A stretch of DNA of 64,000 bases, from assembly GCF_022919215.1 (NCBI RefSeq), contig NZ_CP095048.1, forward strand, positions 1-64,000, given 5' to 3'. A model generated the notes under the pieces. The model was not told the DNA's origin and did no database searches. It worked only from the letters and a program-made list of their open reading frames with translations. Positions 1 to 64,000 of this stretch are shown here, piece by piece (within the stretch, counting starts at the first letter, position 1; every line of letters begins with the position of its first letter). The DNA is from Hymenobacter cellulosilyticus (GTDB lineage: Bacteria > Bacteroidota > Bacteroidia > Cytophagales > Hymenobacteraceae). A program made the translations under genes and the position numbers.

Positions 1-250
1 CCCAGCATGGCCTGACTTATACCAACGTCGTGAACCTGAAGAACGGCAAGCTCAAGCGCGACGAACCGCGGCTGGTCCAGCGCGTGCTGCGTGCCCTGGG
101 CGTGCCCACGGAAATCGTGCGCATCGACATCGGCAGCGGTGCCAACCAGTACGTGTTCGGCAGCAGCGAGCTACTAGCACAATTCCGCGAGCAGCTGGCC
201 TTCTTCGACGCGGCCGCGCAGCGGGCCGGCAGCCCGCCGCTGACAACTAA
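1..250 (+). CDS. C-terminal end of an unidentified protein (partial)
   Basis: The window opens inside a GC-rich plus-strand reading frame with good coding character, for example VLRALGVPTEIVRIDIG near base 90-135. It appears to end around base 230-250. The open frame runs on by chance into the next gene, so I do not treat the extended frame as one protein. I do not recognise the family. It sits directly upstream of the primase gene and may be a plasmid replication or transfer accessory protein. Confidence 0.3.
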   Translation, partial: PAWPDLYQRREPEERQAQARRTAAGPARAACPGRAHGNRAHRHRQRCQPVRVRQQRATSTIPRAAGLLRRGRAAGRQPAADN

Positions 251-332
251 ACGCCGAATAGCTTTCCCCATTCGGCCGGTCAGGTGCGGAAGGGAGTTGG
301 AGCTGTCCGGCTCCACTCCCCCAGCCCACCCC

Positions 333-2868
333 ATGAACGCACCCCGGGAAAACGACCCTACCGAACTCGACCGCTTCAAGCGCGACATTGACCTGGTTGA
401 CTACGCCCAGCGCCAGGGCTACACCATCGAGAAGGAAAGCCGCCGCGGCGACTGGCATCACCTGGTCAAGGACGACGAGCACGTCATCGTCACGCGCAAG
501 GGCGACCACCAAGTGTACCTGAACACCGGCGACGACCGCGACGCGGGCTCCATCATTGACTTTGCCAAAACCCGGGGCGGCGACGGCCACGGCCTGAACC
601 TGGGCCAGGTGCGCCAGCAGCTGCGCGAATACCTCGACGGTGCCCCTGCTCCCGCCCGGGTGTACGCCACCCCGCCGGATGCCGCGCGCCTGAGCAGCCT
701 GCCCGTAGGCGACCCGGAGCAGGCCCGGCAAGCCGAGGAGGAGCGCCGCACCCGCCTGATATCCGAGGTGCTGGGCGTCAAGAAGGAGTTCACTGACCGC
801 AGCTACCTGCACGGGCGCGGCATTACCGACGCGACGCTGGATAACCCTGCCTTTCAGGGCCGCATCTTCACCGCGCAGCAGAACGAGCACAAGAACACGG
901 CCTTTCCGCTCTACAACGAGCACGGGCTGGCCAGCGTCGAGCAGAAGAACGAGCACTACAAAAGCCTGCTGCCCCTGCCCAAAAACGGCATCTGGGTGTC
1001 GCACCCCACCGAGGGCAAGGACACGCCGGTGGAGCGCGTGGTGTGAGCGAGTCGGCCATTGATTCGCTTTCCCACTTCCAGCTCAAGCACGGGCAGGACC
1101 CGAAGAACACGCTCTACATTGCTACCAGCGGCACACCTACCGAGGCGCAGGTGGCCCTGATTCAGCGTGTCATCGACAAGCAGCAGCCCCGGGAGGTGGT
1201 GCTGGCCAACGACCGCGACGCCGGCGGCCGGCAGTTCAACATCAACTACCTCAATGAGCTGCAGCCCGCCCGGCCGATGGTGCCGTGGCCGAGCAGGAAG
1301 CCTACCGCGAGGCTGGGCGGCCGGTGGAGTGGCACGCCACCAGCGACAAGTACCACACCAGCCTGAAGGTGACTTTCACCACGACTCGGCTGAGCAGGGC
1401 GCCGGTCAGGTGCAGCAGTTGCGCGAGCGGGTGGACCACATCAACCAGACCCAGCAGGACGGCCCCTCGCTCGCGGTGGAAGTGCAGCGCAGCACCGAGC
1501 AAGCCACCATCGTGCGCCTGACCGTGGCTCGGGCCGACACAGCCCAGTTGGAAGTAGTGGCCCAGGAGCTGTACCGGCAACGCGAGCAGCTGCGGCCGGG
1601 AGCCGAGCGCCAGCAGGAGAGTTTTCTACGTGTGGACTACCCGTTGGCCAAGGACTTCAACAAAGAGTTGGAATACACCAATCAGGGCCTGAATGCCGAG
1701 CAAATCCGGGCCGCGGCTCAGCGCGAGGAGCAGCAGCGTGAGTCGGAGCGGCAGCAGCGCCCGCCGAAGCCCAGCGCCAGCGGGAGCAGCGGTCCCTCGA
1801 GCGCCAGGCCCAACGGGAGCGGGAGAACACCCCGGACGCGCAGCAGGATCGCGAGCGGGACGACCAGAGTTTTAACCAGGCTGTGCTTGGAGCCGCCGTA
1901 GCCGAGGTAGAGCAGCTGCCCGCCCGCTCCTACCGCAGCGAGCAGGAAGCGGCTGAGCAAACCGCGCAGTTCGTGCACGCCAAAGATGCCGGGCTGGTGC
2001 TGCTGAAAGATTACATCCACGACAACCCCCCCCGCCGGCCGCAAAGTCGACGAAGCTGAGCGGGAAGAGTTGCGCGACCGGGCCCGCTTTGCCGCGACGG
2101 CCGCGGGCTGCCAGCTGCCTGTTGCTGCGCCCACCGAGCAGAAAACGGCGACGTGGAAGGTGGATGAATTGGAGCCCAACACCAGCGGCCGCGCGGAGGC
2201 CTGGAAAGCCATTCTGGACAACTCCGCTACTCCATTGCGCACGAGTGACGTGCGCAGCACGATAGATGAGCAAGGTGTCCGGCGGGCGAGTTCGACATGC
2301 ACTACGCAATGACCAGCCGGATATTGCATCATCCACGCCATCGTGACCAACACCAATACCCGCGCCGCAGCCAATAAGGAGCAATACGCTTGGGGTAAGC
2401 GTCGCCGAGCGCGACGAAGACCGCGCGGCCCGGCAACTGGCTGCCGAGGCAGCCCCCATTCAGCCCCACAATCGCGACCGGAGTCTGGACGTGGCGGCTA
2501 AACCGGAAGTCGCGGTGAGTGCAGTTACACCAGAAGCCGCCAGCCCGAACAAACTGGGTAGCGAGAAGCAGGTGATTATCGAGTGGACGAGACAGCGCTG
2601 GCTACGGGAGAACGAGGCCAGGCAGAGGCCGTGCAGGCTGCCGTTGTGGCCAGTGGGCCAGGGTGGGAGCGTCCAGAGCGCTACTGACGAGCAAGGCATT
2701 CGACATTCTGAGATGCAGGTGTCATATCGAACCGACCAGCCCAAAATAGCTCAGATTAGCCAGACGCTTGATGCCGTGGCGGAGCAGCGAGGCAGCCTGC
2801 TAATGAGCATAGCAGCGACCGGCAAGAAAGACGTCAATTCGCACAAGGGAACAGAATGTGCAAGTTGA
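333..2868 (+). CDS. Plasmid DNA primase-like protein, DUF3991 plus Toprim (frameshifted)
   Basis: The start is chosen at ATG 333 (MNAPREND), where a DUF3991-like N-terminus begins: DLVDYAQRQGYTIEKESR, followed by WHHLVKDDEHVIV. After a frame change near 1040 comes a Toprim-like segment with the acidic motif ESAIDSLSHF (about 1045-1075) and the DxD-type motif LANDRDAGG (about 1200-1228), as in TraC/DnaG-type plasmid primases. The rest, to 2868, is charged, Gln/Arg/Glu-rich and coiled-coil-like, with at least two decayed repeats that begin DEQG (near 2265 and 2685). Proteins of this type make primers during plasmid replication or conjugative transfer. Several frame changes interrupt the gene, so the 3' limit is uncertain. 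It is either a pseudogene or damaged by base-calling errors. Confidence 0.6.
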
Positions 2869-2884
2869 GGGACACAGCCAGATG

Positions 2885-3761
2885 GAGAGGTAAGTACAAC
2901 TCGTGCTAACAAATAACATAGGTCGCAGGGTGGATACCGCAACGCTTTGGCTACAGCCGAACGGCTGGCTGCCTCTTCAGCCGCCCAAATAAACCGTACG
3001 GAGCCGTGGATTTCCTTGGTCCCCTCGATGGGGAATGCAAACCAGTGCCTGTCGCTCAACCCACCATTCACCCGGTCTAGAATGTTTGAATGAAGTAAGA
3101 AAGGAGAGGTTGTCGATGCTATACAGATTATAAATGGGTCATTAGCATCAACTGGAGGCTCAAATTGCGAGCTTCGTTGCGGTCCCACTTTCGAATAAAA
3201 AATTGGCCCAAGCGCAATGTGATTGACAATACCCGACCGTGCTGCAAGGCCATATCAACTATTGGGAATGGATGTCCCCATCAAATTCAAATGCAAAGAC
3301 TCCGAAGAAGATGCCGCTTTGAGCAAGCCGGCTGTTTCGGGCCACTGAGAAAGGCCGGGAAGAGCAAATGGCCTTAACATCGCTACCGATTCATCAACCG
3401 GTGAATCACATCTTCTAGGTCGTAAACACGAATGCAAGACTTGACTTCAATAATGGCTCTAACATTTCGCTTGGTTGTGATGATAAAATCACCCTCTGAA
3501 AAAAGTACGGGACAGGTATTGTCGTAAATGATAATGTCGAGTTGCGACTGACCTCATCACCGTTTTCCGAATCGACAATAAAGCCAGTGCCAATGGAAAA
3601 ATGACTGGGCAGAAATCTCTTGATTACATTCTTAAGAATAGCCTCTTTGAACCTACCTACTTCGCCCAATGCCTAGTGCCAATCAAGTCCTGGACTCTGT
3701 CTTTAATGATATTCAATTCGCTAGTTATTGATTCCTGAAATCGTCGTGCACTGGCTGGCAT
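2885..3761 (-). CDS. DUF6602-family protein (frameshifted)
   Basis: Read on the minus strand from ATG 3761, the frames join into a DUF6602-like protein. The N-terminus MPASARRFQESITSELNIIK is followed by GRFKEAILKNVIKRFLPSHF, then the IGTGFIVDSENGDE core. A nuclease-like segment follows: SQLDIIIYDNTCPVLF and RAIIEVKS (about 3430-3560), and further on SGIFFGVFAFEFDGDIHSQ (about 3270-3330). The D...D and ExK pattern resembles a PD-(D/E)XK-type core, which I infer rather than prove. At least four single-base frame changes interrupt it. The 3' end near 2885 is a guess. DUF6602 proteins have no firmly known function; many lie in defence or mobile contexts. Confidence 0.5.
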
Positions 3762-3804
3762 ACCTGGTTAGTAAGAATGGATGGTGGCCTAATCTACTGA
3801 GTAT

Positions 3805-4500
3805 TCAGTTGCTCAACAGCTGTTCAACCCACCAGCAGCAAATCTTCCAGCCGGTCGTGTACTGCGGCGTACGCCACTGCGCCTGCCCTTCCCAGGGCGC
3901 TTGCACCTTGCCCGGCGGCAGCACCAGTGAGGCGAGCTTCACCGTGCCTTTGCCAAAGCGGCGGTTCAGGGCGTCCAACTCGGCCATCAGCTTGGCGCGC
4001 TTCTCCGAAACCGGTGCAGGTTCAAACAGCGAGAGTTGCGTTTGTACTTCCGGCTCCAGGCCGTCGAGTATCACGCCGGCCTTGGTGTAGCGGTTGCCCG
4101 GCTGCCAGAGGCGCTTGAGCGCCGCCCGCGCAAAGCGGACCAGTTCAATGTATCGTTCGTGGCCACGGGCAGCGTGAGCACGGCGGAGCAGGAATAGGGC
4201 GGCGGTTCCAGCCGTAGCGGCTTTTGCTCAGGAAGACGGTCATCAGTGGACCGCGTCGCCCTGCCGGCGCAGCTTCTCGGCGGCCCGGAGGCAAAGGCGC
4301 TGACGGCGCCGTGACATCGGGTAAATCGGTCAGTGGCCGGCCGAAGGTGCGCGATACGCTCAAGGTGCGGCGAGATAAGGTACCGTCCTCGCTCGGCGCC
4401 AGGCCCTGCAAGGGAAGCCCTGCAACTCGCGCATGAGTCGGGCGCCCACTACCTCACCCAGGTGCTTGCGGCGTAGGCCTCCAAGCACCTGGCCAGACGC
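3805..4500 (-). pseudogene. umuC: Truncated UmuC (DNA polymerase V catalytic subunit), C-terminal part
   Basis: Minus-strand frames give the C-terminal half of a Y-family polymerase of the UmuC type. RKHLGEVVGARLMRELQG is followed by LSRRTLSVSRTFGRPLTDL and then MTVFLSKSRYGW. The typical terminal region follows: GVILDGLEPEVQTQLSLFEP, FGKGTVKLAS and WRTPQYTT (DUF4113-like). About 230 residues are present of the usual roughly 420. The N-terminal palm with the catalytic acidic residues is not found upstream, where the VOC gene ends. At least three frame changes also occur. It is best called a remnant, probably left by a rearrangement that brought in the operon ending at 4660. No umuD partner is visible. 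Confidence 0.65.
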
Positions 4501-4659
4501 GGCCGTCGTAATGCCAGCCGCGTCGCAGTCTCAATGGCCGGCGTATCGGAATAGTGGTTGGGCCCGGAAAAGTCATGGCGGGCAGCCGTTCGGCCGTGGG
4601 GTGGGCTGTGGCTGTTGGCAACGGTGCGCGGGTGGGCGGCCTAGCCACGCGCAGCCTGC

Positions 4660-5039
4660 CTAAATGGTTTGGGCCAGAATAATCTGATTGCCATCGGGTC
4701 TTGCAGGTACGCCAGGCGCACGTGTTCATAGCTTGCAATTGGTGCGCTAAACGGTACGCCGCGCGCTTGCAGAGCCGCCACGGCTTCCTCCAGCGTGTGC
4801 GGGCGGCCACCCGTAGCTCGATATTAATAGCGCCCGCAGTGCCGGGGGATACCCCTTGGCCGTGGCCTGGTGCAGCCCTACAATGAACCGTTGCCTGCAT
4901 CAAGCTCGCCCATTCGTTGGCAATGCGCACAGCCAGCGTCAGGCCAGGGTTTCGTGGTAAAAGCGAACTGCCCGGTCCATGTCGGACACGTAGATGGAAG
5001 CAGTGCCGCCCGACAAGTAGGTTGGGGAAGATGGGTCAT
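4660..5039 (-). CDS. VOC (glyoxalase/bleomycin-resistance fold) family protein
   Basis: This is a protein of about 126 residues starting MTHLPQPTYLSGG. It has a beta-strand-rich VOC pattern: TASIYVSDMDRAVRFYHETL at the N-terminus, HTLEEAVAALQARGVPFSAP in the middle, and the signature ending SYEHVRLAYLQDP-DGNQIIL before the stop (TAG, 4660-4662). VOC proteins are small metal-dependent dioxygenases, isomerases, lyases or ligand-binding resistance proteins, so the substrate cannot be predicted. Its ATG overlaps the TGA of the upstream HAD gene (ATGA at 5036-5039), so the two are probably translationally coupled. Two or three single-base deletions break the frame; one is at the GAC-CC-GAT-GGC stretch near 4700. 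It is the last gene of the minus-strand operon. Confidence 0.7.
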
Positions 5040-5927
5040 GTTGAATGGGCCCCGTTGTCCGGGTGCCGAATGAGTGAGTGGAGCGAGCAGTGGGAGCTAA
5101 CTGATTTTGGCCGAGTTTCGAGCCGAGCGCAGATGCTGCGCACGGCCATGCGCAGCAGCACGCCCAACTCGTCGTCGCGGTGTAGCGCGGAAAGCACATG
5201 TTGGACACCCGCTTAGGCAACAGAAATTTTTCCCATGCGCGCTTCACTCCCGACAGTCGCTGGGGTCGAAGAGGCGAACGTGGTGCCGCCGCGGCCTGCA
5301 CCACCGAAAACGCCGGTACGTCGGTCAGGCCATCGCCGCAGTACACGATATTGGAGAAGGGCACGCGGCGTTTTTCGGGCCCAACGGCCTCGTTCACGAG
5401 GAAGGGTTCGAGCGCCCGTCTTTGCCCACGCCTTTGTTGATTTCAAACAGGAAGCGGGTTTTGGCTGTAAAATCGACGATGCGGCTAGGCCGGACAATGG
5501 TGTGGGTACCGGATTTTCTACGCACGACACCCCCAGCAGTCCGTGAGGTAGGCGCGATGGCGCTGCCCCGGATCAGTTGCTCGAAGCCGCCGCTGATGAC
5601 GTATACCTCGATGGTGGGAAGCGTGAGGGTATTCCCGCGTGATGGCCGCAGTCCCTCGAAGATGTCTGGCAGCCGGGGTAGAACGTCAGGGTTTTGCCAA
5701 ACTCGAAGAGTGCCGCGTTGGACAGGCCTTCCAGCGGTTCGCCCTTCTTCGTGAGCACAAATATTTCTTCGAGAAAGGCTAGGGTGGGTCCCAGCCGCTC
5801 AGCACGCGCTTCGCGACTTTGTCGCCCAGAAAACATCCGGTCGACGCCGTGATGCACCAACAGCTGCGTGTGGAATCCGGAGTGAGCGTGTCGTCGAAAT
5901 CAAAAACGAGGCAATAACTTGGCTCAT
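5036..5927 (-). CDS. HAD-superfamily hydrolase/phosphatase (frameshifted)
   Basis: The start is ATG 5927 (MSQVI), overlapping the stop of the PLD-like gene as ATGA (5924-5927). After one frame repair the N-terminus reads LVFDFDDTLT (about 5895-5915), the DxDxT nucleophile motif of HAD phosphatases. A helical cap follows: LVHHGVD, then REARAERLGPTLAFLEEIFV and GEPLEGLSNAALFEFGKTL. The C-terminal core has the GDxxxD motif NIVYCGDGLTDVPAF (about 5310-5350). The length, about 297 residues, is normal. The last 50 residues (LLRMAVRSICARLETRPKSV) lead to a TGA overlapping the VOC start. Family function is phosphoryl-ester hydrolysis; the substrate is unknown. Frame changes lie near 5645, 5440-5570 and 5250. 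Confidence 0.7.
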
Positions 5928-7674
5928 ATCAGGCAGGGGTGGGGTGGGAGACAAATAGGCGGCGTTGGCGGTCCTTGGCGTGTCCAGGTGAACCAGGCTT
6001 TAGCCAGCCCCGTGGCATCGAGAAAAGCCGCCTGTCGCTCCTGCGGCTTGGCAGACCGCACCCGCCGGGCCAACTCGCGGAACTGGTAGTGCTGAAACAA
6101 GCGCATAAACTCCCGAGGTAGATGTCGGCCACCCGCTTATCGCCGTGAATCACCAGCATGTTCTCGTCGTTGTTGCCCACCGAGGCATCGCTGAAATTAG
6201 CGGAGCCGGTGACGACCAGCGGCGACGCGCCCAACGGTCAATTAGCAGATATTTGGTGTGAATGAACTTGACGTGCTCATTCATGCCGGTGAGTTTTTCT
6301 TCCCGCATCAGCCAGTTGTGCACGGCACTGTCGTCGTCCAGCACGGCCCCGCGGCAAACCGCAGGTTTTATCCCGCTGCAGCAGCTTTAGTTTTTGAGCG
6401 GCCTCCTTATTGCCGTACGACTCCAGCAGCACGTAGCGCAGAAAATTGGCGGGCACGCTCAACTGCTCTTGAATGCGAGCGTTAATGCCGAATGCGCCGT
6501 GAAAACACACTCGACTGCGCGCCGCCATGCGGTCGATGTACCAGTCCAGGGCGTCGGCGGGCGGCACTACGGCCTTGCCTTGCGGTTGAAGCGCGGACTG
6601 AAAAGGGCGTGCACACCGGTGCCAGCACTTCGGTCGGCAGCGGGTGGCCTGCTCGTTCTGCGCGCGCAGCTTCGCCGCTTTGGGGTCGCTCCACAGGCGC
6701 TGCCAATAGTCCAGGTACGCTTGGCCGTGGCGGGTCGCGCACGAGGTGCCCCACGTTGGAATGCCCAAAAATGCCGCCCCGGCTGAAATTGGTAGAGCCC
6801 GTCCAGACCTGCTCGGGCCTGAGCGAAGCATACGCCGGCACGGGCCGCCGGCCGCGGCGGCGCGGCGTCAGCCGGCGCGTGCGCCTCCTTGCGGCCAGCA
6901 CGATGAATTTATTGTGGAAATAAAACCGACATCGGTGCTCCGGGCGTCACGTGGTTTTCCAGGCCGTATTTCTGCACGGCCGCGCGCACGGCCGCACGCA
7001 GGGCCGTGGCGTCGCATTGGTGGCGCGGGCGCGGTTGTCGTAAATGATTTGCACGTCGGCCCGGCATCCACGGCCGCCTTCAAGGCCTGCATCACCGGCT
7101 CGTACGAAAACTCGTACACCGAGGCGCGCAAGGCGTATTCGGGCCCTTGCTTGGGCAATGAAGGCCAGCAGGGCTTCCTCCAGGCCCTCGACAGCCAGGT
7201 ATAGGCGGCCGGGCCCACCGCATCGGGCGGCTTATTGTTAAACCGGCCGCGTAGCCTGGCTGCCCGCGGCCCGCGATTGAAATAAATGGCGTGGGTGCCG
7301 GTATCGACGTTTTCGGTTTCCACCTCGATTTCAACGGCATTGCCTTCCGTAATAGCTGCCGGATGGCCATAAAGCGGCACAATGCGTAGCGGTACGGTGG
7401 CTGTGTTGGGCCGCGTAATTCCCCACAGGAAGTCCTGCACCGGGTGCTGCGGCTGCTGTAAAGCTTTCCTAACTCGGGCTTTTCTACGGTTTCCTTGAAC
7501 ACGCGGTAGCCCTGGAGCCACTTTTCCGTGCCGGCGGTGAGGTCGGCGCGCTGAATGGCGAACCCCAGGAAGTCTCGCGGCAGCTTCGGTGAGCAGGTCG
7601 AAGGCCAGCAGCACGACGTACGTGCCCGCAATGGCCCGGACGGCCAGTTGGTGGTTGGTGGCGTAGGCCCTCAT
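5924..7674 (-). CDS. Phospholipase-D-superfamily protein with two HKD motifs (frameshifted)
   Basis: The start is ATG 7674 (MRAYATNHQLAVRAIAGTYV), overlapping the DyP stop as ATGA (7671-7674). The N-terminal domain (FAIQRADLTAGTEKWLQGYR, HPVQDFLWG) is followed by two PLD cores. The first has HNKFIVLA (about 6895-6920) and VWTGSTNFSRGG (about 6785-6820). The second has FIHTKYLLID (about 6235-6270) and VVTGSANFSDASVGNNDEN (about 6165-6225). Two HxK units with trailing TGS.NFS form the usual composite active site, which uses a phospho-histidine intermediate. Members cut phospholipids or nucleic acid backbones, and I cannot say which here. The span corresponds to about 583 residues. No signal peptide or membrane segment is evident. 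At least six frame changes interrupt it. Confidence 0.7.
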
Positions 7675-9002
7675 GGCTGGGAAGCAGAAAATAAGGCGGA
7701 AGCGAAGAAATCGGCAACTCGGCCGCCGACGTGTCCGGGTCGTCGGCCACCGGGGGCGGAGGCAGAAGTAGTACCTCCCGTGATGTTGGACAGCACCCGC
7801 GCCCGTACAGCGCATCAATGCCTGTATCCTTCACGGGAAAGTCCGGGTTGGTCTGCCACATCTGAATCGGCCATTCAAACTGCTTGCGCAGGTTGCGGAG
7901 AAAGCCATGAACAGCAGCCCGCAGTTTAAGGTATTGTTTTCGTCCAGGCCGTCGAGGTAGGATAAGCCGGCGCAGGAAGCGGCGCTCCAGGTCGCCGTGC
8001 CAAGCAAGTCCTGGCCCGGCCGACGCGGTTGCACCTTCCGGATGTGGGCCGTGAAGGCGTTTCCGCGCATCGGGCGGATGCTGAAACACCGGCGTTAGCC
8101 CGCCCGGCCCGTGCTTTCCTTCGACAGGGGCAAGCTGTCCTTTTTATAACGGCCAATCATGTTTTCCTGCTCGGTTGGCGGGGCGCTTTTCAATGGCTGG
8201 TCGCTCGCATGGCGGGCTCGGCCTGTTCGCTGCTGGCCGGAGTCGGCGGCCGAAACGCTTCCCACACGGCAGGTTCTCCCGGATTTTGCGCCAAGCCAGG
8301 TAAGTCCCGTTCCGGCACAGCGGCTCCTCGTCCTGGCCTGAATGTAGACGTGGCGGTCAAGCTCCAACTCACGCGCGTTCGAGAGGTTGTCCACTCCGTC
8401 GTCGAAACGCAGCAGTTCGCGCTTGTCGGGCCGCGAAAACCCCTGCTCGACGCGCCGGATAACCAAGCGCTTGTCTACGTAGCCATGAATCAGGACCGGG
8501 CAATGGCCATGTTCACGTAAGGATGGTCGCTGGCAATGACGAACAGGAAATCGGTCATGTGCTCGCGGGCTCGTAGGCATCGCCGGTGACGCGGGCATGG
8601 TTTTCAGCCAGTGCGGCCGGAAAGCCGCCAGCTGGAACGGTCGTCGCCGTGTGCCGTGGCAAACAGCGAAGCTCCCAGGGCCACGGTCACCGTCACGCGG
8701 TAGTTGGCGGCAGGTATTCGAGAACGGCACGTGGTTGTTGACCGGATGGCGCGCCATTTCGTAGCGGCAAACCGGGTGAGGTTGCGCAGCACCTGCTCGA
8801 GCGCGCCGCGGTCGGGGCTTGCACATCGGCCGCCACCACGGTCAGAAACCGCTGGGATTGATGCGTCCGGCGCGCTCCACCTCATACCGCGCCGCGTCGA
8901 CGCCGGCCGGGGCTCAATGGCCATTGGGTCGGTGATGCCCGGCTGAAAAGGCCCGTCGAGCCGGGCTGGGTTTTTCGGCCGAAAGGCAGTCGGGCTGGTC
9001 AT
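7671..9002 (-). CDS. DyP-type haem peroxidase (frameshifted)
   Basis: The start is ATG 9002 (MTSPTAFRPKNPARLDGPFQ), 10 bases after the stop of the glycyl radical enzyme. Joined frames give QPGITDPMAIEPRPG, then NHVPFSNTYR and LLRFDDGVDNLSNARELELD (about 8370-8440; DyP enzymes usually have F.DG..N here). Next come NGTYLAWRKIREN (about 8280-8310), QENMIGRYKKDSLPL (about 8110-8165) and AFTAHIRKVQPRR (about 8030-8065), whose His would be the proximal haem ligand. The C-terminus NTLNCGLLFMAFLRNLRKQF is typical. DyP peroxidases oxidise dyes, lignin-like phenolics or other reductants with H2O2 and are common encapsulin cargo, but no encapsulin gene is seen here. The span equals about 443 residues. 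Multiple single-base frame changes are present. Confidence 0.75.
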
Positions 9003-9012
9003 GAGCGGACGC

Positions 9013-11530
9013 TTATGAGGAACAAACAGGGCCGGCGCCGATGCTGCGCTTGATGGCCGGAAACAGCGCGATGAAAAACTCCGTCCAGCCCCCATGCGCA
9101 CGCGCAGCAGGTTGTAGTCCTGCGGCCGCTCCTGGCGGCGGCCATCGTGGCGGGGTCGGCTACGGTGAAGGTGGCTATCGAGCCGCCCTCCCCGTTGGCA
9201 AAGTCCCGCAGGATGCGCTGCAAATTGGCCAGCGGATAATTCTCCGGAATGTTGTAATCCACCGGCGCGCCATCGCCCAACTGGTTCATGCACTCGTGCT
9301 TGTAGCTCTTCATGCTTTGCTCCAGGGTGCCCATGCGGGCGTGGGCTGGCCGGTCGGCGGAATGGGTCCGTATCCAGCCACAGAGGGCCGGCGACAGGTC
9401 GGAGGCAATGCCTTCGCGCGCGTGGCGGCCATCGGCCGTGGCCCCACGAAGAGCCCGCCCAGCAAGTACTGCTCAAAGGTGCCCACGCCCGGGCCAGCAG
9501 CAGGTCGAACCCGGCGCCGTAGCGTTGCTTAAGCTGCGCGAACGCGGCCTGGTGCAAGTCGCTGGCCCAAGCGTCGCGCACGCACTGGCAGAAGGTTTCA
9601 ATCAGTTGCCAGGCCAACTCATCCACCTCCTGATGGCCGTAGCCAAACTTGGTTGGGCCCGACAGATGGTTTTAATCTCGTCAATCCGGGTTTTGGGCAC
9701 GGCCAGGCCAAAGGCCGGCTGCTCGTGCTTGCCGCGGCAGCAACTCGGTGCCCAGTTGGTGGCCAGGCAGGTCACAAGTTCGTCCAGCCGAATCTCCTTC
9801 GTGCCGAAAACCAGCTGCCGGATAACGTAGAGCGAATCGGCGGCGGTGCTGATGCCCGTCATCAGGGGGAGAAAATGCGGTAATTGGCCCCGCCGGCCAC
9901 CAGGTCCTGGCCGCGCTGGATGCAGCCGTCAATCAGGCCGAGAGCAGCGGGAGGGGCAATGGCTTCCTTAGCGCCATATGTGGCGAGCAGGGTGTTCAGG
10001 TAGCGGTGGCAGCTCAGCAGCGTGTGCTCGCGCATGATGGCCAGAAATTCCTCCACGACTCAATCTCGGCGGCGGGCTTGCTGCGCCAGGAATTTTTGTC
10101 GCCGCGCAGGTTCATGGGCCGGCCGCGCCCAGGCCGGCGCCGCGGTTGAGGGTAAACTCAAGGGGGCATTGGCCGGCACAAAGCCAAAGCTGAACTCGGT
10201 TTCGCCGGCAAACATGGTTTCGTAGCAGCCGTCGCAGGCGTAGTTGCGGGCGGTGCGCAGCGGCGGCACGTGCTGGCCGGCGTTCATCAGGCCGGTGATG
10301 ATGCGGTCGTCGTTGAGCAGTACGGATGCGCTCCCCGCTGAGCAAGGCCCGGGCGGCGAGTTCAAGAATGTCCTCTGGGTATCGGCATGCACCCGCAGGT
10401 CCAGGGTGGGCTGTTCAGGGCAGCCGGCGGGCGCTGTGCAGGCAAAACCTTGTCACCTCGTTGCAGGCATCGTCCGGGCGGGGTTGTCGTTGGGCAACAC
10501 GCCGCCAATGGTGACCTGCTGCATCCATTGGTTGAGCAAACCGCCCTGGTCGAAGTTGGAGGAGCCAAAAAAGCCAGTCAATACGCCGTCGGCGGGCGTG
10601 TAGCGGTTTTCGGCGTGGCGGTAGTTGAGAATCACGCGCTCATCGAGCTTGAGCCAGAAGCAATCCATCAACTCCTGCGCCTGCTCGGGCCGAGGCCCTG
10701 CGCCTGGTCGGCCGCGTAGAACGGCTGCAGTATCTGGTCGAGGCGGCCCAGCGGCACCACCTCCACCGTCCAGTGCAGGGCGCAATGCACCACGTAAATG
10801 GCTTGGAGCGCATCGGCGAAAGAACGGCTGGTTCGGCCGGCACGCGGTGCAGGCGCTCGGCAATGGCGGTGAGGTGTGCGCGGCGCGGGTCGGTTGCGTC
10901 CAGCTGCTCGCATTTGGTCCGTACGTGGTCGGCCATGCGGCGGGCATAGTCAATGACGGCTTGCAGGCAGATGATGACGGAGTCGTAGAAAGCCGTTTTT
11001 TCGGGAGCCTCGGTGCGCAACTGCTCGCACTCGCCGATAATGGCCCGTAGCCCGCGGTTCACTACCCGCCCGTGGTCGGGCACGATATGGCCCATGGGCG
11101 ATAGCTCGTTCAAAAAGTCCAACATGCCTTGGTACTCCTCGGCTTCGGTCAGGTAGCGCACGAACTCCTTGCCTTGACCAACCGAAAACGGAGGGAGCGA
11201 GCCCACAATCAATTCGTCGGCGTCGATTTCGCAGGTGCCCGCCAAGCGAGCAATAGCGGGTTCCGTCACGAGCTGCAGCATGCGCTGCACCGCCAGCGCC
11301 TTGCGCACCGCCACGGGCAAAGCCGCCAGCCGGGCCTGTTCGGCAGGCTCCAAATCGGGCCGGTTGCGAAACAGGTGTCCTACCTGCTCCTCGCGCAGCC
11401 ACAAGGGTTTTTGCTGCCACCGCTGAAACGTGCGCTCCAACAAGCGGCAAACGCGTGGCGTCGGTAAATCTGGATGCCCAGCTTCCAATGATTGTAGGTA
11501 ACGCCAATAAGCAACATCGCTGTGGTGCAT
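9013..11530 (-). CDS. Glycyl radical enzyme, pyruvate formate-lyase-like family (frameshifted)
   Basis: This is the first gene of the operon, starting MHHSDVAYWRYLQSLEAGHP. Family hallmarks in order: ADELIVGSLPPFS; HIVPDHGRVVNRGLRAII; KTAFYDSVIICLQAVIDYA; LGRLDQILQPFYAAD; QAQELMDCFWLKLDE; MQQVTIGGVLPND. Then comes YACDGCYETMFAGETEF (about 10195-10245), holding the likely catalytic Cys, and LMTGISTAADSLYVIRQLVF. The C-terminal glycyl loop reads NLLRVRMGGWTEFF (about 9070-9115) once one G is restored to a G5 run. The length, about 839 residues, is normal for GREs. These enzymes carry an oxygen-sensitive Gly radical installed by a radical-SAM activase; no activase gene lies in this window. Which GRE subclass it is (PFL, diol dehydratase, C-N lyase, decarboxylase or another) cannot be told from what I see. 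Confidence 0.8.
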
Positions 11531-11724
11531 GAGGAGAAGCTAGAAGTTTGTGTCTACAGCTAGCATCCTGAATTGACTAGTTTCCTGATTGCAAAGCTCA
11601 ACTTGCCAGCAAGAAAACAAACAAGCCGTTGTCATGCATCAGTGCTACCACTGAGTCATTCTTTGCCGCTCGTCGGTATCGAGTAGTTAAACGACATGCC
11701 TTCCAGCCGGCTGATACTCGCCGG

Positions 11725-12124
11725 TCACTCGGTTATGTTGGTGGGCACTGCGGCGGGGGGGCGGCGGCAGCGGGAAACTGTGGACGTTGCGCCGCAGCCG
11801 CTGCTCGGCCAGCACCTGCCAGATACAGGTCTGGCCCACGGCCGCCCGCCCTGGCCTGCCAGGCCTAGTTGAGCTCCGCCAGCATCGCGTCCGGGTGCTG
11901 CTGCACGTAGGCCATCAGCCAAGCCTGCGCCGCCGCATCCAGGTACCGGCGCGCCCGCCCGTGGCCGCTTGGGCGCCAGCGAGCCCGTGGCCGCCTCGCG
12001 CCGCACCAGGTCTTTCACAAACGAGTGGCTCACGCCAAAGCGCTGCGCCACGGCCGCTTTGTGGGCCCGGTTCCCGGCAGGCCGCCGCCACGCGGCTGCT
12101 CAAATCAAGCGAATACGGGTTCAT
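11725..12124 (-). pseudogene. IS630-family transposase remnant (N-terminal HTH part)
   Basis: The minus-strand start MNPYSLDLSSRVAAACREPG is followed, after a frame change, by AQRFGVSHSFVKDLVRREAA and TGSLAPKRPR. Together these are the N-terminal winged-HTH region of an IS630-type transposase. A second conserved stretch (AWLMAYVQQHPDAMLAELN, from a corrected frame near 11880-11915) fits the same family. The DDE catalytic core that should follow is not recognisable, so the element is truncated at about 400 bases. It separates the GRE operon from the protease/STAND cluster and marks a likely recombination boundary. Bases 11531-11724 show nothing I can assign. Confidence 0.6.
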
Positions 12125-12266
12125 CTTCCACTTTACGCAGCCGCCGAAATGGCGGACGAACTGTTCTCGAATCCGCTATAGCATGTTATATTGCTTCAAA
12201 CAGCCTTTAATTAATCGTGGAAGGCGTTTCCGGGAACCGGTTGCGTTTTTATAAACTGCAGAATGT

Positions 12267-14151
12267 ATGCAACTCATTGAGGATATAGCTGAGGCAATTA
12301 ACTCTTCACGAGACGCGTTTGGCAACGTTTTTTTACGTGCACAGACGGCTATTCCCCCGCTCAGCGAATATTATTTGATGCTATTGCCACGAGTGGGAAC
12401 GATCAGGAGGATTTCAAAGCAGCTATTCGTGTTGCTCAGGCAGAGGGCTGGCATGATGCTTTACTCGATGCAGTCATTGATGAGGGCTTGAAAACGGGCG
12501 CTTAGCGAAGTCAACGGTTGAGGCTGAACTCAAAAAAAATAACCAAAATGCCGCATTACAGGCTATTACGAACGTCGCAAGGCATTTGCTCAGCCCGATA
12601 TTCTCTATCGCGGGATAGCGAATGCGATGAAATGGACGGGAAAGGTATCCATTGATGGCATCGCAAAGGGAACCGGCATCCTGATTGGGCCCCACCTCGT
12701 ACTGACGGCCTGGCACGTAGTGAGCGAACTGTTTGAGAAGGACGCTGCAGACAAGTGGGTGCCCAGGCAATCATCCGGACCGCGTATCCAGGTGGAATTC
12801 GGCAATTTTCTATCCATTGTCAACCGGGGCAGGCTTTACAGCCAGCGCCTTCAACACAGGTAAAGGCTCATAACGACTGGTGCGTCAGCTATAGCGCATG
12901 TCAGGACGACGAACTGAATAATTCACTGCCAGAAGACCTGACCCTGCTGGACAACCACTGGGATTATGTGATTATCAAGCTATCAAGGCAATCGGGCTGG
13001 AAAGACGCTGGGCCCCGCTCGATGCCAGGGCCACTGTGCCGATGGTTGACGAGAGCGTCATTGTCTTCCAGCATCCGGAGGCCATACTATGAAAGTGGAC
13101 CAAGGTAAAGTTGGAGGAGTGGATCCGCCTAATCCGAAAGTGTTTCCTCGAATCCGGTTCCTTCACCACGCGAACACAATGAGTGGGTCATCCGGCGGCC
13201 CCTGTTTTGACAAGCACTTTATGTTGTTCGGCCTTCACCAGGGCAGTGGGATGGCCATGGGGGGATAAAAAGATGGTCACCAACCGGGAATACCAATCCT
13301 TAACATATTATCCTGCATAAACGACAGCGGAACGCCTCTGCCCACCCCGGATTGCAGTGAGTTACCTGTCTGGACAATTGGAAAGGAAGGCGCGTACGAA
13401 CCCGTCCTAGGCTGCGATGATTTCCAGACATTAATCTGGCGCTCGGCAATGAGTGGCACCCCTAGGCTGGTCATCATTGCGGGGACAGAGGGCGAGGAAA
13501 ACCCATCGCCTCTCTCTGATTAATTCCATGCTTTCGGATGGTGCGCACCTGAAAATTAACCTCAGTTCTGAGGCATTATCAACAATCAGCGTCACGGGTC
13601 TGGTTTCCCTCATCTCCGGTATTGCCGGTTTTTCGGCCCCAGCACTTACTCCGGTTTCCGAGATGGAGTCGACAGCGACCGTTTGGATGAGGGATGAGGT
13701 AATACCCAAATTGATGGATTCCCTCCAGAATATACGGACCGGCCGGCTTGTGTGGATTTTAATCGCTGACCTGAACAACTACAGCATAAAGGATAAACAG
13801 ACCTCTCAACTGCTTTTGCTGTTGTATGAACAACTCAAAAGGGTTGACTGGCTACGGGTTGTCCTGGATGGATTCAAAGGAGATCTGCCCGCCTCACTCA
13901 GTGACCATACTCCGCAACTGGTCGAGCGTGAACGAGCCTCAGATGCTAGCCAAAGTCACATCCAGACGTTTTTTGAGCGGTTCAGTGCTTACCTAGAACT
14001 GCCGGTGGATGCCATGACCATTGGCTTCGCCACCAATCTGATGCATCAGGAATACACTGGATTTCTGAATGATGACTCCGAGACTGCATTAAAAAGGCTT
14101 AATCATAAGCTTAAAGTTGTAGTCCCAGTTCTATTGAAGACCGTTAATTAA
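12267..14151 (+). CDS. Effector-type trypsin-like serine protease with C-terminal NTPase-like domain (frameshifted)
   Basis: The start MQLIEDIAEAINSSRDAFGN opens a small helical N-terminal domain (to about 12600) that resembles effector-associated domains of bacterial conflict proteins. A trypsin-like protease follows: GTGILIGPHLVLTAWHVV with His near 12712, LLDNHWDYVIIKLS with Asp near 12960, and NTMSGSSGGPCFDKHF with the nucleophile Ser near 13190. The C-terminal half (RLVIIAGTEGEENPSPLSLI onward) looks like a P-loop STAND-type core whose Walker lysine may be lost (GTEGEE instead of GxxGxGKS), so it could be an inactive NTPase. It heads a four-gene plus-strand cluster, with the next gene 25 bases downstream. 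Four or more frame changes are present. Protease assignment is firm; the flanking domains are inferred. Confidence 0.65.
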
Positions 14152-14175
14152 TAAACGCTCGCATAGCCCCCGTTT

Positions 14176-17100
14176 ATGGACTCGTTACTAACACAGGCCT
14201 TTTCATTGGCAAGCAGCATTGAAAAACGGCTGAACGCCCTGCAAAGTGGAAAAGGGGCTTCGGACAGAGAGGTGGATCCTGAGCAATTAAAGGCGTCATT
14301 GGCGGAAATTATAACATCCGGATCAGATGATACATATAGTGATCCCGATGGTAATGTCATTTCTGACATAACGGATAAGCTGCTTTTCAAATCCCGGAGA
14401 CAGCTGCGCTAATTGGCTGGTTCGACCCTGATTCACTGTTTTCAGCTTCCGTGCAGAGCAGTACAAAGCAGGCTGTATTAAACAGACTTGCGACATTCTG
14501 CCTGACAGAGATTCAGGGTGATAAAGTTAAATGGCTGTTAAAACACAACCAGCGTAAGAAAATCCTTGCAGAATTTGTAAGGCATGACTTACTGCCGAGT
14601 AAGCTCAGGCAACGACATCCTCGGACAGACAGGTTCGGAAAAATGCTGCGCCGCCTGTTGCAACACGGAGCTAATCTTAATCTTGAAAAGAACTCCAGGG
14701 AGGACATGCTTGCTCTTGCCTCCGCAATGGAGGCCACGGCATCCATTGGGATATCCCAGCCGGATGTTACAGGCATAAATCATTTACGCCGAAATAATAA
14801 GTTCCTGGCCGAATACCGGGTCCTGCTGAAAAATGGCTTTTATGGAAGAGCACCGGAGCTTAAACGGTTACGAGCCTTCCTGTCCTCTGAACGGAATGGT
14901 CGAAGCATTATCCCACCGCGAAGCCTGGTGCTGACCGGGATCGGAGGAGCAGGCAAATCCACTCTTCTGGCAAAGTTTGCGCTTCAGGTTCTGACGGACC
15001 GGAAAGCTACCATAGTTGTCCTCGATTTTGACAGACCGGGAGTAGATTACCGAGATTTATACTGGCTTGAGAAGGAAATTGTTAGACAGATCGGGAACAG
15101 GCTCCTGGCTTAAGCGCCCGAACAGATCAGATTATCCAGGATGCCCGTGAACGCAATACTGATGGGGCTGTAAGGCAGTTCTTTACTTCCTATGAGAGTG
15201 TACTGTCCTATGAGATCAGCGAACTGCTAAAAAGCTCATCGGCGGGAGACCGTCCGTTGCTGCTGGTGCTTGATACGTTTGAGGAGGTGGTACACAGCGT
15301 TGGGGTAGACCCTATATATTCCTGGCTGGCACAACTCACCCGGGTACTCCATCCGGTTGTCCTGAAGGTGATTTTTTCAGGGCGACTGCCGGAATCGTTT
15401 ATTAAAAGGTATCATCAACATCAGGGAGATGTCATTTTTGTTGATGAACTGGAACCAGGGTAGCAGAAAAAGTGCTGCGTAAGCACAACGTTTCGCCCAT
15501 GTTGGCGAAACGGATTGTTGAGTCAAAGCATTTCCCCCGCAGACCGCTGGAACTTAAACTGCTGGCTTCAATTGCATCAAATTCGGAGGACGACACGGTT
15601 TTTGATCTCGAAAAAGAGGTTCTGCGGGCGGGAAAGCAGCCAAGGACCTTTTTGCAGGTATTGTCTACAGGCGCGTGCTACTGCGAATCAGTGATGAAAG
15701 GGCTCGGGCCCTTGCGTATCCTGGGCTTATACTCCGCTACGTAACGGCGGATTTGATTCGGGACGTCGTGATTCCAACGCTGCAGAGTTTTTCCCTCCAT
15801 GATGTCAGAATGCTTCAGGTGCTTAGCTCACTTGATTCAACGGAAGCGATTGAACAAGCCCTGACCACACTCTGCTCTTACACTTGGCTGGTGAGCAGAG
15901 ATGAAAGGGGAAGAGTGTGGCATCAGAAGGACCTAAGAAACACCATGCTTAAGGCAATTTCCGGACAGGAGCAGGAAAAAGCTGATGCCGTTCACATGCG
16001 GGCCATGGACTTTTTCAATAGCAGACGCTCTAGAGAGGAGTGGTCTGAAGGCATGTATCATCAGCTGATGTTGTGCCGTACTCCCATGATGGCGGGGCAA
16101 TAGAGCTGGCAGATGTAAAAGAGTCGCTACCATATATATCCGCCGCTTTAAGTGATCTGCCGAAGGCGGCAGCCACTTTGGTTCGGTTTGTCATTGATAG
16201 TCATGTTCCTGATGAAGATGTAAGACTGCTACCGGATAGGTATCTGCCTAAGGCCTACAACAATACAGGTCTACGACTTCTTAATGACCGCGAGTTCGGC
16301 AGGGCTCTGGACCTGCTACAGAGGGGAATTGATACCAAAATAGCTTTCTCAGCCGGGAAAGGCTCTGCGTTTTCCCTTCAATGGGAGTGGGAGACTCTTT
16401 TCGTTACCGCCCGGTGGGGCGAACTGCGGGGCGGATCAGTGGGGTGGACCGGAAACGCAGCGATATGCATTCCGGGCGCTCTTCGGTCAGTTCTGTTTAT
16501 TTCAATTTAATTATTGCCCCCTCCCGCTTATTATTAGATAGTACAGGAGCGAGAAATACGGTACGCAGCTTGTTTTATCCCTCAAGACTATACATGTTGA
16601 CAAGCGTTCAAAAACTATAGGTCCTGATTTTCAGGTGAGCATGACCAGATTGTGCGCCTGTTTTATTATGCTCTCACGGGAGAAAAACGCTGGTTCATTC
16701 GACTTTGTTTACGCTGCGGACTTGTTAAAGTCTGTTGTTACACAGGATTACTTTCCATTGACCTCAAATTTTAAAAGAAAATTACTGTTCCTGAATCTTA
16801 TTGCTCATCCTGACTGGCCGGATTATAGTCTGAACCTATCCCCTCCACATTGAGACTGACTCCTGCCGCTCTCAATCAGTTAATTCTTGAGCAGGATTTG
16901 GTGAGACTCGACGCCGAACTGCACGGGCTTATCGGGAAAGTTGCTCAGAATCTGGTCAGAAAAGCCGGCTCGAAATCCTGGACGGCAAAGGGCTGCTCGG
17001 CGCGGTTGACGCCTTGCATAAAAAAGAAAATAACTGGCGCGCTGTCAAGCTCTTCGTGGCCGGAAAAGCAAGAACCGCGGAATCAGTTCTTGCTATTGTC

Positions 17101-17466
17101 AGAGGGCCTGATCCTGAATTTCGTGATCCCATCCGCTTTGCGCTCCTTGAAGCATATCCCGGCCCTTCAGCTTTTCCCCGTTTGGCCAAAATTATCGCGT
17201 CACTTATCCCCTATGAACTGGATGATCTAGAGCCGAGTGTATTCGCTGACATCATCGCCGCAGATCCTGAGCGCGGCCTTGAATCCTACATAGAACTGAT
17301 CGACCGCAACTGGTCGCTGGGAGAACTGCTGAATAAAGCCCGAAATGAATGTGCGGACCTAAGTCCAAAGCTGGCTCAGGTACACGCGGCCTATACACGT
17401 TGGGACGAAGCCATTCGAACATCGGTATTGCAGCGCTTTCATGATCTTATTAGACTTGGTTCATGA
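14176..17466 (+). CDS. STAND-type P-loop ATPase (frameshifted)
   Basis: The start is ATG 14176 (MDSLLTQAFSLASSIEKRLN). A helical N-terminal region of about 250 residues leads to GFYGRAPELKRLRAFL and the Walker A VLTGIGGAGKSTLLAKFAL (about 14929-14985). Walker B follows at LLLVLDTFEEVVHSVG (about 15255-15300), then a sensor-like VILKVIFSGRLPESF. This order is typical of STAND/NB-ARC ATPases that detect a trigger and oligomerise to activate an effector. The long C-terminal part (about 16070-17466) is helical and may hold TPR-like repeats that sense the ligand; no family is clear. The span equals about 1,096 residues. It lies between two trypsin-like protease genes, which suggests it controls them. 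At least eight frame changes occur. Confidence 0.6.
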
Positions 17467-17532
17467 CCGTGTCACGCCCGCATCGAATAAAAGTGATATT
17501 CAGGCACCGCCGCACGGTAAATCTTTCGAAAA

Positions 17533-18762
17533 ATGCATCCCAACGTAAGCTATCCCTCTTCCAGCGCATCCGATCTGAGCCTTTCCGCACATTACAGGAA
17601 AATGATGAAGGCTGGAGGGCAACTGCTCGAGCACCTCGAAAATAACGACCCTGATCTGTCAAACGGAGGTATTCGGGAAAGGCTTAGTACGGTCAGGGCG
17701 GAGTTGGATCGTATAATAAAGGAGCAACTGGGTGGGAAAGCTGACCTTCATTCACTGGCTGACCGGATTTTTAAGGATGGGGACACAGCCCTGCGTATGA
17801 TTCGTGATCAGGACGAGGCCGGCCTGCGGCAGCATACCCGGCTGCTGTCGGCCCTGGAAACGATTGTGCGCACTGATGGCTCCAGACCTTCCTTTATGAT
17901 TCAGAACGGCTCGGTAAACATCAGTAGCAGCCCGGTGGGCGGCTGGAAAAATAGTATTGTGGCGAGCGCCGACCTGTTGTTTAATGCAGGTGCCTGTGTC
18001 GGACGTATAGACGTGCCCTTTACGGTTCAGGGCTTTGCGGGCACGGGCTTTCTGATTGCGGAAAACCTGATTGTGACTAATCGCCACGTTCTGCAGGGAT
18101 TGCTTTGGAAAAGCCCGACGGAACGTGGAAACTGCAGGCAGGTGTACGGATAGATTTCGGTCATGAGTTTCGTGGGGTGGATTCTGTTAACCCCAGGGAT
18201 CTAGCCCGGGTGGTTTTCAGCGGGAAGCGACCCATAGATCTGGGAGCATCAAAGCTTGACCACTCCAGGCTGGACTTGGCGCTCATTGAACTGGCACCAA
18301 GCAGTCAGTCAGCAGGACCCCGCATGTATCTTTCCCTTGACCAGGCTCCCGACTGGGCAATGCCGGATACAGCGGTCTATACCATCGGTTACCCAGGTGC
18401 TCCTAATCTTTTGAATACGCCCTTCCCTCCCTCGTTGTTTGAGCAGATCTTTCAATCCACGTACGGGTGCAAACGGCTAGCGCCCGGAATGGTGCTGGCG
18501 GGGCACCTAGCAGCCCTGCGTGGACTCATGCCCACGACGCAACCACCCTGGGGGTAACTCTGGGTCGGTAATCGTCGTGGTCGGGCGTGAAAACGCAGCG
18601 GCCGGGTTGCATTACGGTGGCAGATCAGACGAGCCACGCGAAAACTATGGCCATACTCTTGGAAAGGCCCTTGCCGAGACGGATGGGCGTTCCGGTAAAA
18701 CCCTCAGGGATCACCTGCTTGAGTTCGGTGTCCATTTAATAGACAGGGCCGGTAATAAATAA
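17533..18762 (+). CDS. Second trypsin-like serine protease (frameshifted)
   Basis: The start MHPNVSYPSSSASDLSLSAH gives an N-terminal helical domain of about 140 residues (RERLSTVRAELDRIIKEQLG). The protease follows: VQGFAGTGFLIAENLIVTNR then HVLQ with His near 18082, LDHSRLDLALIEL with Asp near 18272, and TLGGNSGSVIVV with Ser near 18556. The serine segment is restored by adding one G to the G5 run at 18549-18553, which otherwise produces a stop directly before the nucleophile. A second frame change lies near 18100. It lies 67 bases after the STAND gene and 67 bases before the endonuclease gene, so it is probably in the same operon. In related conflict systems such proteases are thought to cleave host proteins or activate effectors on infection. 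Confidence 0.65.
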
Positions 18763-18828
18763 GGCTGGCTCAAAGTAAAGATATTGCCTGCCTGAACCAT
18801 TTTTCACCTTTCTTAAACACTGTACAGC

Positions 18829-19751
18829 ATGAGTGCGGCCAACCTATCCCGAAAAGCGACATTCGACACGATGACGTGTCTGGGCACCGAAACACCTGAA
18901 CGGCCGGGCTCCGAGCCTACCACCATGCCAGTAAAGTTTGAGGACAGAAATGGGTATGAATCCGGCTTTCTGCACGGCTGGGACATCCCGCTGCCACTGG
19001 CGGTCGGCGCAAATGCCTCCGATATGCTTCCTCTGCGCAGGGGCGGAACCGGAGTGGAGTTAAAATATCAGAACTTTTCCGTGATTATGTCTGCTTCCCG
19101 CCGTCTACCAATGCTGACAGCTGTGAATCTTCTGGGCTTGGACAGGGAGCAGGTGGACCGGATTGATACGTGGTATTTTGATGGTCGATTAGATAAAAGC
19201 GACCAATGGGGAGATGAATTATATCATGGGAATTCGCTTGACCGAGGACACATGGTCCGGCGGGAAGATCCGGTGTGGGCCCCTTCGCGAAGCAGGCTAA
19301 CGCCGACACCTTCCACTTTACCAACAGCTGTCCTCAAATGGCAAGCGTTAATCAGAAAACCTGGGTTGGCCTTGAGAATCACATTCTGAAAATGGCGAAA
19401 GCGGACGGCATGAGGATAAATGTATATACGGGGCCGTTTTTCAGCGACGCTGATGTAGATTACAGAGGGGCCAAAATACCGCTGGCCTTCTGGAAGGTAG
19501 TAGCAATCGTGACGGAGGATGGAAGACCGTCCGCCACGGCCTACAAAATCAGTCAGCAGCAGGAGCTATCAGAACTTGAATACATTTTCGCTGGCTATTT
19601 AACGTATCAGATCAGCGTTCAGGAGGTTATGGACCAGACGGGTATTAACTTCAGTGCTCTGCTGGATTACGATGGCTTTACACAACGTGCAGTCGTGACA
19701 GGTGAGCGCACAATAGAGTTGATAAATAACCTGGATCGTGTGAAAATCTGA
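18829..19751 (+). CDS. DNA/RNA non-specific endonuclease (NUC1/EndoG family), one frameshift
   Basis: The start is MSAANLSRKATFDTMTCLGT. The NUC1 core is clear: YQNFSVIMSASRRLPMLTAV, then NSLDRGHMVRREDPVWG with the catalytic DRGH at about 19240-19255. After a frame change near 19275 comes FAKQANADTFHFTNSCPQMA with the metal-ligand Asn region, then WVGLENHILKMAKADGMRIN and VYTGPFF. DRGH with the downstream NxxPQ is diagnostic of the beta-beta-alpha-metal EndoG/NucA fold, which cleaves DNA and RNA with Mg2+. The length, about 307 residues, is complete. No signal peptide is seen, so it would act in the cytoplasm and needs control. As last gene of the protease/STAND cluster it is the likely killing effector. 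Confidence 0.8.
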
Positions 19752-19797
19752 TGGTAGACTTCAAAATCTCAGTTCATAACGCAGGAGGTGCTCCGAG

Positions 19798-19912
19798 AGC
19801 ATCAAAAAGTGTGGGGCAGTTGGGTGAGCAGCTATCGGTCAATCTCTGAATGGGAATGGCTGAGCGCCTATAGATCATAAAGTAATCTGGCTGCCCCACA
19901 CTTTTTGATGCT
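19798..19912. repeat. MITE-like element: perfect 22-bp inverted repeats
   Basis: Two 22-base arms, 19798-19819 (begins agcatcaaaa, ends tggggcag) and 19891-19912 (its exact reverse complement), enclose 71 bases with no coding content. It sits between the convergent endonuclease and hipA genes. The long loop argues against an ordinary intrinsic terminator, and the perfect arms suggest a miniature inverted-repeat transposable element. I do not see a convincing target-site duplication. Confidence 0.6.
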
Positions 19913-19975
19913 TTCCGGTTACAAAACGTAAGCAGTGCCCGGTGCCTGTAAATGGCCTGTGGGCTGTTTCGCCGG

Positions 19976-21234
19976 CTACTGTGCCGCCTCAAAAGCCCCG
20001 CCATCAACTCCTGCTCGGTGCGCGAGAGCTGGTACCGGCTGGCCACGTCCGGCCATTGCCGCACCGCGGCCACGACCTGCGCGAGCACCGCTTCCGCCTG
20101 CGCGCCCGACAGGCGGAAGTAAGGCGCCACCTCCCGAGCCAGGTCGAGGTCTAGCGCGTTGTCGGTTACGGAAATGTTGAGCTTGAGGCCCTGCCCGTAG
20201 CGGATGGGGTTCAGGTCGAACGCTGGTGAGAGGCGCCAGCCCTGGGGCGTGAGCAGAAAGCCGTGGTTGCGCAGGTGGTCGTCGGTGTTCGAGACGCAGA
20301 TGTTGAACACGATGCGCCGCCAGAGCTCAGTCAGGTCTTCGGCCACCTGGGCGCCCTGCTGCATGAGCAAGCCCGCCAACTCCAGGTAGCTGGCCCCGTC
20401 TTGGTAGCCCAACAGGGTCATGGCTGAAGCGAAGTGCAGCCGCTCGCCGGCGGCCGTGCGGTCAAAGCGCTGAGAGAGGAAGGTGTGGTGGCGGCTGTTG
20501 AAGCGCTGGGCCCGGCCGGTGGCCACCTGCAGGCCGGCTGCGCGGGCCAGTTTGTTCACCACGGCTTCCCAGGCGCCGACGTCGTGCTCGTCCTGCCCGC
20601 TGGGGAACTTAGCAATCCAGAGCTGCCCGTGCTCGTCCACCACGCTGGCCTTGGACCGCGCGCCGCCCAGCGAAGACCCGGGTGCCACCAGCATAAACAG
20701 CCACTTGAGGTAATCCGGGTCCTGGGGCGCGTCCACCCGCTCCAGCTGCAGGCTGGCGTGCTCCAACTCCCGCAGCGAGGTCCAGGGCGGGGCGGCCATG
20801 GCCCTGTTGTCGTTGAGGAACGGGCCGGCCAAGTCGGTTTTGAAGCGCAGCCCGCCCATACGGTGGCCATCAAACACCCCCAGCAAGTAGTCCGATTCGA
20901 GCAGCGGCCGCTCGCGGCGCTCCTCCTGCCGGGCCAGGGCGGCTTCGCGCCGGCGCATGAGTAGCCGTCCCCAGCGGTCGGGCGAGGAGTCCAGAAAGAG
21001 GCCGAAGTTGGCTTGGTCTTCCGGCAGGTACTGCGGGCCGGTAAACAGGTGCAGCGCCGGGTCCAGCACCTGGGCCTGCGGCAAGGCCAGCCACTGCGCG
21101 TCATAGGCAAAGGAAAACACTTCCTTACCCCGCACCGGCACGGCCGAGAGCGTGCCCATCAGCCGCGGTCCATCGACCAGGCCCTGCCAGTCGGCGTACA
21201 CGTAGAGTTGGCGGCGTTCAGCGGTTTTGGCCAT
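19976..21234 (-). CDS. hipA: HipA-type serine/threonine kinase toxin
   Basis: The chosen start is ATG 21234 (MAKTAERRQLYVYADWQG), 5 bases after the antitoxin stop; the open frame upstream of it overlaps the antitoxin gene and is rejected. The HipA N-terminal domain (GTLSAVPVRGKEVFSFAYD, SSPDRWGRLLMRRRE) is followed by the kinase core: SSLGGARSKASVVDEHGQLW with KFPS (nucleotide-binding Lys), FLSQRFDR, ICVSNTDDHLRNHGFLLTPQ (catalytic loop) and RLSPAFDLNPI (metal site). HipA phosphorylates a translation factor, classically a tRNA synthetase, to cause dormancy. The native end is most likely GAFEAAQ with TAG at 19976-19978. A missing G in the run near 19999 shifts the frame, so the open reading frame runs on spuriously through the inverted repeat to 19774. 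Confidence 0.85.
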
Positions 21235-21238
21235 GGGA

Positions 21239-21562
21239 CTACTCGCCGGAAGACTGTTTAGGTGCCCGTACGCTAACCACCAAGTCGGCATCCTGCAGCT
21301 TGCGGCCCAGCACGTCGTCGGCCGCCAACTGGAGCAGGGTCTTTTCCAGGCCCAACACAAACAGCACCTGCAGGTAGGCCCCCATGCTCACCGTGGAAGC
21401 GCCCTGCTCGATGGCGTGCAGGGTGTTGCGGCTGATGGCCGCGCGCTCGGCCACGCGGGCCGCGCTGAGCTTGCGGCGCAGTCGGGCTAGGCGGATGTTT
21501 TCTCCCGCTTGCGTTAGCAACTGCTGCAAACGCGGTAAAAGGATGACTGGGTCTTTGGGCAT
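21239..21562 (-). CDS. hipB: HipB-type XRE antitoxin/repressor
   Basis: About 107 residues, starting MPKDPVILLPRLQQLLTQAG at 21562. A helix-turn-helix follows: NIRLARLRRKLSAARVAERA then AISRNTLHAIEQGASTVSMG, the usual Cro/C1-type fold. It precedes hipA by a few bases on the same strand, the classical order. Its product would bind HipA and repress its own promoter. A perfect dyad lies 3 bases upstream of the start codon and is the probable operator. A longer open frame begins upstream (MLIILSIMPKD), but that start would lie inside the dyad, so MPKD is preferred. Confidence 0.8.
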   Translation of the reverse strand: MPKDPVILLPRLQQLLTQAGENIRLARLRRKLSAARVAERAAISRNTLHAIEQGASTVSMGAYLQVLFVLGLEKTLLQLAADDVLGRKLQDADLVVSVRAPKQSSGE

Positions 21563-21564
21563 AA

Positions 21565-21582
21565 TGCTCAATATGATGAGCA
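21565..21582. promoter_or_regulatory. Putative HipB operator
   Basis: The perfect dyad tgctca-atatga-tgagca lies immediately upstream of the hipB start codon. A second, looser pair of half-sites (agctca at 21597-21602 and tgagcg at 21623-21628) lies further upstream. Position and symmetry fit autoregulation by HipB; binding is inferred. Confidence 0.45.
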
Positions 21583-21741
21583 AAAGTAGAGAGATTAGCT
21601 CAATTTATTGCGCATTATATGGTGAGCGCACATTTCTGGGCCTAACGGGCAGTTGTGCTGATAATGGTACAAAACCTGAGCCCTTTCCTTGCTTACCCCG
21701 GCGTCTGCAATTGGCAACAGCGTACCGACCCAGGTAGAAGC

Positions 21742-22691
21742 TCAGCGTAGCCCGCAAATCTTCAAAAACAGCCCGCCCGGATTTTTGGTCGCCTTTACCT
21801 TGTCGGTCTTCAACTGGTACGTGAATTTGAAGAGTTGGTCCAAGTGCTTGGGGTCGCCGAGGATGGTGGCCACCAGCTGCGGCTGATTGATACCGAGGGC
21901 CTCCAGGTGCTGGCGGGCCGCGTGCGCGCGGGCGTCCTCCGCCGGCTGCTCAAAAGGAATGGGCAGCTGCTGGGGCTGCTGGCGGGCGATGGTAAAGCGC
22001 ACGGCGTCGTAGGCCCGCCCCTTCTTCACCAACTCGTAGTCAATTTTGAGGTCGGTGTGCTCGCTGACCTGGCGCACGGCGATGTCGAGTACCCGGGCCT
22101 TGAGCTGGCTGATGTTCTGAAACAACTCCGGCTCCTTCCCCTGGGGTCTTTCAGGTGCAGCATCTGCTTGAATTCGTCCAGCGGGTAGGTCCGCGTCGAC
22201 GTCTTGTCCTTCCATTGGCTCACCAGCTGGTAGATGCGCTTGGCATACTTGCTGCTCAGCTTCAGCGCCGAGTGCAGCTGATAGGAGGTGAAGTTTTCCT
22301 TGAGGTTGAACAGGAAAGGCCGGATGGGCGCCGCCAGCTGAATCTGCAGGCACCCTTTGCCCTTGATGTACTCCACCCGCTGAAACATCCACAACTGCTG
22401 GTACGTGCGCTCATTCTCCACCTCGAACATGCGCGAGCCCATGTCGGCCGTCGCCTCGCGCAGCTGCTGGTAGTTCCACTGCCGCCCGGTCAGGGCTTCC
22501 ACGTCCTTCACGTAGATGGTATACTCCTGGTCCGGCGTGTCATCCCGGCGCAGCCGGGAAAGCAGGTAGAAGAAGATGTCCAACTGACAGGCGGTGTAGT
22601 CGTAGCGGGCCTGGGTGATGGCGTTGTGCTGACGAACGACGGGAACCGGAGCCGGCTCGACAACTACAACGGCGGTATCTTCAGGCTTCAT
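21742..22691 (-). CDS. Rep_3-family replication initiator (RepB-like), one frameshift
   Basis: The start is MKPEDTAVVVVEPAPVPVVR at 22691. The first winged-helix domain reads NAITQARYDYTACQLDIFFY then LLSRLRRDD, and later RPFLFNLKENFTSYQLHSAL and YAKRIYQLVSQWKD, as in iteron-binding Rep_3 initiators. A single missing C in the C4 run near 22139 switches the frame; the C-terminal half then reads ELFQNISQLKARVLDIAVRQ, IDYELVKKGRAYDAVRFTI and ends at 21742. The joined length is about 316 residues, normal for the family. The iteron array starts about 85 bases upstream of the start codon, so initiator and origin are adjacent. Rep_3 monomers open the origin and dimers repress rep. Confidence 0.85.
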
Positions 22692-22776
22692 AAACTAGGA
22701 CATAAGGACGCAGGAATAAGGCAAATGTAAGCGTTCGGCAGATAAAAAACCACAGTGGTAGTTGAGCGTGGTTTTT

Positions 22777-23475
22777 CGCTTATAAAAAGTGGTGGGTAGA
22801 CTTATAAAACGTGAGAGTTCGCTTATAAAAGGTGGTACTAAAAGGTATAAAAAGTGGTTTTTCGCTTATAAAAAGTGGTTTTATACCATTATATACTATT
22901 GAATATCAGACACTTATGAGTACTACAAATAGACAAGGACTAACAAATAAACTCACAAAGGTTGTTGATGCCGAATCCGAATAGCTTTTTAGGGTGGTGG
23001 TTCAAAACCCAGACCAAACAAACAAAAAAACAACAAAAAAAGAAGAGGACCCTGACGACCACAGGGATTGCACTTTTCTAAGCAAACCCATAACATTAGC
23101 CACTTAAAACCACTTTTTATAAGCAGCTGCAGGAACTGCTGAATCTTGGGCTACCCACCCCCTTCCACCACTTTTTATAAGTCACCACCACTTTTTTTCG
23201 GCAGAAGAACAAATTTACTAACTTTAAACTAACTTATGACTAATAACGAATTACCACGTTTTATAAGTGTCTTTCCTCCCCTACTGCCCGAACTAGCACG
23301 TTTTATAAGCGAAACCCAGCCTTGACAACAACAGTACACTCACGCTTTTGCCTGGCTAAAACGCCGTTTTGGCTTTGAAATCGGGCATAATTGGACTTTC
23401 TGCCCCGTAATGACTCCCTACCGCCATACCTGCCCCAGTGGGAAGCGGTGAGAACAAAGCTTATAAAATGTGAGA
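22777..23475. other. Replication origin: two-armed iteron array
   Basis: The gene-free stretch 22692-23599 holds about ten copies of a 15-17 bp iteron with core cgcttataaaaagtggt. Plus orientation: near 22777, 22801, 22821, 22844 and 22863, with one outlier at 23459. Inverted orientation (accactttttataag and accacgttttataag variants): near 23109, 23165, 23253 and 23294. Variants change the base before gtg (a, c, g or t). The two arms face each other across an AT-rich centre (22880-23100) that could be the unwinding element. Position beside the Rep_3 initiator supports the origin call. I saw no clear DnaA box. Confidence 0.8.
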
Positions 23476-23599
23476 GATACAGCGCCTGCCCGGCACTTAC
23501 TCCACCATGGCTACACCCTACCCCTCCCCCACTGCCCAAAAAAGAAGGCCAGCCCCGAAGGAACCGGCTTTCCCAAGGCAACTGTCTGCTACCCCTCCC

Positions 23600-24083
23600 C
23601 TACTTGACCGGCGGCAGCTTGCCGGTTTTGCGCAGGTGTGCATCGTAGTGCCGGTGGGCAGCCTCCAGGTAATTCTTGATGGTGGTGGGCGTGTCCGGAC
23701 CGGGCGTGGCCAGCAGCAGGCTCATCTTAATCTCCTGCACCACGGATTTGGCGATTTGGACCGTGTGTAGCGGTACTTCAGCCTCCGGGGCAGGCGCCGC
23801 GGCCGCAGCAGGCTTACGGCCCGCGTGGCACGTACAGGAGCGGCAGCCGGTGCGACCGGGGCCGGGGCTGCGGGCAGCGGCGCCGCAGCTACGGGTTCGG
23901 GCGCAGGAGCCGCAACTGGCGGAGCAGTTGCCGGTGTGGGGGCGCAACGGGCTCCACCGGCGTCGGCGGCGTGGTGGCCGTGCGGGTCGCCTCCCCTCCC
24001 ATCCCGGCCCGGGCCTGCTGGCGAGCCTCTTCAGGTACTTCAATGCGGCGGCGCGGCGTGATTTGTGGTTTCTCGAAGCCCAT
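23600..24083 (-). CDS. ParA-partner protein, probable centromere-binding or partition accessory (frameshifted)
   Basis: The start ATG 24083 overlaps the parA stop as TAATG, so translation is coupled. The N-terminus MGFEKPQITPRRRIEVPEEA with a Pro/Ala-rich linker joins after a frame change, near 23900, to the C-terminal segment EVPLHTVQIAKSVVQEIKMS, PGPDTPTTIKNYLEAAHRHY and KTGKLPPVK. The product is about 160 residues. The C-terminal helices could form a ribbon-helix-helix-like DNA-binding unit, but I do not recognise a named family. Position directly after parA is where ParB or ParG-like centromere-binding proteins lie, so that role is inferred. Confidence 0.55.
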
Positions 24084-24850
24084 TATTTCGCGGAGGTTGA
24101 AGCGGTGGATACGGTAGCAGCTGCGGCGGCGCGGCGGTCGGGCAGCCCCAGGCGCTCGATGAGCTCCTCGCACACGCGGCGGATTTCCTCGCTCGTGTCC
24201 TTGGAGCCGCCGGCGTAGCGCGACCAGGCCGGGTTGAGCAGGCTGTAAAGCGTCGAGGCCCGGGTGTAAGCCTTGCGGTGGCCCAGGTACGAGTTGAAGC
24301 GCGAGAGGCCCAGCCCGTCGATGTAGTCGTCCATCTCCTTCTCCTCCCGCTGCCCCGCCACGCGCTTGGTGGGCAGGCCGTAGTACTGAAAGTCAATCTG
24401 GGCGTCGTCGGCCGCTTTCTTGATGGCCTCCAGAATGGTCATAAACTCGGCCGTGGAGGCCCGGTCCAGGTAATCTGATACCAGGGGCACAATCACCGCG
24501 TCGCAGGCCGTCAGGGCGTTGAATACGTCGTCGCCGTCGGCGCGGCCGGGCACGTCGATGATGATCAGGTCGTAGTTGTGCTCCGGGTTGTCGATGAAGT
24601 CGAATATCCGGCTCAACTGCCAGGGGTACACGTCGTAGGGATACTGGGCATCGGGGTTGGTTTCACGCAGCTTGGCGAAGTTGGCTGCGTCGACCTGCTC
24701 GCGGGTCTTGACGATGCTCTGCTGGTAGTCGCAGTCCAGGACGGCGATGCGCAGCCCGTACTCGGTTGCCAGCGGAGCGGCGAGCACGAGGGCCAGCGTG
24801 GATTTACCGGAGCCCCCTTTCTGGGTGGCAAAGCTGATAACCTTGGACAT
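24083..24850 (-). CDS. parA: ParA-family partition ATPase
   Basis: The start chosen is ATG 24850 (MSKVISFATQKGGSGKSTLA), because the deviant Walker A KGGSGKST must lie near the N-terminus; the open frame upstream is noncoding repeat DNA. Further motifs: IAVLDCDYQQSIV (switch I region) and YDLIIIDVPGRADGD (Walker B). The length, about 255 residues, suits small (type Ib-like) ParA proteins that lack an N-terminal HTH. It would form dynamic nucleoid-bound gradients that position the plasmid. The 8-bp periodic array directly upstream is the likely centromere and may also control parA expression. The frame is intact. Confidence 0.9.
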   Translation of the reverse strand: MSKVISFATQKGGSGKSTLALVLAAPLATEYGLRIAVLDCDYQQSIVKTREQVDAANFAKLRETNPDAQYPYDVYPWQLSRIFDFIDNPEHNYDLIIIDVPGRADGDDVFNALTACDAVIVPLVSDYLDRASTAEFMTILEAIKKAADDAQIDFQYYGLPTKRVAGQREEKEMDDYIDGLGLSRFNSYLGHRKAYTRASTLYSLLNPAWSRYAGGSKDTSEEIRRVCEELIERLGLPDRRAAAAATVSTASTSAK

Positions 24851-24919
24851 AGTAGGTGCGGGGTAAAGTCGTGGAGGGACGGTGGCGCAGAGGCCAGCGC
24901 AATAGTAAGCCAAAAGTAA

Positions 24920-25339
24920 TAGAAAAGCAGAAAGGCAGAAGCGCAGACCAGCACTTTTGCGGAAAAACATAAGTGTTATTCTGCAGAAAAACTGTTTTGT
25001 ACTTATGGTTTTAAACTGAATTGAAAAACAACAGAAAAATAGAAATACCGATCCGTCTAAAAGCACTTCTGCCAAAGTGTGATTCTGCAGAAATGAGAAA
25101 TTGCAGAACCACATTTCAGTAGTCAGGAAAGGGACGATTTCTTGTGTAAGCAACAGAAATACAAAACAACAGAATTGCACAACAACAGACTAAGCGCACA
25201 GTTGCTACGTGATTGCAGGAGAGTGCTTAGACTGCAGAAATGTAGAACAACAGAAAAGCAGAACGACAACTCCGGAGTTAGCCGGCCTTGAACTTTGGTG
25301 GTATCACATTGATAACAGAAATGCAGAATTGCAGAACTG
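24920..25339. repeat. Centromere-like array of 8-bp periodic cagaannn repeats
   Basis: The gene-free interval 24851-25717 contains clusters of (c/t)agaannn octamers spaced exactly 8 bases apart. They start at 24920/24928/24936/24944, 24984, 25032/25040, 25088/25096/25104, 25154/25162/25170/25178/25186, 25235/25243/25251/25259 and 25316/25324/25332. The first four clusters share one 8-base phase. The last three clusters repeat at 81-base intervals. Tandem short repeats beside parA are typical of plasmid centromeres bound by small RHH proteins. Beyond 25340 the interval shows nothing else that I can name. Confidence 0.7.
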
Positions 25340-25717
25340 TAGCCGGAATGACAATAGAATGAAGCCCGCGCTGCCAGTTTCCAGGAAGTGTTTATCGGAT
25401 AAAAGCGCACAGGCAGACACCAGGTGGTGGCCTCCTGCCAGAGCCTCTAAAAGAGTCGGTGGCGTGAATAGGACACCGTGCACGGTGCCATACTGCGCGG
25501 AAATAGGGATGGGCATAAACACGCAGCAGGAAAGATGCGTACTAGCTTATCACTAACTTTTTGCTAATCATAGAATAGCCTTAGCAAGAAGAACACTGCA
25601 ATCCTAGAGCTAACGCTCTATTCTTGAGTGATTTAGCAATCAGCAGAGTTGATTTTGTGGCCAGACGAGGTCTAAGTAACTGATTTCAAGCGCTGAAAAT
25701 GGCCCACTGGGGCCCAA

Positions 25718-26248
25718 TTGGAAACCATCACCATGAGCACGGAGCTACGCAGGCGAGTCACCCTGGACAACATTGTTTACCGGAAAGGCGAAGCGGCCGC
25801 GGCCGAAGTGGGCGCCAGTCTCGGGGCCTACGCCAGTGCGGCGGTGGACTACTTTGCCACCCGTGGCTTGGACCCCCGCGAGACGGAAGCACGCGAAGGG
25901 CAGCTCATCATGCGGCAGATAAAGAAGCTCGGCGACCGGGTGTTCGGCTTTCTGCAGGAGCAGGAGCGCACGCTGCTAACAGCCATGCTAGAGGAAATGC
26001 TGCGCACCCGCATCACGCTTGACCGGGTGTTGCGCATGAACGAAATTCTGGTGGGCAACCTGAACGCGCAGTTGGAAACGCTCAGCGAAGCGCAGCTGCA
26101 ACGGCAGCAGCAGGCGCTGCAGCTGCTGCGTCAGCGCAACGAGGAAGCGGTAGAAAAGCAGGTACGGGAAGCGTTGCAAGCGGCCCAACAAGACGGGCCG
26201 GGCAAGCGCCGCAACCCGGCCGAAAGCCCGGTAGGGAAGGGGCAATAG
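25718..26248 (+). CDS. BfmA/BtgA-like mobilization protein
   Basis: About 171-176 residues; ATG 25718 or ATG 25733 (MSTELRRRVTLDNIVYRK) could start it. The N-terminus resembles the ribbon-helix-helix-like head of Bacteroidota BfmA/BtgA mobilization proteins. It is followed by a long helical, Gln/Glu-rich coiled coil (GFLQEQERTLLTAMLEEMLR, ETLSEAQLQRQQQALQLLRQ). Such proteins bind near oriT and help the relaxase. The next gene is the relaxase, 42 bases away, which supports the call. The frame is intact. An oriT nick site should lie near the upstream region; I could not identify one with confidence. Confidence 0.65.
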   Translation: METITMSTELRRRVTLDNIVYRKGEAAAAEVGASLGAYASAAVDYFATRGLDPRETEAREGQLIMRQIKKLGDRVFGFLQEQERTLLTAMLEEMLRTRITLDRVLRMNEILVGNLNAQLETLSEAQLQRQQQALQLLRQRNEEAVEKQVREALQAAQQDGPGKRRNPAESPVGKGQ

Positions 26249-26290
26249 GGAGAAAAATGTCGGTTACTGCAAGCTTAAATTCACTCCATA

Positions 26291-27331
26291 TTGTTGATGT
26301 ACGCCAAATTAATTAATCCAAAGACGCACGGCAAAGCGGCGTATACCAACACCGGTAGTTGCGCGCAAACGCTGAATTATTTGCAGCACGAAGCGGTAGG
26401 GGAGGGGCAGGAAGCCGCGTTTTTTAACGGTGATTCCGACGAGCTCAGCGCCGCGCAGCTGCTGCACAGCATCGACTCCAACGTAAAAGGACTGCGGGCC
26501 ACGGAGGCCAAATTCTATTCCCTGGTGCTGAGCCCAAGCGAGCAGGAGTTAGCCCACATCGGCAGCGACGCCGGCAAGCTCCGGGGCTACACCCGCGAGG
26601 TGATGCGCCAGTACGCGCAGAACTTCACCCTGCCCGGCGGCCGGCAGCTCGGCAGCCAGGACCTGGTCTGGGGTGCCGTCCTGCATCAGGACCGTACACA
26701 CCGGGGCACGGACCCCGAGGTGGTAGCCGGTACGGCCAAAGCCGGTACCAAGCGGGCAGGCCTGCAGGCCCACGTGCACATCATCGTCAGCGCCCGCGAC
26801 CGGAAGCAGCAGATAACCCTTAACCCGGGTGGGCGCCGGCAGCGGTTTGACCTGATGCGCTGGCAGGCCGCGGCGGGCCGGCAGTTTGAGCGGCAGTTCG
26901 GCTATGAGGCGCAGGCCCACGAAAAGCTGCGGCCTCGGGCTACCCGGCCGCGCGACCCCGCCCGCGACGCCGGCCGGTTACAGAAGATTACCGAGCGCGT
27001 GGCCGGCATCAACTTGCTGGTGCCCCAGGAGCAGCGCCTGGCTCCGGAGCGGGTGCAAGACATAGCTGTGGCCCGCGCGTTCGACAAGACCTTTTACCGG
27101 ATGCTGAGCCGGGTAGAAGAACGCGCCCGCGACGGCCGCCCCATCGACAACGCCCTGCAGCTGCTGAGCACCGGGCGGGAACAGGCCCCGGCCCCGCAGC
27201 GCCAGGCGGCCGCGGCCCTGCACGCGGTGCAGCACCTGGTGCGCAGCACGCATGCCGACCAGCCGGAGCGCACCGAGCAAGTAGCCGAGAGGCCCGGCCG
27301 CCGCAGCGCGGAGCTCGACATCGAGATGTAA
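26291..27331 (+). CDS. MobB/DUF5712-type relaxase
   Basis: 346 residues, starting MLMYAKLINPKTHGKAAYTN. Conserved features are GSCAQTLNYLQHEA at the N-terminus, FYSLVLSPSEQELAHIG, LVWGAVLHQDRTHRGTD, and the metal-binding HxHxxV motif in LQAHVHIIVSARDR at about residue 160. This order matches Bacteroidota MobB/BtgB-like relaxases (DUF5712). A likely catalytic Tyr is in the N-terminal part (Y18 or Y30), which I cannot settle. The C-terminal third is helical and charged. The protein would nick oriT and pilot the strand to the coupling protein encoded 32 bases downstream. The frame is intact. Confidence 0.8.
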   Translation: MLMYAKLINPKTHGKAAYTNTGSCAQTLNYLQHEAVGEGQEAAFFNGDSDELSAAQLLHSIDSNVKGLRATEAKFYSLVLSPSEQELAHIGSDAGKLRGYTREVMRQYAQNFTLPGGRQLGSQDLVWGAVLHQDRTHRGTDPEVVAGTAKAGTKRAGLQAHVHIIVSARDRKQQITLNPGGRRQRFDLMRWQAAAGRQFERQFGYEAQAHEKLRPRATRPRDPARDAGRLQKITERVAGINLLVPQEQRLAPERVQDIAVARAFDKTFYRMLSRVEERARDGRPIDNALQLLSTGREQAPAPQRQAAAALHAVQHLVRSTHADQPERTEQVAERPGRRSAELDIEM

Positions 27332-27363
27332 GCCCGCATACCCTTCATTCTCTCCACTACCCT

Positions 27364-29619
27364 ATGACCAATCATCCTCCCCAGCCGGCGGCCTCTTCTC
27401 AAACTTTTGCGCTGGTTATTGGCCTAGCGTTGCTAGGCCTGCTGGCCGGCGAGTGGTACGTGCTCCAGCACCCGGCGGAGCTAGCTGCCGCCCGTGCTGC
27501 GCAGCACCAGGCCCAGCAGGCGCCCCCGCTGACGCCCAGCCAGCGCCTGGCTGCCCGGCTGGCCATCCTCAACCAGCAGCGGGCCGAAGCACGGCGGGCG
27601 CGGCTGCAGCGGCAGGCGGCGCCCGTGGTGGGGAAACCGGCCGCCGAGTTGGCCACCCGCACGAGCCGGGCCGGCGACGAGGTGGTGAACAGGGGAGGGG
27701 CAGCAGCGGTGCGCGTGGCCAGCGCCGGGCAGGGGTTCAAAGGCAAGCTGCTGGTCAAAGCCGGCCGGTTCTACGACGCGGCGGGCGGGTATCTGCGGGT
27801 GCTGTTGCTGCTGGTAGCCGTGGCGTTGGTGTTTCTGCCGTCCACGCCGGAGCGCAAGCCCGGGCAGGCCCGCCGCAAGCCCCTGCGGCCCCGGGCCGTG
27901 CGCATCGTGGTGGCCAGCTGCGCGGGCCTGTTCCTGCTCGGCGCCTACGTGCTGCTGGGCATTGCCTCGTATTCGGCCGGCTTTATTCGGGTGGGCTACC
28001 CCGTCGCGGCAATGCTGGTACTGGCCAGCGGCTTCGTGGTGGGGCTGCTGCAGGCCCTGACCAAAAGCCCAGACTTTGGGCTGAGCGTGGAGCGCCGGAA
28101 AGTGGATACGCCCGATGGGTTCAGCCTGCCCACGGAAGGGGGCGGTTGGGTGAACGTACCCAATCCGTACCGGGGCGTGCTGGTGCTGGGCGGCGCCGGG
28201 GCGGGCAAGACTTACTCCATCGGGGAGCCGGTGATTGAGCAGCTGGCGGCCAAGAACTTTGCCGGCCTCATCTACGACTTCAAATTCCCGGTGCTGGCCG
28301 AGACGGCGCAGAAAGCACTGGAGCTGGCCGGGCGCCGGCCGGGTCCGCCGCGGCTGCGGCCCAACGGGGAGCCCGAGCCGGCGGTGGTGCTGCACGTCAT
28401 CAACTTCCGCGACCTGCAGCGCAGCGAGCGGGTGAACCCCTTGCGGGCCGAAGATATGCCCGTGGTGGCCTTTGCCGAGGAGTACTCGCGGGCCATTATC
28501 AACAACCTCAACCCGGCCAGCATCCGCAAGATGGAGTTTTTCGACATCAGCGCGGTGGCCTACCTGACCGGCATCATCTGGTTTTACAAAAAGCACTTCC
28601 CGCGCTACTGCACCATTCCCCACGTGGTGGCCACGGCCATCCACAAGGACTTCAAGCACGTGCTCTCGATGCTGGAAACCGACCCCGAGTGCGCCGGCAT
28701 GGTGCGCAGCATCGTGACGGCCGTGGAGCAGCGGGCCGAAAAGCAGGTAGCCGCCGTGGTGGGCACGCTGCAGGTGATTCTGAACCGCATCAACTCCCCG
28801 GAAATCGTGTGGGTGCTCACGCCCGATGAGGAGAAAGGGGAGGGGTTCTCGCTTAACCTGAACGACCCGAAGCAGCCGGCATTGCTCTGCATCGGCAACG
28901 ACCCGACGCTGAAAGAAACCTTCTCGCCAGTGGTCAGCTGCATCATCACGGTGGCCATCAAACTCATGAATCAGCAGCACAAGCACCGCAGCTACGTCTT
29001 CCTCGATGAGGCCGCCACCGTGTACGTGCCGGGCTTGGAGCTGCTGCCGGCCACGGCCCGCAGCAACAAGGTGGCCACTATTTACATGACCCAGGATTTG
29101 GCTCAAATGACCGACGCCTATGGGCCTGAAAAGATGAAGGTTATGGTCTCCAACCTCAACAACCAGTTTTTCGGCAAGGTCAACTCCCTCGACACGGCCA
29201 AGTTCATTTCCGAGCTCGTGGGCCGGGAGGACAAGCAGATGGTCAGCACCAGCACCGGCAAAAGCCAGGGCGGAGCCGGCAGCCACGGCAGCCACAGCTC
29301 CAACCTGAGCACCAGCTACCAGGAGCGCAACCTGGTGCGGGTGCAGGACGCCATCAGCCTGCAGCAGGGCGAGTTTATCGGCCAGACCGTGGAAACCGAG
29401 CGCACCTTCTTCCAGGGTGTCATCTCCCGGGCCGACGCTACCCCGGAGCGCTTTCCGCTGCACCCGGTGGCCACGTTCGGCGACTGCGAAGCGGATAGCG
29501 CCGAGATGCTCTCGGTGGTGGTGCAGGATAATTACCGGCGGGTTAGCCAGCAGGTAAAAGAAACCCTGGCCCTGCACGCAAACATCTTAGCAGGAGCCAC
29601 AAAGAATGAGGTGGAATAG
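27364..29619 (+). CDS. VirD4/TraG-family type IV coupling protein
   Basis: 751 residues. The N-terminus has a transmembrane helix (FALVIGLALLGLLAGEWYVL), then an Ala/Arg-rich stretch and two or three more hydrophobic segments (VLLLLVAVALVFLPS, GLFLLGAYVLLGIASYSAGF, AAMLVLASGFVVGLL). The cytosolic ATPase follows: VLVLGGAGAGKTYSIGEPVI (Walker A, about residue 280), HRSYVFLDEAATVYVPGLEL (Walker B, about residue 545) and ATIYMTQDLAQM (motif 3). The C-terminus carries a TraM-recognition-like domain. It would pump the relaxase-DNA complex into a conjugation channel supplied in trans, since no T4SS genes are in this window. The gene is intact and strongly GC-rich. A very long open frame on its opposite strand is a shadow. 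Confidence 0.9.
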   Translation: MTNHPPQPAASSQTFALVIGLALLGLLAGEWYVLQHPAELAAARAAQHQAQQAPPLTPSQRLAARLAILNQQRAEARRARLQRQAAPVVGKPAAELATRTSRAGDEVVNRGGAAAVRVASAGQGFKGKLLVKAGRFYDAAGGYLRVLLLLVAVALVFLPSTPERKPGQARRKPLRPRAVRIVVASCAGLFLLGAYVLLGIASYSAGFIRVGYPVAAMLVLASGFVVGLLQALTKSPDFGLSVERRKVDTPDGFSLPTEGGGWVNVPNPYRGVLVLGGAGAGKTYSIGEPVIEQLAAKNFAGLIYDFKFPVLAETAQKALELAGRRPGPPRLRPNGEPEPAVVLHVINFRDLQRSERVNPLRAEDMPVVAFAEEYSRAIINNLNPASIRKMEFFDISAVAYLTGIIWFYKKHFPRYCTIPHVVATAIHKDFKHVLSMLETDPECAGMVRSIVTAVEQRAEKQVAAVVGTLQVILNRINSPEIVWVLTPDEEKGEGFSLNLNDPKQPALLCIGNDPTLKETFSPVVSCIITVAIKLMNQQHKHRSYVFLDEAATVYVPGLELLPATARSNKVATIYMTQDLAQMTDAYGPEKMKVMVSNLNNQFFGKVNSLDTAKFISELVGREDKQMVSTSTGKSQGGAGSHGSHSSNLSTSYQERNLVRVQDAISLQQGEFIGQTVETERTFFQGVISRADATPERFPLHPVATFGDCEADSAEMLSVVVQDNYRRVSQQVKETLALHANILAGATKNEVE

Positions 29620-29698
29620 CCTCGAAAACCCATCAGAAAGCGACGTTCAGCCCCTTTTTGGTGTTGAGTAAGTACACAGCACCCAGACTCCAATCCCT

Positions 29699-29971
29699 AT
29701 GATGAAGAGCTTTTTTACGCCGGCCCCGGCCGGCCTGAACCCCGAGCAGCTCGCCGCTCGCCAAGAGCGGGAGCGCAGCGCCAACAACTCCATTGCCATC
29801 CTGATGAGCAACGGCCCGGCACCGAGTCCGGAGAGCGTGGCCATCATGCAGCGCTACGTGGACGGCGAGTTGAGCATCGACGAGGCCATTGAGCTCAACG
29901 ACGCAGTGCTGCTGGCGCGCTACCAGCCGGGCGCGGCCCCGGCCAGCCCTGAGGACCAATCCGCCCGCTGA
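29699..29971 (+). CDS. VbhA-like antitoxin of a Fic toxin
   Basis: 90 residues, starting MMKSFFTPAPAGLNPEQLAA. The core ANNSIAILMSNGPAPSPESV then RYVDGELSIDEAIE matches VbhA-type antitoxins. The helix before the NG turn (ANNSIAILMSNG) occupies the place of the inhibitory (S/T)xxx(E/D)G helix, but here the acidic residue before Gly appears to be Asn, which would be unusual. The stop overlaps the fic start (TGATG at 29969-29973), so expression is coupled. It would block ATP binding by the Fic protein. Confidence 0.65.
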   Translation: MMKSFFTPAPAGLNPEQLAARQERERSANNSIAILMSNGPAPSPESVAIMQRYVDGELSIDEAIELNDAVLLARYQPGAAPASPEDQSAR

Positions 29972-31350
29972 TGGTAGCCGGCGACCGATTCAGCGACGAG
30001 AACGGAGTACGGATAAACCGGCTGGGCATCACCGATCCCCAGCAACTAGCTCAGGCCGAAACCGACTCCTCCCTGCTGCGTCTGCAGCGGCTCAACCTGC
30101 AGGGCGGCATCCCCGGCGGGCGCTACGACCATGCCCACCTCAAGCAGGTGCACCAGAAGCTGTTCGAAGGCGTCTACCAGTGGGCCGGCGAAACCCGGGC
30201 CGACCGGGAATTTCAGGGCCATAAGCCTACGTACGTCACCGGCTTCAAGGAAACGATGACCTACGCGCCCTACAAGGAGATTGAGCAGCGCCTGAACGCC
30301 ATCGGCACACAGCTGGGCCAGGAGAACTACCTAAAGGGGCTACCGGCGGAGAAGTTTGCTGAGCGGGCCGCCTACTACCTTGACCAGTACAACCACACTC
30401 ATGCCTTTCGGGATGGCAACGGACGCACGCTGCAGGCTACTTTTGTGCAGCTGGGCAAGGAAGCCGGCTACCAGGTTGACTTTGCCCGCATCGACCCGGC
30501 CACGCTCAACCGGGCCCGCGACCTGGCTATGGTGCGTCCGCACGCGCCCGAGGAAGCAGCCAAGAACCTGCAGGCCTTGAAGGCTATGTTTGAGCAGGTA
30601 ATCAGTCCGGCCCCAGGGCTCGAAGCAGAAAAGATACGTGACCCTAGCCAGGCGCGGCCACTGGCGGCCTTGTCAACGCAGATGCAGGCGATGGATGCCC
30701 GGCGCGAGCTGCAGGTGACCGGGTACCGGGTGATGGACATTGTGGCCAATATGCCCGGCGCTGGCAATTACGAGAAGGGCGTAGCGGTGGGGAAGGGGGT
30801 AGAGGCGACAAACCTGAATCCAGCGGCTGTTCAGACGCACCTAGTCCAGTTTCAGCAGGCAGCAGAGAAGATTGCCAAGCATCCCGCCCTGCAGGGACCC
30901 GATGCCCGCCAAGACCAAACGGATGCCAGGCGGTTTCGGGAAGCAGCCGGCCAGGTAAGCACAATTGCCCGGCAGCACAGCGTTGCTCAGCACACTCGGC
31001 AAGAGGTTGGAGGGCAATCATCCACTCATGAGCAAGCCCAGGCCGCATTCGGTGTGGCAGCCACGCAGCTGGCCCGGGTCTTACGCGAGCACGGAGAGCC
31101 GCTGGCCGCCGCTCGCCTGCAGGAAACAATCCGCCACGTGGATCGCAACCCGTACCTGGGAGGATTAAACCGCGAGAATGTCGACCGGGCAATAGCAACG
31201 GCTGAAAAGCTACCCGCGCTCAACAATAGTCGTTCGCTGGAGGAGTTGCGCAATGCCGCAACGGTATTGCAGCTTCCTGTCCAGGCGACCGAGCGACAAT
31301 CTGCCAGCCCCGATCTGACCGTTCGGGGTGCTGACCAGTTGCAGCGATGA
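29971..31350 (+). CDS. Fic-domain protein (toxin-like AMP transferase)
   Basis: 459 residues, starting MVAGDRFSDENGVRINRLGI. The N-terminal Fic domain contains GRYDHAHLKQVHQKLFEGVY then QWAGETR, a flap region TYVTGFKETMTYAPY, and the active loop HTHAFRDGNGRTLQATF (about residue 146-160). The motif is HxFxDGNGRxxQ: the usual last Arg, which contacts the ATP phosphates and the inhibitory Glu, is Gln here. The C-terminal 250 residues are helical and repetitive with no known catalytic domain; they could be a transfer-linked or antitoxin-like extension. Placement directly after the mobilization genes recalls VbhT-like Fic toxins that travel with conjugation. The frame is intact. Confidence 0.8.
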   Translation: MVAGDRFSDENGVRINRLGITDPQQLAQAETDSSLLRLQRLNLQGGIPGGRYDHAHLKQVHQKLFEGVYQWAGETRADREFQGHKPTYVTGFKETMTYAPYKEIEQRLNAIGTQLGQENYLKGLPAEKFAERAAYYLDQYNHTHAFRDGNGRTLQATFVQLGKEAGYQVDFARIDPATLNRARDLAMVRPHAPEEAAKNLQALKAMFEQVISPAPGLEAEKIRDPSQARPLAALSTQMQAMDARRELQVTGYRVMDIVANMPGAGNYEKGVAVGKGVEATNLNPAAVQTHLVQFQQAAEKIAKHPALQGPDARQDQTDARRFREAAGQVSTIARQHSVAQHTRQEVGGQSSTHEQAQAAFGVAATQLARVLREHGEPLAAARLQETIRHVDRNPYLGGLNRENVDRAIATAEKLPALNNSRSLEELRNAATVLQLPVQATERQSASPDLTVRGADQLQR

Positions 31351-31432
31351 ATTTGCCTGCAGCTAGTCAAGGCCGGGCAAGCAAGCTCCGCTAACAAAAG
31401 CCATCAGCGCGTTACAACCAGGCACTGGGTGG

Positions 31433-32107
31433 TCATCTTCTCCTTCTTCCAAACAAGGAGCGTCTCCCGTAGCGGGCCTCCGCCTTGTCAAGCGCTTCTT
31501 CTGCTTTGGACGACTCCGCAGGTGGTGGATACCGCTCGCGTAGCAGGTCATCCAGCAGAAAATCCGGCGCATGAAAAAAAACATCGAGACCAATGGTCTC
31601 CTCAAAGCGGGAACGCTCCTTTAGCTGGTGCTGATATGCATTGTAATACCCGTGTTTGAGATATACGAGCACTGAGTAGCGTCCATCGGTCAAATCGTGA
31701 ATGATGTTCTCCACATAGAACATGTATTCTCCGGTCACGGCCCGCAGGAAATCCAGCTGTAGCTGTTCGCCAACCCGGGGTGTGATGGGTAGGCGGCAGC
31801 TGAATGTCTGTGAGGCCCGCTGGCCAGTCAGGATGAGTTGGTGCTCTACCTGCTTGAAGGGTACGGCATCGGCATCGCTTTCCAGCAGGTGCAGGTAGGC
31901 CGCATATAATGCGTCAAGCCAGCGGCGGTATTTGGACGGGGAAATACCTAGGTCCTGCTGTAGCTTTTTGCCCGTGGGAACCTTTGCGTCGCTATCAAGA
32001 GCGAACAAGACTTTCGCCAGGGGCTGCCACTCCGCATTCTGCTCAGCAAGGCGGCGCAGCACCTTGGGTACTGTTACTAAGTCACGCGTCATCTCCTCCG
32101 ACTTCAT
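31433..32107 (-). CDS. Uncharacterised small protein B flanking the giant helicase
   Basis: 224 residues, starting MKSEEMTRDLVTVPKVLRRL. An N-terminal HTH-like helical segment (GKKLQQDLGISPSKYRRWLD) is followed by a beta-rich C-terminal domain, TPRVGEQLQLDFLRAVTGEY then YVENIIHDLTDGRYSVLVYL and RSRFEETI. The C-terminal domain is clearly homologous to the protein encoded at 40400-41080, on the other side of the helicase gene. I do not recognise a family. It follows the helicase stop by about 92 bases on the same strand and is probably co-transcribed. The basic tail (RYGRRSLFGRRRR) could contact nucleic acid. The frame is intact. Confidence 0.65.
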   Translation of the reverse strand: MKSEEMTRDLVTVPKVLRRLAEQNAEWQPLAKVLFALDSDAKVPTGKKLQQDLGISPSKYRRWLDALYAAYLHLLESDADAVPFKQVEHQLILTGQRASQTFSCRLPITPRVGEQLQLDFLRAVTGEYMFYVENIIHDLTDGRYSVLVYLKHGYYNAYQHQLKERSRFEETIGLDVFFHAPDFLLDDLLRERYPPPAESSKAEEALDKAEARYGRRSLFGRRRR

Positions 32108-32199
32108 CGGGGCGTTTCTTCCGGCTGATAGGATTTAGGCATGGCAAAGCGGATTTAGGAGTGGAAGGATTAGCAAACCACAGGCTAACTCCCTCTGCT

Positions 32200-35100
32200 T
32201 TACTCTTTGTAGTAGCCAGCGAAGTCAACCAGATAGATATGCCCTCGGGTAGCGGCATTCTGCCGCCAATTCTTCAGCGTGTAATCGGTGTTGTGTTTCT
32301 CATCATATTGTTGCGAATCCTGGTAGGTGTAATAGCTAACGCCGGAGACCGCCAGCCCCAGCAGCTCGTCTACCCGCGGCTCCTGCTTGAATGCCCCGTT
32401 CTTAACTGTCCAACCTGCCAACCGTTGCACCATAGCTGCCATTCAGCCCAGGATTTTCCGTTGAATGCCTTCTGAACCTTTATAAGCTTCACGGGGTCAC
32501 CAATCTTGATCTTGTGACGAATGAACTCATACGTTCTATCCTCCCGAGCACCCAGGAGATAAACAGCTTGTCTAGCCCGGGCTTGACGATCCGGCCAGGC
32601 GTTGCTCCTTATTGGCCAGCTGGTACGCCCGCCCTTCCTGCACGGCCGCCTCCCGGTCGTATTGGATGACGGCCAAGCGGTACCGGGCCCGGGTATAAGC
32701 TACGTACAGCAGCCGCCGCTCTTCCTCCGCCACCTGGCGCAGGTTGAGTACTGGCCTCCCGTCCCTATCGGTAGCGAAATCGGCAAAGGATGGCGGAATG
32801 AGCACGGCGTCAAACTCCAGCCCTTTCACCTTGTGCATGGTCGTGAGCACTACTTCCCGCCGCGAGTGGCCCGGCACCAGCTCCGGCATGTGCTTCTCGT
32901 AGAGCTTCATGAAATGGCCATCATCACGTCGGGCCATGTCATCAATGAAGTCCAGCAGGTCCTGATTTGTGGCGTCGTCTTCCTGCTCAACCCTGAACTC
33001 CCGTACCAGGCAATGTACCAGATGGATCAGGTACTCGTCCCACACGCCGGCAAAGCTTTGCAACGTCTGCTGTTTAGCGCGGGCAAACTCCTGCAGGTAG
33101 TTAGGGCTGAGGGGCGCTTCCGGATTTTGCTGGTAGGGCTGAAGCAGGTGCTGAAATTCGCGCGAGGTTACCGGCGAGCTGGAGGCCCCTTGGATACGCA
33201 GGGCCACATCGGGCGGAAGGGTTCGGGACTGCAGTTCGTTGAAAGCGCGGAACACCTCATCGTTGGAGCGCAGCATGACGGCAACCTGCTGGTAGCGCTT
33301 GCCCGGCTCGTATTCGGTTTCTGTTAGCAGCTCATCGAGCTTCACTTTCCAGTCAGTCTTGGTTTCCCGGAAAGACAGCAGCTCGCAATAGCCCATATTT
33401 CGCGCAGGCTTTCGAACGGGCTGCAGGGGTGGAATTGAAAACCGGTCCGGGTTATTGGCCAGCAGCCGGGCCGCCGCCTGCAGGATGCCGGGGTAGGAGC
33501 GGTAGTTGTTGCTTAGGTAATGCTTTTGGGGCTGATACAGCTCCTCAAACTCCGCATAATAGGGATACGGGTCAACCTCACCTCCCTCTGCTACGCGCTC
33601 ATACCCGTAAATGCTCTGATTAGGATCGCCAATAACGCAGAGCTTGGCCGAGCCAACGGGAGCAATGGTTTTGAGCATGGCCAGGCGCTCACCCGTTATG
33701 TCCTGAAACTCGTCCACGAACACGTATTCAACTGGCCCCAACTGCTGGCGAATCAGCCGCGGATTATGGGCCAGCGCCCGGGCCAGCTGCGGTACCCACT
33801 GGCTGAACTCTATGCCCTCCAACTCTCCTTGCAGGCAGCGCCGGCATAATCCATGGAAGGTGTACACGTGCAGTCGCTTAATGAGCTGCCCGTAACCCAA
33901 GGCCCGAAACAGCGTGCTCAACCGGTCCTTGAGCTCAACTACCACGGCCCGGTTGTACGCCAGTACCAGGATCTGGTCTGGTGGGATATTGTTCTTCTGG
34001 ATCAGGCGAGCGACGCGTAGCGTCAGGGTGTGCGTCTTGCCGCTGCCGGGCCCGGCAATCACCTGCAGGTTATCGCTTAGCGGCGCATCATAGACCTGCC
34101 GCTGCTCCGCACTGAGCTTCTCCTCGGCATCCTTAAGCGCCTCCTGCCGAAAGGCCCGCAGCATGGCATGGTCAGGGCCCAGGTGATCTGCCAGCAAGCC
34201 TACCAGGTCAGCGCTACCCTCACAGGCAAAGTACTGCTTGATAAAGGCGTCCTGTTTTTGATGGGGCATCGCGGCCAGGCATTCCAGAGCCAGCAGCCGA
34301 AGCTTTTTAAGCTCCGTTCCTTCTAAAAACTGCTGATGGGTCTGGTAATCCCGCGAAGACTGTTCCTCGTAGTCAGGGGTGGTTTGATCCAGCAGGAACA
34401 GCTCAATGCCCATGGGCATAAAGCTGCCGCCCCTTTGATGTAGCCTAGCGCCCGCGCCAGAAACAGCAGGCTATCTAAATAATCTACCCCGCTTCTTCCA
34501 GTTCCAGCGCCACCACCATGTCGGCGTAGTTGAAGGTGTACTCTCCCGTGAGCGTCTGAGCAGTCACATACTGTAGCAACGCCAGGAGCCGTTTTTTTAA
34601 TTCGGCCAGGGGCTTGCGCCAGAGAGAGTCGTGGCGGTTACCGTTATAAATCAGCTGCGTTACGCCCGGCTCACTGCGGTCGCGCACGTTCATGACGGAT
34701 TGCAGCCGCGTGTTAGGCAGCAGCCGTACCAGCTTCAGGGCGAATTTAGCCCGCTTCTCCCGCCAGTCCGCTGCCAGATCCTTAGCGGTTGTCTTCTTGT
34801 CAACCGGCTTCCCTTTTTTGAGCGGTGTCCAATAGATGTGGTCCGGCTGAAGGTGTTCAGCCGCCACTTCCCCCACCAGCCGGTCCAGCTCATTGCCGTC
34901 CAAGCTGCGTTGCGTCTGGGGAGCTATTGGGGCCAGGAGACGCTCCGCCAGCAGAAACACCGACTCCACCAGCGGCAAGTCCCGTTTGTTCCAGCGGGAT
35001 TCCTGCCAGGCTTTGAGCTCTGCTTCCCGCAGCTGCGTCAGCTCCAGATGCAGTTTCCGGTCAATGGATATGGCCTTGATCTTCTGGGCCAGAAACAGAA

Positions 35101-38100
35101 ACCGGAACAGCTCGGCGTGTCGGCTTTTACCCGATAGCGCTTTGAGTTCTTCCATCGGCATGCTCACAGCGGTGGCTTCGCGATACTTCGATGCGTGCAG
35201 CTGGGCAATAAATTGCTGCATCTGCGCCCGCTCCGTATCGTCTTTGATTTTCAGATAGCTGGGCTTCTCCAGTAGCAGCAGAGGTAGAAACGAGGGGGTA
35301 AATAGCCCGAGGCGAATACGACCCAGCAGTTCCAGCCAGTGCAGCGCCAGGCGGAACCGGACATCGTCCTCTTCTTTCTCATCGGCATCCCGCTGCCACA
35401 AATCCAGCGGCAGTGCCAAGGGCTCATGCACCAGTGTATCCAGCTCCCGGTACTTCTGCGCATACTGGTGAATCAGCTGTTGTGTCTTCAGCACGTACTC
35501 CCAGCTCAGTGCGGATTTGTGCTGCAGGTCGCGCAGCACCTGAAAATCCCGGCTGGCCATTACACAAACGGCCTGGATAGGATGGGCTTCAGAGAATCCG
35601 GCTGCCTCCAGCGCAGCCCGGTTTCGGCCCGCCCGGCCTACCTCCTGCAGGAAATCCTCAAAGGCGGAAGAGGGTCCCAGGTGGTATACGTAATGGATGT
35701 TTTTGATATCCATTCCCATGCCGAAGGCCTTGGTTGCCACCAGCACCACCGTTTCACCCGTCTGATACGCGGCGTACTTGCGCTCCCGGTCAAAGCCATC
35801 CAGCCCGGCATGGAAGTAATCAATCTGCTCGGCCCAGGGCAGCCCCGCTTCAGTGGCCAGCTCACTAAGCTGTTGAACTGCTTCTTCGGCCCGGCGGCGG
35901 GTCCGCACGAAAATAAGTACCCGGCTCACACTCGCATCGAAGGTCTTCTGCTGCAGGTTCCGCACGACGGTTTCCGCCTGCTGGACTTCTTCCTTGACCC
36001 GCTCAAAGCTCATGCGGATGTGCTCCCGCACCGGATTATAGGCTATTTCTCCTGGTCGCTCTATCATACAAATAGCTGCGTAAACTCCTGATAGATCTTT
36101 TCTGAGACGGTGGCCGAAAACAAGAGCACCGGGAAACGGCGGGAGCTTCCTTCCCGGAAGCGCTGAACGGCCTTCCCGGAATACAGGTAGTCGGGCCGGA
36201 ACTCGTGCCCCCATTGCGAAATGCAGTGTGCTTCATCGTACACCGCGTACTCCAAGCCTTGGTCGTTATTGAAGCGCTGCAGGAAGGCCTTGGTAAAGGC
36301 TCCGCTCCGGAAGCGCTCCGGGGTTATGAATAACAGGGAAATCTCCCCGCCCGCCAGCCGACGGTAAATCTGCGGCAGCTCATCCCGCTTATCCTGGTTG
36401 ATGTATTCCACGCTGCTGTAAAAGCCAAGCTTCCACAGGGCATTTACCTGGTCTTCCATCAAGGCCTTGAGGGGCGTGACGACAATGGTCAACCGGTTGG
36501 TAAAGGCGCTGCGGTACAAGGCCGGGGCCTGGAACAGCAGGGATTTGCCCCGCCCGTGGGCAGCGAGACCAGTAAGTCCGTCTGGGCGGGAAGGATCTTA
36601 TTGAGATAGGGCTGCTGGTGATCATACCAGGGATGGCCCTCCAGAAAGACTTTGCTCAGCAAGGTCTTGGCTTCCTCCAGGTCCAGCGTAAACTCCTGTT
36701 CCGGACGGGCACTCAGCAGCACCTGGTCGATCGTATGAGCGGCAGTGAGGTATTCCTCCTCGGTGGCCCAGAGAGCATCCGTGAAGTACTTCTGCATCTG
36801 CCAGGACTGCTCCAGGGCGGGAAAGTCACCCAAGCGGGGGTCCAGCAGCCAAAGATGATTGTCATCGTGGTTGTCCAGTAGCCGGGAGCGCAGCTGCTGC
36901 ACCAGTGGCTGCTGCAGCTTCAGCAGGAAAAACAGGTCACGCTCGAGCACGTCCTCCACGCTGCTGTCCTCAGCGGAACGGTTCTCCGGGGAACCAACCG
37001 ACTCGCTTGCCTCCACGTCCCGGGACTGTAGCCTTGCCCGGTCGAATAGCTGGGAGCCCCGGGCCAGAAAGTAGTTTTCAAGCAGGTTGAAGCTTTCCAG
37101 CACAAACTGAACCGGTCCCAGGTAATTAGCTTCTACCACGGCCGTTGCCTGACTGATCGGCACAATCAGGAGCCGCCGGCCCGATCCGTACTGGTGCAAT
37201 AGCTCCAAGCGACGACCCAGCGCGGCCTCCCGCCGCGGTATGAAAAAACCCTGACCCGGAAATATGCCTCCAAGGGCTCTACTTCCTCGAACCGCTGCAG
37301 GAGCAATACCAGGGGGAGAAGCTGCTGCGCTCCAAGATTTCCTTAACCAGAATGGCTTGTAGCAGCCAATAGCGGGAACGGTAGATGGTTTCCGGGTTGA
37401 AAGGCGTAATGCCCAGCCGTCGCTGCAGCGGCAGCTGGGCTAATCCCAGCCACGTTACCTGCTGACGAAGAAGTGGGCGCTCCGCTCCACTCACTACGTG
37501 CATTCGCGACGGCGCCAGTGAGGTAAGGAGCGCCTCCCAGTCAAAGCTGCCCCAGATGCGAAACTGTCCGTACAGATGCTTTTCCAACCACAGATTGGTA
37601 TAGGCGGCAGGAACCTGTGCCCCAAGCTCCGCCGCCTGATCACGGCGGAGCGCTACGAAGCTCTGGCCACCAGAAAATTTGATCCATGCGGGCCGGGTGG
37701 CCGGGCTCGCCAGCACATCAGCGGTGGCCAGCTCCCGCAACAGCAGCTTGCGGCCTAACGTGATGAGGTCAGGCTCCAGGACGATCACTTCCAGGTCTGG
37801 CTGGTCCTGTAGCTGCGTCAGGTGCGCCAGCAGCTGCTCCGCACTCAGGCAGATTCGCAGCCCATCCTGCCACAATGGTGTCGTCGGGGCGTGATGACAC
37901 TTGCTAAAGTCCACGATTGCCTGCAGGCGGTGCCGGAAAGCCGGAGCCATATTGGCCGGCACGGTGGGAATCTGGGCTTGCCGGCAATACCGGAAGTATC
38001 GTCCCGCGATAACGCGCTCAGCCGGGTGGTCTACCAGTTGTTCCAATACCGGCTCCTGGAGCACCTGCCGATAAGGAGCTGGCGTGTTGTCTGAATCCCA

Positions 38101-40226
38101 GAAGCTCATGAAGGACTCGGTTCGCAACTCGTTCCATAGCTCGGTGGGAGCCAGCACGAGTGTGCGCGGGGAGGTGCTCTGCTGCAGCTGCTCCCGCAGC
38201 AACCGCTGTCGCGAGGAGGGCTGCGGCTGCGGCCGCAGGTAGTCAGCAGCTTCGCGTCGCAAATCGGCTGCGGTTAACCATGCTTCCTGCTGCTGCGTCC
38301 GCAACCGGGTCAAGGTGTCCACCACTGCCGCGCCAAACAGGGGTGATAGCTCTTCCCACTCCGCTGGGGAAAGTAACAGCACCCGTCTTATCTGGGTTAG
38401 GAAAAGCTTTAGAGCAATCTCAGCATCCGCTTGCGCCTGGTGGGCAGTGCGCAGAGCCAGCACCTGCCAGTCCACGCTTAGTGCCATCTCAACTGTGAGC
38501 GTGTCCCAAAGGAAGTCCGCTTGCAGCTCCACGTCATGCTCCGCCAGCACCGGTGCGTCAAAATCGGTTAGGTTATGTCCCACCAGCAGGTACGGAGCGC
38601 TGTCGGCTACTCGGAACCGAAGCTGCTGCACCCGCTCCTCCACGGCGGTATCCCCTGGCCCGTATGCCACGCGCCCGGCCGGCCCCAGGCAATTTCGTGG
38701 ATGACTTCCCGGTCGCTCTCCAGATCAAGGCCCAAAGCGGAAAAGGTATCAAGGAGCTGCTGATCCCGGCCGGCCCGCACCCTGTCCAGCAGCAGAGGGC
38801 CGTTAGCCGGCGTTAACCACTGACTCACCGCAAGCAGCTCTTCATCCGTCAGCTGCGCCGCTACTCTATCCTGAGCCGTTGGCGGCAGGATGTTGAACTG
38901 GGCGAGTGCCGTCTCCCGCGGAAAAGCATGATGCTCCTCTTCCAACCAGACTTCCAAGTGTGCGGAGGCGGGAAGTGCTTCAAAAAGCTGTTGCTCGAGC
39001 TCCTTCGCGGCATCCGCAATGGCCATTCGGGCAATACGGCGGCGCTGACGGAAGACCTCGACCTCAGTGGTGGTGCCCGCCTGTTGCAGCCACAGCGCGA
39101 CGACCTCGTTGTAAACCTCGGGGTGCATCTTGGCCAGAAGTCCTTTAAGCTTGGCCAGATCTGCGTGCAGCTGTTCACCGTCCTGCTGAGGCAGGCAGGC
39201 CAGGCAGAGCCCGGCCAAGGTATGGTGCGGCGTACTAGTCCACCACGTCACAGCGGCTTCGGACGCGGCCAGCAGGTGAGCTAGTGGAGTCGCTACGGCT
39301 AGGTGACCAGCCAGGGGCGACTGGTAGTACAGCCATAGCTGCCAGGCATAAAATGGTGTCGATCGATTGAGAACCGTTTGCACCGACTCGGCAAGTAAAG
39401 CCGGCAGATGCTGGCTGATTTCTGTCAGCGCCTGTATGGCCGGACTCCACGACTCGGTATCCGTTACCGGGCGGATGCGGCTTAGTAGTTCCAGAGCGGT
39501 TGCTGCCCGTGCTTCTTCGGGTAGTACGCGTAGCAGAGTCAGGAGGGTATCTACGTCCACGTGCTGCTGCACCCGGTGAAGCAACGCCAGACTCTGGCTG
39601 AGGGGACGTGCCCAACGAACCTCCAGGGTGCCCGGCTTCTTTCTGCTGGGGCCTTCGGCAAATAGCACCCAGTCCTTTAGCTGGGGCAAGGTTCCAAAGG
39701 CGGAAAAATGCCAGAAAAGCTTTTCACTCGCGCCTCTTTTCAGCAGAAAGCCAAAGCCCCGTTCTCCAATTACGTCGACTACCTGCCCCAGATACATCTC
39801 ATCATCCCCGGGTTGCTTTGCCGCTGCATTCTTAGGTCTGGTAGCGCGATTTTGACCTCCCGCTTTGGGCTGCTGGGCGGCTTGGGCTGCCGGCGAAGGC
39901 TCCTTTTCGTCTGCAGCCGGTGTTGTACTTAACAGGCTTTGCGTCTCCGCGAGCAGTTCCAGGTTAATAGTGTGATTGTTGCGGGGAGGCTGGGGCTCTT
40001 CCGAGGTCTGCTCCGTAGTCTCCAGCGGGGCAATGTCATCTGGGTGGGGAATACCCAGTTCATTACTCAATATTGTTAGCCAAGCAGGCGGAGCCGTCCT
40101 TACGAACTTCAACTGTGCTTTTATTCCGTGCTTACCCAGAATATCTTCCAGCTGCTTGGGGCTGATCTTATAGTACTGATAGATTTTTGCAAGCTGCATA
40201 ACAAGATTGACCGGGTAGAAATGCAC
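32200..40226 (-). CDS. Giant nuclease-helicase: cold-shock-like, DEDDh exonuclease, RecQ-type and UvrD-type helicases (frameshifted)
   Basis: Frames join into one protein of about 2,670 residues. In order: N-terminal helices; an S1/CSD-like domain (QVVDVIGERGFGFLLKRG, about 39690-39790); DEDDh exonuclease motifs LGLDLESDREVIHEIAW (about 38660-38715), LLVGHNLTDFDAP and AHQAQADAEIALKLF. A RecQ-type helicase follows: LPTGRGKSLLFQAPALY after repair, [20 protein letters not shown] near 36200-36235, LLFSATVSEKIYQ and QEVGRAGRN near 35630. Then a UvrD-type helicase: VIAGPGSGKTHTLTLRVARL (near 34040), EYVFVDEFQDITG, VIGDPNQSIYGYERV and LLYVAYTRAR (near 32690). The tail reads GVSYYTYQDSQQYDEKHNTD. RecQ and UvrD parts read through when one G is restored to each of two G4 runs (near 34483 and 34422). 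Start uncertain: M at 40226 or 40199. It probably resects or unwinds invading DNA. Confidence 0.7.
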
Positions 40227-40399
40227 TAAGTGCCAAAGAGAGCTAAGGTAGGTTGTTTTTGAGTCCTGTTTTAGTCAGAATGGAAAGATATAGCACAGGT
40301 ATTAAGGTCCTATGTTCAACTTCGATCCCCTAGTCTGATTTTCAACACGATGGGTCTAGGTGGCGGCAGGTACACAGATAACGCGGATCAATTAGTGAT

Positions 40400-41080
40400 T
40401 TAGCTACGCTTGCGTGGCAGGCAGGCAGGTACATCCGGAACTGGCGCAGACGCTTTGGTAACCCCGTAGGCGGAATGTAGCCAGGTTCGCAGTTGATCCT
40501 CGTCCAACTCCCGCTCCAGGGAGTGGGTCAGCTTGTTCTCGAAGCGGGCGCGTGCCAGCAGCAGCTGGTAGTAGGGATCATACCGGCCAGCCGCAAGCTG
40601 CAGGTACACGGTAATTTTTCCTTCCTGGTATTCCGAGGTAATGCTCTCCACAAAGTAGGTGTCGTGCCCGGTTATAGCCCAGAGAAAGTCAAGCTCAACA
40701 TTCTCACCCACCTGTGGGACGCGGGCCAGCTGGCACCAGACCAACTGGTTCTGTCTATGACCTGGTATTATGAAGCAGTGCGTAACCTGTGGGCACTGGA
40801 TGACAGCTTCCTCGGCTGCTAAAGCAGCAAGGAAGGCCTGATAAAGCAGTTCCAAGGTCGGCCGGAACCGGGTCGCCTTGAGGTGGGCGCGCTGCTGCAA
40901 CAGTGCTAGGGTGGGAGGTTGATCCGGTTTCTCCCAGGCAAGCAGCAGGGCCAGCAGCGAGTCGTAGGGTTGTTCCCGCCCTTTCAGCCCTGAGAGGGCC
41001 AGCGGGGAGCGCAGCAGGTCACGCAGCAGGTCCCGGGTGGGCAGCGACTCTATCTCCCGCTGATCATAGTACTTTGGCAT
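40400..41080 (-). CDS. Uncharacterised small protein A flanking the giant helicase
   Basis: 226 residues, starting MPKYYDQREIESLPTRDLLR. A helical N-terminus with HTH-like spacing (TLALLQQRAHLKATRFRPTL then ELLYQAFLAAL) precedes the conserved domain ARVPQVGENVELDFLWAITG then YFVESITSEYQEGKITVYLQ and ARARFENKLT. It is homologous to the product of 31433-32107: the shared pattern is VGE..-LDFL.A.TG....VE.I with a later R..FE. It lies upstream of the giant helicase gene, 173 bases away on the same strand, and probably starts the operon. No known family was recognised. It could be a DNA-sensing or specificity subunit; that is inference. Confidence 0.65.
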   Translation of the reverse strand: MPKYYDQREIESLPTRDLLRDLLRSPLALSGLKGREQPYDSLLALLLAWEKPDQPPTLALLQQRAHLKATRFRPTLELLYQAFLAALAAEEAVIQCPQVTHCFIIPGHRQNQLVWCQLARVPQVGENVELDFLWAITGHDTYFVESITSEYQEGKITVYLQLAAGRYDPYYQLLLARARFENKLTHSLERELDEDQLRTWLHSAYGVTKASAPVPDVPACLPRKRS

Positions 41081-41125
41081 GGGTTACTTGCTTAAAATAA
41101 CCACTCAATATCGTCCAAAGTCTTT

Positions 41126-41674
41126 ATGATCTATCCCAGCCTGTTGCGGCCGACCTCGCAGGAGAGCTTCCCCTTGCCCAGCGGCCCGCTGGCAATCCCT
41201 AAAGCTGAGCTGGCCTTGCGCCGCTGGGCTGGAGCGCCGGTAGCCAACACGTTTGGGGGCAAGTCACTCATCGACTTTGCTGGCCGGCCCCTGTTCGCCG
41301 AGTTGTGCGTCTACGAGCTGCTCCGACTATCCGGATGGGGGGCCCGGTGGGTGGAAACGTACGGGGCCCCGGCAATGAGGCCGAACCATTTCACGGCGTG
41401 GACTGATGACCGGTTGGGGATGCAGCAGCACGATCCAATCATGGAGCCTTGGGTCATTGATACCTTGGAGCGCATAGCTGCGGCTAACTCAAGCAGCTAC
41501 GCCGGCTGCTGGGATGTTGTCGGCTGGAATGGGGCAGATCTCCTGTTTGCTGAGCTCAAGCGCCGCAAGCAGGACCGGGTGCGTTCTACGCAGCACCGTT
41601 GGTTAGAAGCTGGGCTCCAAGCCGGCCTGAAGCCCGAGAACTTCCTGCTGGTAGAATGGGACTTCGCTGATTGA
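41126..41674 (+). CDS. VRR-NUC-like (PD-(D/E)XK) nuclease
   Basis: 182 residues, starting MIYPSLLRPTSQESFPLPSG. The C-terminal third has the nuclease pattern WDVVGWNG-ADLLFAELKRRKQDRVRS then TQHRWLEAGLQAGL: an Asp, then ExK, then a Gln five or more residues later, as in VRR-NUC domains. LLVEWDF closes the fold. The N-terminal part (FGGKSLIDFAGRPLFAELCV) is unassigned. It is transcribed away from the helicase operon, its start lying 46 bases from the start of small protein A, so the two may share a control region. VRR-NUC enzymes cut branched or flapped DNA and are frequent in phages and defence loci. The frame is intact. Confidence 0.65.
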   Translation: MIYPSLLRPTSQESFPLPSGPLAIPKAELALRRWAGAPVANTFGGKSLIDFAGRPLFAELCVYELLRLSGWGARWVETYGAPAMRPNHFTAWTDDRLGMQQHDPIMEPWVIDTLERIAAANSSSYAGCWDVVGWNGADLLFAELKRRKQDRVRSTQHRWLEAGLQAGLKPENFLLVEWDFAD

Positions 41675-41707
41675 GAAGATTGTGCTCGTACACTCTGCTT
41701 CTGGTAG

Positions 41708-42361
41708 CTACCGTAGACCGGGGCTCTGCGTCGACAGGCGCTGGCGCCATACGGCAGCCAGCGCGAGAGCCATGGACTTGAATTCTTCTGGCGAAAACTC
41801 GTCGGTTTTAGCGTTGTTGCACCAGTAGCAGCAAAGCGCCATGTTATTCTTGGTGTAGCCCTGCTCAGGATCCCGGCAATCAAACTCAAAGGTGCTGCCC
41901 CGGGTACTGAGCCGTTTGGTGCGCACCAAGCCGCGCTCGATTAGCTCGCGAAAATCGCTTTCTGTGAGCTCGCAGTACTCGCAGGCCAGCTCACCGGTTT
42001 GCGAACTCACCAATTGCTTGAATTCTTCAGCGGTGATACAGTGATGCTTGTCGTGAATTGCCCGCAACTCGGCCTCCAGCGACGGGTTGTCCGCACGCCA
42101 TTGCCGGATGGCGGTGTCCAGGCTCTGCACGGTTTGACCGTGAGCAAACTGTTCGCTGAGGCTGCGTGCCTGATGGGAGCGTAAGTAAGCGGCTCTTTCC
42201 TCTGCTGCCGGCTGAAAGTTACGGTATACGTCTTGGCTAATGTGCTCTATACGCCCGTCAGTGCTCCGCAGGTAGCTCGTGGTAAGGAACAGATCGAAGT
42301 GGCGCGCAAAGCTGCGCTTGCGGATAGCGCTGTATCGCGTGGAAAGAGGCTGAGCAGGCAT
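41708..42361 (-). CDS. HNH endonuclease-like protein
   Basis: 217 residues, starting MPAQPLSTRYSAIRKRSFAR. The C-terminal half has a zinc-supported HNH pattern: ELACEYCELTESDF (first CxxC), FDCRDPEQGYTKNNMALCCY (the D.R......GYt..N core) and CCYWCNNAKTDEFSPEEFKS (second CxxC followed by CNxAK). This is the type in which Asp replaces the first His, seen in phage-like HNH enzymes. The N-terminal half (about residues 1-110) is helical and unassigned. It is convergent with the VRR-NUC-like gene and upstream, on the same strand, of nothing obvious. The frame is intact. Confidence 0.65.
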   Translation of the reverse strand: MPAQPLSTRYSAIRKRSFARHFDLFLTTSYLRSTDGRIEHISQDVYRNFQPAAEERAAYLRSHQARSLSEQFAHGQTVQSLDTAIRQWRADNPSLEAELRAIHDKHHCITAEEFKQLVSSQTGELACEYCELTESDFRELIERGLVRTKRLSTRGSTFEFDCRDPEQGYTKNNMALCCYWCNNAKTDEFSPEEFKSMALALAAVWRQRLSTQSPGLR

Positions 42362-42409
42362 TTATGAACGGAGCAGGGAATGGGTGCTGGCACTACTTTT
42401 TCGTGATTC

Positions 42410-43431
42410 TCAATCACAGAATCTGTTGCTCTTGCTCAAGTTGCAGTCGGCGCACAGCGTTTGCAGATTACGCAACTCCGTCAAACCGCCCAGCGAGTAG
42501 GGCAGCTTGTGATCGATCTGTAGTTTGGCGCCCTCAGCCGGTCCGTTACCGCACGCCACGCATTTAAAGCCATCAGCCTTCAAAATTTGGTATCGCATAC
42601 CCAGCGGAATCGCCCGCTTACTCTTATTGGCCGCAACGCGTGGTGGCAGGCTCAGCAATTCATCATTCTCTTTGGCAATAGATTCATCAGAAAGCTGGAA
42701 AGAAGGAAGAATTTCCAACTGGTAGCCCTTGTTGCCCTGGTAGTGCCCTTTAAGCACGGAAACCACCAAAAAGTCGTTGAGCAGATCTTGAGCAGTGGTG
42801 TTTACCAGTTCTTTCCGGGCCGGGTCATAGATGCCGAGCAGCAGATCGTTGTTTTCGGTAACATCGTATCCAAGCCTGCGCAGCTGCTGGCAAAAGACTG
42901 CTTGCTTTTGCCGACGGTGGGCCTGGGCCAACACAGGGCTACCCTGGTACTGCTCAGCAAATCGGATCTTTTGAGTCAGGTAAATTACGCCTCCGCTCTC
43001 CTTCTCCGTGGTTAGATTCAGAGAGAACACCATTCCTTGTGTATTGCCCAGACGGGTGTAACAGAACAGGCGGTAGTGATCTGCTGAGTTTAGGTAAAGC
43101 TGCATTGAAACCTGTAACACCCTTGAAGCAGCGGAAAAGAGTACTCGTGCTTGTTGTCGAGCAAGTCAATACTTCCCTGATTGTACTGGATTCTGTCTGC
43201 AACCCCTTTAGTGCCTGGTAGCAGAAACTTGCCAATACGGAGATGCTTAGGGAGCATGGTCGCTTTCAAAAGCTGCGCAAATCCTAAGGCGTCAGCGTGT
43301 GATTCAAGAGTAGACATCAGGAGAATAGAATCATAGCGAGTGCAGTAAGGCGCCGGAATATGATTTGCGGGGCTGAGCAAGGTCCTTTCCTTCGCCACCT
43401 TGCTGGCCAGTAGCGCGGTTCGGTTTATCAA
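42410..43431 (-). CDS. HNH endonuclease with large N-terminal domain (one frameshift)
   Basis: The upstream part, starting MINRTALLASKVAKERTLLS at 43431, joins near 43115 to QVSMQLYLNSADHYRLFCYT after a single-base shift in a GGG run, giving about 340 residues. The C-terminus is a classical HNH domain: ADGFKCVACGNGPAEG, LQIDHKLPYSLGG (the H of HNH with its preceding D) and NLQTLCADCNLSKSNR. The middle (YLTQKIRFAEQYQGSPVLAQ) and the N-terminal region (YNQGSIDLLDNKHEYSFPLL) are unassigned and may recognise the target DNA. It lies 48 bases upstream of the other minus-strand HNH gene, so the two may be co-transcribed. Confidence 0.6.
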
Positions 43432-43637
43432 CGATGTGGCTGCCGCCCATCACAGCCAGCGCTTCTACCATAAGTTATACTGTAGACCAGACCTATCCGC
43501 GACTACATTCCAGTTATTATTGCGGTCTCTGGCCGTCAGCTAAAAGTAAAACCAGACACCCAAATAGATATTACTGTTTGGCAAGAAGTGAAAGAATTTT
43601 GACGGACCTCGGTTGTTAACACTTGCATCCTGCATAA

Positions 43638-44378
43638 GTGAGTATAGAAAGCGCTGTGGATACTACAGACCGTGCTAACCGTAATAAGGAATGGTCTCCG
43701 GAGGAGCTAATTGCTACAGTTGAGGCATATGCCTCTGCCTATCAGCGAGAGGAGATAGGGGAAGAGGTTTCCTTGATGAGATTCTATCAAGAGTTGGCAA
43801 CGCGCTTTGGACGCTCTTCGATTGAATATGCCTTTCGATTCAAGAACATATCATCTATTCTCGCCTACAAGGGACTGCCTTCGCTTACCTCTGTAAAGGG
43901 CGCTGTCAATCTCGAATCGCCGGCTATCGATATTATGACGGAGGCAATTCAGCACATGGGTCTTTTCATGCGTCACCTAGCAGCCTCGACGGAAGATCCT
44001 GTTCAACTCGAGGGTAGAGTTAGGGAGTTGATGCGTAAAGGATTGGGCCCGGAGCCACCCAAAGGATCGGACTCTCCTCTGGCCGGCTGCGCAGTCACTA
44101 CACGAATTGCTCGCGATCCGATGGTTAAGGCATGGATTCTAACCATTGCCTCTGGTCGGTGCGAGTGCTGTCTAAAGTCAGCCCCTTTTCTGAAGACCGA
44201 TGGAATGCCCTATCTTGAGGTGCATCACCTAAGGCGGCTGGCTGATGGGGGAAGCGACACGATCTCAAACACTGTAGCTGTGTGTCCTAACTGCCACCGC
44301 CAACTGCACTTTGGAAGCGACTCGACCAGCTTAGCAGAGCAGATGTTAGCTCGCCTTTCCCGCCTGCGGGCTGAATAG
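43638..44378 (+). CDS. McrA-like HNH endonuclease
   Basis: 246 residues, starting MSIESAVDTTDRANRNKEWS. The N-terminal part (WSPEELIATVEAYASAYQRE, RFGRSSIEYAFRFKNISSIL) is a domain common before HNH modules in McrA-like proteins and may read the DNA. The C-terminal HNH is canonical: ASGRCECCLKSAPF, YLEVHHLRRLADGGSDTISN and AVCPNCHRQLHFGS. McrA-type enzymes often cut modified (methylated) DNA, but specificity cannot be read from sequence. It is convergent with the DruE-like gene; the 190 bases between them carry dyads. The frame is intact and base composition is less GC-rich than the plasmid backbone. Confidence 0.75.
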   Translation: MSIESAVDTTDRANRNKEWSPEELIATVEAYASAYQREEIGEEVSLMRFYQELATRFGRSSIEYAFRFKNISSILAYKGLPSLTSVKGAVNLESPAIDIMTEAIQHMGLFMRHLAASTEDPVQLEGRVRELMRKGLGPEPPKGSDSPLAGCAVTTRIARDPMVKAWILTIASGRCECCLKSAPFLKTDGMPYLEVHHLRRLADGGSDTISNTVAVCPNCHRQLHFGSDSTSLAEQMLARLSRLRAE

Positions 44379-44452
44379 ATGGCCGCTCTAACGCTATCAT
44401 ATGAGCAATAGGTGATTCTCCAACATGAAGGACAGAGGCTGGGGATATCCTT

Positions 44453-44483
44453 GGCGCTGGGAGCCCTAAAGCTGCCCAGCGCC
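44453..44483. terminator. Stem-loop between convergent genes
   Basis: A 9-bp stem (ggcgctggg at 44453-44461 and cccagcgcc at 44475-44483) with a 13-base loop lies after the McrA-like HNH gene and before the 3' end of the DruE-like gene. No strong T-run follows on either strand, so intrinsic termination is only possible, not shown. Confidence 0.35.
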
Positions 44484-44554
44484 ACTCGCTATAAAAGTCT
44501 AGGCTAGGCGCATACGCCGACGCTGATTATGAGGCAGTAATTAGCTAGCCTGTG

Positions 44555-44578
44555 TGTCGGCTAGGCGCCTAGCCGACA
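44555..44578. repeat. Perfect 24-bp palindrome at the druE-like stop codon
   Basis: Bases 44555-44578 form an uninterrupted palindrome centred on ggcgcc; its left half is tgtcggctaggc. It contains the stop codon of the DruE-like gene (44569-44571). A diverged copy of the left arm (ggctaggcgc) lies near 44502. It may be a protein-binding site or a recombination scar. Confidence 0.5.
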
Positions 44579-47500
44579 GTGTACTTCTCATCGCAGATCC
44601 ATTGGTAGCACTCCCTGGCCGGCGTCGGAGACTAAACGTGTCAAGATAGTGAACCACTTTGGGGAATTCATGCGAAGCTGCCGCGTCAGCAAGAGCAGCC
44701 TGCAGGCAGGCGGCAACTTCAGCGGTAGGTGAAGTTAAATCCCAAAAAGGATGAACTGCTACTACAATCATAGAGTCGCTGCGAAGCCCTTTCATAAACG
44801 AGCCATAGGTAGTCATCTCACCTCCGAACTGAAAGTCGCTGTTGAAATGGCTAAGCAAGTCTTCTGCATGATCCACCCACTCATCAAGCCCGGGCCGAGG
44901 AATTTTCCATCGGCGCCAGCCCTGTAGGAAGCATCGCTCATCAAGGTGAGCAGACTTATCGCCAGGCGCCAATCCATCAGGCTGTGGTAGGCCATGTTTC
45001 GGAAGCCTTTTAGGCAGTCGTAGCAGGCATCCAGGCATAATGGACGGTTGCCTTCTCTCAAGCGGTGCTCTGGGCTGGTGATGGAGGAGGCGTAATCTTG
45101 ATTCCCCGAGGGGCGCAGTATTGACTCCAGCACTTGTGGAAGCTCCTTATAGAGCTGTCGAACAAAGCCAGAGCCATTTACCAGAGCGTCGCAGAGCATA
45201 ATCTGTCCTACAAAAGCACTTGGCTCATCACCAAGGCGGACTCTTGTTATGCCCCCAACCTCGATCTCTGCTGGATCAACGTCTAGCCTGTCCGCCATCA
45301 CCCGCTGTAGCATGAAGGCTGCGCTGTAGTACGCTCCCCTCAAGGCGACGGACTGATGCCGGCTTGTGTTGGTAAAGTCTAGACAGAGTCCCTTAGCAAG
45401 GGTGCGTGGGCTAAGCTGCAGGATCTCGGTCTTACGACTAGCTGCCAGCGCGATGTGCTCGCGAGTCCTGCTGGGGAACTCGAGCCTTTCGAAGCGTCCA
45501 AGCTCCGTCTCATCGTCAAGCACCCACTGGATTGACCTCCAAGAGTCAGAGTTGCTATTCTTAACAGAGTAGCGACTGCCCTGAAAAAGTCTTCCCCCTT
45601 GCCACGGTTTACCGCCCAAGTGATGGCGGAGTCGCTGAGGCTGGCTGTGGTATTCCCCAATAGTGGGTGAGTCTCGGCCTTAAGCTGCTCGGCGACAAGC
45701 GGCGGGCGCTGAAAGCCGACCAGACGGCTGTCCTCGTCCTCTCCGCCGCCGAAGCTATCTCGGAAGGCAACGGGTATCCTAATGGGGAATATATCCGGCT
45801 TTATTCCTTTCGGCGCTATAATCTCGCGACCAGTCTGCTGAGCCGCAGCTAGGTCGTGATGACAGTTGGGACATGTCGTGAGCTCGCGCAGCGGCCGCGC
45901 CCCTGGCTGCTGCTCTTGCGCCGGGGTTTGGCTCTCGGTGTATCGGCAGAGCGGACAGGAAAGCATCCAGCGCTCCAGCGTGAAGGGGAACCCGCCGGGT
46001 GCATGGGAACTCGGCGATTCTTATCAACAGGAGCGATCTGGAGCTGGGTTGCAAAGCCAATCGAGCGGTGAACATACTTGTCCTTGGTTCGAAGCGCCTC
46101 CGGTGCAAAGTCAAAGATGGCCTGCTCTAGCGGACGCTCAATGCTGGGAAGCAGAAAGGACTTGCTCTCCTCGTTGAACGTGGCCCCAAGCTGCATGCTG
46201 CGAACGCTGTTCGGCAATCCATAGCCAGGAAGAATACCCCCCTGCGCAAGCCTTTCGGCCATGTTATCGCTGGGCACTACCCCTTCGGCGATGATAAGAT
46301 CGACTTCGCCGAGTAGCGAGTTGTCGCTGGTACCGTGGGCCCATGCAAGCGCCGGCTCCAAGAGTTGAGCGTGCTGGCCAGCAAGAATGAGACTGACCAC
46401 TGAGCGACTCAGGTCCTTAGCGGCTTGATCGCTTGTGATCCACTCCTTGACGAAGGGGCCAAGCGTTAGCCAGTCATCGCAGCGGCCAAAAGCTCCGGCG
46501 ACGTTGCTGCCTTTATCGGGCGCCACCGGGCCTAGCCGATTAAATGCATAGCGGAAGGCTTCGTGGAGCAGTGCCTTGGCTAGCACTCGCCGAATGATTC
46601 TGTTCTGCCCCGTGGCTAGAAAAGGAATGGGCGGCGAGTCACCAGTGATTCGCTCGGGACGGGCAAAATAATGCTCGTCGTGACTGCGACCGCGGCAGAA
46701 GGTTAGAGCAACAGACCATGCTTGGCCTGCGCGTCCAGCCCGGCCTACCCGCTGCTGGTAGTTGTAGCGCTGAGGCGGCATATTTGCCAGCAGCACCGCT
46801 TGGAGCGAGCCAATATCAACCCCTACCTCCAACGTCGTCGTAACGCTCAGCAGATCTATCGTGCGAACAAGCGCATCGCCATCCTTGCTTAGGATAACAT
46901 TGCGGAAGTGGCGCTGGCGCTCCGCCTGATTATCCGTCTGCCCCGAAAGCTCCTCGCAGTGTAGTCGGATCTGTCTCTCAGAGCTTCGAGTGGTATTGCT
47001 TGCTAAATAGTTGTTCTCCCATAGCTTGCCACATCGCAGTTGATCCTCTATGCCCAAATTCATGGCCATGGGTTTTAGGCAGTTGGTGCAGACGGGAAGG
47101 CTTAGATCGAGGTGCGGCCGCCTACATCGCTGGCATAGCTTAATCTCGCGATCGGCATCGGCCGGCTCAATCCAAAGGCTTTTTAATACGACCCGGCCCC
47201 AGCCGTCAAGGAGACCTAGGTTTGATAGGGAGAGGAAGATAGCCTCCTCTAGGCGACTGCTATCGACTTTCAGCGTACTGCCTAAGAGCGTAATAAATTC
47301 TCTATAACGCTTAGGCATAGCCTCGTACTCAGCCACTCCGTCTGGCTCGTCGCTATACTCGTAGGGCGTATACAAGCGTAAGTCTCCGAGCTTTCGCATG
47401 GCCGCGGCCAAAAGCTCATGGAGAGCCTCAGGACTCACGCTAACGTCAGGGAAGCAGTGGCGAATAACTTCGACAAGGACCTCTCTTACCGAAGCTATCT

Positions 47501-50500
47501 GGTCAAATACAGTTACCTTCTGCTCCAACGGGGGCGCCACTGCCCTGCCAAGACCAGAGGACTCCAGGGAGTAGAAGATTCGGTAGAAGAGCAGCGCTCC
47601 AATATTGGCCAGCACCGAGTCCTCGACCTTTGCTAGGAAGGCTGTGTGGTTCTCATCATTCGCAAGAGGGGCTGCCAAAATCTGATACCACGGCACTGAT
47701 CCATATTTGCTGGTCGAGGAAGGGGCTTTCTGCACCTTTTTTCCAACCCCTGCAGGGTTGACGCCGAGCTTCAGAGACCTGGTCAGCAGATCACCGGCTT
47801 GCAGTCTCGGACCTACGCTGGCGACACTGCTGCTAATGCCTTTAAGTTGAAGCCCCCCGTCGGAGCACGCAGCGGTGCTGGCTTCGTCTCCACTAGCGAT
47901 AGCACGGAGCGTGCCTCGCGACGGCCCAGTAGAGTTACAAGCAACTCCCGCATGAGATCGCGGTGATGGCCGCGCTCAAGCTCGGCGGCGGCGCGGGCAG
48001 CCTCCTCACGACTGTCCGAGAAAACGACAAGCTTGCGCCCCATGCCCGTAGCCGGCAACTGCAGCAGCAGGTTCTTGGCGAGCACCTGGCTGATACGCCC
48101 AAAACCGGTACCAAAGTCGCGAATGCTGCTCTTGCCCCGGCGAGAAGCTCCGGCATAGTAGCGGTGATGCGACCCTGCTGTGCAGCAAGGACAGACTTGA
48201 GCCAAAGCCCGCAACTGTCGGGCCTCATCGCCAACATCAAGCATATCCTTGGCTTTATCCTTATCGCTCTCACGAACGCGAAACGTGAGGCCCGCTACCC
48301 ACTCCTGAGCCTGGGACGGCTGCTCATCTGGCGCGCTCATACCAAGGCGGACGCGACCGGAGGCTCGGTGAAGCCAAGCTGGCTCCCAAGCGCCTGCAGG
48401 CTTGCCCGTTGCTCCGCTGAGAAAAGGCTGGTTGAACGGTTGCAAGCTGGCAGCTTCCTGGCCTCCTTTAGGCCAGAAGAGGCCATAGTCTGCATAGCTT
48501 CGCTGGTCCGCGCTTGGCGAGCCCGAGTCTGGCAATCCCTCCAGATCGGGACTGGTGCTGATAAGCTGGTGATGCCATTCTCCCATATCTGAGCGCACTC
48601 TCGACCCACCATGGAACACGGTGCCGCAGGTATCGCAGTACAAGACCTCCAGCAGCACCGCCCCGTCAGCTCCTCGTATGGCAGACTCGGAGCTAAGCCT
48701 GCCGAGCGGGTCTGCAAGCTCCCCGCCAGCTGTCTGGCCGGCGAAGCCTGGCTCTGCCCACATTCCTTGGATGTTGTGAAAGAAGTAGTGGAAGCGCAGT
48801 CGGGGAAGCTGTCCCCATAGGGCAGTATCCTCGTCAAGCAGCGCCCGGGCAATAAGCAGGCCGCTCATGGCTTCCCTTGACTCGCTGAGCGTGGGCGTGG
48901 ACCCAAAGAGGGCATCGGCAAGGGGAGTAAATCCTTCTGGCTCGCTGCTGCCCTCGACTCTGGTCAGCGGAATAGCTCTCAGTCTCCCCTCAACGGAGCA
49001 GGCTGCTTGAAGCATCTGCCGCAGGCGCGGCATCAGCGCAGTCATCGCTGCAATCAGTGTGTCTCCCTGCTGGCTTTGCGGCCAGCCCAAGCTACACGCA
49101 AGACTGCGGGCAAGTTCCTGCCGGTGCGAGGCCGTGACATCGCGTCCCTCGGGCGTGGGCGGCAGGCTCTTGGCAAAGTTTGCGAAAGGTTCCCAAGGCA
49201 GATAGCCAGGCTCTGGCGTGCCCAGAGCCTCATGTCTTGCAGTCGAAGCACCGGCGTCACCCGAAATGGTGAGGAAGGATTTGTCACGCACCCCAAAGAA
49301 GTCACGCAAGAATTGCTCACTGCGGCTCATCCCAGCGCCCGGATTGGCTGCGCTCTCCTCAAGGGATGCACTGCTAGCCAAGATGCGCAGTTGGGGATGG
49401 TCGGGACTCAGACCTAGGCGGTGCAGAACCAGTCGCAGCAAGTAGGCTACCTCCGTGCCCGGGGTGCCGCGGTAAAGGTGGAGTTCATCGATAACAAGAT
49501 GAAACACCCGCTCTCGCCGGCAGCGCTCCTGCCGCTCCGACTCGCTTAAGCTAGCAGGAAGATCAATGCCCTGGAGCCACTCCCGGGTCTTTCTGAAGAT
49601 AGCTTCGTCATGGTCCCGCATCAGCATGATGCTGAGCATGGAGTAGTTTGTGATCAGGATGTCAGGCGGCGAGTCCTGCATATCGAAGCGGGTGAGCATC
49701 TCGCTACCGCCAGGCCTGGGAAAGAAGGATCTTAGCTCCTCAGCACTCATTCCCGTCTGCTTTACCCGATCCTCGTCCTTTGTGAACTCTACAATTGCCA
49801 GTGCGTCCTCGTCCAGCTTGAGAAGCTGGTGCTGAAGCTCCTTCACCCTATCGCGCTGGACAGCGCCATTGGCAACGAGTTCACCCGAAGTAGGAGTCTG
49901 GCCGGTGTAGCGACCAAAGTAGATGCGGTTGCCACCGGTATTATCTTCGTACCAGGTAGTGGACTTCTCAGAGTCTAGCGCACGCCGCAGGCGAGTCATC
50001 TGGTCCTCCACCAGCGCATTCATAGGGTAGAGCACCAAGGCGCGCACGGCTGCCGGCCGCGTCTCGTGGCCACGCTGGCGAGCCTTCTTAATAAGGCCGC
50101 TGCTGCTCTGTCCCGGGCGGACCATCTGCAGAACTTCATCTAAGCTTTTATCCCACCAGCGGCCCGCAGGGCCCGATTCTACTGGCTCCCACCCAGCAGA
50201 CTCCCTGACCAGTTGCGCGAATAGGGGCAGCAGAAATGACTCAGTCTTGCCTGAGCCCGTGCCCGAGGTGATAACGCAATGCTGCTTGCCCCGCAAGCTC
50301 TCTCGGAGCATCGCTGTCTGGTGAGTATACAGCTTGTGCTTAGGATCTATCAGTCCCGCGCTGACGAGTGAGGCAAAGCGCTCGCGGGCCTTGCTGTCCA
50401 CAAAGCCCGGCAGGTCTTCCTCCGTAAGCTCGGTAATCTTCCGATCGCTCTTGTACTCGGTTAGCACCTCCACCCACGGCTGCCGAAACAGGACTCGGTC

Positions 50501-50620
50501 GGAGCGAAGAAGGCTTTCTCGGCGGCTGTCGAGCGCGGGAGACTTTATGTTAAAGGCCGTTCGCATGTAAAGGATCAAGTCCTCTACTAGCGCATCGAAA
50601 GTACCTAGTGGGTTAAGCAT
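44569..50620 (-). CDS. druE: DruE-like DEAD/DEAH helicase with DUF1998 (frameshifted)
   Basis: The start MLNPLGTFDALVEDLILYMR is at 50620. Frames join into about 2,017 residues. Helicase motifs: LYTHQTAMLRESL, CVITSGTGSGKTESFLLPLF (Walker A, near 50270), RALVLYPMNALVEDQM, ITNYSMLSIMLMRD, LVIDELHLYRGTPGTEVAYL (DExH, near 49490), RILASSASL, then TTTLEVGVDIGSLQAVLLAN and YNYQQRVGRAGRAGQAW (motif VI, near 46740). A zinc-ribbon segment (CPLCRYTES, then TTCPNCHHD) precedes the DUF1998 signature CLDACYDCLKGFRNMAYHSL (near 45000). Length and a single helicase-DUF1998 polypeptide fit Druantia DruE better than DISARM, where DrmA and DrmB are separate. Frame changes lie near 47850, 45990, 45600 and 44900. 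The upstream gene ends 19 bases before the start. Confidence 0.7.
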
Positions 50621-50638
50621 GGCGTTGGCATAGTTAAA

Positions 50639-53600
50639 TTAAGCTAGCTCGCTGTGATTGCAGCGAGGGGCGACCTGGCCGAGCATGGGCTGTAGGCAGT
50701 AAGTGAGAAGCGTGGCCGGTACCTCGCGGTAGATGTGGTATCGGCGGGGGTGCCATCAGCGACAATCACGCGTAGCTCGGGCACAGTGCCGCTGAGAAGA
50801 GTAAGCATTCTCGCGGGCAATGGGGGCAATGGGGTAGCAGCCGGTACGGCCAGCGACCGGATAGAGGGGTAATAGCGCCATACCTGGCACCTAGCCTGCT
50901 TGAGCGCTAGGTATCGGGCCCAACTCGGATTTGCCCTGTATCTTCTCCCATCCTGTATGACTAGGAAGCGAACATCAAATCGCCCCTTGATAGTGCTGTT
51001 GTGTCTGAGCTCGACTAGCCCCTGCTTGGGTAGGGGACCGCTAGGGGAGGAAGTCCAAGAGAGGTGCTGCGGGTTGAACAGGCGCTGGATATAGGCTTCA
51101 TAGATGCCGCTATCTTCCCCCGCTCCATCAGCAGGCGCTCGTAGCCTGCTAGCCCTGCGCCGCCAAAGCTGGCCAGCGCGAGGGCAGTAGGCTCTTCGTT
51201 GAACACTATGCCACAGGCTGCTGCTAGCTGATGTAGACGCTCAGTGGCGCTAGGTCCGCTGGGCAATAGGGCGCTGAGGCTGCCCAGACCTTTGAGGCGC
51301 AGGCCGCCTGTTCCATTCGAAGACACAGTAGAGTAGGTCTCTAGAATAATAGCATCCGGCAGCAGGCTTCTGCCTGCATAGCTTCCTTGGGAAATGCGAG
51401 TTGCTCGTATGCTGTACTCCCCGACCTTTTCTATGATCTTGTCCAGTAGACTAGGAACCCTTGCGCCCACAAGAAGCGCTCGTACTGCAGTTTTAGTCCC
51501 ACCAGGCAGCTTGATAAGCGCCGGGCGTTGAGCTTCTATATCACCGCTCGGCAGAATAGTTATGTGCCCGAGGTGCGTTAGCAGGCGTCGGCTCTCGAGC
51601 AATGCCTCAACATCGGGCACCTCATTCCCAAGGGCAGCGGAAATGGCGGTAAACGCCGCCACAAAGCGAGGCTTTGAGGTCCTGCCTCGATGGCTAAGGA
51701 AGTATAGAAGGCTGTCGTGGGTATCGGCTTGCAAGGCAAGGCCAGTAGTCCCAGCAACTGCTGTCGGCGCGTTGTCATAGAGCGCCAGTAGGGCATTTTT
51801 CAGTGGCAAGCTGTCTCGGCCAAGCACCGCGCCGCTTAGATAGCGGGATGCATCAGGACCATCCAGCCCTGCTCCCGTCTGCCAGACGCCTGCCTGCGCT
51901 TGGATGGGCTCATCGTAGGGTCCGAGGCGTTGAGCGTACTCCCCATCGCTCGGAATCGCTGGTACTATCAGTACGGTAGCGCGGGATACCGATCCTAGCG
52001 CAGTACTCACCTTGAACCAGCGACCAGGGCATACATCTATGGGAAGCCTCCAGAGGGAGTTATCGTCCTCGTGCTGGATAAGCGAAGCGGATCCACCGCC
52101 CACGTACTCAAGTCGCGGCGCGTGTCCGCCGAGCGTATCACTCTCGTGAAGCCGGAAGGAGGGTAAGAGCGCTGTAGAGCTAGAGAGAAGGTATCGACCT
52201 CCAGCTAGTGGTAGCCCCCCAGGGGCAAAACAGGCCGGGAGAGAGGGATGCTACGTGCTCTGGTAAGAAGGCCCGGCGGCGGAGAATGGAGGGATCGCAC
52301 CTCATAGAGACTGTATTCGAGGGCAGACCGCGCCGTCTCAACTGGCGGAAGCTTTGGGCACCTGCCTTAGCCCACTGCTCTAGATCGTTTTGGAGATTAT
52401 CCTTGCAGAGCAGAAGCAATCGCCGTTCAGTCTGCCAGTCACTTGTCTCCACCCAGTCCGGCAGACTGTATATGTCCGCCCGCTCCAGGAGGTATATCTC
52501 CTTTGGCTCGAAGGCGTAGGCGCAACTCATCTCATCCACATCAACACGCTGCGCGGTCCAGGACAGTCCCCTCACCAGCCCGGACCATATCCTGCTCTCA
52601 CTCTCACACACTACCTCCCGATCGCCCGTCTCAAATACTAAGCTTGCCGGCAGCGGCTGCCGAGCCGAGTATATGCGAAGTCCCCATTCCACAGAAGCCA
52701 CAGCTGGCTGATCGGCTAAGAAGAGAACAAAGGGCTCCACTTTCTCCTTGGCAGGCTGATAAGGCTGCTCGCTTGAGCGTGCAGCAACTCTTACGGGTAT
52801 ACCAAGCAACTCCTCTGTACGGGAGATTGTACTCTCTTTTAGGTCGCTATTCTTCTGCCATAGGCTCAACGCCGTGGGCTCAGGAAAGGGAAGCCGCGCC
52901 AGCAGGCTCTCCTGTAGCAAGCCCAGGATCTGATCGCGGGAGTACACAGGGAGCTTATGAGCATCCGCATGCTCTAGGAAGAAGTCGCGAAGCTGGCGCC
53001 GAAGGCGTGGAGGGAACAGACACTGGCCTAAGGGGAACGATACATAGGGGTAGCAGCCGTACTGTCGAGCAGTAAATACGCCCAGGCGCCCGCCCTGCGC
53101 TTGGGTAGACCAATCCGCTACGCTCTTCCAAAGCTGGGTCCAGCCTGGCAGCTTGCCTTGGAGGGTGCTTCTTAGGGCGCTTGTTGCAAAGGGGCCATCT
53201 TCAGTTGACCACAGATCATTCTCCTCCAGCCAGTGGGCCACTCGCTGGTAGTAGCTGTTGGTCGTCAGCGTCAGGTCGATTATGGAACTGCTGTAGGGGA
53301 GAATAAACGCGACTAGGTAAGGCAGGTGTAGCGGATACTGAGGCGCCAGGTTGTTGAATGCTCCACTTGCTACGTCACCAAGAGGGGATATGGAAGACTT
53401 TGCAAGCCACCGAGCACAGGACTTGCCAGCCCGGACAAGAATGTTGGCCGGGGATCGGAGCCCTCAGCTGGTCCTACTCTGAGTGCCTGTAGGAAGCTTT
53501 GCCAGCGTTCCTCTTCATTAGGAATGTTCTCTCCCTGTGCAGCAAGGAATTTTTTGCTGAAGCTTAGAAGGTCATCCCTATCTAAGTCAAGGAAAACCTC

Positions 53601-53669
53601 GCGTCCAGCCTTTTCCTGGTTGAAGAGGGCACCGCCGATGCACCTGCACCAAGCGCTGTAGCTCATCAT
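50639..53669 (-). CDS. DruH-like large protein upstream of druE (frameshifted)
   Basis: Starting MMSYSAWCRCIGGALFNQEK, frames join into about 1,000 residues with no enzymatic motif that I recognise. Landmarks: AGREVFLDLDRDDLLSFSKK; YVSFPLGQCLFPPRLRRQLR; LPVYSRDQILGLLQESLLAR; PFVLFLADQPAVASVEWGLR; RDSLPLKNALLALYDNAPTA; LVELRHNSTIKGRFDVRFLV. The ending is YREVPATLLTYCLQPMLGQV with TAA near 50640. Its size, lack of known domains and position just before a DruE-like helicase suggest the DruH component of a type III Druantia system, but I base this on context, not on a remembered alignment. Frame changes lie near 53350, 52170, 51070 and 50750. The two genes are surely one operon. Confidence 0.45.
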
Positions 53670-54082
53670 TGCTGATGCTTTGGGGGGGGATCTGCTAGAC
53701 CAGGGGAGTCGTCGATGGGTGGATGCACGAGGGTGAGTTAGGCTGGCAGTCCCGACATTTTATGAGTCTGCAATCTAGAGCGTGTTAATGACTTTCGAGC
53801 CTTTTCAGCATTACCGCAAAACAGCCAAGGCGTAAAGAAGCCTGCTACGGCATCTTCTCGGCCTCAACTGGACCTGCGACATAGCTTCAGCGCAATTCAG
53901 CCAGTTAGAGAAATCGCCTCAACTCGCTGGAATGGACATAACACGCTCTAAGAAATGAGTAATATAGCGTTTAACAATACTTGATTTAAGTGAAGACGAA
54001 TTTCTTGAATTAAATCAAGTCTTGGAAGACGTAAATACGCCAGGCAGAGCGCTTCTCGCGGCTGATAGCCAATAAAAATTCC
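53670..54082. other. Gene-free interval upstream of the DruH-like gene
   Basis: About 410 bases, more AT-rich than the flanks, with no credible frame. It should contain the promoter of the minus-strand Druantia-like operon. I saw no clear operator, RNA gene or repeat. It also contains the 3' side of the small minus-strand gene ending at 54083. Confidence 0.4.
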
Positions 54083-54511
54083 CTAAAAGCGCTCATCTAG
54101 ATGCACTAGCCCATTAAGGAACCATGTTGTCCGATGGCCTTGGAAGCGTAGCGTACAAGCAAACTCTGCCCGCTCATGTGCATCCTGAAGCGAGTTGCCA
54201 ACTACCTCAAACTCTTCTTCAATGTATGGCAGCGGGCGTAGCTCATCCGGTAGGTGCGGTCCATCCTCACCGGTCACGCGAACATGATACACTTGGTAGC
54301 CGGTCGGCAGCAGGTCAGTAGCGTATACCGCCTGCTGACCGCATCTGCGACAGCGAACAGCAATTTCAACTGTATCACCGCTTCGTGCTAGCACCTTACC
54401 GGCGGCGTGAGGCATGACCTTTTGGTCGTGCAAGCAGAAGAGTTGAACAAAGCTGGCGGGTCGAAAGCCAATACCAGTTGTAGTAGGAAGACGGGACCGT
54501 CGGGTAGTCAT
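54083..54511 (-). CDS. Hypothetical protein with one CxxC
   Basis: 142 residues, starting MTTRRSRLPTTTGIGFRPAS. A single CxxC-type element (VRCRRCGQQAVYATDLLPTG) sits in the middle and a second Cys-containing loop (LFCLHDQKVMPH) is near the N-terminus, so a small zinc-binding fold is possible. The C-terminal part (EEEFEVVGNSLQDAHERAEF) is helical. I recognise no family. It lies upstream of, and on the same strand as, the Druantia-like operon, but 414 bases away, and diverges from the Vsr operon. It may be a regulator or accessory of either system. Confidence 0.5.
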   Translation of the reverse strand: MTTRRSRLPTTTGIGFRPASFVQLFCLHDQKVMPHAAGKVLARSGDTVEIAVRCRRCGQQAVYATDLLPTGYQVYHVRVTGEDGPHLPDELRPLPYIEEEFEVVGNSLQDAHERAEFACTLRFQGHRTTWFLNGLVHLDERF

Positions 54512-54853
54512 TGGGCACAGAATTATGGGTGATAAAGGTAGGAATTGCTAATGTTCGCTGCTCACTATAGCCAGTGCGGAGGGGGGTGCTTGACTATGAT
54601 AGAGCCTGAGTTGGCTCGTGCGAATGCAGATATTCAGCCAGCCTGGAAAGCTATCGAGCGCTGGCTCCATTCAATGTCACCAACTCGTCTCCGCGTTCGC
54701 AAGGGGAGAGTTGGCTTCGGAAAGAGATTAGCTTTTCCTTGATGAGCCTTGTTCGCTTGTCTTAGTCAGAGTAGCTTTGTAATTGGGCTAGCTATACTAA
54801 ATAAATTAGCGCCGTGCTAAGCCCAGGTTCCCGAACTGAAAGGCAAAGCGTGC
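54512..54853. other. Intergenic interval upstream of the Vsr operon
   Basis: About 340 bases between divergent genes. A 65-residue plus-strand frame (54545-54742) has no recognisable content, and I leave it uncalled. The AT-rich part near 54770-54815 is the likely promoter region for the Vsr-Dcm-MORC-Z1 operon. No dyad or RNA is evident. Confidence 0.4.
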
Positions 54854-55303
54854 GTGGCAATTAAATTTAGAGACCCGGATAGCGGCTACCCAATGCCCAA
54901 GTCTCTGGCCGTCACCAAGACGATGCAAGGGAACAAGGCAAAGGACTCCAAGCCTGAGCTTTTACTGCGCAAAGCTCTCTGGCAGGCAGGAGTAAGAGGG
55001 TATCGCTTACATAGGAAGGGCATACCGGGCAAGCCTGACTTGGTCTTCCCAGCCAGACGAGTAGCTATTTTCGTCCACGGCTGCTATTGGCATAGCTGTC
55101 CAATCTGCGCGATAGCACGCCCAAAGCATAATGCAGCCTACTGGAATGAAAAGCTAGCTGGCAATAGTCGGCGCGACGCTCTAAACACTGAGCGTCTTGT
55201 CGAAGATGGCTGGCGGGTACACACGGTTTGGGAATGCCAAATAAAATCCTCGCTTGGCGAGGCTGTTCAACAAATAAAAGACTTGCTAGCTTCACATAGC
55301 TAG
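54854..55303 (+). CDS. vsr: Vsr-family endonuclease
   Basis: 149 residues; the frame starts at GTG 54854 (MAIKFRDPDSGYPMPKSLAV). Family features: MQGNKAKDSKPELLLRKALW, GYRLHRKGIPGKPDLVFPAR (the Asp is the metal ligand), VAIFVHGCYWHSCPICA (catalytic His region and zinc Cys), RPKHNAAYWNEKLAGNSRRD and WRVHTVWECQI. Classical Vsr nicks at T:G mismatches made by deamination at Dcm sites. In MORC-Z1 operons, Vsr-type nucleases are instead proposed to be the restriction nuclease. Its stop (TAG 55301-55303) overlaps the GTG start of the methyltransferase by one base. The frame is intact. Confidence 0.85.
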   Translation: MAIKFRDPDSGYPMPKSLAVTKTMQGNKAKDSKPELLLRKALWQAGVRGYRLHRKGIPGKPDLVFPARRVAIFVHGCYWHSCPICAIARPKHNAAYWNEKLAGNSRRDALNTERLVEDGWRVHTVWECQIKSSLGEAVQQIKDLLASHS

Positions 55304-56675
55304 TGAATAAGATGCTGAAATTCATTGATTTGTTTGCTGGTTTAGGCGGGTTCCATGTTGGGTTGAAGCAACTTGATATGGAATGCGTCTTTGCTTCGGA
55401 GCTAAACAAAGAGCTGCGCGAGCTCTACCATGTAAACCACGAGCTTGCCGAGGACATGATACGAGGCGACATCAGAGAGGTGAGCGAGCACGATATTCCT
55501 GCTCACTCGCTGCTCTGTGCAGGCTTCCCTTGCCAGCCATTCTCCAAAGCTGGAGCACAGGAGGGGCTAAGCGACGAAGTGCGGGGTAACCTGTTCTATC
55601 AGATTATGCGCATCATCAATCATCACAAGCCTCGGTATGTGATGCTGGAGAATGTTGCTAACCTGCTTAAGCATGACAAGAATAATACCTGGGCCGTCAT
55701 CAAAAGGACGCTTCAGGAGGCAGGATACCAGGTAGACCATCGTATTCTCTCGCCTCACCAATTCGGTGTGCCGCAGCTGCGGCAGCGAATGTTCATTGTA
55801 GCAGCCAGAAAGGATGAAGGCGGACTGGAGCATTTTGTTTGGCCCGAGCCTGAGAGCCACGCGCACATGACTGTGCGAAGCATCATTGAGGCTGAGCCCG
55901 ATGAGGCCGACGTTCGCAGTTTCACGGAGAGAGAGTTGAACGCAGTAGCCGTCTGGCAGCGGTTTTTGGACTGCTTGCCCGAGAGTGCGGTCATTCCCTC
56001 GTTCCCTATCTGGGCCACTGAGTACAAGGCGACATATCCTTTCGAAACTGAGGTGCCAGGCATGCTCAGAAAGTCAAAGCTCGCACCTTACAAGGGAGTA
56101 TTCGGACGAAGTCTCGCTGACCAGCCTAGTCGTGAGCAGTTGGAGCACATTCCTACCTATGCGCGTGGCAAAAAGCTCTTTCCTGTCTGGAAGCAGCAGT
56201 TCATCCGCGATAACCGTGCTTTCTTCAAGAAGTATGAGAGTGAGCTCGAAGACGTGATGAAGGAGATTCAGGAGCTTCCGTTCAGCTGGCAGAAGTTCGA
56301 GTGGAACTGTAAAGGGGAGCCGCGGGACCTCAAGAGATTGATTTTCCAGTTCCGACCTTCTGGCATTCGCGTTAAGCGAGCCAACTTCTTCCCGGCTCTG
56401 GTCGCCTCTACCCTTACGCAAGTACCTGCTATTGGCTGGCTAGACCGGTACATCACCCCAATGAAGGGATTAGATTGCAGTCGCTTGGCACTATATCGCT
56501 TCCTGCAAATAAAACGGCAGCCTTTAGGGCGCTTGGCAACGCCGTAAACGCCGAGGTTGTGAAGCGAATCGCCGCCCGCCTTGTGCAGTTGCCCGACCCA
56601 ATCAAGAAATATCAGCCTGCACAGCAGCGCTTGTCCCTAAACTCTACCTTGCCGAGCAACTTAGTCACTATATGA
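55303..56675 (+). CDS. dcm: DNA cytosine-5 methyltransferase (one frameshift)
   Basis: The start is GTG 55303 or ATG 55312 (MLKFIDLFAGLGGFHVGLKQ). C5-MTase motifs: I FIDLFAGLGG; IV SLLCAGFPCQPFSKAG with the catalytic Cys of PCQ; VI PRYVMLENVANLL; VIII FGVPQLRQRMFIVA. A target-recognition region of about 200 residues follows, and IX to X lie in WLDRYITPNEGIRLQSL then AAFRALGNAVNAEVVKRIAA. Motif X is reached only by adding one base at the ccccaa stretch near 56457-56462; the reading frame as given stops early at 56547. The corrected stop TGA (56673-56675) overlaps the MORC start as ATGA. It would protect host DNA against the operon's own nuclease. Confidence 0.85.
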
Positions 56676-58314
56676 GCAACACCGTTGGTATCACCCCTGG
56701 CGTAGGAATCATTGGCATATTTCAATTCGTCAAGTACAAGTCTTGGTTTGCTCTTGCTGAGTATGTTGACAACGCGATTGACAGCTACCTGAAGAATCGA
56801 GAGGCGCTCGATAAAACGCAAGAGGGATATCGACTATTGATTGATATTGATATCAACGTAGAGGAGAACTACATCCGCATTACTGATAATGCGGCCGGTA
56901 TAAGCGGGGATGATTTGGAGCGTGCGCTACGTATGGCTGTTCGTCCTCCTGTCCGTACAGGGCTTTCCGAGTTTGGTATGGGCATGAAGGCCGCTAGCTG
57001 CTGGTTCTCCCCAAAGTGGTATATAGAGACTCAGGCGCTTGGTGAGGATGTAAGACGCAAGGTCATCTTTGACGTAAATCAAATCGTAGAGAATGAAACG
57101 AGTGAACTGGATACGAATCCGGTTCCTTCTCCTCTGGGAGCGCACTTTACGAACATACACCTAGGGGAGGTATTCAGCATGCCGACTCAAAGCGCTATCG
57201 CTAAGATTCGGGAGCATCTGACAAGTATCTACCGCGACTTCATCCGCGAGGATAAGTTCATGAGTAGAGTTGTCATTACTGTCAATGCTAAGCCGCTTAA
57301 GTATAAAGCGCCATCCGTGCTTGTCATGCATCCTTATGCAGATAAGTCCGCTGAGCCTATAGAGTGGCGAAAAGAGTTAGATTTTACTTGTGCTGGCGGG
57401 CAGCGGGTCACAGGATTTGCCGCTATATACCCTACTGCGAAAACCAAGGAGGCAGGATTTGCCCTGCTCCGGCGCGGGCGTGTGGTGGAGGGTAGCTTTG
57501 ACGAGCCGTACCGGCCAACCAAGATTTTCGGTACGCCAGGCAGCTTCTACAGCCAGCGTATCTACGGTGAGCTACACCTTGACGATTTTGCTGCCAGCTT
57601 CACCAAGGATGGTGTTAAGTGGGAAGATGCTGAGGAGGACTTTCTGGTGCGTCTAAAAGCCGCTATGAAGGGCCCAGGAATCGACTTGCTGAAGCAGGCG
57701 AACGGGATGCGCATGAAAGAGTCATCGGCAGGCGGCTCAGGCAATGGCCAGAACGGCAGCGCAGGCGGCGGGAAAGGCGGAACTCAGCCAAGCGGCAATG
57801 GTAGCCCTGGCAATGGCGGAGCAAGCGGAGGTAATGGAGGCTCGCCAGAGCCAGGCGGCCAAGACGGCGGCACAAGTGGCAATGCCGGCTCCAACACTCA
57901 AGGAGCTGGCGGCGGAAGCAGCGGGGGGCAGGCGTCACCCGGGGCATTGCACCAGAGCCTGTCCCGCCCAAGCCAGTCGAGGTTCGGACACTCAATGCTG
58001 CTATAGATGGCATTGGCTGGCGCGTATACGTCGAGCTAAGCCCTAATCCTGCCCATACTGATTGGATGTCAATCAGCAAGTCCTGCATTCCAGCCACTGC
58101 TCAAGCCGCAGCAAACGAGCGTCAGCTTGGAGTTCGAGTCTCTTTGAATCATCCTTTCACGACGAAATACTGCGCAGACGGTCCTAGCCAGCTTGAGCCG
58201 CTGATACGCTTAGGGGCCGCTTTCGCACTAGCTAAGACTATTGCGCAGGAGGGCGGTGTACCCCATTCCAGCGTTCTAATGGACTATGTAAATGAGTTGC
58301 TGCTAAAGCTCTAA
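56672..58314 (+). CDS. MORC/MutL-like GHKL ATPase with Gly-rich linker (one frameshift)
   Basis: The start is ATG 56672 (MSNTVGITPGVGIIGIFQFV). The GHKL Bergerat fold is clear: LAEYVDNAIDSYLK (N box, DNA-Asp), IRITDNAAGISGDD (G1), TGLSEFGMGMKAASCWFSPK (G2/lid). An S5-like domain follows to about residue 345 (LHLDDFAASFTKDGVKWEDA). Then comes a Gly/Ser/Asn-rich stretch of about 70 residues (57725-57930) and a C-terminal domain, VRTLNAAIDGIGWRVYVELS then RLGAAFALAKTIAQEGGVPH. The C-terminal part is in another frame and joins when one G is added to the G6 run near 57922-57927. The full length is about 547 residues. Such ATPases occur in predicted restriction systems with Z1 helicases and are the bacterial relatives of MORC proteins (Iyer, Abhiman and Aravind). 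Confidence 0.8.
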
Positions 58315-58336
58315 TCCCGTTCTCTCAGGCCTGGCT

Positions 58337-60582
58337 ATGAGTACAATATCTACTTCCGCTAAATGGGCTGTCAAGACTGACGGCAAGCAAGTTGAGAGCT
58401 TAAAGGCCCAACTGGGGCTTCCTGCTGCTGCAACGAACAAGCTGATAGCAGAGACGAGTGATATCCTGGGTCTTTGCGGCTCTCCTAATGTCTCTGTGAG
58501 CGCAGAGACAGGCTTGGCGCTGGGATATGTGCAAAGCGGTAAGACGATGTCGTTTACCTCGCTCATCGCGATGGCACGTGACAACGGCTATCAAGTTATT
58601 ATCGTGCTCGCAGGCACTCAGAAGGTGCTGATTCGTCAGTCGGTTGAGCGTCTCACAAAGGACCTGCAGCTTGGTGGCGCAAACTCGCTTGACTGGCGAA
58701 TTATGTCTGACCCTACTATCTCGCTAGAGGGACTACAGGCAACGCTTAACGAGTACAAGAGCGGCAGCAAGTCGAAGCTGCGGAAGAGGACGGCCATCAT
58801 CGCCGTTATGAAGAACAAGACGCGACTCGGAAATCTGATTGATATCATTGAGAAGCTCAGCGAGGACTTTAAGGGAGTGCCCACGCTGATTGTTGATGAC
58901 GAAGCAGACCAGGCGGGAATGAATACCGAGGCTAAGGCCAACCGCAAGCGCGTCGCAGCTGGGCTGCCGGAAAAGCTAAGTCCAGTCTATACGCAACTGC
59001 TGCGCCTCAAGAATGCCTTGCCGCACCACACCTATGTGCAGTACACAGCAACGCCACAGGCACTGCTGTTTATTCGGCGCAAGGATGATATGTCTCCAAA
59101 CTTCATCAAGCTCCTGACGCCTGGTGACGGCTATACTGGCGGCAATGTATTCTTCTCAAAGCCGCTCTTCAAGAAGCTGGTTAAGGAGATACCAGACAAT
59201 GAGGTGCACTCGCCTAATCAGCATCTCGTCTCTGCGCCCAGCACCCTGCAAGCAGCCCTCCGCGTGTTCTTTCTTGGCGTTGCTGAGCACTTGATAACGG
59301 GCTCAAGCCTGCGTAATCGCTCCATGATGGTCCATCCATCTCAACTCACGGACATACACAGGCAGTACTTCAAGTGGGTGACCACCCTAAAAGGACTTTG
59401 GGTACGCACGCTGAAGATGGCAGAGGAGGAGATAGACCGACAGCAGCTAGTAGCTCAATTCAAGGCTACCTACGATGAGCTTTACGCGCTCAATCCGGCA
59501 ATGGACCCCTTCGAGGACTACCTAGATGCGCTGGTGGACTCGATCTCAGCTACCCAGGTCAACCAGCTCAACGGAGCACCAGGCTCAGTGCCGCAGATTG
59601 ACTGGGTCAACCACGAGTTCTTTATCCTCGTGGGTGGGCAGGCCATGTCTCGCGGATTTACTGTTGAGGGGCTGACCGTAACCTATATGCCGCGCGGCTT
59701 AGGGATTGGTACTGCCGACACGATGCAGCAGTGGGCTCGCTTCTTCGGCTATAAGAAAAAGTACCTGCACCTATGCCGAATCTACCTTGTCGAAGATGTG
59801 ATTAAAGCCTTTCAAGGCTACGTGGAGCACGAGAAAGACCTGCACGACCGATTGGCCGCATTTGATGCTGACCGCACTCTTAACGCCTTTCAGCGTCGTG
59901 TAAAGCTGCCTTCCTCGCTCAAGTACCTGACCCGGAACTCTGTTCTAAGCGACGACGTGGAGCACTACAGCTTCGGGGCGCTTGGATAACCACGGAAACA
60001 GTGCAGGGAAGCCCAGCCGAGATTAATACCAACCGGGCTGCGATTGAAGCGTTTGTTGCCAATCCGAGCTTCAAGTGGCATCCAGACAAGGGGAGCAGCG
60101 AGCGTACGCCGGCTCAGATTCATCTTACCACGGAAGTACAGTTGACAGATATTATCAAGCTGCTGCGCAGCTATGTGTATCTGGGTACAAGCGATACCGA
60201 CAATTTGGGCTACGTCTACCTGTCCACCGATGATGCTGACGCCTTTGATATGCTGGCGGATAATCTAGAGGCCTACAGCAAGGCAAACCCTGCTGCGACG
60301 GGCGTGGCCTATCAGATGTCACCAGTACCGAGGGAGCGTACCGCATCAAACGGAAAGCTTAAGCAGGGGCCATTGTTCCAGGGCCGCAACCCATCAAAGG
60401 AGGAGGGCAAGGCCATCTATCCAGGCGATACCGAGATAAAGGACAAGGGTCGCTTCTCCATCCAGATTCATCGCCTCAGGATAAAGGCCACCAAGACTGC
60501 GCCCGCCTACGACTCGTTTGTGCTAGCAGTCTGGGTTCCTTCTGAAGCAGCAAGCGAGATGGTGAAGCTAGAGAACGAGTAG
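58337..60582 (+). CDS. Z1-domain superfamily II-like helicase/ATPase (one frameshift)
   Basis: The start is ATG 58337 (MSTISTSAKWAVKTDGKQVE). The Z1 core is complete: LALGYVQSGKTMSFTSLIAM (Walker A variant, near 58520), LIVDDEADQAG (Walker B, near 58890), YVQYTATPQALLF (near 59040), GQAMSRGFTVEGLTVTYMPR (near 59640) and QQWARFFGYK. The open frame stops at 59989, but adding one G to the G4 run near 59976 gives HYSFGGAWITTETVQG and continues to 60582, for about 748 residues, closer to the usual Z1 length. The C-terminal part (YVYLSTDDADAFDMLADNLE) is unassigned. Z1 proteins couple with MORC-like ATPases in predicted restriction operons. Confidence 0.8.
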
Positions 60583-60583
60583 C

Positions 60584-61465
60584 ATGACTTCAAGCCCACG
60601 CCCGTCCACCTCGCGCTTGGCCTCAGAGCAGCTAGCAGAGGGCCAGCCCTACACCCGCGCAGAGCTACGGCAGCTATTTGATACTGCTGATGCCACTATC
60701 GAGACAGGCGTGTTTCGCCCTAGCGGCTATGACTCAGTTTGGCTATTCATAACCCGAGAGTCAGCTTCCGACCCACAGTTTCAAAGCCGACTCATAGACG
60801 CAAATACGCTGCTTTGGTCAGGGCAGCTTAGCCGTCACAATCAACTGGTGATTACTCACGAGTCCCGAGGCTTGGAGCTACTGGTATTCTATCGCGAGAG
60901 TCTGACACAGTTTGCTGGCGCTGGATTTAGCTACTTGGGCCGCTTCGAATACCAAAGTCACAGCGGTACCAGCCCTGCGCTTTTCACGCTTGCCCGCAGC
61001 GGCTTTATGCCGAGCATAGAACAAATACAAGCGCAAGAAGATGAGCAAGGCGGCTTTAACCCAGCGACTGTTCGTGACGGCCGCGAGTGGGTGCTATCCA
61101 CTATTGTGCGTCGCAGAGGGCAGGCTGCGTTTCGCGCTAGCCTTCTAGCTGCCTACGCTAGCACCTGCCCAGTCACCGGCTGTAAGGTCGAGCCGCTGCT
61201 TGAGGCTGCGCACATCATCCCGTATCTAGGTGCCACAACCAACCACATTCAAAATGGCCTGCCATTACGCGCCGATATTCACACGCTATTTGACTTACAG
61301 CTGCTAGCTATAGACCCAGAGACGCTAGCTGTTCTTCTGGCACCTGCGCTGCTAGGGTCTGAGTACGGTGTGCTTGCTGGTCGCCCGATTGACCTTCCTA
61401 TGGACGCCATGCACCATCCTAGCCGGGAGGCCTTGCGCACGCATCGGATTCGTTGCTCGTTCTAG
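60584..61465 (+). CDS. DUF3427-like plus HNH_2 endonuclease
   Basis: 293 residues, starting MTSSPRPSTSRLASEQLAEG, one base after the Z1 stop. The N-terminal domain (YTRAELRQLFDTADATIETG, SVWLFITRES, LLWSGQL, LLVFYRE, FSYLGRFEYQ) matches DUF3427, a putative modified-DNA reader also found at the ends of helicases. The C-terminal HNH_2 nuclease reads RRRGQAAFRASLLAAYASTC, CKVEPLLEAAHIIPY and LPLRADIHTLFDLQLLAIDP. The tight spacing shows it belongs to the Vsr-Dcm-MORC-Z1 operon, giving that operon two nucleases. HNH_2 enzymes cut double-stranded DNA, and the DUF3427 head could direct cleavage to certain modified or unmodified sites. The frame is intact. Confidence 0.8.
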   Translation: MTSSPRPSTSRLASEQLAEGQPYTRAELRQLFDTADATIETGVFRPSGYDSVWLFITRESASDPQFQSRLIDANTLLWSGQLSRHNQLVITHESRGLELLVFYRESLTQFAGAGFSYLGRFEYQSHSGTSPALFTLARSGFMPSIEQIQAQEDEQGGFNPATVRDGREWVLSTIVRRRGQAAFRASLLAAYASTCPVTGCKVEPLLEAAHIIPYLGATTNHIQNGLPLRADIHTLFDLQLLAIDPETLAVLLAPALLGSEYGVLAGRPIDLPMDAMHHPSREALRTHRIRCSF

Positions 61466-61483
61466 CAAGCATGATACCCGCGG

Positions 61484-61975
61484 CTAGGCATGGACTCGGG
61501 CACGGGCTCTGCGGGGATGCTTGCGAATGATTAGCTTCAGGCGGCCTATTACAGTTTTTACGTTTGCGTAGTGGGCCTTTACGTTGCTGTATCCAGTCGT
61601 CTGGTCTCCTCCGTGAGCAATCGAGTTTCGTAGTCTCAGAATGGAGTCTAGGGATGCTATCTCCGCATCAGTAGCATTGCGCGTGTACTCGTCCTGCCAG
61701 TCTATGCTGAAAGACTCCAGTAGCTTTGCAAGCTTGATATGGTTCAAGTTAGTGACGCTAGACAGCTTGGTTGTTACATACTTGTTGATTTCCTGCTGTG
61801 ATGCTCCGTCCATAAAATCACCCACAAGCTGCTTAACTACTCTCTCAATCAGGCCTGCGATTCTAATGCATAGGTAATCGGCAAGTCTAGCTTTGGCCTC
61901 CCCCTCGGGCAGTGCGTCTACGACAAGAAATAGACTATCAAGCTTCCTTTCGAGCCGCTCAATTACTAGACTCAT
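61484..61975 (-). CDS. HEPN-domain protein (probable RNase toxin-like)
   Basis: 163 residues, starting MSLVIERLERKLDSLFLVVD. All-helical; the conserved RLRNSIAHGGD (RNSIAH, an Rx4H motif, about residue 130-138) together with ADYLCIRIAGLIERVVKQLV matches RiboL-PSP/MAE_28990-like HEPN domains. HEPN proteins with Rx4-6H are metal-independent RNases in toxin-antitoxin, abortive infection and CRISPR settings. Its start overlaps the stop of the DUF262 gene as ATGA (61972-61975), so the two are translated together. It is convergent with the HNH gene, 18 bases away. The frame is intact. Confidence 0.75.
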   Translation of the reverse strand: MSLVIERLERKLDSLFLVVDALPEGEAKARLADYLCIRIAGLIERVVKQLVGDFMDGASQQEINKYVTTKLSSVTNLNHIKLAKLLESFSIDWQDEYTRNATDAEIASLDSILRLRNSIAHGGDQTTGYSNVKAHYANVKTVIGRLKLIIRKHPRRARARVHA

Positions 61976-63537
61976 AGCAGGGTTGGAGAGTATATATCTT
62001 GAGCGAAATAATGAGTTGCAGCTTGCATCCTTGCCTCGACGGAAGCCTTATGGGCGGTTCCTGTGCGCACTGCATTTAAGTATGCCTCATCTAACAAGAG
62101 AGCATTGTAGGCCTCTCGAACTTGACCAGGATTCAATCGGTCAGACTGTAGCCTGAGCGCAAGCCCGACCATCGCGGAGTCGAAGACGGCTGCGTTGATT
62201 CCGCCTCCTAGCCTGAATGCGCGCCGGCCGAGCGCGTCGTTCACAAGCGTAAGGGTAGGCAACAGCAGCGCATTAATCTGCTCTTGCGAGTGTATCTCAA
62301 AATTTCTGTTGGAGGACATGAAGTCATTCAGAAATCTTGACATTGGCACTTCATAGGATGCAAGCCCGAAGTAAAATGCTAAGAAGCGGAGAATGAGTTC
62401 CTGGCTCTTGAATCGGTCGTTTGTGAATCCGAAGATGTTGGTCCAGACCTCATGAGTTACTACTTGATTGAGGTAGTCATTGAACGCTCCGTAGTACAGG
62501 CTTGAGCGAATCTCCTGACCAGTCAGCTTTGCGCCACCTGTGTTTAGTCGCTCGAAGAGAAGATATATGCCTTCTCTATCCTCGACGGGATTATCTGGCT
62601 TGACAATCGTAGCGTGAATAATCTGATTGTCGAGCGTTGACTTGTCATCGTAGGACAGCGCCGCGTACGTTTTGCCTTCTAAGTCTGACGCAACCCCGCG
62701 TAGGCTGAACTTCTCGCCTCGAAGCACGCCAGAATAGAAATAGAATAGGCTTAAGAGCCGCTGCTGACCATCTACGATGAGCAGCTTGCCTGATGTGTCA
62801 TGGGCAAGGAAGACGCCAGGCACAGGGAACCCGAGCAGCAGCGACTCAATGAATCGGGAGCTTTCCTCCCGGCTCCAGACAAACTGGCGCTGAAAGTCTG
62901 GTACATAGATAATCTTGGCCACTATCTGCTGTACAACAGACTGCACGGAATAGTCTGCTCCATAGCTTGTCAAGGAATATCTGCGTGAGCCTATATCATC
63001 CTCCAGCAGGTCAATGTAGTTTTTCTGGTCAGTTGACTCGTAGTTATACTCTCCCTTATGAATGGCTTCGTAGTGCTTCAGATACGTTACTGAGCGCTCT
63101 TTGCCGAAAACGATGACTATCTCACCAGTCTCTTTCGGATATGTTGCTATCCCCTGTATCACTGCATCGTGAAGGGGCTGCTCTCTTATCTGCAGTGATA
63201 CAGAGTTACCCAGCCGAGTTGTATGCTTGGAGTAGTCCCACGCGATAAACAACTCCAACTGGCTCCAATAGCCGAGAATCAGCGTAGTTTCGCCCGGCTT
63301 TGATTCAAATCCGTCCACCCCAGATGTCTGGATGCGATACTCATCTGCAGGGCGATTTGTACCCCCACGGGATAGGTTCCAGATATATATTCGGTAAGTG
63401 CTATCTAATCCTGGGGCGCGTACATGTATGACTGCTGGGTGCTCACCTCGTGGAGTTCTATACTCAACGACAGCGCCTTCACTTTGAATAGTATTAACAA
63501 AAATTTCAACCAGTTTCGGCTTTGAGAGCTTCGCCAT
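61972..63537 (-). CDS. DUF262-domain protein (GmrS-like)
   Basis: 521 residues, starting MAKLSKPKLVEIFVNTIQSE. An N-terminal domain of about 200 residues (RIYIWNLSRGGTNRPADEYR, TTLILGYWSQLELFIAWDYS) resembles one found in other restriction-linked proteins. The central DUF262 part follows: VPDFQRQFVWSREESSRFIE, LLLGFPVPGVFLA, LLIVDGQQRLLSLFYF (ParB-like nucleotide-binding motif) and FERLNTGGAKLTGQEIRSSL. The C-terminal DUF1524 HNH half typical of GmrSD is not seen; in its place is a helical tail and the separate HEPN gene. DUF262 proteins sense or hydrolyse nucleotides in defence against modified phage DNA. The pair with HEPN suggests DUF262 controls an RNase. The frame is intact. Confidence 0.75.
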   Translation of the reverse strand: MAKLSKPKLVEIFVNTIQSEGAVVEYRTPRGEHPAVIHVRAPGLDSTYRIYIWNLSRGGTNRPADEYRIQTSGVDGFESKPGETTLILGYWSQLELFIAWDYSKHTTRLGNSVSLQIREQPLHDAVIQGIATYPKETGEIVIVFGKERSVTYLKHYEAIHKGEYNYESTDQKNYIDLLEDDIGSRRYSLTSYGADYSVQSVVQQIVAKIIYVPDFQRQFVWSREESSRFIESLLLGFPVPGVFLAHDTSGKLLIVDGQQRLLSLFYFYSGVLRGEKFSLRGVASDLEGKTYAALSYDDKSTLDNQIIHATIVKPDNPVEDREGIYLLFERLNTGGAKLTGQEIRSSLYYGAFNDYLNQVVTHEVWTNIFGFTNDRFKSQELILRFLAFYFGLASYEVPMSRFLNDFMSSNRNFEIHSQEQINALLLPTLTLVNDALGRRAFRLGGGINAAVFDSAMVGLALRLQSDRLNPGQVREAYNALLLDEAYLNAVRTGTAHKASVEARMQAATHYFAQDIYSPTLL

Positions 63538-63678
63538 TGAGCGCAGTAGCTATAATTAAAGAGGTTTTGTTGCGAAGCTAGCGGTTTGGAGGCCGATTCT
63601 CATCAAGCATAAGCTAATTGACATGACGTCAATCAGAGGGCCATATCGGGTGAAGCCAGGGCTAAGCCTTCTAGATGT

Positions 63679-63942
63679 CTAGTCAAAGTCCAAGTAGGCA
63701 TCGAGCTTTTCCAAATCCAGAGCTATGTCAGCGTTGTCTGGGTAGTAGAAGTTCTCCTCCTCGATAATGCTTCCATCTTGGCATACAGTAATAAGCAGGG
63801 ATGGGCCTTCGCCCCTGCCTGTATCGCGAAGCTCCTCTTTGTAAAACTCTGCGTTGGGATAAAGTACGGCTAGCCTGCCCACGTATTCAGCTAAGCTGGC
63901 ATTATTCAAGTTAAGGGGCGGGGTACTGCTGTGCTGACTCAT
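63679..63942 (-). CDS. Hypothetical small acidic protein
   Basis: The preferred start is ATG 63942 (MSQHSSTPPLNLNNASLAEY), giving about 87 residues; a longer frame starts at 63987. It is acidic, with EFYKEELRDTG, LLITVCQDGSIIEEENFYYP and LDLEKLDAYLDFD. I recognise no family. It lies on the same strand as, and 142 bases upstream of, the DUF262 gene, and could be an antitoxin-like partner or an unrelated gene. Confidence 0.5.
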   Translation of the reverse strand: MSQHSSTPPLNLNNASLAEYVGRLAVLYPNAEFYKEELRDTGRGEGPSLLITVCQDGSIIEEENFYYPDNADIALDLEKLDAYLDFD

Positions 63943-64000
63943 AGCTGAGAGATAAAAGGGCTCAAAGGCCAAGTGATTGTGCCGCATTATAGGACACTAC

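Follow-up and report, generated by a model that had tools for sequence, protein, structure and literature searches.

In Hymenobacter cellulosilyticus, two overlapping genes, here termed A and B, encode a predicted DEDDh exonuclease, a DinG/XPD-like fold, a RecQ helicase and a UvrD helicase, with the RecQ core divided between the two proteins. We consider it probable that they constitute a defence-associated DNA-destruction engine with a split RecQ motor, that the pair is intact in the organism, and that the frame breaks in the window (the 64,000-nucleotide stretch of contig NZ_CP095048.1 analysed here) are sequencing errors. The domain content and the split into overlapping genes rest on sequence or prediction. 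The individual domains are each already known.

The minus strand of positions 32200-40226 carries six main open frames. Comparison of the ORFs with intact relatives resolves them into gene A (36064..40199, minus strand), beginning at the ATG at 40199, which is the aligned start, and gene B (32200..36067, minus strand), with its stop codon at 32200-32202. Both are frame-broken in the H. cellulosilyticus assembly; in six intact relatives, A consists of 1,380-1,534 amino acids and B of 1,288-1,313. Protein A comprises, in order, an N-terminal region, the DEDDh exonuclease, the DinG/XPD-like fold and the first RecA lobe of RecQ, and protein B the second RecA lobe of RecQ, a linker region, the UvrD helicase and a C-terminal domain. 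Three of the six main frame pieces, each searched alone, gave Pfam matches, to the DEAD lobe, the Helicase_C lobe and the UvrD families. An earlier note, made from the letters of the window alone, had proposed the order DEDDh, RecQ and UvrD on this strand, and ORFs, Pfam and mapping bear it out. A cold-shock-like region, also named in that note, yields a weak Pfam match (E 0.069), below the cut-off. The DinG/XPD-like module between exonuclease and RecQ had been overlooked, as had additional frame breaks in both genes.

The exonuclease domain (38368..38744, minus strand), placed by mapping, invariant residues and fold, carries the motifs DLESD, VGHN..FD and H...D. A profile search of the PDB and structure prediction were needed for its assignment, because Pfam makes no call (no match at E 0.1). 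NCBIfam gives one weak match to part of the domain (E 4e-4), the profile picks out PDB entries of DEDDh enzymes (E 4e-4 and 0.006), and the predicted fold matches the exonucleases of ExoI and T7 polymerase. All 64 aligned relatives, themselves picked by their match to the exonuclease profile, retain the five catalytic residues (D, E, D, H, D) without change. After the exonuclease follows a module (36708..38265, minus strand, bounds approximate) that predicted structure, Foldseek and VIA-align assign to the DinG/XPD helicase fold, with other SF2 folds close behind. A pattern search for Walker A ([AG]x4GK[ST]) found no match in this module in any of the 64 relatives, marking it as a putative pseudo-helicase.

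The main RecQ motifs are all present, distributed over two lobes on the minus strand. Pfam, an NCBIfam scan and mapping locate the first RecA lobe, with Walker A, DEAH and the SAT motif, at 36079..36665; the same methods and a structure match locate the second, with motif VI (QEVGRAGR), at 35555..36037. The UvrD-like SF1 helicase (32647..34134, minus strand; Pfam and mapping) features GPGSGKT, DEFQD and VAYTRAR and contains both the SF1A motifs and UvrD_C. Pfam scores for the RecQ and UvrD pieces lie far beyond chance (DEAD 3e-16, Helicase_C 1e-16, UvrD (PF00580) 1e-35, PF13361 5e-19). Scanned as split halves, the RecQ parts of A and B fall under the NCBIfam RecQ cut-offs, and the UvrD part falls far under the pcrA and uvrD equivalog cut-offs. 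Past the second RecQ lobe, at the zinc-binding/RQC position, Pfam finds no match, and RecQL4 (5lst) aligns over 323 residues.

By comparison among loci, the RecQ core is naturally split in Hymenobacter and flavobacteria, with the boundary in the linker between the two lobes. In the window, boundary comparison with relatives places this point at an ATGA (36064..36067, minus strand), in which the start of B lies over the stop of A, inside the RecQ core; A stops right past the SAT motif of the first lobe and B opens at the second. The stop/start boundary is kept in all six intact relatives from the same bacterial family, whose overlaps measure 1, 1, 4, 4, 17 and 17 nt and are of the same kind as in the window. 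For the H. swuensis plasmid pHsw1, a RefSeq-derived table lists two genes, 'DEAD/DEAH box helicase' and 'ATP-dependent helicase', with a 17-nt overlap; the accessions of this intact pair are WP_044000431.1 and WP_044000430.1. In a wider set of 80 loci, described below, 20 are split, each with an ATG overlapping the stop of A; overlaps span 1 to 47 nt, and B is found in either frame relative to A. Such variation, with an ATG at every overlap, fits re-initiation and not one slippery site, and programmed frameshifting at the overlap was therefore set aside. It is thus very unlikely that H. cellulosilyticus makes one giant chain too, or joins A and B by frameshifting, although the overlap would permit a frame change and both RecQ lobes stand on one chain in 57 of the 80 loci. 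The single chain of ~2,670 residues that the earlier note saw in the window, having missed this boundary, does not hold there: its architecture exists as a one-chain family elsewhere, but as two proteins with a divided RecQ core in the window's own clade. Its frame continuity from the C-terminal half of RecQ into UvrD is real, forming one open frame in intact relatives, and all 20 split loci keep UvrD in frame with the second RecQ lobe, so that RecQ-like and UvrD-like parts are not always separate genes.

The frame breaks inside A and B are, on balance, probably assembly errors, with decay disfavoured, because the gaps are all missing bases and because rpoB is broken in this assembly and whole in relatives. 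Alignment to H. telluris, whose copy is intact and shares 95.2% DNA identity, reveals nine single-base gaps within the genes over ~8 kb; all nine are bases missing from the window, and seven lie at G or C runs as judged by eye. The rpoB gene occupies two frames in the assembly (G000:C1:81804-85651) and is whole in four of four relatives, and the frame holding the N-terminal domain of dnaN is just 142 amino acids long. In sampled stretches of the organism's own chromosome, ORFs average 286 amino acids, compared with 355 in relatives, and ORFs of at least 600 amino acids number 4.4 per 100 kb compared with 9.9. We regard a decaying pseudogene, truly broken and inactive, as improbable in the face of these observations, although nine gaps in ~8 kb would suit it, as would the whole gyrA and polA genes of the same assembly. 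The rest of the window's contig likewise speaks for decay, with 11.2 ORFs of at least 600 amino acids per 100 kb (mean ORF length 272) and no shortage of long G/C runs: the sampled chromosome stretches hold fewer runs of six or more than relatives do, contig C3 is not short of them, and this test gives no support for assembly error on the window's own contig. The broken rpoB is also a caution for other findings from the H. cellulosilyticus genome.

The family is patchy at close range and broad at long range. Among 200 genomes of the bacterial family, seven, with H. cellulosilyticus counted, carry the RecQ/linker part, and the exonuclease and UvrD parts occur in the same seven. A protein search with B returned 213 relatives, the best 120 of which are mostly ~1,290 amino acids long; among the proteins, P0113 (2,249 amino acids) is a natural one-chain exonuclease-RecQ-UvrD protein according to motifs identified by eye. 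A scan of species genomes gave 105 relatives, and the best 80 of these 105 loci were analysed with profiles built here. Both RecQ lobes share one frame in 57 loci, 20 loci are split, two are truncated and one (L077) falls outside these classes. Stop-to-stop frames of the one-frame loci span 2,439-3,175 codons in 46 of 57 cases, the rest being truncated at contig ends or belonging to Anaerobiospirillum, whose forms are longer or cut. In 69 of 80 loci, one frame matches both the exonuclease profile and that of the first RecQ lobe; by profile search alone, the exonuclease finds no match in the four Anaerobiospirillum loci. Members occur in several phyla, and some sit on contigs of chromosome size (4.7 Mb in G052; Saprospira grandis).

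On a quick LG+G4 tree of 74 rows, representing 74 of the 80 loci after exclusion of rows shorter than 1,100 residues and of truncated loci, the split label requires three changes (shuffled mean 17.8; 0 of 500 shuffles as low). The split groups are 17 Hymenobacter and flavobacterial rows forming one clade, L048 together with L084, and L070. Since the tree has long branches, foremost that of L070, whose placement is unsure, three changes is a count on that tree and no proof of three origins. Searches of mobile DNA recovered 139 relatives on viral contigs (best E 5e-19), and among the 80 loci kept from these no locus combines all modules by profile. One viral-contig locus (L100:6438-11381) joins both RecQ lobes and the UvrD part in a single 1,648-codon frame with no exonuclease match and is possibly a distant relative. 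The plasmid protein search produced one relative, and the sole match of the plasmid DNA search was to the neighbouring Fic-family gene.

Defence genes (type I restriction, Argonaute, McrBC and NERD-UvrD) are over-represented among the family's neighbours, as judged against a control drawn from one bacterial family. Flanks were surveyed by BLAST in 82 loci, comprising the 80 above and two Hymenobacteraceae relatives (L012, L014). HsdR flanks eight of them, at most 34 nt away in five, and L014 was confirmed to carry HsdM and HsdS domains. NERD-UvrD genes accompany 13 loci (at most 14 nt away in 11) and McrC five, with two more detected by Pfam (L033, L039), and three DrmD-like SNF2 proteins were confirmed near loci. 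An Argonaute of confirmed pAgo identity lies upstream of the one-chain form at L044:3713-5767 (16 nt) and L046:3716-5761 (1 nt). At least one side of the family genes has a same-strand neighbour within 60 nt in 40 of the 82 loci. PADLOC at 1e-10, applied to 132 of 137 picked nearest genes, gave 163 families; among the 25 listed, genes matched the models of GajB (12), NERD+UvrD (10), type I restriction enzymes (6), WYL (4) and DrmD (3), with no GajA (OLD-family) among those 25. In the control, 121 genes from eight stretches of four relatives of one bacterial family gave 50 families with one member each, and the 25 listed were GajB or DRT helicase models.

Eleven loci (L049, L050, L051, L053, L054, L061, L065, L067, L068, L082 and L093), mostly Bacteroidales, carry the one-chain form followed within 14 nt by a NERD-nuclease/UvrD helicase gene, and this arrangement likely constitutes a separate two-gene system. 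The divergent split form L070 (L070:14054-18840) is followed downstream by genes that we take to resemble ZorA/ZorB.

In the window itself, the A/B pair lies beside Druantia-like genes on a contig of 117.6 kb, and the PADLOC scan agrees with the earlier claim of other defence genes there. The Druantia-like cluster (44813-56547) contains a DruE2-like protein broken into three or more frame pieces (44813-45619, 45849-47735, 47813-50620), pieces weakly resembling DruF and DruL, and a cytosine methylase matching type II methylase and DruM2 models. Beside the methylase, at 58337-59989 and 56672-58006, PADLOC reports a 'Helicase_II' match (1e-53); the gene adjoining the match there, itself without a PADLOC match, is presumably a GHKL-type ATPase. 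Positions 61972-63537 match the NsnA (4e-64) and PD-T4-2_A (4e-54) defence models. The pair is further flanked on both sides by paralogues, a 224-aa protein directly downstream (31433..32107, minus strand; 87% identity to its H. telluris counterpart) and a 226-aa protein directly upstream (40400..41080, minus strand; ~80%). Another relative of these is encoded on the same contig, and L016:3448-3960 is also listed.

Several known systems resemble parts of the assembly. ExoDinG, the DinG of Staphylococcus aureus and Bacillus subtilis, has a similar N-terminal plan, with DEDDh residues followed by a predicted DinG/XPD fold; in the present family, by contrast, the Walker A pattern is missing in all 64 relatives and RecQ and UvrD helicases come after. 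A 2025 review of DinG lists ExoDinG, with no mention of RecQ in the sections examined (PMC11981726), and an Argonaute survey describes UvrD-type helicases in pAgo operons, with RecQ and DinG absent from the sections examined (PMC6299218). As in RecQ helicases, both RecA lobes carry the main motifs and the second lobe is close to RecQ, but here the lobes reside on separate proteins in the window's clade (20 split loci; one chain in 57) and are joined to other motors. The SF1 helicase has intact motifs like UvrD/PcrA and Gabija GajB, yet forms part of a large chain and scores far short of the equivalog cut-offs for pcrA and uvrD. DpdF and PsyrT, RecQ-like defence helicases in PADLOC, have a RecQ-like core in common with the family, the match being limited to the RecQ part. 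RecBCD and AddAB combine two motors and a nuclease that act on DNA ends and destroy phage DNA. The present family, known from sequence, would follow the same plan with other helicase and nuclease families. No model of PADLOC-DB 2.0 spans the whole of A, B or one fused protein (three whole proteins scanned), the matches listed covering only the RecQ or UvrD part; the earlier statement that no known defence system has this set thus stands for PADLOC models. A search of the open-access literature found no paper on a RecQ-UvrD-exonuclease protein or a split RecQ.

We postulate that A and B are translated together and associate, and that the RecQ ATPase would form only in the A:B complex, with Walker A and DEAH contributed by A and the arginine motif VI by B. 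Partner binding and a shared ATPase site are likely, on the grounds of the one-chain relatives and the motif positions. A partner detector, be it a type I restriction enzyme, an Argonaute, McrBC or a NERD-UvrD protein, would recognise or cut foreign DNA, and the two motors, RecQ and UvrD, whose known families both run 3'-5', would unwind the DNA starting at the break. The strand may be held by the pseudo-DinG module and degraded 3'-5' by the exonuclease, leaving the invader beyond repair. From domain chemistry and neighbours, we hold with moderate confidence that DNA is degraded from a break made or marked by the partner system, and a DNA-degrading effector serving several detectors is the most likely role. 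The terms 'complete resection machine' and 'defence system', used in the earlier note, are likewise inferences.

DinG, RecQ and UvrD are repair families, and many loci lack a neighbour on the same strand within 60 nt, both of which would suit a general DNA repair or resection enzyme with no part in defence. Its patchy occurrence (7 of 200 genomes), its frequent position beside restriction systems and, in two loci, Argonaute, and the copy on a plasmid record make such a role unlikely. That plasmid copy, in H. swuensis, is on a mobilizable plasmid, and the 117.6 kb contig carries putative relaxase and coupling protein genes (identified by eye), which would befit a factor for plasmid maintenance or anti-restriction that mends cuts in the plasmid DNA of its own replicon; the presence of the family on chromosome-sized contigs and its position adjoining HsdR render this highly improbable.

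Returning to the reading as a defence-associated engine, a wider proposal, which we put forward tentatively and at somewhat less than even weight, is that the family is an undescribed but widespread effector of defence that couples to a range of detectors (type I restriction, Argonaute, McrBC, NERD-UvrD), and that its helicase ATPase site has been split between two proteins up to three times, always between the lobes, so that the motor would be switched on only by assembly of the halves. By uniting an exonuclease with three helicase folds, in several phyla and near several kinds of DNA-sensing defence, the machine suggests a common way to finish off recognised foreign DNA. With one-chain relatives available for comparison, the split RecQ core makes helicase regulation by assembly of two lobes from separate proteins directly testable.
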